A stretch of 64,000 nt of DNA from Branchiostoma floridae (Eukaryota > Chordata > Leptocardii > Amphioxiformes > Branchiostomatidae). This document shows, in pieces, positions 1 to 64,000 of this stretch. A program made the position numbers and the translations under genes. The stretch covers positions 19,477,165-19,541,164 of the forward strand of contig NC_049989.1 of the NCBI RefSeq assembly GCF_000003815.2, given 5' to 3'. The notes under the pieces are model-generated. The model saw only the letters and a list, made by a program, of their open reading frames with translations, searched no databases and was not told the origin of the DNA. Positions within the stretch are counted from its first letter, which is position 1. Each line of letters opens with the position of its first letter.

Positions 1-17
1 CAAATTCCCCTACTAAT

Positions 18-50
18 TATTCAACCAGACTGGAGTCTGGTAGAGACTAA
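18..50. mobile_element. MITE family B fragment (terminal repeat)
   Basis: The stretch carries the terminal motif GTCTGGTAGAGACTAA found at the ends of inverted-repeat elements near 35.9, 41.8 and 59.7 kb. Only one end is present here, just upstream of a poly-C tract and the acceptor of the first exon. Confidence 0.5.
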
Positions 51-81
51 TTTCGTCCCTCCCCCCCCCCCCCTCCCACAG

Positions 82-459
82 GGTGACGGTACAGGTGGTT
101 TCAGCCAGCTGCGGGAGGTCACAGTGGACGGTGACGTCATCCCACTAGGCTTCCCTCCCGGCGCGAAACATGGCGGCTCCCCGTCGGTGCCGTGCAGCCG
201 CAGCTCCTCCATCTCTCTCACGGTCGATGCGGACTTCAACCCCGAAGAGCTGGGGAAGAGGGGCTCGGTGAGCGGGAAGGCCAAGCCGCCGCTCACCCGT
301 CGGCACTCCTGCGTGGTTCTGCTGAAGCAGGGGGAGAAGAAGAACGGTAAAGGCGGCAGGAAGAAGCCCCTGGTGAGACGGCACTCCGAGCTGGCCGTTA
401 TGATGGAGGCGGACGGGCACGACATCGAGATTGAGACGAGAGGCCCGGTCTTTGATTGA
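82..459 (+). CDS. last coding exon of an unrecognised basic, phospho-site-rich protein (partial, 3' end only)
   Basis: I do not recognise this gene. The exon follows a C-rich tract ending in CAG at 79-81 and is open for 125 codons to a TGA at 457-459. The peptide starts GDGTGGFSQLRE and ends in IEIETRGPVFD. It is low-complexity, Ser/Arg/Lys-rich and has no membrane segment. It holds basic motifs that fit PKA-type sites (KRGS, RRHS twice). This looks like the regulatory C-terminal tail of a larger cytoplasmic or membrane-anchored protein whose other exons lie upstream of the window. The reading frame, the acceptor and the clean stop support real coding; an unrelated long antisense frame covers the same DNA and is taken as a shadow. 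The last codons and stop are copied again near 588-607. Confidence 0.55.
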   Translation, partial: GDGTGGFSQLREVTVDGDVIPLGFPPGAKHGGSPSVPCSRSSSISLTVDADFNPEELGKRGSVSGKAKPPLTRRHSCVVLLKQGEKKNGKGGRKKPLVRRHSELAVMMEADGHDIEIETRGPVFD

Positions 460-625
460 ATCAACAGGGTATGAATATGACGTTATAAGCCCTTTCACAG
501 AGATCAAAGCGTTGCGCGTGTGCAGCGACAAGAATTCTAGGTAATATGTCAAAGGTAAAGGCCTAGAAAAAGAAAACAAAACCTGTCTAGTCTTTGATTG
601 AATCAACGAACAGACGTACGAATAT
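450..625. repeat. direct repeat of the stop-codon region flanking a MITE family D fragment
   Basis: The motif GTCTTTGATTGAATCAAC occurs at about 451-468 and again at about 589-606. Both copies are followed by a related GTATGAATAT/GTACGAATAT stretch. Between them lies a fragment (about 493-585) of the family whose other copies are at 855-955 and 17300-17722. The upstream copy contains the TGA of the first gene. Confidence 0.6.
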
Positions 626-637
626 AATCACTACAGT

Positions 638-846
638 AATCTCCAAGCAGATATTGCTGTGGCATAAGATAGTATCATAAGCTTGGGAAGGAGGTTTAGC
701 CGGGAGAGGAGGTTCATTGGCCACAGCGAATGAATTACTCCTCTGCCGCTGTGGCCACTGAAACTTCTCTGCCGGCTAAACTCCTTAGCTTATGAGACTA
801 CATGTACTAAGTATATTATGGAACAGCAAGATATGGTTGGAGATTA
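638..846. mobile_element. MITE family A copy (divergent)
   Basis: The element opens with TAATCTCCAAGCAGAT and closes with a degraded TTGGAGATTA, giving about 209 bp with inverted ends. The interior keeps the family pattern of paired blocks (GGCATAAGATAGTATCA near the left end, CTCCTCTGCCG in the middle). Confidence 0.6.
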
Positions 847-854
847 GAATATAA

Positions 855-955
855 GCACAGAGATCAGAACGCATGTACAGCGACATGAATTCTTGGTAAT
901 GTGTCAAAGACTCAAAGATAAAGGCTCCGAAAAGGAAAACAACATCTGTCTGGAT
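855..955. mobile_element. MITE family D fragment
   Basis: It shares CACAGAGATCAGAACGCATG, GAATTCTTGGTAATGTGTCAAAG and a following GGAAAAC block with the copies at 493-585 and 17300-17722. Only one arm is present. Confidence 0.55.
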
Positions 956-1002
956 GTTCAGTATTACTGAAAAAAGATAGTGGATGTCATCTGAAACGTC
1001 TG

Positions 1003-1043
1003 ACCGTTTCCAAAATCATATCCAATTGCTTGAGTAACTTCTT
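1003..1043. repeat. dispersed short repeat (TTGCTTGAGTAACT motif)
   Basis: TTTCCAAAATCATATCCA followed by TTGCTTGAGTAACT is shared with 35376-35414, where the same motif forms one arm of an inverted repeat. It is a dispersed, probably transposon-derived element; the family is not identified. Confidence 0.45.
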
Positions 1044-1784
1044 TTGACTGCATAGATACTGTTATGCAAATCGAATTATGGTCGAGACAAGGTCTAGATC
1101 TGTTTTCTTTTCTCTTTTCTTTTCTTTTCTTTTCTTGCGACATGAGTTATAATCTCTGCGAGAGGGCTTATTGGAAACAACCGGCAGCTAGCACTACACG
1201 AAATCTGATCTTTAAGCACACGTATAAATCATTCGTAAAACATCCATTAAGCACCACTTTCAAGACGACAGCCTTTTACTCATGATTAATGCCATGCTTA
1301 AAGATTGCTTTTTGTGCAGTGAAGTCCGCTAATGAAGAAGTACTGAAGAATGAATGGACAGATATGTAACGTCTAGTAATATAAAACCGCCTCGTTCACG
1401 AATTCTCAAGCGTTTTTAAGCGAAAAAACAACCCTTATTGTTTTTTTCCTTTCCATTTGCATGTTATGAATAACTTTTGCCACTTTGAAAAGGTCGTGTG
1501 CACGTCAGAAGGTTCCATTTCGCCGTTATTGACCTTTATACATCGGCTCTTGTTCGTTTTTCGTGGTAGTGAGTCTCGGGAAAACGGACGTACACTGTCG
1601 AAAAATGCCATTATAACAGTGGTAACAGATGGGACACAAAGATTACTATCAGCGCTTATCATACATAAACCACAGACATCTAGGTTAGTATATAGCAGCA
1701 TTCGTTTTCAACGATGGATCACACTTTGACAACAGCTAATGGTCATCAAAAGAATTCTTTTTCGCCGTTGTTCATTGGCTTGAG

Positions 1785-1996
1785 TTGGAAGTCTTCAACA
1801 CATTTCGCAAACAACCCGATGGCATGTTCTGCTGCACTCCAAGCAAAGGTTCAGCTCGTTTTGGACATTTGTAGTAGTTTTGTCCGCCTGTTTTATATAT
1901 TCCTTTATGTCACCAAGCGACTAAAAAAAAAAAAAAGCTGCCCCAAAACGACAAAATACAGCCGGAGCCAAACCTCTAGTTGGAAAGCACTGGTCT
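1785..1996. mobile_element. MITE family C copy (divergent)
   Basis: CCAAGCAAAGGTTCAGCTC near 1840 pairs loosely with AGCCGGAGCCAAACCTCT near 1961-1979. The interior has GTTTTGTCCGCCTGTTTT and an A-run, as in the copies near 31.9 and 60.5 kb. Confidence 0.45.
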
Positions 1997-3511
1997 TCTT
2001 ACGTGGTTCTCGGCTGTCAAAATGCGTGCCCGTCAACTTCTAACCTCGTTGCCTTGGAATGTACCGTGGGTCTAAGAAGTGTACTGAACACTGATATCTG
2101 TGTGCATATCTTGGAAATAACTGATGCTGCATTAACACTCATTGCAATGAATCTGTCGTTCGGACTACAATAATGAATTGGTGGGGGGGGGGGCGAAGTG
2201 TCGTCGCAGAGCAAATAGAGAGTATAGGCAACACATACGGATATTTAGTCTGCAAACGAATATTCAAAACACTTGACAGATAGTCAAACTGGATTAAACG
2301 AGGAGCTGATATACATACAAAAGGAGTCAGGCTGTATTCTCACTATAGACGGACGGATGGACATGCAGGTCGAATACGTTCAAACACGTTCCAAATCAGT
2401 TTTGATGAACAAACTCACACAAAACTGACACACAAGCTGATGGACATTGACGGACAGACAAACGAATACGAATCTAAAGCCAGAAACCACGTCTGGCCAA
2501 AGAGTCTAGTCCCAATACCAATACCAGATCGGGTTGCCTGTACAACCTTGTTATTACATACTGTATGCCGGTCCGCAATGCTCTGAACCTGTAAATAAGT
2601 TTTCTGCATACGAAGAAGACTACAGAAGACTATACTGTCCGATGTGATGTGAAGTAAGCTTGATACAATACAAGGCATATCGCAGTTTTGGCATCGCTGG
2701 GTATTGTGGCTGATGTCAGAGCCCATGAGTGAACAAACTTTGAAGGTGACATTGTATTTCAGTTTAGGCGCTTTTTGTCAGTTTGCGTTGTTTTTGGATT
2801 CATGTACTTATGAAATGTGTTAAACAGACCCAAAGGGCAACAGAAGGTTGCAAATTAAAGCAATTTGGGTTTGTCACCAAAGAATTGTGATCTCTGACCT
2901 AGACCACAATGCAGCACGACTGCACACGCGCACTCGAAACGCTGTGTAAAACTTATTGCGTTATACAGGTATTATAGCAGTGTGACTGACAGAATATTTG
3001 TATCTTTAAGTGATGTGAGTTTTCTGTTGTTGTTTCTTTTGATGATTGTTCACCAGAGATCAGAGGTCGGTAAGCTAGAGATATTTATGCTCTGCTTTTA
3101 TAAGAATTTCTCTTATATTCATGTGCAATATGTATACTCTGATGTGTCAGGATCGTGTGGTCAACTGGCCAAAGCTCTTTGCTTTTATCAGAGTTAAGTT
3201 AGCTCTTGGTAATGAATGCTTGAAAAAAGGTCTTGTGGAAATAGGCAAAGTATGTGCAATAGGAAAGAGAATTTGCTGACTCCTCTACTGAAACATTTTT
3301 GTGACAGTCAAACTCTCTCCGCTGAACTACGTGTAGGTCAGTGCCGTCTGTACAATGGAATCGTCCGAATGATGTGAGCAAACCTAGCAAAAGATGTGGA
3401 AATGTTTTAATCAAGTAATAAAATATTTCGGAAACTATAAAGAAGAGTGAGATTCTAAGCAATTACAACCTTCTTGATCGAGCTCACTGGAATCTCACCG
3501 GAATTTCGGCA

Positions 3512-3872
3512 GACTTATTCAGTCTTCTTCAGCTGTTTGACCCGATCGTTGTGCATACGTGACTTCTGCTCGTGTTACGTCAGCAGTGTGTCAAATGTTG
3601 TCGGAAGTCGATATAGGTCACAACAACCTTCTCTCTGGACTGCCGACATTTGGTCCTTTATAATCGACGACACATATTAGCCTCCTTCACCGGCCTATCT
3701 GGGGGCCTTGGCGCAAGGTTTTGGGGGTTGGGGTTAGGGGGCATATTCCTTTCCTGTCATATTTTCTTTCCAACTTACACCAAGGCCCCAGAGAGGAGGA
3801 GGCAAGACACATATGCAAACAATCACGTGTCCACAGCGATTGCGTCATCCAGCCAAAGAAGACTGAAAAGGG
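3512..3872. repeat. degenerate inverted repeat
   Basis: The left side (CAGTCTTCTTCAGCTG..., CATACGTGAC, ACACATATTAGCCTCC, GGGGGCCTTGGCGCAAG) reappears in inverse order and orientation on the right (TTACACCAAGGCCCC, GGAGGAGG, ACACATATG, CACGTG, CAGCCAAAGAAGACTG). This points to an old, diverged foldback or MITE. Confidence 0.45.
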
Positions 3873-4730
3873 CACCCAAAAATTCCATCGAGTCCGTTTT
3901 TTTTAAATTTGGTTAGGAGTTAAATTCTTTATAATGTCATTTACCTCTGATCAAGTTTGAATTTGTGACGTACACTGTAAGTTACACTATGTGTGGAAAT
4001 TAAGGATTTAGGTGAACTTCGTGGCTTTTTTCTACCAATAATGATGTCGATGTCACGTGTCTTTAAGGTGATAGGTCATTTAAAGACTGCTGCAGAGAAC
4101 AGTAACTGTATCTTAAATTTAAGGCACCTTCTTACTGTGTTGGACAAATCTTGAAGCTCTGTATATTGTCAAATACTTACAGATAGACTTAAATAATAAC
4201 CTTTATAAATATTTGCTGTCAGAGAAGATAAGTAATACAGTGCTGTATATTATGTTGTATTTTTGCCTCAGTCTGTGGTTACTTGTGAAGCAGACGCAGG
4301 AATGTTGAGTGTTGAAACCTAAGAAAAAAAAAAAAACTGTACGTCGTTCAAGAGGAAAGCATCACTGCTTTTACAGACTCGTATTGTTAAAAAAAATGAC
4401 AGCTGTTAACAGGATGAACCAGAGACACAAAAGTGCCAAATAGAGTAATATCAGACTATTTCTTGTCACAGTATTTTTGGTGGTACAGTAAATAGAAGTG
4501 TCCAGTACTGGAGTAACTCATATTTTCTTACCCTCGTCTCGACATGTCGATTCTTACCTGGTACTTGTAATAAAACGGAAATGATTAAAAAAAACGTCAG
4601 TTTGTCCGCAACATTTCTTTCATTATGGAGTCGTATAGGTAGCTTTTTCCACCTATGTTATGTGTTCGTTCTGTGTGTGTGTGTGCACGTGCAAGCGCTC
4701 TTGTGCATGTGTATTCGTGTCTGTGTGTGT

Positions 4731-6005
4731 ATATAAACTCAGCACAAAAAGTTTGGAATATCAACTTTGGTATATCATATTTCCGTTATTTCTGCATAAA
4801 TTTCAATGTATTATATATCAATAGAAAGCTTGTGCAATTTTCTTTCATATGGTATCAAAGTTATTATGATTGTAAACACATGAAACGAGCTCTAGGCCTG
4901 TTTACGTGAGTGGGTCACGAAAAAAAAGTGCCCAAATTTCCCTGCTTCTGTTCAACACTGCATTGTCCTGTTGATATTGGCGAGTGTGTCAGTGATTCAA
5001 TCAATCCTCTTTTCACGTTACATTTGGTATACGGAACGTACAAGGTTTTAGCATACTTGAATAGAGTATATCTAGCCTTTCGGTAGTTGGATGGGAGAAT
5101 CAAAGCGGAGGTAGCAAGGAGAACCGCACGCTGACACGAGTACATGTTGAAGAGTAACTTTCAGTATTTGGTGGTGCAGGCAGCGTCATGGTTCGGGGCG
5201 GTATAACCGCCATAGAAAAAAAAAATCATTCGTCATCATTCCAGGCAACTTCAATGTGGTGAAATATAGGGACACCATCCTCCATCCAGTCGCAATATCC
5301 GACCTCTTCAATGTTGGACCAAATGCCATTCTGCAAGATTACAACACCAGTCCACACAGAGCAAGGACCATTGGATGCTGAAGTACAGTCTTAGGATGGA
5401 ATATGAGCCTTCTTACGGCTTATGGCTGCCACTCGATTGTTCACCTCTTGGTTCAAATTGTTTTCTTGACTAAAGAGTAACAGTAGTTTTGATTGACATG
5501 TCCTGTTTATTCACGTATCCCTCATTCACAAGTCAATACCGATGGAAGAAAATGAGCTGAATGGAGTGTTTGACTTTAGTAGGGTAATTTTGGCACTTTA
5601 TCTTTGTGACCCCCTGTACGTAAGCAGGCCTGGTGCTTGTTCTATGAATTTACAATCATAAGATATTCTACTCAGATATACTAAGAATAAACTTGGATGT
5701 TCTGTATACCAAACGTCGGATGAAAAACGGATGGATCGAATTATTGTCACCCGCAGCCATAACAACGGGACGATACAGTGTTGAACAGAAACGGGGGAAT
5801 TTGGGCACTTTTTTTTCGTGACCCACTCACGCAAACAGGCCTGGTGCTTGTTCCATGAGTTAACAATGATAATGAGTTTGATACCATTGGAAAGAAAATC
5901 ATTCAAGCTTTCTATAGATATATAATGTATTTAAATTGATGCAGAAACAACAGAGATATGATCAACCGAAGTTTATATTCCAAACTTTTTGTGCTGAGTT
6001 TATAT
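4731..6005. mobile_element. decayed Tc1/mariner-like DNA transposon with long terminal inverted repeats
   Basis: The ends ATATAAACTCAGCAC and GTGCTGAGTTTATAT are perfect inverted complements. The inverted similarity runs inwards for about 250 bp, including GTGGGTCACGAAAAAAAAGTGCCC at about 4911 and its complement near 5800. Part of the right arm is duplicated (about 5600-5650 against 5815-5860). The body on the plus strand (about 5239-5382) reads as the C-terminal part of a Tc1-family DDE transposase: FNVVKYRDTILHPVAI and ILQDYNTSPHRAR resemble the family's YRDxIL and QDNAPxHxA regions. A TGA follows at once, and an upstream GGxxMVxGGI-like segment is in another frame, so it is dead. It sits inside GT-rich microsatellite (4670-4730, 6010-6130). 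Confidence 0.75.
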
Positions 6006-6598
6006 TGATGTGGACGTGTGCATATGTTTGCCTGTGTGTGAGCTTTTTGTGTACGCCTATGTATGCGTGTGCCTATTTGTATAATGGTTGTGTGTGTGTA
6101 TGTATGTCAGTGTGTATGCGTATATATATGCCTTATGTGTTTCCTTGCACTCTAGATAACCAAAGAAGCTAAATGTGCTAGATTCTGAACTGATTACAAT
6201 TTTCGCTGCAAAGTCAACAACAACCTGAAAATGTTCTTTTTTTTAATGTAAAGTGATGCTCAGTAATAGGAGAAGGGTGTATATTTGGCACAAACCCAAG
6301 TAATCGTCTATCATTGACTATGTTCAGAGTATAATCGTGTAAGGGTTGACATATCCTTCTATTCTTTTCCATTACAAGAGGTCCACAAAATCCTATTTCG
6401 GAAGGGATCTAAAGCGGGGGTCCATCTAAAGCAGGGGTCCCGTGCTCAAGGAGTCGCCTCAACCATGTAAATTACCCAAATATTGGGTACCCATTAGCTG
6501 CAAATACACCAGATATTATTATCATTATTATTATTATTACTTCTGTATGTACATGTCGAAACCCCTCCCTGTCTAGAAGCTTTTCATAAAGCCTATTG

Positions 6599-6608
6599 TT
6601 TATTTATT
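6599..6608 (-). promoter_or_regulatory. candidate polyadenylation signals for RBM19
   Basis: Two overlapping AATAAA hexamers on the minus strand lie about 190 nt past the RBM19 stop codon. They are placed suitably for the 3' UTR end, but no transcript evidence is available. Confidence 0.4.
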
Positions 6609-6795
6609 GGTTTAACTGTTCAGCATGCACAGCCAGGACTGCCCAACTAGCCTGTGACTATTACAAAGGGCTATCCCTGCTGACAAAAGTGGAGACAATA
6701 CAAGTGGGATTTAACAAGGACAGGACAAGTATCAATAACAATATTTTAAGGTATTAAATAAAGAACTATCCTATAATTATACATAATATTGTCCT

Positions 6796-9700
6796 TCATC
6801 TCTCCTGTGTCCTGGTGACGAGCTCTCCCTCTGACACTGATGATTTCCCCTTTTTCTTAGCTGGTTCTGTGGGACAGACATAGTCATGGGTTAGCCTGGC
6901 AAATAGACACACGTGGCTCGTACATCCTAGTAGTCACTTAACCACACTACTCCCCCTATTAGTCACCATCGGAACTGCAGCAAAGATGCTACATAGTCTC
7001 TAACAAGCTAGTAAGGATGGCAGCAATCAGTCATCATTTTGAAGATTAGCCTTCAAATATTAGATATTGATAGACGATAGAAGAAAAAAGGGTATTGATA
7101 AATGATATAAATGCCTTCAGACTAATTTTACATTGTAGTTCTTTTTCATGTGAGAAGAGCATTGCCAAGTACGTATCTTACTGTAATTTGACCTTGACAT
7201 TGCAATATATGGGCCGTCTATTTGGTAAGCAGTTTTATGATACAGACCAAACCAATAGAGAAACAAGGTCCAGAAAATGTTGTCAAGAGGATGATAATAT
7301 ATATATCACACACATTCTTTCTAAAGAAATACAGTGCAGATCTGTTCCAATCTGTTGGACAAGTACCCATCGATATAGTTGAAATGAATGTTACAACTGC
7401 ACTGTTAACATGGCCTGCTTACCGTTATGGTAGTGCTCTGCAGTTTTCTTGCGCAGTTCGTCCACGGTTTCCTGGGTGTCGGCCCACTCGAGCACCAGGC
7501 GACGCCCGTACAGATGCGTGCTGTGTACCAGGGCATTAAAGGCTCTCTGGGGAAATAGTACAATATATGAGCATTTAAGGTTTTTAAATGAGTTAGATTT
7601 TGATATACATGTACAGTTACTCTTTACAGTCATGGCATCAGGCATTGTTCAACACATAAAAAAAGTGCCAATAGTAAAAGAATTTCATTACTGGAAGTGA
7701 AAATACAAAGAAGTGAAATGTTACTTCAGACAAGTAAACTTTTTATGTACTTGCCTGATAGGACAAGTGAATTTTAGAAAACTTGTTAAACCCTGTGGTT
7801 CTAAGTAAAGAACCTTGTTATCGAGTGGTTTCCCAATGACATGAAATTATTCACGTACCTTGGCATCCTGTTTTGAGAGGAACTCCACAAAGCCGAACCC
7901 TCTGTGCTGGGTGCTGCCGAACTTCTGAGGCAGCCGCACAAACTTGATCTCACCAAAGGTACTGAACAGGTTCTGCACCTCCCGCTTATTGGCTTGGAAT
8001 GGGATGTTTCTCACCAGGATCTTGGATGATCTCTGCTTCTTCCTGGAGACTTTTTTTCTCTGTGAACTGTCGTCTTTCTGCACAGCCCTGTTTGAAACCT
8101 TCAGCTCTAGACTATGGCCATCCACTTCACAGTGCTGCAGGTCTTTCAAGGCCTTCTGTGCGGATTCTCTCTTCTGAAATTCCACAAATCCGTAGCCCAT
8201 GGACAGGAGCTTCCCAGGATTCTTCATGTCCTTCTTCGTGGCGATGGTGACGCTTCTGATTGTCCCACAGGAGGAGAACCTCTGCTTCAAGGTCGCTTCC
8301 GTGGTGTCGAAGTTCAGGTTCTTCAGAAACAGGGTGCACTTTCCGCGCTCCTCCTGACCTTGGTCATCATCAGAGTCAGAATCTTCCTCCTCTCCTGACT
8401 CGTGTTCACCGCTATCTTGTTGCTGTTTCTGGGCGGCCACGTCCATAGGGGTGGAGAACACTTCTGTGGGAGCCCACTCCAGGTACAGGGGAACATGCTG
8501 GAACTGGGAGTCAGAAAGGGAAAAGATGGATATATGATTTGTTTGTTTGTTTGTTTATGGATGAATCTCCAGGTACAGGGGAACATGCTTGAACTGGGAG
8601 TAACAACAGAAAAGGAAAATATAAATATATGATTGTTTGTTTGTTTGTTTCTTTATCAATGAATCTCCAGGTAAGGAGGACATGCTGGAACTGTGAGTCA
8701 ACATGAGCTCACAACAGAAAGTCTTTAGGGAAATATATATGATTTGGTTGTTTGAGGGGATCCAAACTGAGTCACGTATAAGATGGCATTCTTGCTGCTA
8801 CAGCACCACCTTTAACATCATCTATAAGTAAAAGTGAGAAACAGATCCAGTCATTCTAACCCTGATGATGGTGTCTGACAGACATCAAAATGTTGGATGC
8901 GAGTACTACCCTGGTTATGTTTAAAAGAATTTTACTATACAAATATTAAGCATTCCAATGTCAGTGCATGGTGCTCACCTTGGTGTAAGCCAGCTTGTAG
9001 AAGGCAGTCCTTGCCTCTGATGGCTCCAGAAACTCCACCACAGCAGTCACCCCGACCGGGGGCAGAACCACTCGCCCCAGCTGTCCAAACTTGCTGAACA
9101 CCTCCTGCAGTTGTGTGGCCTCCGTTCCCGCAGGCAAGTTCTTCACCTAAAGAAATTTCGGGCACAAAAATAGTCTGTAATGCAGAACTAATGCTCAAGA
9201 TTTTTATATGCTGCTGTAGTACACCATTGGTGCCAACTGCCATGGTTCCTTGTAGATTTCCCTTTGGCAGGGTCAGTTAAATTTTGAGACAATCAGGCAA
9301 TGTTACTTGGTCAAATGGAAAGATGAGTGGGTACTAAAAACATGTTTAATTTATCGCTCGTAGTCAATTGATATTGGTCATTTTCTCTATAGTGGCCACC
9401 TGTCTATAGTGGCCACATTTCTCCATTCCCTTGAGTGGCTGCTATAGACAGGTTTGACTGTACAGGTATTCAGGTACACATCCCTACCAGTAGCACAGTT
9501 TTACTTCTGGCCGCGGCAGGCTGACTGAAGGCGTCCAGCTTGACTCCGTTGTCCAGAAGGAACTGTCGGGTTTCTGCCACTATCTGTGTCTCACCCAGAG
9601 CCATCCGCACGGCAAGACTCTCTCTGGAATCCTGAAATTAGAATAATTTATTTATTTACTTATTGAGATTTACCATGTTTGTGGAAGGCAGGCTTTTAGC

Positions 9701-12700
9701 CAGGCAGGCGTCAGGGTGTCTATTGTACGCCCTGTTCTGAAAATAATTGAAATCAGACCAGTGCTGCTAGAAGGCTAACAGAGCAGGTCATATTAAATCT
9801 CAGAGACAGTGTTTCAAGAGGCATCAAGGTAAAGATACCCGTCACATATACTGTCTAGTAACATGGAGCAGATAAGGCAAATTTTCAGTATATGAAAGCA
9901 TAGTTAGTACACTTTTGAAACTTAACTTTTATGCTTTATTTCAAGTCAAAGAAAAGACTTACAGCATCTAAGACATGACTCTTGGTGGTGCCATATTTTT
10001 CCGCCATGACGTCTGCGACTGCATTCTCTCCTAGGAACAGGCTGTTCCAGTTGTGGGAGCTGAGGGGAACCAAAATCAAAGTCACTTCCATATGCATGTG
10101 GCATGATTGGTTACTAGTAGTCAGGTCAATGCTTTTCATGCACTAGAGGGAAACTTGTAGTAAGCAAATTCAACACGCATATCAAGAAGACTCATTAGAC
10201 TCTGAGGTGACAAGGTGTGCTTGGAGAAATATGCAATCCAGAGCACAGACGTGCTGTCGTCAATCCTTGTCTACAAGTGCCTTGCTTTGTCCGCAGTTAA
10301 CCTTTATAGGTTCAAGGTTCAATCTCCAAACTTTGAACCTTGAGGGTACTGCATTTATCTAAACTCTTACCTTCCTGCCTTAGCTTTCTGATCGGCTTCC
10401 TTTTTCTTCTTGAAGTCCTTTCCACCGCGTGCCCCTTCCTCCTGGTTCCTCCCCCTCCCGGGCAGGATGTGCAGCAGACGACCCATGAACAACCATGATA
10501 AGGAATCAAAAACACTCACCTTCCTGCCTTAGCTTTCTGTTCGGCTTCTTTCTTCTTCTTGAAGTCTCCCTCCTTCCCACCGCGCGCCCCTTCCTCCTGG
10601 TTCCGCCCCCTCCCGGGCAGGATGTGCAGAAGACGACCCATGAACACCGTCCCGTCCAGCCGTGAGAAGGCCGTCACGGCGTGTTCCGGAATCATGAAGG
10701 TCACGAAGGCGATGCCCATGGCTCGTCTGGTGAAGGTGTCGATGGGGATGTGGCACTCCGTCAGGGGACCTGGAGATCAGATGACATCAGCAACTTTAAG
10801 TAAGGATTTAAATTCAAAGTAAGACTTAAGTGTTAAACTAGTTTTGAGTGACACCCATCACTCTTTTTCAGTGTCTCTAGAAGTAAATCTCCATTTTCAT
10901 GCGGTTGTAGACTCTGCGATTGAATTGCATCCTTTTGCAATCATGACAGTCCGTCAGGGGACCTGGATATCAGATAACATCAACATTCATTTCAGTACAT
11001 CCGCATTAAGTGTAAATGGGTGAGTGACACAGCTGGGATTCGAACACAACGAAGGCTTCTTAGCCAAGAGGAAAGGTCACAAAGACGATCCCCATGGCTC
11101 TCCTAGTCAAGGTGTCTATGGGAATGTGGGGCCGCGTAGCACAGTGGTAGTGTATTCGGCCCGTGACCGAGAGGTCGCCGGTTCGAATCCGCCTGCCGTG
11201 TTGCCGGTCTTGTGCCCTTGGGAAAGGCACTTTACACGACTTTCCTCACTTTACTCAAGTGAAAAATGAGTCGTCCCTCGGATAGGACGTTAAATGGAGG
11301 TCCCGTGTATGGGGAGAGTCACACCCCATGCACGTTAAAGAACCCCTACACGTGCGATGGTGCGGTGTGGTTGGAGCAAACCCTTCTGTCTGGAGTTGGT
11401 GATTCACTTCAAATCACCCGGTTGTAGGCCTGGCGAACCTCTATACCATATCAGCCACACGGTGATTTACATCATTCACCCGGACGGGAGACCTGGCGCA
11501 TCCCCGTCTTGTAATTAGCCAGCGAAAGGGTATGTCACCCCGTAAGGGGCGGTATCACCCCGTCGTGTGTAAACATGTGCGAACATGTGTGATCACGTCG
11601 ACCGATGATGATGATGATGATGGGAATGTGACACAGGGGACCTTGATATCAGATAACATCAACATTCATTTTGGTAACATCAGCATTCATTCCAGTAGCG
11701 TAAATGGGAGAGGAACACAGCTGGGGTTGAAACACAAGGCTCCTTAGGCCAAAGTAAGATTTTAAATTTAAAGTAAGACTTAAGTGTTACACGAGTTTCG
11801 AGTGACATCTATCACTCTTCTTCAACATCCCTAGAATGGCACTGTGATGCTGAAGAATTCTGATTAATGTCACTTGAAACATCCAGAAGTAAATCTCTGT
11901 TTTCATGCAGTTGTAGACTATGATCATGAGATTGAATTGCATCCTTTTGCATGAGACACTCCGTCAGGGGATCTGGAGATCAGACAACATTGGCATTCAT
12001 TTTAATCAGCAAGTTAAACTTAGACTTAAATGTAAGACTTGAGTGTTGTTACAGTAACTGTAAAATCTCCACCCCAAATTAAAACAACCTTTTGCATGAG
12101 CCAGTCCGTTGTTACTGTAAAATTTAGAAGTGTTCACTGTGAAATTAAACTTATACATTCCCAGGTTAGTAGAATCTAATAAAAAAAAAAGAAAACTCAA
12201 AACATCATGCACTTCTATTACAGGACTCATTTCATTGACATTAAGATATGAGACAATGTTGTAAAATTCCTAGTAGTATAGTTAGTAGGAGACAATTATG
12301 TCCCGAGGATAACCACCCACCGTATTTAGTGAACAGTCCCTCCAGGTCCTCCTCCTTACACAGGTAGGGGAGGTTCCTGATGAACAGGCGTCCAGACTGG
12401 AGAACAGAAGACGGAGAGTTATCCTGATGGCACTTCTACATGACATGTTATCGATTTTCATACAATGATGATGTAGAACAGGGTTCCGGCCAGCGTCCAT
12501 CATTCCGTCCTTCGATGGAATTTTGATGCTGGGGCCAGGCGAAAATTTGCCCATTCCGTCCTGTGACAGACGAAAATTGACACGTATAGATTCTAATAGA
12601 ACCAAACTGAGTCTACCAGAAAAATTTGCCCCTCAAAATAAAGTAAGTAGCATTTCAGAGGGTCTACATTTTAAAATTTTCCAGGGAAACATCCCCCCCC

Positions 12701-15700
12701 CCCAAAAAAAAAATTGTCGCCCCTTTGACAGGATTTGCATTCAAAATCCAGGGGATGGAAAAAAATTCAGGCTGCCTAGAACACTTGATGTAGAATACAG
12801 ATCTGAATCATACAACAGTCTTTCCTTACCTCAGCTATTGACTCATCTTCATCTCCTGCCTCCTGACTCTGAAATCAAAATGGAAATAGTTTGTATGAAT
12901 ATTTCTGAGTAAAGACTAAACTATTTGTGAGAAAAAACTGCCAAGTTTCTAACCACGGTTAGCAAGTGAAAGGATTGAGCCAGCGGACACTACATAGGAT
13001 GGTACTCAGGTATACTATATATAAAGTTCAGATTTACAAGTTTTTAGTGTACACGAACATTCAATGTAAATGCAAGACTCTAAATTTACAGTATAAACTT
13101 GACTTCACCTTTTTCTCCCAGGGCCTCTGTTCTCTCTCAGAGCTTTCTTGTTCCCCTATTCTCCTCTCCTCTCGTGTGAGCTCAATGAACCTGGTGCCTG
13201 CACACATAGCACAACAAAAAACATTACTTAAATTCTAAATAATTAATTTGTCTGCATGTTTTATCTGTACTTTGTGTACGCTTATTCATTTCCTTTGCAA
13301 TATGTTTTTATTACCTTGTCTGTGTACCTGGGCCCCGATGAAAATCAGTTTGTCAAAACTGAATCGGGCTACCCGAGAGTCTGAAAATCTCAATAACAAT
13401 AAATTGTGGATCCCAACTAGGGTTGGGTTCCTGTTTGGAACATTACAATTAGAGCGTAAACAAGCTTGTCAAATCATACATGTAGTCAACTGTCTTCTTT
13501 AGTCACTATGGTAAGAGATATAGTGGTATCCATGATTATAATTTGATAACACTGCTGCTGGGGTCCCTGACACTGACACAGGGGTAGGCAGCAGTAGGCT
13601 AGTCTTCACACCACACTTCCAAGGTGAGTAAAAAAAAAAGTAATGCAGTTGCAAGACGTCATGGTTTCAAAATTATATTGAATTAGTTGAAACTAGCCCT
13701 ATTTCTAGTTTAGTCACTGTCAGTCAAATCATTTCTTATGTCTGAGGCCCTGAAACTCACCCATGTAGTCTTTGTCTCTTTTCAGGGCTTCCAGTAGGTC
13801 CTTTTCACTTGAGAATCCAACATCAACAACTCCTGAAAAACATTTTACAAGCACATGTAGTTCCAAATCAAAACACTGAAAGATTTGAATAATATAGTAC
13901 ATACACAATTATACAATGTTAATATATAAATATACAATACAGAAATTCCAACTATGATTTCTAATATTGATATTGAATACTGGTAGATTAGTGGTAAAAA
14001 AAACAAGAGTAAGCTGTGATCAGAGGTGTATGGCTCATGTTCCTCAGGCCACGAAATCTTTCAAAATTTTTGATTATGAATCCCTTCATATTACCAGTAC
14101 AACTAGAAAGAAGTGAATCTGTCTAATATCAGTTTTTAGTATTGTCAAAACTGTTTGATCCAGGCAAACATCTATTCTTAACATTCAACTGTGTGAAGAC
14201 TGTATACAAAGTAAGGTTAAATTACACAATATTTAAAAGTAAGCTGAAAAAAAATCCATTCCTCTCACCTGTTCCTTTCCCTTTTCTTGTACGGTGGATT
14301 TTTAAAGCTTGGATATTCAGAGGGTAGAAAAACTCCTTGATGTCTTTCTGTGAAGTAAGAAATTTTGCTGATATCAACCAATTTACAGCAAAAGGGGTAC
14401 AATCATAATATGATAATTGTATATCAAGTAAATTCCTGTATAATACAATACAATACAATCATGGTTAATGTCCATGTATCAATTGAGATATATAAATTCC
14501 CACCCTTTTTACCAGGTTCACTTTATGTTGGTCTAATAGTCTATTTTCTGTAATGCTTTACTTCCCCTTGGAGTATACCAAACCAAAATCATATACATGT
14601 ACATGTACATTGTATCTATGACTTCTTAAACTGAAATGAAATTATGTACACTGTACCTCTTTGGCCTTGTAGGGAACACCTTTCATCCTCAGTGTGTAGT
14701 TGGAGTCAGTATGATCTGCCTTCTCCTGAACAATACACATTGTTAAAAAGGTGTTCAGAATGCTGTACTACTGATGCACGACAGTATATTTGCTATGCTA
14801 TAGATTATGGCCTGCAAATAAGCTGCAATGCTACAACAGTCAGGTGTTTTGAATGGTATACAATACTTTCTGTCAGTGACACTGAACAAGACCATTGATG
14901 AGATTTTTAACCACAAACTTTGAAATGAGGTGAAGACAATTTCTAGTTGTTGTTTTTTTCATCTATGCAGTCTGGCTCTAATCTTCAGCTTTAGAAGCTG
15001 TCCTAATGGGCGCTGACGTACATCGCTGAAGTGGTTGTTGGTAGTCCAAGAGAAACAAAAGTAAGACAATGTCTAAGTTCTAACAAACCTGTGATGCTGT
15101 CTTCTTTTCAGTGCCTCCATCCTTACATTCTCCTTCACCTTTTTCCTCCTCCTCTCCATCCTCTTCTGATTCACTGTCAGATGAAACACTTGTCTGGACC
15201 ACTTTGGACTTCAAGTACTGGAAATGAAAATAGGTATGAAATACACAATCATGTTTGTCTCAACAGTTAGTTAGTTTAAGTCCTTCCAGCACCAGACAGT
15301 GCATTGAGCGGATCCCATCTCCATTTCAGTAGCCCTGGGCCACACAACTTTGTGCAATCACTACAGCAGGGGGCTGGTGCTCAGATAGTGGTGTGTGTTC
15401 AACTTCCATACTCTTTCCTGAATGTTGAGTGTAAGAGAAAACAGTATGTACCATTTTTATGTCTTTGACTCTGCCAGGGATCAAACTCACGGCCTACCAA
15501 GTGCAAGGCAAACACTCTACCCACTACACAATTGTACCCGCCATTGAACATCCTAATATGCAAATGAAATTCTGCTTTATGCTTGCATAGTTTCATTTAA
15601 GTCATTGACACTAGTAAATGTTGATAGCTAAGATCATGTAACAAATAAATGTATCTTCCACATACGTCCATATCTGAAACTTGTTCTTGGTGAGCTGTCT

Positions 15701-18622
15701 TTTCATCAGCAGTTTCTTCTGTTTTTTCTGAAAGAAATTGGAAACAATGTGTAAAAATCCCTCTCAAAATATAATCTTGCTATTTTTTGCAAGTTGTAGT
15801 GCCACGTAGCAAACAGGTCAAAATTAAGTTTCCTTGCTGTTTCAGTAAAGGGTTGCTAGCCCTTTCCCCAACATGGGACCCTTATCTAAGGTCCCTTCCG
15901 AAAGACGGATGCTGCCCCAAAAGAGATGCCCTTCCCAGGATTGAACCAGTGCCACTCAGTTACCAAATAATTTGAACCAGGAGCTCAACTGTGAGGCAGG
16001 TACCAGTTGAGCTACAGGAACATCTCTATAACATTTGAATACATTTCTTTGTGTACATTGTTAAGTTGAGATCGCATGGCGCAATCAGCAGCGCGTTGGG
16101 CTCAGGCGTCTTACACATGGCATACAGTTGTTCCTGTGCGCCAGTAGACAAGAGGGTGGAGAAGGAACGGTGCACGCCCTTCCTTCACCTTAAAAAGTCA
16201 CATGCAGGCTAGGCCGACAGGTGACCTAACCCACCCTGCCTGCCTACCATTGCCTTCCGAGACAGATGGATGCCAACATATTGTTATTGTTAAGTATTGT
16301 CTATTTCTTAAAAAGTACCTTCTGATTCTATGTCATCATCTTCCTCTTCATTGAACAGCAGTTTATCAGCCTGGGTTTTCCTGTGTTTCTCCGACCCATC
16401 CTGGGTTTTCCCTGTACCGGCAGTATCTGTCCACGTGGGTCTAGTGGCCTTGCTCTGATGGGCTTGCAGAAATTCCTGAAACTCTGGGTCATCCTGAAGC
16501 TGTGTGAAGAACAAAAACAGCGAGCAGATTGAATTTGGACTCAGCTTTCTACAACTTTCTTGGTAACATGTAGATATGCACACAATAACCATTTTTCATC
16601 GATCAACCACAGCCTGGCATTTTTGTAGTCCACATACACCTTCATTGTCGAAGAGGTTTGTTTGAACCTTTACTTTTTCATGAGAAGCTCAAATCGCTTT
16701 TTATTGAGGTCATGCTAAAGGTTGAACAAAACATTGGTATGCTAGGGTTGAACAAAACAGTCAACAACAAAAGAAGATAAAATGTTACCTCTCCAAGAAG
16801 AAGACTAGAATCAGAAGACTGTTTGTTTTTCTGGAAAGCAAAATTACATAGCCTTTGTAAATACTAATACATCTATACAACAATGTGCCTTATAATATGC
16901 CTTGCGTAGCCTTACAAGTATATATTAATATAGTTTGCTTTCTTACACATCAACGTTTACTATTTCTACCAAATGTAGAGTCTGACATATCAGATAAATA
17001 GATAATGTCGTAAGATGAATACCATTGACTGCCAAGGATTACTAGTACCTTCTCTGGTTTCTCTGCCTTCCCCTTCTCTTTTTGTTTTGTCTGTAACAGT
17101 TCTTTGACTTTTGCTCTCTTCTGTTTCCATGGTGTGGGGGTGTCCTTCCCTGAAAGATCCTTACAAAACTCAACCTGAAAAATAAACACTCTAAATTACC
17201 AGAGTGTTACTTTCATCTTCCACTGTATATCTGAGAAAGAACATTTACAAATCAGCAACTTCTTGTTTTTTTTTAATGCAAGTTATAACAGCAATAATCC
17301 CTCTCACAGAGATCAGAACGCATGTGTTCCAACAGGAATTCTAGGTAATATCAAAGTCAAAGGTAAAGGCCTCGAAAAAGAAAACGATTTTGTTGTCTCG
17401 AACATTGTTTTGATTTGCATGACAACATCCAGGCGGGGTTTGTTTTCTTTTTTGAGGCCTTTACCTTTACCTTTGACATATTGCTGTAAATGCATTTGAG
17501 TTTGCGGGGATTTAATTTCACGGTAGCAGGAACAAGGGCTTTTCGCGGTGGTTTTAAGTTCATGGTAGCATCATGCACTGTAGTCTCTTACTGCCATGGA
17601 AAAATGTTTGCGGTGAAGCGGCCAGTGCAAAAACTGCACAGATTAAACCACCACGAAAGTTTCTACATTTACAGTACCTAGAATTCCTGTCGCCTGTATT
17701 CTGATCTCTACATGAAAGCGCCTATTTGATGGACTACACCAGACCTGTATCCTGACAGTGTTGAGGAAACTGTTGTGGAACTGTTGTACGGCCTTCTCCG
17801 CCTCCTGGTGGCTCCGGAAGCCGACGAACCCGAAGTGGCGAAACTGGCCGTTCTTGGAGTACTTCAGCTTACAGTCAGTCACCGTCCCCATGGCCTCAAA
17901 CATAGACTGGAACTTGTGTTCTGTGATCTAAATAAAAATACACGATGTATGTATGTACTAGTACTGCTACAAGTATGTACGTGCATAGGCCAGGAACTGG
18001 CCCCTTGCATCGGCTAATAGTAATACCGCACCTTACAAGGAGACATACCCTTGTTTAGCTGAGTGCTAGATCCGTAATGTCTCCAGTCCGGCTGAATGCT
18101 GTTAATCATTGTATCGCTGGTACAAGACAGGTGACATTAGGGTGATTTGGAGTTGATCACCAACTCCAGACAGAAGGCCAAGGATTTGCACCACCGCACA
18201 CCAGGGTATGCCCCTACTCTTTCTCAGAAGATGAAGTAGGTTCATAGGTTCGTGCATGAGATGGGACTCTCCACAATAAACACATGTAAATCATACTTTT
18301 CAGAGATTGGCATATCCATGCATTTGCTGTAACGATATTATACAGCTACATGCTTGCCAAGTTAACACGTCTAAAGTATACATTTCAACAGATATAATTT
18401 CTGGTGTTGGTTAATTTCTAGAATTCTTCTTTATCTCATGTTGTGCATCCGAATCTTATTTCCACCTAAAGGAACAACTGCCTGAATAGAAGAGTATGCG
18501 TGATCACATCTGCTATGTTGCGCTGCCCCCCTCCCCTATCTCGCAACGTACAAGTGTGAACGTGCATCTCCCTAACATATACTTACGCTTGGCGGCAGGT
18601 TTTTAACGATCAGGCGAGACAT
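6796..18622 (-). CDS. RBM19: RBM19: six-RRM nucleolar RNA-binding protein (yeast Mrd1 orthologue), complete, 20 exons
   Basis: RBM19/Mrd1 binds pre-rRNA in the nucleolus and is needed for 18S rRNA processing (family knowledge). Exons in transcript order: 18622-18587, 17927-17745, 17174-17049, 16830-16789, 16499-16319, 15727-15666, 15217-15089, 14725-14657, 14347-14269, 13832-13761, 13197-13109, 12868-12830, 12396-12321, 10769-10520, 10059-9963, 9631-9488, 9146-8979, 8503-7859, 7546-7423, 6866-6796. All joins keep phase with GT/AG ends and total 893 codons plus TGA; human RBM19 is about 960 aa. RRM1 is about 1-78 (MSRLIVKNLPP), then a Lys/Glu-rich linker with SDMDYLKSK, RRM2 about 258-335, RRM3 about 370-450 (GRLFIRNLPY), SHNWNSLFLG near 479, RRM4 about 553-625, an acidic stretch, RRM5 about 670-750 (CTLFLKNLNF), RRM6 about 775-853 (KILVRNIPF). 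The tail EPAKKKGKSS matches the basic C-terminus. Exons 4, 6, 7 and 12 are short and acidic, so their edges are slightly less certain. Confidence 0.93.
8470..8700 (-). repeat. decayed tandem copies of the RBM19 exon 18 acceptor region
   Basis: The exon 18 head and its acceptor (plus-strand CTCCAGGTACAGGGGAACAT then GCTGGAACTGGGAGT, about 8475-8510) recur at about 8568-8603 with one change in the core, and more weakly at about 8666-8697. Each copy is followed by a GTTTGTTTGTTT tract. Only the first belongs to the long open exon. Confidence 0.75.
10362..10515 (-). repeat. partial tandem duplicate of RBM19 exon 14 including its splice donor
   Basis: Plus-strand 10367-10490 repeats 10516-10640 at roughly 90 percent identity. 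It covers the 3' half of exon 14 (encoding MGRLLHILPGRGRNQEEGARGG and the KKK-rich tail) and the splice donor (GGAAG followed by GTAAGA in the copy, GTGAGT in the original). The copy lies in the intron just downstream of exon 14 and is open in the same frame, but has no acceptor of its own. Confidence 0.8.
10935..12000 (-). repeat. tandem decayed copies of the RBM19 exon 14 5' edge within intron 13
   Basis: The plus-strand exon-edge motif CCGTCAGGGGACCTGGAGATCAG at 10759-10781 recurs at about 10951-10972, 11633-11654 (interrupted) and 11961-11983. Each is followed by similar intron sequence (AACATCA, CATTCATTTC/T, then AAGTAAGACTTAAGTGTTA near 10817 and 11772). At 11083-11128 a longer copy includes exon sequence (CCCATGGCTCTCCTAGTCAAGG). 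Confidence 0.75.
11129..11620 (+). mobile_element. full-length tRNA-derived SINE with target-site duplication
   Basis: The element starts with a tRNA-like head: A-box-like TAGCACAGTGG at 11137 and B box GGTTCGAATCC at 11180. A core follows (CTTGTGCCCTTGGGAAAGG, ACGTTAAATGGAGGTCCCG), then a tail ending in (GAT)n. ATGGGAATGTG occurs on both sides (11118-11128 and 11620-11630), an 11 bp target-site duplication. It inserted into one of the duplicated copies of RBM19 exon 14. Confidence 0.85.
15395..15565 (-). mobile_element. tRNA-derived SINE fragment
   Basis: On the minus strand the segment reads like a tRNA body: GTGTAGTGGGTAGAGTG (A-box region), TTGCCTTGCACTTGGTAGG and GAGTTTGATCCCTGGCAG (B-box region). 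No functional cloverleaf closes, so it is treated as a SINE head in an RBM19 intron. Confidence 0.5.
15800..16030 (-). mobile_element. tRNA-derived SINE copy in an RBM19 intron
   Basis: The minus strand has GTAGCTCAACTGGTACCTGC (A-box-like) and CTGGTTCAA, then a body with GCATCCGTCTTTCGGAAGGG, which resembles the ACGTTAAA/GGTCCC-type core shared by several SINEs of marine invertebrates. Confidence 0.55.
16068..16290 (+). mobile_element. tRNA-derived SINE copy, different family
   Basis: ATGGCGCAATCAGCAGCGCGT is a good tRNA A-box and D-arm. A clear B box is lacking and the body (AGGCTAGGCCGACAGGTGACC) differs from the other copies. Confidence 0.5.
17300..17722. mobile_element. MITE family D, two-armed copy with a second MITE nested inside
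   Basis: The left arm (CACAGAGATCAGAACGCATG, GGAATTCTAGGTAATATC, GGTAAAGGCCTCG) is mirrored on the right by GAGGCCTTTACC, CCTAGAATTCCTGTCG and ATTCTGATCTCTACATG. The right arm is split by a nested inverted-repeat element at about 17482-17676 (ends GCTGTAAATG and CATTTACAGT). It lies in RBM19 intron 2, about 20 bp from the exon 2 donor. Confidence 0.75.
18029..18300 (-). mobile_element. truncated antisense SINE (3' half of the 11129-type family)
   Basis: ATCACCAACTCCAGACAGAAGG is shared in inverse orientation with the 11129-11620 SINE. CACCACCGCACACC and the GTGCATG...GGGACTCTCC block are diverged counterparts. It is in RBM19 intron 1. Confidence 0.6.
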
Positions 18623-20290
18623 GGCTGTTTCACCTTCCCTCTAGATGTCTCTGTTGGCCACTTAATACTTCAGAGGTCTCGCTACACGAGTGGTGTAAGT
18701 TACGTTCCTAGTTTCGCCGCATGCATGGTACCAAAGAGTAGGAAAACGAGGGATTTAAACTTTGAACTTTGAACCCTTGCAAGGCATAGTGGGTATTGTA
18801 AGGTTCATTACGCGGGAAATTCAATGAAGATTCATTCAACCAAGGACGTTCTATCAGATAGAATGTCCTTGATTCAACCAAGGAGCTCCTTGATTGAACT
18901 GATTCAACCAAGGAGCTCCTTGATTGAACAGGCGGTTTTGTCAATATATGGAACAGCTGGAATTTTAGACCAGTCTGACAGAGGGAAGAGGGAAGTATGT
19001 GAGTCAAGGGGACCCGGTTACAAAACCCTTGTAGAAGGGCCTACATCATGCCATCGGAGATACTGTTTTGGGTGGGTGGATGCTTCTGTATTTTTGTAGT
19101 CAGCATACTATTATAAAACTGAAGAACCTCTAGATGGATTACGATGATATTTGGTATGTGGGTAGAGGTTGGGAAGATGAAGGTCAATGTCGATTTTGGT
19201 ACTGCTGCAGGACTTTCGTTTTTTGTATCCTTTGACCTTTGACTTGCTATGGTCTTGATTTTTGTTGGTGGCAGATTGTGAATGTGAATGTGAAGAAGAA
19301 GTGGTGTATGTTTAGGCAGCTTGCTCTGGAACTGCGTGTTTGACAAAATTGCCCGAGGAGAATAACGAAACAAAGGAATGAAGGATTTCCATTGTATTTA
19401 GTCGATGCAGTTAACTTAGGCAGAGATATACATCATCATCATAATCAATAAGAGATATACATAATTTATATATTTATTTATCTATTGATCTTTAGGGTAG
19501 TCCCTTCAGTTTACGTAGTAACTGATTTCCAAGGGAGCCCTATATACATGTTCGCACATGTTCGTACAACGACGGTAATGAAGTGCGATTTATGAAAATT
19601 AGGACTTGATTTGCATATTTAATGAGGGAATTCTATATTTACAGTGATGTCCATTATAGGACTTAAATACTTGTAACATATAGTTTGAACAGGTGGGAGA
19701 TAAGCAGATACCAATTATAAATATAAGTCCATAATGTACATAATTGATACAAAAGTGCCATAATACTTCTAAGTAGTAAATGGCTGGAATGTCAACATTG
19801 TGGCCTAGGTAAGTTAGATGAGGGTGTACATAGCCAAGCGTATATTATGAAGATGTAATCAGAATACTGCATCGAGATATGAGGTATCCGAACTCTTGTT
19901 CCTTGTAGTGTTTGATGCTAAGGCAGTCCTTTTGTTGAGTTACCGTATACCGTTGCAGGCTTCCTATCATAATTTGAAAGATATCAACAACAGCATTAAG
20001 GCACTAGGTATTCACAAAGTTTTCACTCATTGCTGAAGATTCAAGTCTAAGAAGCCGGTAACGTTAACTGAGTCGGCATTGTGTACAGTCAGTCCGTTGT
20101 CCTTTTGAACAAGGTCTTCTCCGTTGCACAACCCTCTTTGATTCTTTAGTAAACGACGACCATCTGTCGCCTTCATCAGTACAAAATGAAACAAATACTA
20201 TCGGTGCTATATGGACCGTAGACAATCCGAACTTGACCTATTGTATTTTGACACTTTGTTCAATTGATCTACCAACCTGATGAAAGTATT
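18623..20290. other. intergenic interval, RBM19 upstream side
   Basis: Apart from the palindrome cluster I see no gene. The interval should contain the RBM19 promoter and 5' UTR. No TATA box is obvious close to the start codon. Confidence 0.4.
18832..18930. repeat. cluster of three short palindromes near the RBM19 5' end
   Basis: CAAGGACGTTCTATC/GATAGAATGTCCTTG is followed by two direct copies of GATTCAACCAAGGAGCTCCT + TGATTGAAC, each palindromic around GAGCTC. The cluster begins about 210 bp upstream of the RBM19 start codon. Confidence 0.7.
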
Positions 20291-20296
20291 TAGGGA

Positions 20297-20476
20297 AACG
20301 TCACATTTCCAATCCGGGGCCCGGCCGGGCTGTTTGTGGAAATGAAAAATAGAAATGTACTCAAAATAATGCCCACGACTATTCTCTTAACGTCTTGTGT
20401 AGTGTTGTGTCTTTTATGTCATACCTTTCGTTCCCGAAAACTGCCCGGCCGGGCCCCGGTTTGGAAATGTAACGTT
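20297..20476. repeat. inverted repeat with GC-rich palindromic cores
   Basis: AACGTCACATTTCCAATCCG + GGGCCCGGCCGGGC (20297-20330) is matched in inverse by GCCCGGCCGGGCCCC + GGTTTGGAAATGTAACGTT (20443-20476). The arms are about 34 bp with a loop of about 112 bp. Each arm carries the palindrome CCCGGCCGGG. It ends 39 bp beyond the 3' end of the LRR gene. Confidence 0.75.
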
Positions 20477-20514
20477 GCTCTTACAGAGTCCCCTGTCCTG
20501 TAATATTGTCAGCC

Positions 20515-21540
20515 TTAGTCAGCTTGGATATGATAGCATTTTCTCTTGCACAAACAACAGCACAGCATTATAATGGTAAGACAGCTGGTCGTCCCTGCCG
20601 GGACGCTGAGTAGAATGTTTTGTGGAGCGATTCCTTTTGCCGTTGTTGAGTTAGAACTTGGTCCGTCGGTGAGATTCCAAGCATTGGTGACAGCTCCCTT
20701 GCTATGTTCGGTTGGTTTGGGCATGGCGTCACAACGAGCAGTTCCGTTCAAGACGCTTTTCACCATAACCTGTGACTGGCTAGTGACTTGACTCGCACCC
20801 ACAACCGTGGGAACCGCGGTTGCTTCTGTGGTCGGCTGGTACGGCCTACAACCCGTGAGCTTGTTAGACACGTCCGACAGAGACAGCCCTTCCAGTCGAC
20901 TTGGATTTTTGCAGACAAGTCCGCTCACAAATCGCAGGTTGCTCTCGAGAAAGCAGGCTGAGCAAGACTTACAACAGTTTCCATCCCTTCCCTGGCAGGC
21001 TTGTAAACACGCCACCTTGTCAATAAGCCAAGAGAGGGCGCAGTCACAATAAAAGGGGTTCCCGGTGATAACAGCCGTGGTCACCTGGGGCCATCCCAGT
21101 TCGTACTGAGTGAGCGACGCAAGTCTGTTGAAACTTAGGTCCACCCATTTCAGCTTCGGCAGATGCTCAATGACGATGTCAAGCTGCAAGTACGGTAGTC
21201 GGTTTCTGTTCAGAAATAAGTAATTCAAAGCTGGCAAGGCGCGTAAAGACACCCAGGAAAACCACTCAATCTTGTTCTCACCCAGGTCCAGGTAATGCAG
21301 TCGCGGTAGTTCCGGCAGGTGGGAAACGTTCCTGATGCTATTGGATCTGGCAGTAAATTTCCCAGCGTTGGGCGGTATGCCAGCAGGGATCGTAGTAAGG
21401 TCCAGTGAACTACAATAGACCTTTAACGTCTGCAAGTGCGGATTCTGTTGTACCTCACATTTAGGTGGCAGACAAGAACAAGCCGACCACATAGAGCCCA
21501 AAGTGACGAGCTGCAACAGTACACTTACTTTCATGATCAT
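20515..21540 (-). CDS. leucine-rich-repeat type I membrane protein, single coding exon (341 aa)
   Basis: The frame is open from ATG (MIMKVSVLL) to TAA with no intron. Residues 1-24 are a hydrophobic signal peptide. A cysteine-bearing LRRNT cap follows (CSCLPPKCEV...LKVYC), then about five LRRs at 60-155 with LxxLxLxxNxL spacing (LHYLDLGENKI, LNYLFLNRNRL, LKWVDLSFNRL). An LRRCT cap begins NPFYCDCALSWL at about 160 and is unusually Cys-rich (CQGRDGNCCKSCSACF). A Ser/Thr-rich stalk with NGT, NLT and NST sites leads to a membrane segment at about 310-332 and a ten-residue basic tail (KRKCYHIQAD). This predicts a surface receptor or adhesion protein. The architecture fits the many lineage-expanded LRR receptors of amphioxus and resembles lamprey-VLR-like and GP1b-like proteins; no orthologue is assigned. 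The second ATG (MKVSV) is an equally possible start. Confidence 0.85.
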   Translation of the reverse strand: MIMKVSVLLQLVTLGSMWSACSCLPPKCEVQQNPHLQTLKVYCSSLDLTTIPAGIPPNAGKFTARSNSIRNVSHLPELPRLHYLDLGENKIEWFSWVSLRALPALNYLFLNRNRLPYLQLDIVIEHLPKLKWVDLSFNRLASLTQYELGWPQVTTAVITGNPFYCDCALSWLIDKVACLQACQGRDGNCCKSCSACFLESNLRFVSGLVCKNPSRLEGLSLSDVSNKLTGCRPYQPTTEATAVPTVVGASQVTSQSQVMVKSVLNGTARCDAMPKPTEHSKGAVTNAWNLTDGPSSNSTTAKGIAPQNILLSVPAGTTSCLTIIMLCCCLCKRKCYHIQAD

Positions 21541-22864
21541 ATATAACAGTCACGTGTTGTTATCCGCGTCTGTTGGACAGCAATGGAATCATATGCAGAT
21601 GCTTTCGATGACTTTGTTCACATAAATACTTTGATATATGTCCAAATTTCCCTGTTAGTGTGTTCGCATCGTCCGCTTGTAACAGCAGACCAACTATTAT
21701 GCCACAGTGAAATTGAAGGGTCATATCTTTACACAACTCTGCATTTATGCATACAAGTGCCCGTACAGCCAGGCATATGTACCGCAGTCTTTTGGTGCCA
21801 GGCACGAGCACATGGAACTTAATTGCACGACAATTGTACATGCATACAATGCATGGGAACAACTATTACACAAAGTACAAAATAGAGGTATAGGATAAAG
21901 CTTAGCAACCTATTTAAGTTACATAACAATAAGGGCTAACATAATACGTTAACATATAACCAAGGTCCACACAATATACAATGTTATACATTAGAATAGA
22001 CGATGTCATTGACTAGCCACTTTTTTTAGAAATTGCCAATCTTGATGTGTCTGTGAACGTCGTGTTTTACAGATGAGTTTTCTGAGGAAACAACGTGATG
22101 GTGTCTGCTGACGTCTGCTATGTACAGGCAAGTTTCAGGCACACATTTACTTGAAGTCACTTTCATAGGGTACAAAAGCCACGTATAACGTAACGGTGGC
22201 GCTGAGTAGAATTTCGAATCTATTTGGGATTAATTTTCGCCGTTGCTGATTCACCCCTTGATAGGCTTGCAGCGCATTGAAGCCAAGTCCTTGCAACGTC
22301 CAGTTGGTTATAGTCTAGGGGTGGATACAGGTACAGAAAATTCAAGTACAGGCACGGTTCAGGTCCTGGTGTGGACCAGGACCAGGACCAGGTCTGGACC
22401 TGAACCTGAACCTAATAGTCTGTGAAAACTTGTGAATAGGCGATGCTCAAAACAACGGTTCATTTAATCTATTTGACGGTGTATCCAACCCTCCCTGACC
22501 TTTTAAAATCCTATCTTCATGTACAAGACTAATGTATGCCTTAACTCAGATCAAGTTTGACTGTAGAAATTTGGTAATGATGACTACCAACTCTCCTCCA
22601 CTTCGCTCTTGTTATTTTTGGGGTCGGTAACCCCAAAAACACGTGCCCGAACGCCTACCGGTACCAAGTCCTATTATGGTCTAACGTTAATGTCACAGTT
22701 CACGCCTCCACCTCCAGACCAATCTAGGTAGATAACTGTAAACATGACGTTTTACAGATGAGTTCTCTGATTACCTGACTAGTGACGTTTTATATTTGTT
22801 CCGTTACCAGTCTACAGATGAAACGGCCGTTTCAAAAGGGGCGGAGAAGGGGGTGGCTTTTGAG

Positions 22865-23031
22865 TAGCCTCTACCAGTTCGCTGGAAAATACTAGAAATT
22901 GGCCCCAAAAGACAGAAAACACACCAGGGAGTTAGATGGCAGAAGAGTACAGTTTGCGACCTAAGACCAGGCCAACACTCCTTAGCCATAGTCCCCTATT
23001 AGGTCTCCTACTAGGTCTGGTAGAGACTAGC
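22865..23031. mobile_element. MITE family B copy
   Basis: CTCTACCAGTTCGCTGGAAAATACTAG at the left end and GGTCTGGTAGAGACTAG at the right end are family B termini in inverse orientation. The interior is diverged. Confidence 0.5.
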
Positions 23032-23683
23032 TTTTGAGGCCTACGCCAACTTTCATGTCGAATAACGCATGAACGGATTATGCTAGAGCCACCTTTTTTA
23101 TTCAATAAGGTAACATGAAAAATACAAATAAAAGTAAAAAGACGCCAAAAAGTTGGCTGAAAACGTTTTCTAATTGATATTTAAGTCTGCCAATATGAAT
23201 GGGAGTTGAGAAAATGGAAATCAAGTTCGATAACAGATCCCCTACAGACATTCTTATGAACTGCAGCGGGACTTTTGATATCTCGTGTTCTGGGCAGGCT
23301 GTGGTTGTGATTTTACAGTCACGGTTATAGTTATTGCTGTGCAATTAAGTAATATAATGCAGCATCAATTCATACTCACGTATATTCTATATATCATATT
23401 GATACTGTTATTTCAATTGATTGTTTCTTAAGGATTTATTTGTACATGCCTCTCCTGGTGAATGCATCTTATTCTCAAATCCGTTAATCTATTTCCCCGG
23501 AAGCCTGCTTGTCAATACTAATATGTTTGTTCATATGTTGTTTTAAATAGTGTTTTAGTGCAGCATCATAGTTACACTGATCGTTAGGGAAGCCGTAGAA
23601 GCAGTGGAACAAAACTAAGGTACATTTCTGCATTCAGGAATATGAGCTTGATGGGATGTCTTGATGCAGGCTGTATACTACAC

Positions 23684-23975
23684 TCCGTCGCAGTCTTCGA
23701 ACGGGGCTGGCTTTATTGGTGATAATGGTGGGGTGGGGGGGGGGGGGGGGTCGCGATTTTTAACGTGGGCTTGGTTCTCTTGTGCCAGGAAAGGGAGTTT
23801 GCCGTGATAGTGATTTTTCGGGACGGGGCAGAATCGCTATCATGGCAAACTACCTTGCACAGCAAACTCCCTTCCTCGGCAAACTCCCTTTCCCGGCACA
23901 AGAGAACCCAGCCACATTGAAAACCACCATTACTAACAATAAAACCAGCCCCGTTCGAAGACTGCAACGGAGTCT
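23684..23975. mobile_element. MITE-like inverted-repeat element containing a poly-G run
   Basis: ACTCCGTCGCAGTCTTCGAA + CGGGGCTGG at the left is mirrored by CCAGCCCCGTTCGAAGACTG + CAACGGAGT at the right. Inner arms also pair (GGTTCTCTTGTGCC with GGCACAAGAGAACC; AGGGAGTTTGCC with GGCAAACTCCCT). A run of about 15 G sits near 23736. Confidence 0.75.
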
Positions 23976-25179
23976 AAGACTGGTTTATGTCCGAGAAGAA
24001 AAGAGCAACATGGATTGAAAGCTTGTTTGAACCACATTTCTATTCGGCAAAACCTTTCACAGAGGAATGTATTGCAATTATTCATATAATTCCATTAACG
24101 GACACATCTATATAATCATGATATTGTTATCATGAAACATTAGAGTAGGAGAAGTACCGTTTTCTATTACTCTCCTTACCTCACCTCACCGGTCCCATAG
24201 CCTCACCGGCCGTAGGGGCAGCACATCCATCAACATAAGTTTTCTATTACAGTGATAGAAAAATCCACAACAAAGACTAGAAATCCATTTGACCACCGAA
24301 GACAATTTTCGTGTTACGACATTCTAGTATTCATCCACTATAGCAGATAAACAACATCAAATCTAAAAATAAGTAGTAATAGTGAAAAGGTTTAGTTAAA
24401 AACACTACTGTTTTTAATTCATTAATTCAATGCTACAGAGGTTTCTCTTCCACAGTACTAGTGCCTACTGCTAAATTGGCTACCGCTAATAGTTTGCGCT
24501 ATTTAAAACTAAGACTAGTTTGGACTGACTTAAAGCAAGAAGTATTTAATGAAAGAAAATTACTTATTGAACGCACTTCAAATATTAGGACGCTGGATTA
24601 ATCAAGACCGTTTTCAGATTATCTAATTTTCTACGGGTAGGTGGGTACCCAATAGCCGGGTGTACAGAAAGTGCGAAATGAAAGGAAATGGAACGGAATA
24701 TGAAGAGCAACAGTCTCCACTCGCATGTAGATAGCTTCTCTGCAGAGGGAAAACACCTGACAACTAGAGGTTATTGGTTTAAGCTAGCTGTGCCGCTGGC
24801 CAAATCTACAGTCTCACCATCGGAAGCAGTATTACCAGAGCCAGTGAACAGCTTTAAAGCACGGTTGCGTTTGTGCTGGGTGAAGAAAAAGTGCTGTGAG
24901 TGACAAGAGGGTGACAACACATGCTGTCAAGACTGATTCACCTTGGAATCATCATCATCGATAAAGATTCACATTTTTTTCACTATGGCCAAAATGATGG
25001 ATTCTCCTGTCGATGTCGATGGATGAGTAGGCAAGCAGCCAGTCACTTGCCAATGTGGCTAAACTAAACTAATTAACCAACACTGAAATTGATTGGGGCC
25101 CGGGATGATTTCAGTGTTGGTAAGTTAAAATTTAGTTTATCCATAATGTTATGTTCTATGTATAATTTCGTGCTAAACT

Positions 25180-28100
25180 TCACATTTTCATCCTGACGAA
25201 CATCTTGTCGAGGAGAGAGGGGAAGATGGCGCCGATGGTGACCACGGTCCAGCAGAAGGATGCTGGGTAATAGATCTCTCGCGCTCGGGTCGCCCCGCCG
25301 CGGATGATGGCCCGAGCCGTCTGGTCAATGGGCGTGGCTCTCTTCAGTCTCTTCCGTCCTTTCTCCGTTTTCTGGAAGACATGAAAATACTAATCTCCAA
25401 GCAGATCTTTCAGTAACATAAGATCAAAACCTGTCAGAGGAGTGAAGCCGGTCTAGGAGTAAGTATGCTATCGGTGCCCGTTTGACTCCCCTAGGCCGGC
25501 TATACTCCTTTGTCAGATTTGACACTATCCGTGGCACCGTAGGATCTGCTTGGAGATTAGAAAATACTAGTATGCCACGGTTTAAACTCATGAAAATTGT
25601 GATGTATTTTGGGTTACATGTTCAAAATCAAAAGCCCCTGAGACATAAACAAATCACATCTGGACATGTACATGGCGGTACCAAGTATGGCCTCGATACT
25701 GAGGCACAGTTTGGGGCCTATGGCGATTTCTATGGTTAAGGCCACAAGGTGTGGCTAATCGTTTGAGCGATTTTCACGCAATGTTACAGGGGTATTAGGA
25801 CGGGACGTTATGAAAGTACAATGAACCTGTAAATACTGCACATGCCATGGGTTCTCCTCTGTCACAACCAGAGGGAGAATAGCTCTTTAGTGAGCCAAAC
25901 TGGATCGAAATTCCTTTCCTTAAAGTTTCCTTTCATTTCCTTACCAGAGAAAAATTAATGATATTCAGCATGCTAATGTTCCATCATCATAATTCATTGC
26001 ATTTCTGCCATTTTTCTACCATAGCATATTTCTGTTGCGACATTATCGTACCTGCAGTCTCTCAATGACCGCCGGTGTCTTGGTGAAGCCCATGATGGCC
26101 AGAGTGACGGAGACGTCGTGCCCGGCTCTCAGTAACTCCAGACGGAGGCAGCTGAAGAACCCGTCCACACCGAACTTCAGAGCCGCCTCCCAGTGCATGT
26201 TGGGCACCGGGACCTTTCCTGTAGGTGGAGTTCATCCGTCAATAGTTACATCCGATTGGTATATGTCACTGAATAACAACATTTTTAGCACAGAACATTC
26301 TCCTACGTAGAGGGACAACCGTCGTTATATGCTCCTACTGGCTGGTCAAGTCAATGAGTTTCTACGACAGATTCATCCCTGCTGTAGGAGAATGACATAA
26401 CATAGAACCAACGTTTCGGTGACCGTCTGTCACCTTCCCAAAGGCAAGTCTGTCTGGTTCAGATTGCACTGCAACATAGGTGTCGCTGCTTACAGATATA
26501 GATGCGGACCCAAACGTTAAGTATTTACATATATAGTCATAGATAGTTAATGTGGTGTTTACATTGGATTGGTTTCACTTTTTACTTCACAGAGAATACA
26601 ATTTGCGGCGTCGTGTGTGGCGTAACTGGTAGTGTTGGGTTCCGAACCTAGAGTCCCAAGTTCGATACCCGCCGCGCCGTGCCCCCGACGTTGTGCCCTT
26701 GGGAAAGGCACTTAACACGACCTTCCTCACTTCGCCTAGGTATAAAAATGGGTACCTGATCATGACTTCGGTCGGGGAGGTACTTTGACCTTCTGTCTGT
26801 ACTTTTATGTGGCAATGTTAAATTAAGTTACTAAACTTGAGTGCACTACCACATTGTCCTTGTCTGTCAGAAAACGAATATAGAATATAATTAGCACCGT
26901 TTTTGTTTACAATAACAAGTTTTTATACCTTTAAAAAATCTGTACTAAATAAATGGACTAAATCATCAAGTCTTACCTACAGGTCCCGTCACGACCACGA
27001 TACTCCCCTTGCTCTCCTTCAGAAGAGGCAGGGCCAGCGTCGCCAGCCGGACGTAACCAATGAAGTTGATCTTCATGACGTCTTCCAAGAATTCCATGTT
27101 GGGATCCTCGTCCCAAGACTTCTCCGCGAAATCTTCGTGGATGCTCTTGACGTTCGACCCTCCGTGGTTCAGGATCAGGTAGTCAAGACGCCCTGAAATC
27201 GAAAAGTTCTTCAATTGGTTACCAAGTGTCATTTTTTTTCTTTTCAGGAAGTATTACAGGTTCGCGATGGCGAAACCTGTTTTGAATCCGTCGGCATTGC
27301 TAATCTCCAAGCAGATCCGACAGTAGCATAAGATAGTATTCAAAAGCTGCCAGAGGAGTGAAGCCGGCCTAGGAGTGTGTTTGGCTACCGGTGTTGATAG
27401 CCTTTCTTCAAGCCGACTGAGGGCAGATTCCCAGTGGCTGATGACTCCCTTTGACCAGCTGTACTCCATAGCCAGCTTTGATACTATCTTATGCCACTGG
27501 TAAATCTGCCTGAAGATTAGGCAATAGGCATTGTCAGGTACCGCTATTTTGGGATTCAGCTGTTACTCGTTTCTGGTGCCATCTTGATTACAGTCTTTGG
27601 GGAATCTTTGGGTCAGTCGCCCTAGTTCCAAGAATGCAGCACCATCATGGATAACTAGTCTGAAATGCAACTGTCAGTAACTGTTTAGGTACTGACTGTC
27701 CTATTCCAATACTGATAGTATTTGCTACCGGCATCCATCCACAGCCAAGCTGCTGACTTTCACAGACACTTCGCCATAGCAGAACAGAAAAGATTACCTT
27801 CTGGCGAATGTAAAAACAACAGTTTTCTTATCGAATTTCTCCTTGGCTGTTTGAATGGTTCTCTCACAGTCCTCCGCCTTCCCCATGTCCCCGGCCACGT
27901 AGTGCGCCTCCTGAGCACCAAGGGACTTTGCCTTCGCTACAACCTGGGGAATCATTATCCTGATAAAACTTTGTACTTTTACAGAAAAAAAACATTTGAT
28001 CATAAAGACTATCCCTATTCTACACAACGACAGGTGTCACCATCTTGGGATTCTGCCACCTTTCTGTCGCTATCTTCTCTCAGGTATAGATGTAGCCTAG

Positions 28101-30436
28101 ATTGTTCAAGGTCTGCAGTACAATATGATTTGCTGCAGTACTTGAAGAATAGCTTCCTGATATGAATGGCACTTAATGTAAATTGTCATGCCTACAGATT
28201 ATGTCACCCACTTTGCAAGTTGATACACCTACTTATTCTACAAATCATGAACTCCATTGCTGGGAAAGCTGTCTTTATCGTGATTAATACTTGTACATGT
28301 CGCGCATGCGTGTTCACCTCCTTCAGCCTGTTCTCCCTCCTGGCTGTGATGAGGATCTTTGCTCCCAGCCGGGCGTACTGGTACGCCACCTCTTCGCCGA
28401 TACCGGTACTGCAGCCCGTGATGACGACTGTGGCTCCTCGCAATTTCTCTGCAAAGACGATGAAAGTTGTCCTCACTACTTGCTATCATATGACTCTATG
28501 TTTGATACATGTACAGCTAAACACTACTAGTAGTTACCGACCATGACCTTACGATACTTTTTGCATTTTGCCGCCTTAGCGGCAAAATGCCCTGAGACCA
28601 GAATAGTCGCCGTTGTGATGAACGGACCTGTTCAATCCATGCCAAACATTTCTATACCTGTTAAAACAGTGATTTTTTCATCATGTTCGCACTGGCGCAG
28701 TGGTTAAAGTTTACGCATTCTAAACCAATGCACCCGGTTCGAATCCGGGGAGATAGATTTTTTTTTTCTTTTTTACACCATTAAAATACTAATTTTTACA
28801 TCCATTTGGCCACACCAATTTATTTCTTTGGTTAACGGATTCGCCGCTTCGTTTTTTTGCCGAATAGAAATAAAAATTAAAAAAAACAACTTAAAAATGC
28901 CCCGCAACAGAGCTCACTCAAAAACAGGCAGTGTAGTGAAATTTGCTGCAGTTCACGCAAATCTTAACAGGTGGCGTCTAGATCTAGATTCAGGCACATG
29001 CATATGTGAATCTCTCCATGCGCCAATATCAGGTTTAGTTACTCTGTTCTATTTATATGACATTCTAATAACTAGAAAAAAACGTTCACGCACGCAAACA
29101 TTGGCAAAATGCCAGCTTTTTTAAAAGCACTTGTTTTAATTCATAATACAGCTGTGATCTTTGATTCAAAGCACCAAAAATGTAAGGTTTACCTAAACAA
29201 ATGATGACAAAAACCATGAAGCGACTGACAGCGGACTGAATTTGCGTTGTCCTAGCCTAAGATTTTGAATGTTTGTCTTTTCTTTTCTTAATTACATCCC
29301 TACCTTAAGTCCATACCTTAACATGTCCTAGTTATCAGAAGGCATATCCCGCATATATGTCAAGACTAGAGTGACTAGATGCATGACGAAGAAGTAGAAA
29401 CTTACCAGGATCAAAGTCATCCCTGGTCCAGTAGAAACCGAGTCCCACCGCTGCCAAGCCTGCTGGAAGACTGGCCAAAGCTAAATGACAAACGGTAAAG
29501 GTTTAGCACCGGTCAGTGGGAACATGGGGTGACTTCGAAGGGAATGCTTGCAGGAAGTAGAGTTCAGAAATTGATTACGCAGGTATGACAGGACGTTTGG
29601 ACTCTCAACCATTGCAACCAACTTCTGTTAGATAAATTATAAAACTGATACTAACAGTTACTTAATTTATATCCATATGAAATAAAACTATCCGCTATAA
29701 AATGGGGCATTCCACCTACGCTATTAGCACGTGTTATCAGAGGGAGCACCCCGTCAATGATTCACTTTATGTTAGTTCACAAATTATGTAAGCCCGTATG
29801 TATGTAACACCTAATTTGAACAAGAGTGTACGACTTCGCTTTGAGTTGACAGAACGCGCAATGAATTTCAAAGACAGAGGACTTTTCTTCGCCTATGTTT
29901 TTTTCTTGCTTTTAAGCCATACTTTTTACATATTACAAGGTGTACACATAACTGGGCACTCCGTGAACGCCGTCTACGGGAAATGGGGTCCGACTTACAG
30001 GTTAAATATAAACAGGGCAAATATAACGTTGCGTCCGCACGTGTGAAATGCAGGTCAGGTCTAAAGCTTAGCCCTTGTTCCCAAGCGTCATAACTTGGCA
30101 TTCTGTTATATACTGAGATGTATCGTTGTCTCTGTGAATGGCCAAGTTTGTCCTCACCGTGATTTGTTCAAAAATCAATATTAATTTTTAGGGCTTGGGT
30201 CATCAAAAAAGGGGCAGTTGCATATCCATCATCACGTGTACAGGTCACAGCAAAAATATCAAAGTAGGGCATAAAGTACGCAGTCTTGAACTATATGACG
30301 TACTACATTAGATTAAGACAATTTTGGTGAGCTAATGGTACTGTAATCTATGATGAATTTTACCGTAGTTTCCGGAGACCCCGAGCCCCACTGCAGCCAC
30401 CACCGCCGCCAGACTGCCCCACACCAGCCTGGACAT
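25180..30436 (-). CDS. short-chain dehydrogenase of the 11-beta-HSD / HSD11B1L group; seven exons, catalytic residues substituted, one defective donor
   Basis: Exons in transcript order: 30436-30364, 29480-29406, 28448-28318, 27943-27832, 27192-26977, 26218-26052, 25371-25180; phases match throughout and give 321 aa (human HSD11B1L is about 315). An N-terminal membrane anchor (VWGSLAAVVAAVGLG, then LAAVGLGFYW) precedes the NADP-binding TGCSTGIG motif near residue 60. Next come HYVAGDM, LDYLILNHGG and INFIGY, and the C-terminus ends in another hydrophobic segment. ILNH and KFxxDGFFS are signatures of the 11-beta-HSD group, which interconverts steroid keto and hydroxyl groups at the ER. Where active members read VVVSS and YxxxK, this protein reads VVVTG and EAALK, so the catalytic Ser and Tyr are missing while the Lys remains. 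The donor expected after exon 4 reads ATAAGA instead of GTAAGA at 27831. It may be a pseudoenzyme, a decaying paralogue or a pseudogene. Confidence 0.8.
25391..25559. mobile_element. MITE family A copy
   Basis: TAATCTCCAAGCAGATC at the left and GATCTGCTTGGAGATTA at the right are near-perfect inverted termini. The interior shows AGAGGAGTGAAGCCGGTC opposite GCCGGCTATACTCCTT. It sits in the last intron of the dehydrogenase gene. Confidence 0.8.
26600..26830 (+). mobile_element. tRNA-derived SINE copy
   Basis: TGGCGTAACTGGTAGTG (A-box region) and AAGTTCGATACCC (B-box region) precede the same TTGTGCCCTTGGGAAAGGC core and CTTCCTCACTTCGCC block seen at 11209-11250. It lies in a dehydrogenase intron. 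Confidence 0.7.
27300..27519. mobile_element. MITE family A copy
   Basis: TAATCTCCAAGCAGATCCGA opens the copy and TAAATCTGCCTGAAGATTAG closes it. The AGATAGTATTCAAAAGCTG and AGCTTTGATACTATCTTATG blocks pair inside. It lies in a dehydrogenase intron, about 110 bp upstream of exon 5. Confidence 0.75.
28562..28591. repeat. short hairpin
   Basis: GCATTTTGCCGC, a five-base loop and GCGGCAAAATGC form a 12 bp perfect stem in a dehydrogenase intron. Confidence 0.6.
28685..28757 (+). mobile_element. tRNA-like sequence (SINE head or tRNA pseudogene)
   Basis: TGGCGCAGTGGTTAAAG fits an A box and CCGGTTCGAATCCGG is a perfect T arm. GCATT/AATGC forms an anticodon stem with loop CTAAACC. The acceptor-stem halves do not pair and a T-run follows, so a functional tRNA is unlikely. 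Confidence 0.55.
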
Positions 30437-31312
30437 GGTGAATGGTATGTACTGATCAACTGGACAGGAAAAGTACAAGCAGACATCAGAGCATGCGCAG
30501 ATATGGCACCGCGCGGTACGTCTTCTAATAGCACTAGATGAGAATTCTAATTGCCAGAAAACTAGGTTCCAGAAAGGTACGAATAGGTGACCCCATTTAA
30601 TGTCTTCAATTTTCAATTGCTGCCCTATGAGATCCAGTGGGAAAATGCATTAGACAGAATTACTGAGAAATTTACATACTAGTACAAGGATAAAACAAGA
30701 AATCCACAAAAACAAAGCAGAAAGATGTTAAAGAGGAATGAAAGCTTCGATTTGACGTGTTTATGACTGTGTTTTTTTTTTTTTTTACACATGCCCCAAA
30801 GATGGCTCCAGATCTTTGCCTTAATGATGTCCCTTCCCAGACACGTGCCACGTGGACAATTTCTAGTAGCGTCCGGGCCGGTAGTGATCATTTGACGACG
30901 GTAGGCCGGGAGTTGGACTTTGATCCCCATTCTCTTTTACTGGACAGATCTATCATTAGATAGGTGATGCGGTGCCTCCGCCTTGGTAAACAATGGCTGA
31001 GGTCGCTGGGGTTACACACGCCGCAAAAGCCATTGGCAGTGGTATGAAATTTCAAAACCAAGAGCATCAATATAAGGTTACTACAAATACTATGTTTGAT
31101 ATATTTTCATGTACAAACAGATAAACAAACAAACAAACCACTCAAAGTCGCAAGTTCTCTCCTTTGATGGCGTGAAAAAAACGCTAGGGGCTGTAGTACA
31201 GCTCTAAATCGCTTGGCGGCGCTGTAGCTCTACCTCACATCACCAGCATCATCACTATGGCGGGTCTTTACAAAATTTCGGAAGTTCCTGACTGAAGAAA
31301 ACTGATAAAAAC
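30437..31312. other. divergent intergenic region between the dehydrogenase and RAD1
   Basis: About 880 bp separate the two divergent start codons, so the region probably holds both promoters. I see no TATA box at a useful distance. It contains a T-run (30773-30786) and an (ACAA/CAAA)n tract near 31120. Confidence 0.4.
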
Positions 31313-34300
31313 ATGTCGCTGTCCACTCAGCAGGGCGATGACGAAGACAACAACATCCTCGTGGCTAAAGTGGACAACGCCAGGAACATCTCCAACATTC
31401 TCAAAGCCATTCATTTTCGAGACGTAGGAAAAAGTTGCGATGATCTTGTAGTGGGGAGGGGGGCATTTTCTCGGCGTGTAAAATATTATATTATGTGCAT
31501 GCAACTTGTAGCTCAAGAATGTAGAACATGACTGTGTGATTAGAACTAAGGAATGGACATATTATAATTGATAAAGAACAGACGACAATAGGCATACGTT
31601 ATTCAGAAAAGTATCTTGTTAACTCTTGAAAAATAGTGTTGTGTTTTGACCAGACATATACGATATATTGGGGTCATACTGTATTTATACTAGAAACGTT
31701 ACTGACATGATCATATGGATGACATCCTTTGAGAACCTACAAAACAACATGCAAAAAAATCAAGCAAAAAGTTGGTATCACCTGGTCACGAAAGTGGTCA
31801 CGAAGGCTTGAACAAATGATATTTTTACTACTAGTACTTTCCAAGCAGAGGTTAGTCTCCGGTTGTTTTTTAACGTTTTTTTTTTAGTCGTTTTTATCGG
31901 GCTTTCTATTTTTTTTTTAACGTTATATCTTGCTTTGTCAAAACCTACTTCAAGAAAAATGACCAAATAGAAAGCCTGATAAAAACGACTAAAAAAACGT
32001 TTGAAAAAACAGCCGGAGCCTAACCTCTGCTCAAGGAGAGTAATTTATATAGCATCGTGGAACCTATTTTGGGAAACAGAGGAAAATGTATGTGTACACA
32101 GATGTCATCCATACTAGTAGATAAAATCAACTTGGCACTAACCCCTGGAAATATGAACTGTCTGCCTTCATGACCTCTGACCTTATGACAAATTTCCCAG
32201 ACTGCCACAGTGTTTGCGTCGTCCAATGGGCTGAAGGTGACGGTGGAAGAGTCCAAGTGTGTCCAGGCCAACGCCTTCATCCAGGCGGGCGTGTTCCAGG
32301 AGTACGCCATCCGCCAGGACTCCGCAACCTTCAAGGTCAACCTCACCGTACTGCTGGTAAGGTCACGCAGGGTCAAGGTCATGTGCATCATCATCCGCAA
32401 TCTGAACCATTAGTTGAATCTATGCATATATTCTTTTTGTGGAATGCTCGACACTTGGGGTGGGTACCAGTACAAAACCGTTTCTTTTTTGTACCAGTTT
32501 TTCTTGGACCAGTCCAGAAAAAACGGACCTGAAAAAAATCAGTACACCAGATGTTGGACCGATTAGAAAATCAACAGATTATACTGGCAAGCCTGCACAT
32601 GATTTGGGGCTTACAGGTCCAAGAAATTAATAAGAGTGAAGTAGAGGATAGTTGACAGAGTTATATTCTAATTCTTGAGCCAAGTGGGCAGGATGGTTAA
32701 ACATTTATGACTGAATGAATACACAGATCATAAAGTATTCAATGTGCAAAGTGTATGTTTACAACAAAATCAGTACTAGTACTTAAATGATGTTTTATCA
32801 TGATTGGTATTCTTTTTCTTACATTCTTTGCCACTTAAGGCATAAATTTGTTCATTCTGCAGCTGTTTTTATACAATTTTGCAGTATTGTTGGACATTTT
32901 TTTCAGTAATGTACATTGTGCAAAAATTGTTGGGCACATGGATGTCATTGGTATACCGTACTTATGACCTAACCAGGATGATGCTTGTTTCCAGGAGTGT
33001 TTGACCATATTTGGCAGTAGTTCAGCACCAGGAATGAACACTGCTCTTAAGATGTGCTATGCTGGATACGGCTCTCCTCTGCAGTTATTGTGAGTACAGA
33101 TTTCATATTGATAACATTTTCTTTCTCACTGAATCAGGCCAAATTGACTTGATCCCTTTTATCCTGGATCCCATCCCTCTCCTCCTACCACCTTTTATCT
33201 CCCCAACCAAAATCAGGTCAACCAAAATCAGGTACCCATTCTTACTCCTGGGTAGAGTGAGGAAAGTTGTGTTAAGTGCCTGTCCTAAGGGCACAAGATC
33301 GGTAGCATGACAGGATCCAAACCCAGGACCTTTGGGTTTTGGCCAAACACCCTGTGCACAGTTATGCCAAACGAACCCACAGTTTTGAGGCATACTAGTA
33401 TTTATCAGCCTGGGTCCCAGCCATTTTAGCTATAGTATGCTCGACCTCTCCCTGTTTCCCATGGGGTGAACTATTTGGCCCATGAGTAACAGAAAGAAGT
33501 CACTAAAGCTAAAGTGTACTATTCCATTTACCCCAATTTTCTTTTACTATCAGGTTAGAAGAGGGAGGCGTACTGACTGACTGCAGTATCAAAACAATGG
33601 AGCCAGATGAGATGTTAGATTTCGGCTTCTCCAGCGCCAATGTGGAAAACAAAGTTATCATGAAGGTAGGTTGTTCTTTTTCATATCTACTTCCTATCAA
33701 TGTTGACTATCGCCATTTCTGTACTTTATTAGCTTATATTTCAATTAATACTGTTTCAAAATGCACTGCATGCATTAAATCAACTGTACCCCTAACTCCT
33801 TCCCTTACACCAGTCCGAGTGTTTAAGAGAAGCGTGGAGTGAACTGGACATGACCAGTGACGTTCTACCAATGTCTAACAGTAACTGTACCCCTAACTCC
33901 TTCCCTTACACCAGTCCGAGTGTTTAAGAGAAGCGTGGAGTGAACCGGACATGACCAGTGACGTTCTACCAATGTCTAGCAGTAACTGTACCCCTAACTC
34001 CTTCCCTACTCCAGTCCAAGTGTCTAAGAGAAGCGTGGAGTGAACTGGACATGACCAGTGACGTTCTACCAATGTCTAACAGTAACTGTACCCCTAACTC
34101 CTTCCCTACTCCAGTCCGAGTGTCTAAGAGAAGCGTGGAGTGAACTGGACATGACCAGTGACGTTCTACAGATCTTGATGTCTCCAGACAAACCTTACTT
34201 CAGACTCTCTACCTTCGGATATGCAGGCAGCATTCATGTAAGTTCCAACAAAGTTCTGGTAGCAGCTGTATTGCCCATTCTCCTATGCAGAGACATCCAA

Positions 34301-36184
34301 TGGCACCAGCAAACTCCCTCTTGTCTACTCTGCTGTCTCAACCGTCACCATCATAAGCTGGAACTGATGGTGACGGTTGAGATAGCAGAATACAGACAAG
34401 AGGCAATTTCAGTTCAGTTCAGTTTTATTTGAGTCCAACTTGCACGTGCACTGTACAGACAGGCACGTGAAATCTGTTGGCCCACAAGGGCGCTGCACAT
34501 TTGCTGACGCTGTTGAATGAATGAATGAATGAACTTTATTGCACAACATTTGTACATGGTACAATTGTAAGGCAACAGTAACAAGTCAATTAATACAATG
34601 ATACTCGTCTAAGTTCTATAACTACATACAAATATAGTATACAAATGTGAACATAAATGGCGTATTGACATAGTGTAATATGCAAGTTTAACAAGTTGGT
34701 CTGTTACTGTACAATAGATTCTCTCTTTTTTAGAGCATTACAAATGTATTGGCCTAAATACGAAGATATGTAGTCTGGACATGACATAAGTAGATTGAAA
34801 GTACATGTGTTTGTCTTTGGTAAAGATGTCTCTGTGTAGGAGAATGGTATTACTTTACTAGTAAGTAGCTTCTTTCCTCGACATTTTCGATTAGAAATTA
34901 GGCAGCAATCAATATGAAAAGTTTAAGAGAAGGACTGTGAGAGACTTGAATGTGTATTTGAAATTGTACTTGCCGTTTTTTTATACAGGCTGACTACCCA
35001 AAGGACTCAGATATGGTGGAGTCTTTCCAGTGTGAGCAGACTCAGACTAACAGGTAGGGGACATTTGCCTTGTACATAGTTGTTGTAGTGCCTGTTGTAG
35101 TAGTTTACTATAACAGTTTATTTTCAAAACAATATGTGTAGTGAAACAGTAACAAATAGGCTGGTAGATGTGCCAGCCTGTAATCTATTAACTTACAAAT
35201 TCTTTTTCATTTTGTTGAATGAAAGGAATTGCTATCAAATACAGCAGAGGAGCTCTAAATTACAGCCAGATAAAGATGAATTATCAATGATTAAGTTATT
35301 ACATTGATGAAGGTTAGACATCCAGGTAATAAGATATGCCAAAAAGCAGTTACTCAAGCAATTGATTTTTGATTTCCAAAATCATATCCAGTTGCTTGAG
35401 TAACTGCTTTTTAGCGAAAGTCATTACAAGTGGTCCAGCCAGCCAGCCACAGACTTGTGCCTGCAATACTGATGTCTTTCACTAGAGGGCATTTATGATC
35501 TTTGTCTATCATATGTAGGTACAAGCTGTCCCTCCTGAAGCCGTCGGTCAAGGCCCTGTCTCTGTCCTGTAAGATCTCCATCCGAACTGACCACCGAGGA
35601 TTCCTCTCGCTCCAGTATATGGTCAGGAACGAGGACGGACAAGTTTCCTTTGTAGAGTACTATGTGAGTATTTTAGAGTACTATGTGGTATTTCAGTTTT
35701 CTTAATTCTCTCTCATTCAGTCATTTAATCACTCACTCACTCACTTGCATACACTTAATTCATAACCCCATGTTTTTGAAGAGCCAACGTTTCAATGATT
35801 ACCTGTCATCTTCTTCAAGGCAAAAATGACTGCCAGCAGATCAAGTTCACTTTGCAAAGTTGCGTGCTGTTCCCTAGCCGGCTATATTCCTCTGGCCGGC
35901 TTACTCCTCTATTTGTTCCATTTCTACGTTTTTCCAGCAACCCGGAGTCTGGTAGAGACTAACTTTGCACTGCAGCTAGGTGATATTGCAGTATCAAATG
36001 TAAAGTACTGTCACATGTACAGCTATTGTTAAACAACAATGAGATAATGCAGTTCCAAACATTATGTATTGAATAGTTAAGCTTCATCTAGTCCTGAGTT
36101 ATTTTGTATCCTGTAGTTTATTTCAACCTCTGATTTTATTTGTTTGTTTTTCAGTGCTGTCCAGATGAAGATGTGGAGGAATAA
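31313..36184 (+). CDS. RAD1: RAD1 checkpoint clamp subunit, complete, eight exons
   Basis: RAD1 joins RAD9 and HUS1 in the ring-shaped 9-1-1 clamp that is loaded on damaged DNA to activate ATR (family knowledge). Exons: 31313-31423, 32201-32356, 32995-33089, 33554-33665, 34115-34237, 34989-35053, 35519-35663, 36155-36184. Phases agree at each join and total 278 aa; the human protein is 282 aa. The start MSLSTQQGDDED and the segments LKAIHFRD, KCVQANAFIQAG, SELDMTSDVLQILMSPDKPY, RLSTFGYAGS, ISIRTDHRGFLSLQYM and VEYY match the family along its whole PCNA-like fold. The short last exon encodes CCPDEDVEE. Exon 5 is preceded by three tandem decoy copies of its acceptor and head, and only the fourth continues into the full exon. 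Confidence 0.95.
31841..32036. mobile_element. MITE family C copy in RAD1 intron 1
   Basis: CCAAGCAGAGGTTAGTCTCCGG at the left pairs with CCGGAGCCTAACCTCTGC at the right. Inside, TTTTTAGTCGTTTTTATCGG pairs with CTGATAAAAACGACTAAAAA, so the element can fold along most of its length. Confidence 0.75.
33150..33375 (-). mobile_element. tRNA-derived SINE copy in RAD1 intron 3
   Basis: The minus strand has TTGTGCCCTTAGGACAGGC and CACAACTTTCCTCACTCTACCC, the core of the 11129 and 26600 copies. The tRNA-like head (CCTGGGTTTGGATCCTG) is diverged. Confidence 0.65.
33771..34175 (+). repeat. tandem array of a 100-101 bp unit containing the RAD1 exon 5 acceptor and head
   Basis: Four units have acceptors ending at 33813, 33914, 34014 and 34114. 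Each has a pyrimidine tract, AG and about 57 nt of exon 5 (TCCGAGTGT through GACGTTCTAC). Units 1-3 then revert to CAATGTCTAACAGTAACTG, the spacer leading to the next acceptor; unit 4 continues with AGATCTTGATG into the real exon. Reading on from any of the first three acceptors meets a stop within the next unit. Confidence 0.9.
34317..34402 (+). repeat. imperfect hairpin in RAD1 intron 5 (pre-miRNA-like or small MITE)
   Basis: CCTCTTGTCTACTCTGCTGT + CTCAACCGTCACCATCA pairs with TGATGGTGACGGTTGAGATA + GCAGAATACAGACAAGAGG around an 11 nt loop. The stem is about 37 bp with a few mismatches. No transcript evidence is available. Confidence 0.6.
35338..35416. repeat. inverted repeat in RAD1 intron 6
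   Basis: AAAAAGCAGTTACTCAAGCAA and its complement TTGCTTGAGTAACTGCTTTTT flank about 36 nt. The right arm and its ATCATATCCA lead recur at 1003-1043. Confidence 0.7.
35848..35965. mobile_element. MITE family B copy, one arm truncated
   Basis: CTAGCCGGCTATATTCCTCT + GGCCGGCTTACTCCTCTATTT leads to CGGAGTCTGGTAGAGACTAA. The left terminal repeat is lost. It is in RAD1 intron 7. Confidence 0.65.
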
Positions 36185-36593
36185 TTTGTGTGAAAACTTT
36201 AAAAAAATGATTGAACCAAAGTCGGTTATTGCAACCCTTAGGAAACTCTCTCATGATCGCAATGCCTGGCAGTAGCGGACCAACATCACTGTTTCCACTT
36301 TTAAAACTGCTGTAGAGGGGAAAAGATAGAAAGAAAGGACTCCAAACTACTAGACTTCCATACTTCAGGATTAGAGTGGCTGTCCACCATTCTCTAAACT
36401 GAAATTTAGATCTTGGTAATGACTATCATACATGATACTTTTGTATGTATGAAGTAAAACATCTAGTTTTGTTCTTGTTTGTTCCCTGTCACCATAGTTG
36501 TAAATAGCTCTGCATTCCTTTTATGTATGTACCGAACGGGAACCTGACTCATAAAAGCATTTAGTTTCAGTTCCAAAAACTAAAGTAAGTGTA

Positions 36594-36599
36594 AATAAA
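36594..36599 (+). promoter_or_regulatory. RAD1 polyadenylation signal
   Basis: An AATAAA hexamer lies about 410 nt after the RAD1 stop codon at the end of an AT-rich stretch. Confidence 0.5.
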
Positions 36600-36813
36600 T
36601 AACATTCTTGATATAAACATGTGTTTATAGGAGGAAAATGCTTGCTTCTTTATTTTCCTAATAAAAGTTGATAAGCATAGTTAACAACAATCTTTGGTGA
36701 ATATGATAGATGATAGTTGGTAATAGGTAAGATCAATCCTCCATCTACAAAGTAGTAACATAAAAGGTGTTCATCAATATATTGTAGTGATCTTTTTATA
36801 AAAATGTACACTT

Positions 36814-37146
36814 TCAGAGCTCGAAATACTTTTTTCTGCATACCTGCACTGGTGCAGGTAACATTGAAAATTACCTGCACCAGACAAATTTTACCTGCAC
36901 CACTTTGAATTTAAGAACTATGGATCAAACTTAAATTGTTCAGGAACTATTGCTATCTTTTATAATTTATTGGTGGAAACAGTTGGTGCAATAACAATCC
37001 ATATACACCTGCATCATAGGACATTTATGTATAAAACCCAGTACATTCACCAGTGCAGGTTAGGTGCAGGTAGACACCAGAAATACCTGCACAGCACCAA
37101 TTTTACCTGCACTAACCTGCATATGCAGGTGGTATTTTGAGCCCTG
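36814..37146. mobile_element. hAT-like non-autonomous element with internal CCTGCAC repeats
   Basis: The ends CAGAGCTCGAAATAC and TATTTTGAGCCCTG are inverted and match the CAGGGCTC-type termini common in hAT MITEs. The arms carry many copies of ACCTGCACC and GTGCAGGT. No exact 8 bp target duplication could be shown. Confidence 0.65.
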
Positions 37147-37569
37147 ACTTTGTAGCAAAATTAGCTAAATTTTTTCTTTAAAATGTGCACTTTGTAGCAA
37201 AGTTGGGAGGGGGCATTTTTACACGGACAATGAATTTTAAAATGTACGTGTATTTGACAAGAGTAGGCGTTGAAACTCCTACCATTTTCTCATCATTCAT
37301 CTATACGGAAACATTAAGGTGTTTATTATGTTTACCTTTATGGAAAAGAAATATATTGTTTTCACTACATTTCGTTGTCTTCTTTTCCAAACAAATAAGG
37401 TCAATGACCTTTACAGGTGGGCTGTTGCTGTGGAGGTGTTCGATTACATAATGTATCGATTAACTGGTTGTTGATGTCGTGTTTTCATCAGTAAAGTTTC
37501 ACATTGGAACAGAGTTGGTAGGGGTCATCTCGACACCCACCACATTTTAGATAGTGTAAGTATGGAAAT

Positions 37570-37614
37570 CTTGAAAATGGAAAGAGGTACATCGTACCTC
37601 TTTCCATTTTCAAG
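37570..37614. repeat. perfect 21 bp hairpin
   Basis: CTTGAAAATGGAAAGAGGTAC, loop ATC, then its exact complement. Nothing else nearby explains it. Confidence 0.75.
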
Positions 37615-37697
37615 TGTTGATAATATTTTGGACTTAACAGTAAATGACACGTTTAAGCTACACTTTGTTAGCAGTAATAGTGGATGGTAACGTTGCC

Positions 37698-37872
37698 TTA
37701 TCTCCAAGCAGATCCTACGGTGCCATAAGATAGTATCAAAGCTGGCCAAGGAGTATAGCCAGTCAAAGGGAGTCAGACGGGCTCCGGTAGCATACACACT
37801 CCAAGGCCGGCTTCACTCCTCTGCCAGCTTCTGATAATACCTTATGCTACCGTAGGATCTGCTTGGAGATTG
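37698..37872. mobile_element. MITE family A copy
   Basis: Near-perfect inverted ends (ATCTCCAAGCAGATCCTACG and CGTAGGATCTGCTTGGAGAT) with paired internal blocks (AGATAGTATCAAAGCTGGC, GCCAGCTTCTGATAATACC). Confidence 0.85.
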
Positions 37873-38819
37873 ACGTTTCCGCCATTTTGGCCTCTCTCAA
37901 ACTTGTGACGTATTTCCTCCAAGCAGAGGTTGTGATGGGGAGATTGCGACTTTACGATTAAGACAGCTCTGCTCCGTGTTCTGAAAAAGACTTTGTTCTT
38001 CCAGGGACGTTATATGATATAACGTCCTTGGTTCTTCTGTAGCCTGGATCCTTACACTCGCTACCCCTTTTAGATTAGTGACTTTAAGGAGTCCCGGTAG
38101 AAAAATAGGATGGTACCCAGGTTAGCCTGTGTTTACACAATCTCTCGCTGGCTGGGGTTAATGACCCCCGGCGGCAATACTATAGGGCCGGCCGCTAGGA
38201 GCGCGATTTTAGTCAGGCTAGTACCCAGGTTAGTTCTTCTGTATAACCATACTCTGTTAAGTCTTTTGTGCAACCTTCCTGACCACTTTCCAAACTCTTC
38301 TTTTTCTGCACACTCGCATTAGTTTTTGAGTTACAAGAGTACGTCATCCAGATACTAGTAATCGAATCAATACGGCCTCGCACTTTGTCTAATGGACCCT
38401 CTGTGTGCCGCGCACGCGCCGCTTCACGGCATATCCATCACTGTACCACCGAGGAGAAAGCCCCCCTCATACCGGCCCGACCTGGCGCCTTTGTTAGGAC
38501 CTTGCTCCATCATCTTCGCGGTGACGTTTTGTTGGGCACAAATACTACAGGCGGACAGGCCGGCTATTTTCGGGTGGGTCACGTATGGCGAGGGGTCAAG
38601 CAGCGTTCAGAGGGTCACCTAAGGTTTGTGTTGACCTGAACACGGAAGGTCAAATGAGTCACAAACTATACACACACAAACAACATTTGGGCATATTTGT
38701 TAAGGTTCACGTGCCAGATCATAGTTCATTTTCCACTCTGTGTCACAAAGTGTTGATTTCATGGCTAGTTACAAAGTTATGTCGTTATTTTAAGCACCAT
38801 GTCAGTCTTGTTCAGTTCA

Positions 38820-39116
38820 AGCTATATATCGATGGTGGATTCCGTTAGCATAATGGATTTCTTTTTCTTCACAAGATATCACTATAGAATTGTTAAGTTT
38901 TCTTTTGGTCAGAAAAAAGAGTGTTTTCTACCCCTACTCAAGCCATAGTGCTCAGAATTCCAAAATACTATTTTGGCATTGGATGTTTAATTATAGTAGG
39001 CAACGTGCAATGCTAATAAGGTTGTAACCGAAAGAAAACCTTACAATTTTACAGTGATATCTTGTGAAGAAAAAGAAATCCATTATGCTAACGGAATTCA
39101 CCATCGATATATAGCT
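38820..39116. mobile_element. MITE with long (about 90 bp) terminal inverted repeats
   Basis: AGCTATATATCGATGGTGGA + TTCCGTTAGCATAATGG at the left is mirrored by CCATTATGCTAACGGAATTC + ACCATCGATATATAGCT at the right. The match continues inward through CTTCACAAGATATCACT with few differences. Confidence 0.85.
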
Positions 39117-41084
39117 TTTTTTCTGTCTGAATATCGGACACCATAAGGAGTGGTTAAGCGTATTTATGGGATCCAACTTTTATACTGACATGACTGAATG
39201 GAAGAGTCAATGTTGCATTTACCTTTTAGAATAAGGGGATCTACTTAATACTAGTAATCAGCAATATTCACAGAAAACTGGAACGTCGTCTTTGTACCAC
39301 ATGGACCTGCGATTTTGTTGAAAGTTCCATGATAGAACTGTAAATGGAAACATATTATTGCTCGAGGGATTACGTCCGCGTTCGGCTGCGCCACTGCACG
39401 TTTGGACCTTAAAGCTGAAACTACATGGCACATACGAACATTCCCGTGAACTTCCATCTTAAAATTCTAGAACCATTGTACGACCTTGGTAGCTAGGCTG
39501 ACCTACAGGCGACCCTTTGACCACTGCTGACCGGGTCAGGACATACAACCGGACTCCAGTTTGACCGTCGATTCACCGTCTCCAACCTCTAGACTCCATC
39601 CGTCATGTTTTGTTCGATGTCAACAACATCAGTTCACGCTTCTGGTGCGGCTTGTATGGTCACAAAAGCCGTACAAGGGGAAAACAGAGGAAAGTGAAAA
39701 AAGCGAGCCGTCCAATTGTACGCACATTTCTTTAATAGTTGGTCAGGATGTTGTAAAGAATTCACAGATATTTTCCCCCATGGTTTTTGCAGTTATGTAG
39801 AAGTACGTAGATTTTTTTTAAAAGGAAGAGAAATCATAAGTAATAAGTACGTCAATTGCCGCCAAAGCTAGAAAGACCTTGCGCTATGGAAAGTTGGACA
39901 AACTAAGGGCTGTAGAATAAGAATATAAAATGGCTAAGACAATAAACTGGAAGCTATATCTTAATGAAACCATTGCTTCAAATTACCACTAAAAGTTTCA
40001 AGTCTCAACCACCTGTACGATTGCCAGTAAGCGCTGTCCGATGTTCCTTAAGAAACTTCCCTGTATCCAGTGTAAAATTAAACAACTTTCATACCTATTG
40101 CTGTCTACACAAACATCATATTATACTATTGAAAAATCTATTTTTTAGAGATTTCAGCGGACTTTTCAAACAAATCCATACATAAATACATCAGACGACG
40201 GATGGTAAAAATGACATTTGTTCAAGTTGACTTTTCCGCTCTCCCGCGGTCAGTTGGAACTTGGAACTTTATTCTTTGCTTTCAGATAGTAAATGTCCAT
40301 AGCAACATAACAAATATGAAATATAATAACCACAATGATAAAAAGAAACAATTGTAAAAACTACAATAAAAGACGGAAACGATAGTAAAACAATAATACA
40401 ATATCAACATAAAGCTAAACAGTTGTGAACTTTATAATTAATGATCCTGACCTGGGAAAGACCCTGACTGTTCTGGAATCAAACCGGTCCTTTGACGAAT
40501 CTCGTTCTTTATTCTCCCAGTCTGCTTCACGAAGGTAATTAATCGTCATGACCCGGTCAGGACCCCATAGTACACACGGTCTGACCTCACAGTCACCTCC
40601 GAGTTATTAAAAAAAAACATTGTCCGTGTACGCCTGTCTTTCTGTCTGTGTGTGCGTGTGTTTCAAGCAGATGGAAGGATCATGCTTTAAGTCGCAGTTT
40701 TTGACAGAATGCTTCGTCGCATCCTTTAGGACATGACGTTAAGCCGCTGTCCACTGATCATTGTGCTTGTCGGTAAAATGAACATGTAAATGCTGCAGAC
40801 AGCGTCCTCTATGTTACAAACAGTAATGATAGTCTCCAAGCGAACGTGTCAGCTGGATGAAAAAAAGAGAAGGATTTGGCCAAATAGGAACAAATAAGTT
40901 GCTATAGGTTTTCAGTCAGTCTTTTCCACTCTATCCACAGGCCGACCAGTTTACTTCAATGAACTCCTGCTTAAGGCTTTTATTCCCTACTTGGCTAAAG
41001 TCCCCCATACTTTTCGGTCATGTCTGGTAAAGACTAGGAAAATGATCTTTTAAAATGATCTTTTCAGTGAGCTAAACCAGACTG

Positions 41085-41166
41085 AGTACCATTCTCCGTA
41101 GTGACTGCTGGCTCAATACTTTCGCTTGCTAAGCCAGCGGTCACTACGGAGGATGGTACTCAGGCT
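41085..41166. repeat. foldback element
   Basis: GAGTACCATTCTCCGTAGTG + ACTGCTGGCT pairs with AGCCAGCGGTCACTACGG + AGGATGGTACTC around a loop of about 18 nt. The GGATGGTACTCAGG end recurs near 12998 and, diverged, at 38107. Confidence 0.7.
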
Positions 41167-41277
41167 AGAGGTAAACCGGTTCAATCTTCTTCTTTTTTTA
41201 ACGACTTAACCTTTACCCACCCCTCTGCTTGAAGCTCGGTGTAGTGGGTGTGACGATACCTATCTGTCCCCAGTAGT

Positions 41278-41449
41278 AATCTCCAAGCAGATCCTACATT
41301 GGCATAAGATAGTACCAAACTGGCCAAGGAGTGTAGTCAGCCAAGAGGTGTCCATTTGCTTTGTAGCGAAACACACTCCTAGGCCGGCTTCACTCCTCTG
41401 CCAGCTTTTGGTACTATGTCATGCTACCGTAGGATCTGCTTGGAGATTA
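41278..41449. mobile_element. MITE family A copy
   Basis: TAATCTCCAAGCAGATCCTAC and its mirrored end GTAGGATCTGCTTGGAGATTA with the usual paired interior. Confidence 0.85.
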
Positions 41450-41655
41450 CCCAGTAGGAGGTACTCTTCTCCATTCATGACTCACGCCTGGCGGTAATTG
41501 ATTCTTACTTTCTTCTCCACCTTTTGTTACGGAGCAGGAATGTCCAGGCTATCCGTCTTGCGGTGTTTAAGACACGGAAGTGATCCATCAAGACCAGGAC
41601 AGGTGACCTGAGGTGATTACAGTCATTTCCTCCCGCCCTCCATCCCCCACATGGC

Positions 41656-41942
41656 CTATTCTCCAAGCAGAGGTTGGGTCGCGGAGACAATAGTACTCGG
41701 GATTTTTACTGGCTCCCAACGAAAAATCGCTTTATACCAGACTCCATAGGTCGCTGGAAAAAAAAACCTAGAAATGCGCGCGCTGTTCCCTAGCCGTACT
41801 GTACTTCATGGCCGACTTACTCCTCTATTTGTTCCATTCTATGTTTTTCCAGCGACCTATGGAGTCTGGTAGAGACTAAAACATCCCGACCACTACTATC
41901 TCCGCGAACTACACAGTGACGCATTGCTTGGAGAATACATAT
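41656..41942. mobile_element. MITE with TTCTCCAAGCA ends, carrying a nested family B MITE
   Basis: The outer arms TTCTCCAAGCAGAGG...TCGCGGAGACAATAGTA and TACTATCTCCGCGAACTA...TTGCTTGGAGAA are inverted copies. Inside them a complete family B element (41735-41879) has paired ends CCAGACTCCATAGGTCGCTGG and CCAGCGACCTATGGAGTCTGG. Confidence 0.8.
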
Positions 41943-42071
41943 GGTCTAGGGTGCGGAAGGGGAGGGCTCCGAGCAGATGTTGGGTCTTGTTTTCAGTCTC
42001 GGTGTTTTTGTGACATTGATTGAGGGTCCTTGCGCTGAATTAAGAGCAATTGTCTACGAGTTACGCTGAGA

Positions 42072-42405
42072 TTACTCTCCAAGCAGAGGTTCAGTTCCCG
42101 TTATTTTCTACGTGTTTTGGTGTGTTTTTATTGGGCTTTCTATTTTGTATTGTTTTCGTAATGTCAGTTTGTCTGGCAGACATAAAGAAAAACCACCCCA
42201 AAACACCAAAGAAACAGTCGACTTGGAACTTTTGCTTAAAGAGTACGCTTTGAGAGACTTTGAGACTAAAAATGGCAAGTCAGAATTTGATCGCCTGGCT
42301 ACGAATAATCACGAGAAAAGGCTTTCCCTTTCCGAAGGCACCGAAGGCCTGGTGGATCCTTTTGGATACTGTGGGATATACTGATATCTGCTTGGAGAGT
42401 ACGTC
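42072..42405. mobile_element. MITE family C-like element
   Basis: CTCTCCAAGCAGAGGTTCAG at the left and CTGCTTGGAGAGTA at the right form inverted termini. Inside are the family motif ATTGGGCTTTCTATTTTG and mirrored AAAACACC/GGTGTTTT blocks. Confidence 0.6.
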
Positions 42406-43934
42406 AATTGAGAAGCTGCCTGCAGTGCTGTCTAATTTCGCCAGAGGTCGTGAGAACCGTAAACATTCCCGTCCGAAGTTTCTCCGTATTGGCCACTGTC
42501 CGTTGTGAACTTCACATTAGTCACACGATAGGCAACAAAATGATTGCATTTTGGAGCAGCAATAGGTCGGCTCTATCAAACCCAGAAAAAAAAAATGAAA
42601 ATCCTACCTGAAAAATTAAATCGTACGATGTATCTACGTGTTTCTTTTTTTTTTTTTCGTCGCTCTAATGGTCAAAAGAAAAACGCTCATCACAGGATCG
42701 CCAGACATATCTACTTAAAGTTTGATTCTTAAGTTAAAAGATGAAATAACAATGAAGAAGCAAGAAATTCTGCATGTAGTGCGGTGGCATGTTGATACTG
42801 GATGCACGCACACGCAGAGAGACAAATGCACACAAAGACTGACATCCTTACCCCACCACATACCCTTCTTAGCAGAGGTAAAAAAAATAGTCTAATAGCG
42901 AACATCTCAAGCAACTAGAGAAAAGACTCTAATCTATAGGCTTGTCACACGCGAGCTCGGTATTTTGTCCCATCTTCCCTAATGTAGATAGCACATAGGG
43001 AGGATCGCGAACCGCCAATTTCACAAATTGAAACATGACAAATGAGTTTATTGGACCCAATCCCGCGCTACTTACACCAATAAATAGATTAAAGAAGGAT
43101 TTTCTAGACCAATCTACGGCAAAAAGACCCGGTGTTTTGCCGTGGTGTAATACATGGGAAAGGCCAACAGAGAGTAGTCCTGGATCCCTGGGCATTGAGA
43201 GGTCTTAGTCATAGCTTTTTGAAGCATAGAACACATGGTACATCACTGATGTTACTGAGCCTCTATGTATGGTAATTGGTGGGAGAGGACTTGTTGTGCA
43301 TGTCGGTACTGCATACTATTACATATGCTATCTTGGTACTGTTTTTTTACCAATGGACACAATGTAATGTCCTTCTTTTTCATCATTTTCGTCAATCAAA
43401 TGGCAATATCAATTTCTTTAGATTATGTTATTCCTTTCTTTAGTTTCCCTGTATCGTGCATACTTAATTGATACGTTTTTCTGTAATATATTTAGATTCG
43501 TATCCATACATAAAATGATAAAGAAAAGAAAACAAGAAAGAGCAAAATGGTAATGTGACATTCATTTAGGAAAGATACGATTGACAATTTATGTGTTATG
43601 TTATGTTATGTGCTAAGTTATGATATTACGCTGGGCACATCCCACAACGTTACATGCTATCAAACCTTTCGGAGATTTGAAATGGAAGTTGAAGTTGTTC
43701 AGTGGGTCCCTAAAAACTAAAAAGTCAGGACTGTTTGTCAGTATAGAAACGTGCAAACAAAACTCTGTCATAAACTTCGAGAGCTACCCGTGCCAATGGT
43801 TGGAAATTACAGCATGTGCCTCTTGTGCCTTGTGGAAACATTCAAGTCGTGTATTTTTTATCTTCAGTCTTGCAAATGACTGTGAAGGCCTAGGCGCCTA
43901 GAGGGCTATGTATAGTATACAAGTAGTTACAACA

Positions 43935-44305
43935 CTTGCGACACACTCAGGAAATGCTTTTTCGTCTGGGCTATTCTTGGCTTTCTGATCGCACGGTTGT
44001 AGCCCATTTCTTACAGTCGTCCAATGAAGACACATGCTGCACAGACTACCGGAGAATTGAAGCTTGACAGATTTCAGCTCTGTGACAATATAGTAATATT
44101 TTGACAGATTTCAGCTCTATGACAATATAGTAATATTTGGTCAACACTCAAGAAAGATCAAGAAAGGCTTTTTTGGCTGGGCTATTTTGGGCTTTCTGGT
44201 CGTATGTAGATTCCACTTGTAGCCCATTACCAATCAAGAATCATGTCGCATAGACTATTGGAACATTGAATAAGCTTGACAGATTTCAGTCGTCTCCTGC
44301 AATAC
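43935..44305. repeat. about 200 bp tandem duplication with an inner 38 bp duplicate
   Basis: ACACTCAGGAAATGCTTTTT...GGGCTATT...GTAGCCCATT...CTTGACAGATTTCAG recurs from about 44143 to 44300 with small indels. GACAGATTTCAGCTCTGTGA + CAATATAGTAATATTT is itself repeated head to tail at about 44065 and 44103. Confidence 0.75.
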
Positions 44306-44518
44306 AGTTCTAAATTTAGTTGATTTACCTTCCTCGGACGTATTTGCTCACGCCACGGTGGCTAAATCTAGTCCATTCTCTTAGGTGAGAATGCATGAAA
44401 TAGATCTATAGCAATATTTTATAGTCGTTTGTCTGAGGTGTGTGACCGGCCGTGTCGGTTTTGTGAAACCTCGTGAGAAAAGACAAGGTGAGAAATACCG
44501 TATGCTTTGTGCGTGAGG

Positions 44519-44550
44519 GTGTGTGTGTGTGTGGGGGGGGGGGGGGGGTG
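44519..44550. repeat. GT microsatellite and poly-G run
   Basis: GTGTGTGTGTGTGTGTG is followed by about 16 consecutive G residues. A GAAA-rich tract lies at 44693-44708. Confidence 0.8.
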
Positions 44551-45459
44551 GTATAATCGTGTGACCATGTAGTCGATTTATTTTATCGTCTGCGTAAATT
44601 TGGTGTGAAAAAATACACACGGAATAGAACATAGCGGTCAGTCATACCGGTAAACAACAATAAATGATCGTGAGAATGAAGGGAGGATGAAAGAAAGAAA
44701 GAAAGAAAAATGCAGGAAAGTGAACATCGGAAAAATAAATGAAAGAATAAATGACTGTGAATGAAATTCGGCTACAAATAACAATTCTATTCTACATAAA
44801 GAAACATTTAATGGAAGTTTTAGCGTTCTGTGCCCTTGACTAAATAAATAGTGAATATTTGACACAGTCGGCCATCTTTGCTAATGTTTATCTTTTACCT
44901 GTTACTCACAAACAGATAAAAAAAAGTGCTGTCTGACATCTGATCCAAGATAACACTACACAAAGAATAAGCCCTCACTAGTTTCGCTGTGGCTTGGGAC
45001 GGGGGGAAAGTGTTAACTTAAAGCTCTTGAAAACAGCCTCTGCTAGAAGAAAATCAATTTCACCCCAGCCGAACAACTCACAGTCCAAACCTCTCGGGTT
45101 TTAGAAAGGGTTTGAAGTTTTGTCAGCTCTCACCTATTAGTAGTTTGGACAGACAGGGTGACTCGAAGCACTTTCACTGTTGGATAAGGCTGCTGTTTTT
45201 GTGAGCAGGAAAGCTTCAATGAAGATCCTAGCTCCTACCATGGCCTGGGAGTACAGTTTGCTACCTGTGGCATTTTATCTGTCTATCTGGCCAATTTCTG
45301 CCTCTTTTCAGCGTCCTATGGAGTCTGGTAGAAACTACATTGTACTAGCGTCTCGCCTGTCTTACATGCTACACAGAACGGGAACAATGTTGTGAAGCTG
45401 GCGGTAGATTTTATAGAAGCACTAATAAAATAAAAACACTTTGGAAACTGGGCCGTGGT

Positions 45460-45628
45460 TAATCTCCAAGCAGATCCTACTGTGCCATAAGATAGTATCA
45501 AAGCTGGTAAAGGAGTATAGCCGGCCTAAGGGAGTCAAACGTGCTTCACTCGGGCTTCACTCCTCTGCCAGCCTTTGACACTATCTTATACGACCCCTTA
45601 TACTAGCGTAGGATCTGCTTGGAGATTA
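45460..45628. mobile_element. MITE family A copy
   Basis: TTAATCTCCAAGCAGATCCTA and TAGGATCTGCTTGGAGATTA are inverted ends. AAGATAGTATCAAAGCTGG and CCAGCCTTTGACACTATCTT pair inside. A family B remnant sits just upstream (about 45290-45340). Confidence 0.85.
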
Positions 45629-48600
45629 GACCGCGCGTGGTCTCCGAAAAAATTCTTCCCTACGTGAATTCTCACAGCTCGGTACAAATTGGCCTTTCAC
45701 ACTTCTCATTCAAGTCGGCAACACCAGCCAGACGGCTCGCGGGGGCACCAATTGTCAAAATCAACGGACCCCTTGTCATGGGACAAAGGCGGCGGGGATT
45801 AAGCGCTAAAATCCCAATTACTTACTGTGTGAAGACAATGGGATTCACAAACAACACACAGCCAAGAATCCATGATACTGGCGCGGCGGGGCTTTGAAGG
45901 CGAGGAGCCACGCGTTCCCACCGTCTTGTAGACGTTTGGCAAGACTTCTCCAGATTTGTCTGTCGGCTCGCACTTCGCCAGGTGTACCAGAGAAGGTCTT
46001 AGACCACTGGGACGGTAACATCTTGTAAAAAATACACGTGCAATCAACATCAACAACAAACATCTAGACCTCACTTCACCAGTCGCGAGACGCAAACGAA
46101 ATATTACATACAAAACCGACGGAAAAATGATAATCCGCTTCTGCAAGAAGTTTATACCATCCATGGCTTCTATATCTAGTAACAGAAAATGAAACAGTTT
46201 TATGTCCTTCTTTCAAATTTGCAGTCGAAGAAGTGATTGGTTATTCAATATACATGTATTGGCATGTGGGCTCACACGCCCTTTGTTGATCTTTTTATTT
46301 GTAGTTCCAACCTCCTTGTTACTTCGGAGGAATTGATAGAATATACAAACAAACAAATAAACAAACACTGGAGGAAACTAAGGAGCAACAACTGAAGCCA
46401 ACTTTTACTTTACACTTTGCACCCATGATAAGTTTATAGTCTAAGTTTATAGACTAGTTGCGAACTTCCAGTTCCTGTTCGAATTTCTCTAGTGCGTTAT
46501 GTCTCTCCCACTCATTCCCAATCATTATAATCAATCACTTATGACTCACTCACTCGCTCATTCCATCACTTTATCTAGAGTACTACTCATCTATAATCCG
46601 TACTGCTGTAGAAGGGCCGTAGGCTATGCTTGGCATAGGAGGGCCTACTAGGCCTGGTGCAGGCTAGTACTACTCTGTTCTTGTATACGCACATTTCGGC
46701 ACATATTAGTGTTGCAGCACATTTCAGTGTTTTAGGTCAATTTTGCAACATTTAGTATTTCGTTCCAAAACTGTATTTCCAACGGTTTGCCCATGCTATA
46801 TATACTCAAAATCGGTACAAAAACGGGCTCAATACACCGAAAATGACCCGGATACTAAGTACTTTCCATATCTGCTATGACATGACAGAAACCCTACGTT
46901 TAGGCCCCGCATGTCCTACCTAACACGGAGTCGCTAACAACTTGAACGGACCGAGTGGGAGTCTCGGGAACTCGGGACGCGCGCCGCCGTCAAGTTTAGC
47001 ACATCAATAGCCTCTAACTTTCTCACGAGCATCCCAACATTTCACACTTCTCTCCCAAGCCAGGAGAACAAAGGACAAACCACGCTCGTTCACACAACAG
47101 CAGACGACATGGCTGCATAGACGAGAGGATTTTTACACATGGCGTTATGACTTTGGCGGCTTCGCAATCTCTGTCGACAATGTGGGAATTTTATTTTGCA
47201 TATTCTGTTGCACTTGTTGTCGGTTATACTACAGATTCTATAGCGCATGAACAACAGAAATATTCTACGTACAAGTAGCAAAATTTATCCTTATTAAATC
47301 TCAAGTGTCAAGCCCTATGTTTCTACTTGTATCAACTTCCTATAATCTTTTTGTTGTTCAATCATTTTGAAGTGGTTATTTACTTTAGCGTCCAAAGACG
47401 ACCGGTGCATCTTGTCCGGAACTCCCGACCAAAACAAAGCCGAGTTGTAAACAAAGCCGAGGTTTTCATAGCGTTCGTACGGCACAATGATTGTATATTT
47501 GTTCCGGAAATATCACCAGCAATGTGATAAGGTAGATTTAAATTTTGAAATGGTTACCAAAGCATTTGTTGTTGCTATTTTTATAGATCGTTTTCATCTT
47601 AAACTAGTGTTAGGAGAGAAATCCATTTTCTTCTTCTTATATTCCATTTGCTTAAACCTCACAAACTTGATTTAGTATGAGGACAGTTTTGTAATTTTTA
47701 TTTTAGATTTCCATACAGTACTTGTTAGGGCGCAGAAAGTAATATTTGGTGTCTTTTTACTCAAATGAAGCGTCTTATTGTTGTCTCAATTAATTACCGA
47801 ACAAAAATCGTCTTCAGGTAATTTGTTAAATCCGACACATCTTTAGTTAACATCGTTACTCCAAAAAAAAGTCACATGGGAACAGTTGAGGGATATTTCT
47901 CTCTCAGGATGAAAGACAATTCCCGGTAAAGGTAGAGCTGCTATAAAACGATTTGGGTTCCTCCAGAGGAGTGTGCTGGCGCCGGACAGTCTGGGGGGCG
48001 GAGCAGCACAGTTGGGGGTTAGTAGTCCTAACGTAGTATTCCACCATACAATCCCTACCCCTACACGATATAAACACACCATAGAAAACAAACAGTTTAC
48101 AATTTCCACTGCTGATAGTTTATTCCTTCTTCTTACGCGAGTATGAATTATATAGGATGAGGATGTGGTCTGGGATTGGATGATTTATTCTAATTGTGGA
48201 CATAACTCAAATTTGGCATGCCGTTAGGTTGTCTGATAGCTTAGTTTGGACACACAGGACGATGGTATGATTAAAACGATATACACGCGTGCACACCGGC
48301 CGAATCATACAACATACAAAGCAAATAGAACTGCTCTTGGCAAGTGTAGCAAAACAGTGTGTTTTAGTACTCATCAACTGCAGTATAAGCAAGGTATAGC
48401 CGACATTGTTCAAGAGAAAAGTATGTTCTGTACAAGACAAAAATTGACACTTGTCGGAAGTACTGTTTACCGCCCGAGGCAATGGTGCTCTGGAGGGAGC
48501 CCATTTGCTTTGATTCTCCATTTGTCTTAGTCTAAGTAAAATTATATCGATTGTAAAAAACCCTCAAACTGCCACGTGAGAATTGCACAATGTATACGTC

Positions 48601-48660
48601 TTGTGTGCCCACTACGAGCACGTTTTGTTACCCTTACAAAAAAATACTAAGTGAGCCCTG

Positions 48661-48696
48661 ATTGGCGGAGGAGTCGCGCAGCTGTGATCTGATTGG
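48661..48696. promoter_or_regulatory. candidate promoter elements of the T-box gene
   Basis: Two inverted CCAAT boxes (ATTGG at 48661 and 48692) flank an E-box CAGCTG (48679-48684), about 205-240 bp upstream of the start codon. No TATA box is evident. The assignment rests on motif and position only. Confidence 0.35.
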
Positions 48697-48899
48697 TGGA
48701 GACTTGTTGGGAGGATGACTCGCGAAGATCTACCCAATTGTCGTGGTTCTGTTGACAGAGACGGAGGGCCGGGAGCGATCAAAGCAATTATTAGCATAAT
48801 AGATGTTTAATTGAGGCCTGCTCGGTGGAGAGGAGGTTAGTAGTAGCGCTTCAGGACGAGAGAGCGGTCAGTCTGTTAGACAGAAGAACAGCTCCGAAA

Positions 48900-51800
48900 A
48901 TGATGTACGAATCAGAGGACGTTTTGACACAGAGAGCCCGGGCCTTCTCCATCAACAACATGCTGACCGGGTCCCCGCACGCGTTCCCGTTCCCGGGCTT
49001 CCCTATGGCACAGGCCGCGCCCGCCCCGCCGCCAGACCCGTGCGCCTTCTCAGGTAAGAACACGTCTCTCCTCTCCTAGCCTAGTAGCTAGACCATCGGG
49101 AGCTCGCCGCCACATCGACGGTGCCAGAAGTGTAGCTCGTCCGTCAGTTCAGAAGTACAAGTCGGGGAATTTCTACGGGTTTGGTGTAGTAACAACGCTT
49201 AAAGAGTCCAGCTGAATTGAATATGAGCCAGAAACAGGCCTATAAAGACGAGGGCTTGTCAACACGCCAGAGCGGACCAGTGTGGTGACCAGGCTATTTT
49301 GCTACATGTCGATTAGTTTCTATCCTTTTTATTGCGTCCCGTGTTTAAAACTGTGGACTAAAAGTACATGCCGTGTATTACAGTCGTGACCTAACCTGTT
49401 TTTACATCGTTGTTACACCCACAGACCGTTTTGCGACGGACTTCCACATGACAGCGGACCACAAGACGCAGCGCCTCGGGCTGGGACACCTCCCCGCCCC
49501 GCAGAACTTTCCTCCACCCTCCGCTCTCAAGGACATGAAGGTCACCCTCGAACAGAAGGACCTCTGGGACAGTTTCCACGACATCGGCACAGAAATGATC
49601 ATCACAAAAGCCGGGAGGTGGGTTACAGACCGCTTTCTATTGATTTAAACTTTCCTAATGTAAACTTTGTTGTTTAGAAGTTCTGAAATGTAAACTGACG
49701 AAACCATAGCATCTAAAACAACAGGAAGCCTTGCTTACGTGCTTTGTAAACGCGCAGTCAAACCACAATTGGGCGTCTTTATATAAAACATGTTGACATA
49801 GTCTGACTAGCTTACTGTATGTATACAGTACCTTGTAAAAATGCGTTCTTTGGCTGGTAGAATTCTAGTACCAAATGATCGCGCGTTTTTTGTTGTTCGA
49901 AGTTTGTTCAATTGCATAAAGCGGTTGTCTTTATGTTGAAAAGGTCCGGTCGGTTCTCGCTTACTCACAAATTCGATTAGCACTCGCGCTCTGTCCTCAA
50001 AAGAAGAAGATCGCCCTGTTTGTGCCAACATGCCAGGTCTTTTGACCGCCGCCATGCGTGCCGTCCGCGTGGCCATTCACTAATCGGACTAAAGAAGAAT
50101 TATTATTCTTCCTTGGGTTGTTACTTACCTATTATAGGAGGTCTCTTGTGCGAGATAGCTTCTATGTTGTGGGGAAAGTGTTTTCGTTGCCAAAATAGTG
50201 ACCAAAATCATGGAAAACACGAAAGTTGTCTCCTTCTTTTTTTTTGTATACAAATGACGACCAGTCGCGAAAAGTCTGTCCCAGGCTATAAACCAAAATT
50301 TTCTCTTGTCTCTGATACCAACCTCCTTGCTGATACAAACGACAAAACACCGCCGAGCCAACCATTTTGCAACACATTTGTTATTCTTAGCTTATTCTAA
50401 ATTCATAATGTTTCCGTCGTTTTCTTGCCCTGATGTTGTTAACATTTAATGGTAGAGAAATCATTCTTGACACTTTTCAAGAAAATCGGCGAAGTCTGTC
50501 TAGGCCCGTTGTCATCTAGATAAAGACCAGATAAGAAGAGTTGTAAACACAGGACTCCGGTGAGAAACACTGAGGACAAGAATTGTCTTATCTTTCGCGG
50601 CTTTGTTGGCTGTTTGTCGGTTGTTTGTCGAAACCATCGGGTCGACAAAAGGCGAAGATGTCCCCGACAGATAACACATTCTTTAGTTCTTGTTCGCGTG
50701 GAAAGAAAATCCTAACACAAAGAGTCCCCGAAAGTTACATTAACTTATTCATGTTTAAAAAAACAATTTTTTTAAACATTGATATAAGCCTTTAGTCAAC
50801 AAGGCTATAGAAACAAGTAACACTGAGTTATTGTCTCTAGCCAATGAGTTTTATGATTTTTATTAGCTACAACAAAAATATTGTTTTCAAAACAAGATGT
50901 TTGTTAACATTTTGTGACATGTAAAGGAAGACATAAAGTGTGATTTCGGCACCTTGAGTCTTTTGAAAATGAAGAACAACAAACGTCTTTGGCGTCAAAA
51001 AGCTTCTAAAATAGTGACACTTTCTGTGTGAATTCGTACCATATAAACTGTGGGAAAGTTCGCGAGTGTAGGAGATTTTTGTACCCCGTCTTGTCTCCCT
51101 CAAGTCAACGTAAACCCCCTCTCTCTCCCCCGCGTTATAAACCAGCAGGGCCAATCGCACACAATTTTTTTCTCACGGTCGCTTATATTATAGCGTCTTG
51201 GCAAAGTTTATATTTTCCACCAGACCATTTTAAACCATAAAACGTTTATTCATGAAGACTGTTTTTGTTGTGTAAAGTTTATATTAGGTAGTGAATAACT
51301 GAAAGGCTGCATTGTCAGAGGAACGTATGGTACAAAGGACGAAGTATCTGTTCTTCACTATTGTTCGCTCGTGGTGTGGTCGCGATGTTGAGTTTTTAAC
51401 ATGGATTCCGCATTTCTATGTTTGAATCTTAAATGTATCGGTGAAAATGGCCGGAAATGTTGTGAATAAAATGATGAAATTCTAATTGAAACTAACTGTA
51501 GTACAGGCATTTCTGTCAATCATTTTACATTATTCAACACAATTCCATATAATTGCTTGAATGTTGGTGTATCACACTTGTTTTCGGAAGCTTTTCAATC
51601 CACAATCAGCTTAAATCACCATTTATTGCAAAATGTAAGCGCAATATTGGCTATTGGCAAATACTAAATCTTCTTCACACAAACAGATTCCCCTTTATTT
51701 TGATTTCTCATTACTCTCCTTTTCATTCACCTCTGTTCGCTCAACGAAATAAATTGAAATGTGTGTGTTCTGTTGTCTTTGCCTTGCGAAGGTAAATACT

Positions 51801-54800
51801 AAGTCTTTTTTTTTCTTGTGCAGACGGATGTTCCCCACCTACAAGGCCTCCATCTCCGGTCTGGACCCGAACGCCAAGTACATTCTTCTGATGGACATCG
51901 TACCCATGGACGACAACCGCTACAAGTACCACAACTCCGAGTGGGTGGTGAGTACGCTTCGAGTCTTTTCTCCAGGCACCTGTCGTTAGTCAGTCTCCAA
52001 GCAGATTCTGTGGTAGCATTAAAAGTATTGAAAGCTGGCAAAGGAGTGTGCACTGGCTACTGGAAGAAGAGAAAAGACCCGCTAATGACGCGTAAAATCA
52101 AGTCTAAAACGACCGAAAGCAAACCTCTGAATAGTACTAGAAGTTCCAGGTAGCACCCCATGTGATACTACCTGTACAAGTCAGGCCGTTAACGAAACTC
52201 ATCCCGTTGCTTGAGTAGCTTTGTATGCAGCACATTTATATCTGGATGCCTAATAACTTTCTTCCGTCGTTGAGTACGTGCAGATGTATTTCGGGTTTTG
52301 ATTGTTTATTTGTTTGTGTCTCTAGGTGAGCGGGAAAGCCGAGCCCCTAATGCCGGGCAGACTGTACATCCACCCGGACAGCCCCGCCACAGGCACGCAG
52401 TGGATGAAACAGAGCGTCACCTTCCACAAGCTCAAACTCACCAACAACGCCATGGACCAGCAGGGACATGTAAGTCTACATGCTTGTTTGTTTGTTGGTT
52501 ATGTTGTTGTGATAATGCGAGACAGCATCTTGTTCCTTTTTGGTCTTTTATTATGGGTTAACACATCTTTATGGCGCAAACTTTGACAGCTTAACTTGAA
52601 TATTGCTGGCGTTGTTTTCCAAGCAGATCTCCTTCAAATTCAGTTGGCCCGAGTGTTCCTTATTTGTACACAAACTAGTATAAACAGTCCTATAAAGAAT
52701 AGCGTTTCTTTTCCTTCAGGATTCTTTATTGACCAGATACTATAGTAAATGCCAAACCATTTTTGCGCGAGACTTTTATCGGTTGACCTGTGGAAATCCT
52801 CACCCTTTATCTGTCTCGCGAATCGCCAGATTTTTCACCTGATACCAAACAGGTGGCAAACCCTGTACAGACGGTCTAAAAGGTGACAAATGGCAATAGA
52901 TCCCAGATAATTTTGTTTCTTCCTTTCACTTGTAACTAAGCATCAACCGATCACAAAAAAAGGAATTCATTTCCCATTTTCTTGTTCCAACATTATTTAC
53001 AGTATCGGATATCAAACAGAAAACTACATTCCTTTCCATTTTTTTTATATCACCAAAACGTAAGTTACAAAATGAGTTGTTAAAATTCTGAAAGTGAAAC
53101 AGCTTTTTTTCTGTTAGATTTGATTGTGCACTCTCTCGTATCCTCGTAAAATTATAATATAAAACATAATTTATGCTACACACGGGGTAGCAGATTTTCC
53201 GTATTGTCGCTGTGGGACAATTCACTTCATTAGAATTTATTGGGCGATAATCTCCGAACAAACCTATAAACCAAGTCATTAGAGATGGCATGGGGCGGGC
53301 ACCGCGGTATATCAGATTTTCCCTCTCGCTATTTGTATTTGACAAGACGGCGATCGTACTTCAACCTAGATTGAATTTGTGAAGCTCTGGATTCGTAACC
53401 GGAATGCAATGATGAATGTATACGTATGACTGAAATGACAACAAAAGAATGCTTTTTGTCGGGCGCTCTGTCAATTCATGCGGTCGTAACATTTGACGTC
53501 GCCGCCATGGACGGTAGACTTTGGGCGAACTGGGCGGTTGTAGAAAAATGCGATACAACCAATTAAAAAAGTCCAACCAAGAAGCCCGCTAACGTGACTG
53601 AGTTATCTGAAGTGTTTCTATGTGAAAGTTCGCGGGTTTAGAAAGTATTTGTAGCAGGTCAACGTAAACTGGAGTTCTCCCGCACTCCCCCGTGTTATAA
53701 ACCAGCAGGGTCGATACAATACCACACATTCTCACGGATGTTTTTCGTTTCACTAAGTTTACATTAGAAATCTTTTTATGATGTAAGGTGCGAATGGGTT
53801 GAATGGAAAATTCGCAAACATATTGAAATATGACAGTCCCCGCATTGTTAATATTAGGCAGTACATAACAAAATTAAGAAATTCAACCGCATTTCGTCTT
53901 ACCCTATGCCACATATTCTTGAGTATAGTGCTTACATTTCGTACATTGTGTCAAATGCAATATTTATGAGCAAGTTGTATATAACTATTATGCCTTAATT
54001 TATGTTCACTGCTCTCTCATACAAGTCATCGCAATGGATAAATGTAAGCATAAGTTCCACATATCTATTTGAATACGCTTTGATTATTTTTCTTTCGCCA
54101 AACATTCCGCCCGGGCCCTTTTTGGAAAATGTGACCATAGGCATAGCATAATAAAGTTCATTATCTGACCTACCCCCTCTTTCCCTCTACTTCCAGATCA
54201 TCCTGAACTCCATGCACAAGTACCAGCCCCGCCTGCACATCGTCCAGGCGAACGATGTCTACAGTCTGCGCTGGAACTCCTTCAGCACGTTCGCCTTCCC
54301 AGAGACCAGCTTCATCGCTGTTACAGCCTACCAGAACGAGAAGGTGGGTTCTTAAACATTCTGTTTGTTTGTTTGTTTGTTTGTTTTGTATATCCGGTAA
54401 ACCGCCTCATAGCGTAACGCACCAGGTGTATGCTGAACAGTACAAGCTTCATATCCGGACAGATTTACTTGATCCACTCACATCGGGGAAGATTTGTCAG
54501 ATTCTCTATCGTTTGTGTTTTGTAAGAAGAATTTTACTGAACAAATTAAGCTTAAATCTTAAACAAAGTGGCCAAATATGGCTAGACTTCTGTAAACGGA
54601 GCTTGCAAAAAACAAAACAAACTGAGAATACGACTATCAACACACGTGCTGCTAGTCCACAACCCTAACTCTAAGCTGGCGCATTTCGCACGTTTGCAAC
54701 ACCTAACCGCAGACATCGCCGTCTTCTTTTGTTCGTATTTACCCCTGAAGAACACCACGCCACACCGGACGATTGTCTTGCTAAACTAGACTCTCCCCCA

Positions 54801-57800
54801 TGCTTGTAGCTCTGAGGCGAAGCTAGGCAGTAAAAGGAGGGATTTCTTTTTTGTTGAGTTGGAGAATTGCTAGCGGGGGTTGCTCCAACCGAACAGATGC
54901 AGGCTTTCTGTCAGTTTTAAAGTGCTGGGGGTAATGTTGCGTGCAGGGCCATAAAGTACTTAGTCATTCAACAGGGGAGACCGTCGTATTATCTTGTCTA
55001 TTTTCGACTATGCGTTAATAGACTGGTGGATTTAAAAAATGGCCATATTTGTGTGTTCTGGTTGCCGACAGAAGGCTCGGTCCTAGAGAAAAGAAAGTTG
55101 CAATTTGAACGAAAAATATGATATTCGATATCATCAAACGTCAAAAGAAGCTTCCTATTCACATCACTATTTCAAATTAGGCTGATTTGTCTTTGGCCAT
55201 GTTTAGGAACATTTGAACTATTTGTGTTACATTTTCCGATGGACGCAATGCTTGGTCCTAGCATGCATAAAATGTTTTATATACATTCATACTTTTAAGA
55301 ATAATATGAAATATGATTAAAAAAAGGAGTTTTCAATCGTTTATCGAAACCATATATTCACAACATCTTTCACTTGAAGCAGACTGAATTGTTTTGAGGA
55401 ACCTATCTTTTGTTGACTATTCTCAGTATCGCTAACATGCTAACCAATTATTTTTGTTAACTTACAGATAACTCAGTTGAAGATCGACAACAACCCATTC
55501 GCCAAGGGATTCCGTGACAACGGCGGCAACCGAAGGTACGTTTATCTCTTTACTGCGTACGTTCATCTGCTTACTGTACACTTTCTTTTGTCCCAGAATG
55601 CGATCAAGGCTTTTAGAACTACCCCTTCTCTTAATCAAAACCGAATGCTTTATTCTTCTAGTTTTGCCAGATCGCTCGATAGTTTAACGTTCGCGTTTGA
55701 TAGGGCCCATGGGAAAGTCTTGGATATGTCGCACAAAGGTAGAATTTTGGAGGGAAGCCTTGTCGAAAATCGTTGTCAATGGTCGATTTTGTCTTGCCAA
55801 AGATCCCATAACAACCGTTAGCTCTATACAATAGAATATGATAGGAAATTTGAAGACTTTCTTGGGGCAGTCGTACAAATGTCATGCGAATGCAAAAATG
55901 TTGTGGATACTTGTGGGCGGTCAAAGCCTCGCTGAAATTGAAAATACTTCGCAAAAAAAATAAAATCCATGCGAACATGACTTCACAATCGCAGTATTCT
56001 AATCTCACGCTACCTGGCGGACTTTTGTGTGATTCCCTACAACACGCTTGCCATGTGTGATAACCCCTTCTTCCGGCCATAAAACTTACAATAGTACCTT
56101 ACCTGCTTCGGAAAACAAAGTGAGTAGACCGCGGTAGAATTAAGTTATAAAATCAAGGTAAATACGTGGAAAGGCTAAAATGTAGATGTCCAATTTACTA
56201 CTACGACTACAGTCTCTTAAAACTTCAACAAAATAAGTTGGTTATCCCAATAATCCAGAATGACATGGAATTTTGTGCTCGAAACGATTGGTACAATACC
56301 AATCGTTTCGAGCACGAAATTCCATTTTGAAGTCGCTGAAGGATTTGAAGAATTTTAACGTAGGATAACAAAAAAGTGACACTAGTAGCCAGGTCCGCCT
56401 AGACCTAAACATAGGATAGTCGCATGGTCAGCAAAAGTACTAGTATTTTGTTGTGATAATTGCTTTTTGACAATAATGAACACAATGTAACATTATAGAG
56501 GAAGTATCTCGAGTCACATATGGCCGTAGCGACGTTTTCATTCAGGAGAAAGGGTTCTTCCTGCGCTCTTTTGTGTCGCTGTCCCTTAACGATGTTCTCT
56601 CCACTTGATTGACTCTTTTCGAAATGATAGAAACCCTGGCTGTAGCTGCCTCGCTCTTTAACAGTTGTCTTTTGTGTGCGTGCGTCTGTCTCTCTCGCCC
56701 TTTAATTGAATTTAAGCGTGAGATATTCTTTCTTTTTCTTGTAGCAGGGAGCGCGCCATCGTGAGCACCAAGCGGAGCGCGGACGCAGCAGGGGAGCCGG
56801 GTGACTCAGGTAAAGCACTTCCCTTGCTAGGCTATCTCCTACATTGATTCGCCACGGAACCGTCCGATTCCCTGATTTATCAAAGTTGGATAGATTCGCA
56901 GTGAAAGGCGCCCTGTGTGGCGTACCCCCCGATTGAAAATGAAAAGAGAAACTTTCTCGATGTTTAGTATAGTGGTAGTAGGGTGGCCCGTGCGACCCGC
57001 GATGATATGGTCGTTTGTTAGGGGTGAGAAAGGCCAGCGAGGCCCTCGCGCGGGCGCACGCTCCCGACAATACCGACTACATAGACCTTGATTGAGACGT
57101 TTACACCCACCAATGTACCTCGTTAGCCAGTTCTTTTAGAGTGGAAGTGATTGTGGCAGACGAAGTCGCCTGTTTTGTACGAAACATTGGGTTTAAAATG
57201 GGACCTCCCATACAGAGAAAACTACTTGGTGTAAATCTTGCTCCTGACGTGTGTTTAGTCGTGGGCCCTCCCCTTCCCGTGCCTATTATGTGAGTGGCGC
57301 TTGCATGTCTGATGACACATCTGTTGTTATCTGTGCCCATCCTGCAGTTAGCAACAAGCGGCCGTGTACCGGAGAACAAACCGAGCGGAACAACAGACCT
57401 CCGAGCTGCGACTGCAGCGGCGTCGGGGAGGAGAGCGACGTGCCCCGAGGACCGGCCCAGTACAACCCGCCCGCCCAGGCCGACGACCTCAACCCGTGCG
57501 GCAACCCCCTCACCATCGTCACCGACGACATCGCCACTGACTTCGCCAAGGAGAGATCCCCGGGCGTTCCACACGCTCTCGGCGGACAGGGAAGCGCCGC
57601 GCTCCCGACGAGAGACCAGGCGGCTCTCGGTAGTTGTCAGGGCGAGGACATGAGATGTCAGACGCGCACAGCCTGTGCACAAGACCCGCGCGACCTTCTC
57701 GCCTCCCCAGACAGCGCCGACTATCACCAGCAGTACCATCCCGGCGGCTACAGCGGTCAGGCCGCGGGGGACCCGACCGACACCACCGGCGTGCCGCTCG

Positions 57801-58258
57801 GCTACGGTACGGGCCCGTCCTTCCAAGAACTGTCCGTGCAAACAGACCTGGGTACCGCAGCCGACATGGCCTCCGCGTGCAAAAACGACGCCGTCGGACT
57901 CAACGCTCCCGGGACGGCCGTCCTGCCGTCCTACCCCGCCGTCAGCTCCTTCCACACCGGTCTGCCCGTGTCCAACCCGCCCCTGTACGCCAGCGGCGGC
58001 ACTCCGCCACAGAGGTCGTACGACGTGTACCCGACAGGTCTGTTCGCCGCCCCGACAGCGTACGAACCGCTGGACTACGCCACCACGTGTAAGATGGCCG
58101 GGTTCTCGCGGATGCAGATGAGTGTAGCTCCCGCGCCGCATCTCAGCCACTTCCCCACGTCCTCTGCCACCTCCATGCCCGTCAACTTCCACGGCATGTT
58201 CAACACGCACCCCATGCCGGCGGCTTACCCTGGACACGCGGGCAAGTTTGCGGCTTAG
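48900..58258 (+). CDS. Tbx6/16: T-box transcription factor, Tbx6/Tbx16/VegT-like, complete, eight exons (600 aa)
   Basis: T-box factors bind AGGTGTGA-type sites in the nucleus; Tbx6/16 members pattern presomitic mesoderm. Exons: 48900-49053, 49425-49617, 51824-51947, 52326-52469, 54197-54343, 55468-55535, 56748-56809, 57348-58258, all phase-consistent with GT/AG ends. The T-box spans about residues 91-277: [90 protein letters not shown] and [24 protein letters not shown] followed by a basic [11 protein letters not shown] stretch recalls the Tbx6/16/VegT class. It lacks the Tbx2/3 hallmark DKHGFTILNS and differs from Tbx4/5 in the same loop. FSINNML at 16-22 fits an eh1 Groucho-binding motif. 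The C-terminal 300 residues are Pro/Gly/Ala/Thr-rich, typical of an activation region. Start: two adjacent ATGs (MMYESEDV); the first is used. Exon 7 has a NAGNAG acceptor. Subfamily assignment is less certain than the T-box call. Confidence 0.9.
51050..51185. repeat. intronic module copy 1 (T-box gene intron 2)
   Basis: It shares ordered blocks with 53622-53745: GTGGGAAAGTTCGCGAGT, TCAACGTAAAC, CCCCCGCGTTATAAACCAGC + AGGG, and CACA...TCTCACGG. The blocks keep order and orientation, but the spacers differ. It is possibly a duplicated enhancer. Confidence 0.7.
51992..52065. mobile_element. MITE family A fragment in T-box gene intron 3
   Basis: GTCTCCAAGCAGATTCTGTG and AAGTATTGAAAGCTGGCAAA + GGAGTGTG match the left half of family A. 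The right half is missing; a family C-like tail (GACCGAAAGCAAACCTCT) follows near 52110. Confidence 0.6.
53622..53745. repeat. intronic module copy 2 (T-box gene intron 4)
   Basis: This is the counterpart of 51050-51185, with GTGAAAGTTCGCGGGT, GTCAACGTAAAC, CCCCCGTGTTATAAACCAGC + AGGG and CACACATTCTCACGG in the same order. AGTTTACATTAGA downstream also resembles AGTTTATATTAGG at 51279. Confidence 0.7.
56265..56325. repeat. 29 bp near-perfect hairpin in T-box gene intron 6
   Basis: ATGGAATTTTGTGCTCGAAA + CGATTGGTA, loop CAA, then the complement with one G-T type difference. The loop is too small for a typical miRNA precursor. Confidence 0.75.
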
Positions 58259-59653
58259 ACTTAAGGACGTTCTTACAAACAAATTCTAGAAGAAGCCATC
58301 AATATGCTAGTATCAGTGTAGGTGCAGCTTACTCCAGTATCACATTTTAGTCCAGTACGCAACCAAAGGTCAAAACTTCTATAGAAAGCTGTATTTTATC
58401 TAGACCAGAACTTTTGTGAAAGGAGTTACGTATTGTCATCAACGTTGTGACAGTTAAATTTTAAGTTATCAGTTCAGACAGTATAAGTACCGCCAAAACC
58501 TACCTGTAATTTACAATGCCTTCTCTGCCTTTTTATTTTGAAAATATCTGGAAGAATAGACCCTCACTAATGTAATGTGTTACAACCTGAAAAAGTAGTT
58601 ATATATAGTAGTTTTGTACATGTAAGTTATTGGACTCCACATGGTGTTATTATCCATATTATGCAGGTCAAGTGACAAGCGTTTTCAATCATTGTGTCAA
58701 CTGGAATGTTGTAAACCCGTGTCAACATCTGACAAACAAACTACATCGTATAGATAGAAACTCTATCTTGTGTTTGTATAAAATGTGACAACACTGCATA
58801 ATCTCAGAAACAAAGAAGGTAAAATATGTATTTAACAAGACGAGTTTCTGTTACATGTAGTTAGAAACAGTAAGCAAGAAAAATGTACATATATGTTTGT
58901 TCCAAAAGCCCGAAGGCTTGACGTGTTTTGACCACTTAGCTGAGACCCGCTGAGAAAGAAGGCCGCCGGTCTGACAGTTAAAGTGTCTGATAGTTGAAAA
59001 TCTACCTCGTAAATTATGTTGCGTTTGAGTGGGTAGAACTTACCTGTATACAAAAGTGTGTCTGTAACTGTTATATATGATGTGTATCGTTCTGCCGAAG
59101 ACTTCTGTATATATTGAAGAGAAAGATATTGGAGATATGTATTACGTGTATGACTATGAACGCTTTCGTGAGCGCTTCTTTATGTTTGTTTATTTTTTGT
59201 TCTTTTTGAGACTTTCTTTGCACTGGAAGAATTACTCAGGTGAAGGATATGCACAACATCCATTAGAATAGTATTTTATTTATGTCTTTCTTCATTGAAT
59301 ATTCTAAGAGAGGCGTCGCATTGTACAGGGATTGTTGTGTTGTCTCTTTTGACCATGTACTTTGCGATGTATTTATATTTATTTTTGTACAAGTTTGTTG
59401 TATCTTTGCCTTTGATGATGACAATACATGCTATTGTGGTGAGAAAAATACTTGTGGAAGTGTGTTTATTTTGTTACATAAAACATTACGCTATCACCGT
59501 AGTACTGAGGCATATATAAAACACAAAGGACGTCTTATATCATTAGTAAAGCCCAGAAACTTCACTTGATAAAAAGTTCTATAACAGCAAGAGATGCTTA
59601 GTCTGAGTCCAAACTTAGCTTGAGTGTCATCATAGATAGTTCACCGGCTTTCG

Positions 59654-59847
59654 GTAGTCTCTACCAGACTCCGGATCGCTGGAAAATCGTAGAAATGGAA
59701 CAAATAGAGAGGAATATAACCGGCCAGGGAACAGCTCGCGATCCCGTTACTGTTGCCTAGCCGGCTATATTCCTCTGGCCGGCATACTCCTCTATTTGTA
59801 CCATTTCTACGATTTTTTCCAGCGACTCGGAGTCTGGTAGAGACTAG
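59654..59847. mobile_element. MITE family B, complete copy
   Basis: TAGTCTCTACCAGACTCCGG and its mirrored end GGAGTCTGGTAGAGACTA, with GCTGGAAAATCGTAGAAATGG opposite CCATTTCTACGATTTTTTCC and GGAATATAACCGGCC opposite GGCCGGCATACTCC. An orphan end of the family (TAGTCTCTACCAGACTA) follows at about 59976. Confidence 0.9.
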
Positions 59848-60446
59848 GCTTTCGGCACTCTCATAGCTTGCTTGCTTGATTTTCGTTTTTGTTTTTGTTT
59901 TGGATGCAATTAGAGTTCAATTCTGTGTGGCCGATATATGATAACATGGGTCTTTGTCGCACACGTGGTGTCATAGTAGTCTCTACCAGACTACTGCTTG
60001 CCCGAATAGAAATAGGGGACGTTGGTAAAGTTAGGAATGAAATTTTAGGAGGAGTTGACCGGCCGGCGGATAGCTGGATAGACTGTAGAAGACTGACTGA
60101 CTGAAATCTCACGGCAAATTCTTCTTGTCTTTTTTTTTTTCATCCAGCTGAAACGTCTTCCTAGAGACTAATGTAACAGATTAACGCGAGGAGCTTTCAT
60201 CTGATGAATGTTATTTGGACATTGATTGGTAAGTTCGTGTGACGATGCACACCACTCTCTGTATGTCGTAGATTCTATTCAAATTTAATGTTCTTTTATA
60301 GCCTCATTAAAACGGCGCGTCCAAAAACCGCACGACTTGTGTGAGCGCCAACCTTTAAATGCCATTAACATGTCAACAGAAACAAAGTAAGGCCTACATA
60401 AAAAGGTTTTGAACCAATACCAATCAACGAAATATAAGGACACCCC

Positions 60447-60563
60447 AAGCAGAGGTTTGCTGTCTTTTGGCTGTCGGACATTAAGAAACAGTACAAAACA
60501 GAGATCCCGATAAAACGACCAAAATCGACACAAAACAGCTGGAGCCTAACCTCTGCTTGGCGG
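60447..60563. mobile_element. MITE family C copy
   Basis: CCAAGCAGAGGTTTGCTG at the left and CTGGAGCCTAACCTCTGCTTGG at the right are inverted ends. GATCCCGATAAAACGACC in the body matches the 31841-32036 copy. Confidence 0.75.
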
Positions 60564-60894
60564 GTAAGTTTGAGAATTGGGACTGAGTCTTATTGTTTTT
60601 AAGCAGAGAAATCCACGTACGTACTGTTTATGCAACCATTTCGGATCCACTAGACGGCTATCTCACAGCGATCTATATTGGATTTGCGTAATCCTTGACT
60701 TTATGAATGGAATACCATGCAAAATGTAAACGTTTGACAGAAAAGACAAAAGAGCAAAGAAAGAAATCTATTGAGATCACTGAGCGCTCTGAAAAAGCTT
60801 GAAGTAGCTTGAACGCAGCGCGGTCTCAAATTGAGGTGTAAACTGTAATAAAATCACAAACCAGGAAATTTTGATCGTTGATAAAACATACCAG

Positions 60895-61063
60895 TAATCT
60901 CCAAGCAGATGCTACTGTGCTAGAAGCTGGCCAAGGAGTATACCCGGAGAGAATCAGACTGGCACCGGTAGCATACACACTCCTAGCCCGGCTTCACTCC
61001 TCTGCCAGCTTTTGATTGAATTTGATACTATCTTATGCTACCGTAGGATCTGCTTGGAGATTA
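60895..61063. mobile_element. MITE family A copy
   Basis: TAATCTCCAAGCAGATGCTAC and GTAGGATCTGCTTGGAGATTA are inverted ends. The interior has AGAAGCTGGCCAAGGAGTAT opposite CACTCCTCTGCCAGCTTTTG. Confidence 0.85.
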
Positions 61064-64000
61064 GATAAAAACATAACATAGCTTTCCTATTATTTAACCC
61101 CCTTGCTGTTATTCTTTGATGCGTGTAGGGCATAGATATACGCAACAAAATACGTCATTTTGGCCAATACCTTCCCAATTCTATATACTTCAACATTTAA
61201 ATACCGGATGTTAAGTACCTGAATCCCCTCTCGTGAAATTGACACCCAATTGTTCCCGACAGGACAACTCGATTCAAGAAGTCGTGGGAAAAGTCGGCCC
61301 GCTTTGGACAGATGTTGTCGGTGAGATCTTGATAGTTAGCACCTAGTGACTAACACGTGAAACAAGTATCACAGCACCCTCTTGATACAAATTATAAGAT
61401 TTAGCATATGAAACCTGGTTGAAAATTGAATAATTACTATCAGTTGGCCAAAATTTTAGATTTTAGTCGGCTTTTCTCTGAGAGAGCGCGTGGGTTTCAC
61501 GGTGGTGTGAAGACCGTCGTCTGACTGTGACGTGTGCGCGGTTGGATGTGAACTTGTGACAAGGTTTCGGAAACCATGTTTAGCGTCCATTGCAAACCTT
61601 GCCAATGAGGTTATATCACCTTGGTAATACTGTGTTTTAGGCCATGTTGATTTCATTATTATATGGATGGCATCCGCGCGAGCATCAATTTCCAGCCTTT
61701 AGTTTTGAAAAAAAAGTTCAATGAATCATATTGTGAATTTTACGATGCAGCCTCAAAACGAGCCGTAGATTTTAAAAGCAACTCGGGAAACGTATGGTAA
61801 CGTCAGAGAATGCCATCGTCCAAGGTCAAAGAGGAGATATTAAAAAAAATGAACATAAATAAACTGTTCGGCATACCAAACTCTGTGTGTTATGTCACTG
61901 TTCGACCTCCCACATTGTCATAAGATTCTGAAACAACGTCCATCGCCTTTTTTTTTGCATACAAATGTCAACATAAGTTTCTGTCATTATTACATTTAAA
62001 ACTTAGTTTTGATATACATGTATTTACAACCTTCCATAATAGTTTATAAATTGGCCATGAAATATTGGAAGAATAGGTGTAAGACACACCTGTCATGTGC
62101 CGTCGACGTTTCGGACGAAAATAAAAGCTATCGTAGCAAAAAAGACAACAGTACCAACATTTCACACAGAACGTACTTTTTTATGGATCAATTATGGTAT
62201 ACAAGTATATAAAATGTATATAGCTAGTTCCAAATCAACAACAAAGGAGACAATGCTAATGAAGCTTATTTTATCAACTGTTTGGGGTTGTAAATCAGAC
62301 ATAATCACATAAAACAACCGAATAATTCCCTTTATTAAACAGTACATCAAGACATGTGTTTTAGTGGCGCCTTTACGAGTTAGCACATGTGCTAGATATG
62401 GGTATGCTAGTAATTCATTCTATTCTATTGAAAGTGTGATACGAGGAGCGGAGGAATATCATCTGCATATTTTACCACACCAAGCAGATATATGTCCTTC
62501 CGCGTGAAAAAGTAGACCGTTCATTGACTTTGGGCGTCTCAAACTCAGTTACAAGAAAGTTTGTCCTTGGGAGTATACAGCATTTTGAGTGTGTAACGCT
62601 TGAATGCCCCCAAACCACGGAAAGCCATGCCATAATCTTAATTCTAGAGCAGAACGTGCATGGTTGGACCAAGAAGGTACTTTTTAACCTCCTTGGTTGG
62701 ACATTTTAGCAATTATCTACCTTGGGTCTTCCCTTTTTTGGCAAGTCTCCTGCAAACTACTGCTATAGAAAGCTTGTTTTCAAAGGTTGTTGTTTTCAAA
62801 TCAATCAAGTTTATAAAATACAACTTGGGAAATGTGATTTAATCAAGGACCTTGTTAACATTTCACTGCCATTTGAAACTCTTTGCTTCCACCAATTTAA
62901 CAAACACAGTGTGAAATGTCAGACGATAGTTTTGAAGGGCGCAGCTCATAAACTTAACGGACGATGAATGCACCCGAGGCACTTCATGAGATAGGTTGGG
63001 TGTGACTCATAGAAAATCGTAAGCAACTATTTAGAAGTCTACACTGTACGCGCGCGTACACTTGAACGGAGGAACACACATAGTACAAGGACGCACGCAC
63101 ACACATACACACACATACTTACATACAGATACGTGTGCACATGCCCACAAACACACATACTTTTCTGACAGTCTATCTTCCCAGTCAACATTTCTATTGA
63201 GCGAAGTAAATAAAACCAACCACGTAAAATTCTGACAGGGGCAAATAAACCAGTAATACCGTGGAGCTCACGATTGTATGATTACCGCTCACTTGACTTG
63301 ACTAGTAGCAGCGCAAAACTGACAAGTGACATGTAAGCCCATGTAATGAACCTTCAATAACAAGTCGACCAAATTGGGCGTGTCTGGTCTTTCCCAGAAC
63401 GGAGCCGGAATCACACACCAAGAAGACAACAAATCGTGTTAAAACTTACACTTGGCCAGTTCCTCTCTACTTCTGATCTTTGGAAAACATGGGAACTACT
63501 CTAAAATATGCAATTCCAACCCGTGGGTGATTGTTGCATATTGTTCTAACATTTTTGAAATCATTGTTAAAATTTGTTTACTCGTATCAAGGAGGTTTTT
63601 TTTAACCTCCTTGCTCTTATACTTATATTCGTAGAAAGACCGCGCACAAGAATCGGCACAAAGTACTGGTAGTTGGATAAGTATGGTGCAAGTTTACTAA
63701 TGCCAATGAGGTTTTATCTCTATTACTTCCTTGCTAATAGCATTACTTAATTTAGACAGTTTAAAGACATGGCTAATTCTCTACGATTGAAAGGCTAAGA
63801 TGACAACAAAATTATGTTATAAACAATGAGAGCTCGTCACAAAAGATCAAACAAGGTACAAATCAGATATATTATCACATGAATGCAGATCCGTGTCACA
63901 GAGACGCCGCCGTAGTTCGGAGATAAATCAGGAGAGGTGTGAAGTAATTGATAGCCGCACGCAGGTGGTGTGTGTGTCTCAGAGGTGGACTTCTTTTGTC

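Follow-up and report, generated by a model that had tools for sequence, protein, structure and literature searches.

At the boundary between intron 4 and exon 5 of RAD1 in the lancelet Branchiostoma floridae, a splice acceptor and the head of its exon stand in four near-identical copies, which raises the question of what kind of array this is and how one of the four acceptors is chosen. We addressed it within the window, i.e., the whole stretch of 64,000 nucleotides analysed. The gene and exon concerned are:

31313..36184, + strand: RAD1 coding region, eight exons (31313-31423, 32201-32356, 32995-33089, 33554-33665, 34115-34237, 34989-35053, 35519-35663, 36155-36184)
34115..34237, + strand: RAD1 exon 5, 123 nt, in frame, with donor GTAAGT at 34238

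A four-unit array over an exon start

Exon 5 encodes 41 residues that match the human RAD1 chains (3a1j, 3g65; E about 3e-16), which bears out the gene and exon named in the sequence-only reading. Exon 7 gives a Pfam Rad1 hit (E 1.5e-10), and seven exons joined yield 269 residues free of stops. We take 36155-36184, reading CCPDEDVEE and a stop, to be the last exon from its resemblance to the human C-terminus. The array at the start of exon 5 is composed as follows:

33782..34169, + strand: four-unit tandem array over the RAD1 intron 4/exon 5 boundary (TRF, repeat finder, probe matches)
33782..33882, + strand: unit 1, type A; AG at 33812-33813, first exon-like base 33814, 14-nt filler 33869-33882
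33883..33983, + strand: unit 2, type A; first exon-like base 33915, filler 33970-33983
33984..34083, + strand: unit 3, type B; first exon-like base 34015, filler 34070-34083
34084..34169, + strand: unit 4, type B, with the authentic acceptor; first exon base 34115

TRF reported 33782-34169 with period 100, 3.9 copies, and 96% matches, and a separate repeat finder likewise returned four copies. A 55-nt exon-head probe matched the window at 33814, 33915, 34015, and 34115 with 0, 1, 2, and 1 mismatches, and had no further site in the window when up to three mismatches were allowed (mean 0 in 100 shuffles). Four head-to-tail copies of a 100-101 bp unit, as first read from the letters, were thus recovered by TRF and probe alike. 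Two details of that description changed: the array is real but starts at 33782, not at 33771 as in the proposed extent 33771..34237, and the exon part present in all four copies measures 55 nt, not 57. The units are spaced by 101, 101, and 100 bp. Each holds 31-32 nt of intron end closing in AG, with a branch-point-like motif and a pyrimidine tract, followed by the first 55 nt of exon 5, so that the copied part comes to 86-87 nt. A 14-nt filler occupies each of the three internal joints (after units 1-3) and is absent from the outer flanks shown; when the 500 bp on each flank were searched for its template, shuffled fillers matched equally well in 339 of 500 cases. When 33782-34240 was compared with the 513,431,437-base genome (431 contigs), at least one match was returned and, among the matches listed, only the window itself appeared. 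Rfam gave no match over 28000-38000, and ARAGORN, set to the bacterial code, predicted no tRNA anywhere in the window. Just 3' of exon 5, an inverted repeat at 34311-34409 (28-nt arms, 93% complementary) is perhaps a small foldback element.

The units fall into two types: type A (units 1 and 2) carries cccttacaccag and TTTAAG, type B (units 3 and 4) ccctactccag and TCTAAG. Units 1 and 2 differ at one site, as do units 3 and 4, and A and B units differ from each other at 2-4 sites plus one single-base indel, amounting overall to 1-4 substitutions per 86-87 nt. This lies within the range of polymorphism in the lancelet B. belcheri, for which a SNP rate of 4.39% is reported (PMC4284660); the array therefore looks young, in agreement with the recent origin proposed earlier. 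Its origin by doubling of an AB pair was considered and rejected, since the order A A B B does not fit. That order points to a first duplication, divergence, and separate duplications, which would require at least three events. On this account, about 100 bp across the boundary would have been tandemly duplicated into a minisatellite, the first duplication, with the 14-nt filler, giving two units that later diverged and were each copied again.

Arrays at other splice junctions

Lancelet minisatellites over exon-intron boundaries have been described as mirages in Adh3, troponin C, the globins Gb6 and Gb9, and PGBD5; they are reported to hit acceptor and donor boundaries alike, to vary in copy number, and to leave splicing undisturbed, the last said to be shown by Adh3 data and globin RT-PCR (PMC3087553, PMC3902484). 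The sequence-only reading, whose interpretation held in part, had overlooked this published class of the same anatomy as well as further examples in the window:

35653..35693, + strand: RAD1 exon 7 donor (35663) within a 21-bp tandem duplication (TRF, junction overlap)
8477..8754, - strand: 90-bp unit in about three copies, each with the acceptor (8503) and head of an exon in an RBM19-like gene (TRF)
10361..10646, - strand: 155-bp unit present twice, carrying an exon tail and its donor (10519) in the RBM19-like gene (TRF)
10697..12047, - strand: decayed copies of an RBM19-like acceptor (10769) and exon head in the upstream intron
55536..55576, + strand: two-copy 21-bp array abutting a T-box donor from the first intron base onward, with no exon copied (TRF)

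The RBM19-like gene is named after two RRM domains labelled RBM19 (2cpf, 2cph), which are within its best four matches, behind a polyadenylate-binding protein. Other repeats were seen in passing. A dispersed repeat (about 11166-11271) lies among the decayed copies before the RBM19-like exon 10520-10769 and has relatives at 26646-26760 and 33227-33314. RAD1 intron 1 contains an imperfect palindrome (31844-32031; 76.5% over 200 aligned nt) partly similar to 42073-42146, and at 43906-44308 a stretch of about 190 bp is directly duplicated with 69% identity. An identical TRF consensus unit (period 17) is doubled at 35877-35910 and at 59760-59793, 24 kb apart, and is probably part of a dispersed element.

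Five of the eight window arrays with a period of at least 20 bp, a cut-off of our own choosing, touch one of 60 junctions, where 0.86 would be expected (p 0.0003); the list joins 57 junctions with the last RAD1 acceptor and two others, and is incomplete for T-box genes, SDR genes, and stretches with no recognised gene. With the RAD1 exon 5 array excluded, four of seven still touch (0.61 expected, p 0.001). When arrays had to reach 5 nt or more beyond one of the 60 junctions in both directions, the counts were 4/8 (0.80 expected, p 0.003) and, again excluding that array, 3/7 (0.55 expected, p 0.01). Restricted to gene spans and 57 junctions, five of six arrays touch, compared with 1.6 expected (p 0.003). 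TRF gave 18 rows, of which 1099-1135 was left out as overlapping another; all 17 remaining arrays, tested on the 57 junctions, yielded 5/17 (1.10 expected, p 0.003), and 4/16 with the RAD1 exon 5 array removed (0.87 expected, p 0.007). A probe test of the 57 junctions against 3000 random positions was weaker, with 4/57 passing the 95% level and 2/57 the 99% level, the random positions including the arrays themselves. Junctions were placed from homologous exons after the repeats had been seen, and this small, not fully blind count from one window suggests that tandem arrays of this genome gather on splice junctions. We tentatively raise a broader possibility, which we consider rather unlikely: lancelet splice junctions might themselves be preferred sites of tandem duplication, by a mechanism linked to transcription or splicing, which would produce mirages with near-identical competing sites genome-wide, the spliceosome picking the pair with the shortest exon.

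Globin and ADH loci of the same genome served as controls. Arrays with a period of at least 20 overlap the exon match at 1 of 12 globin loci (L011) and at 2 of 23 ADH loci (L016, L033), counting overlap with the match itself; in L009, L013, and L014 arrays lie nearby but outside the match. The L011 array lies over an exon start, with acceptors at 1036, 1190, 1348, and 1506 (spacing 154, 158, and 158 bp), and only the last of the four runs into the open exon. This fits BflGb6, whose haplotypes carry 6 or 3 repeat units (PMC3087553). As the legend in that source separates the authentic boundary from its duplicates, L011, with three extra copies plus the authentic one, may be the shorter haplotype. 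At the ADH_N locus L016, seven acceptor units lead into the exon and ten donor units out of it (59 bp x 6.9 and 33 bp x 9.8, TRF), numbers that may be off given a single N at the end of the donor array and an N run at 124-223. At 1122-2035 of L016, this exon with the units on both sides is an extreme case of competing splice sites. L033 carries a 143-bp x 3.8 array over the match end, and L021 the same array.

That two haplotypes or slipped reads were joined as extra RAD1 copies is very improbable. Lancelet polymorphism is extreme (PMC4284660), the BflGb6 array of the draft assembly is said to be aberrantly assembled (PMC3087553), the order A A B B could reflect two joined haplotypes, and the ADH donor array of L016 stops at a single N. 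Against this stand at least one base difference in all six unit pairs, the recurrence of the same class in the window and the genome, and the PGBD5 repeats, which are reported to be confirmed from original and new reads (PMC3902484).

Reading frame, splice signals, and choice of acceptor

Use of copies 1-4 would create candidate exons of 424, 323, 223, and 123 nt. Only copy 4 keeps the RAD1 frame, which supports, at the level of reading frames, the earlier claim that the last acceptor alone is productive; copies 1, 2, and 3 run into stops after 37, 42, and 42 residues, so the predicted truncation also holds. Skipping of exon 5 preserves the frame. The three stops sit 310, 194, and 94 nt 5' of the exon 5/6 junction. 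The usual rule for nonsense-mediated decay requires 50-55 nt, and RNAs spliced to copies 1-3 would therefore be expected to be open to this decay.

All four acceptors look intact, as had been noted, yet they may not be fully equal. CTAAC occurs at -18 or -19 in every unit, but copies 1 and 2 have an A at -5, which is found in 1 of 28 other window acceptors. In a small local matrix built from those 28, this A lowers copies 1 and 2 to a score of -0.3, whereas copies 3 and 4 reach 7.1; a generic acceptor matrix assigns 8.1 to all four, unlike the local one. From -20 to +3 no base separates copy 3 from copy 4, and the main difference between the two is their distance to the donors. The acceptor core thus cannot explain the choice between them, and an outside factor must decide. 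RNA structure hiding the decoy acceptors was tried and rejected, as the folding of 33666-34240 has a z of 0.15 and is equalled or surpassed by 51 of 100 shuffles. Every GT in the array has a donor score of 0 or less, against 9.2 for the exon 5 donor at 34238 and 2.6 to 11.4 for 28 window donors; with no donor within the units, their use as cassette exons was ruled out. Exon definition would be expected to favour the last and shortest of the four candidates, the 123-nt exon.

The array could also act as a working brake on RAD1, in which upstream acceptors divert splicing, the product decays by the nonsense-mediated route, and copy number sets RAD1 output. The AG, tract, and CTAAC motif in all three upstream acceptors would suit such a role, as would the position of the stops and the short intron resulting from a proximal acceptor: copy 1 would leave 148 nt of intron, below the minimum of 309 nt among 24 other measured introns. 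Short introns can be open to intron definition; this would pull splicing towards the wrong, proximal acceptor and counts against a choice by exon definition. We nevertheless consider a brake very improbable, given that published mirages are reported to have no effect on splicing (PMC3087553, PMC3902484) and that they occur in unrelated genes, which argues against a RAD1-specific use. Intron gain or exon creation under way, with a middle unit turning into a separate exon, has been proposed as a model for globin mirages (PMC3087553) but is hardly credible here in view of the donor scores.

By far the most probable reading is that the RAD1 array is a lancelet mirage, i.e., a young, near-neutral minisatellite whose distal acceptor is chosen by exon definition. 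The three upstream units would be spliced out with intron 4, productive splicing would use the acceptor nearest the sole good donor, and nonsense-mediated decay would remove RNA mis-spliced to the others. The array would then be close to neutral, and its copy number is probably variable.

Comparison with known systems

The RAD1 repeat unit lies across an exon-intron boundary and, judged by reading frames only, the innermost copy alone is coding while the rest is intronic, as in described mirages. By this anatomy it is a well-formed new mirage, ordinary for lancelets. RAD1 and RBM19 are not mentioned in two papers on mirages (PMC3087553, PMC3902484), and RAD1, the RBM19-like gene, and possibly the T-box gene extend the short list of genes in which mirages have been described. 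Arrays of this kind put splice-site choice to a natural test between competitors, e.g., copies 3 and 4.

Intron gain by tandem duplication resembles the RAD1 case in that a duplication within a gene multiplies splice signals; there, a new intron is reported (PMC4974935), whereas the RAD1 units have no usable donor and no new intron lies between a duplicated donor and acceptor. Adh3 mirages share the tandem exon-boundary units but differ in their published unit length of 10-72 bp and in reported somatic instability (PMC3087553, PMC3902484). L016 is like the described Adh3 and, compared with RAD1, has both exon sides affected and more copies. PGBD5, also from B. floridae, likewise has repeat units at splice sites (3 x 108 bp and 2 x 60 bp), and their copy number is not equal in two genome versions; it is another gene, its units are called imperfect, and an annotation predicted its repeats as an exon, which was unconfirmed but is a point against the reading favoured here (PMC3902484). 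BflGb6 is yet another gene, with units of 150-160 bp compared with 100 bp in RAD1, and its haplotypes are published, whereas the RAD1 array comes from one assembly. The RAD1 array is like the BflGb6 mirage in that the authentic boundary lies outside the extra copies and adjacent units are the most similar (PMC3087553).
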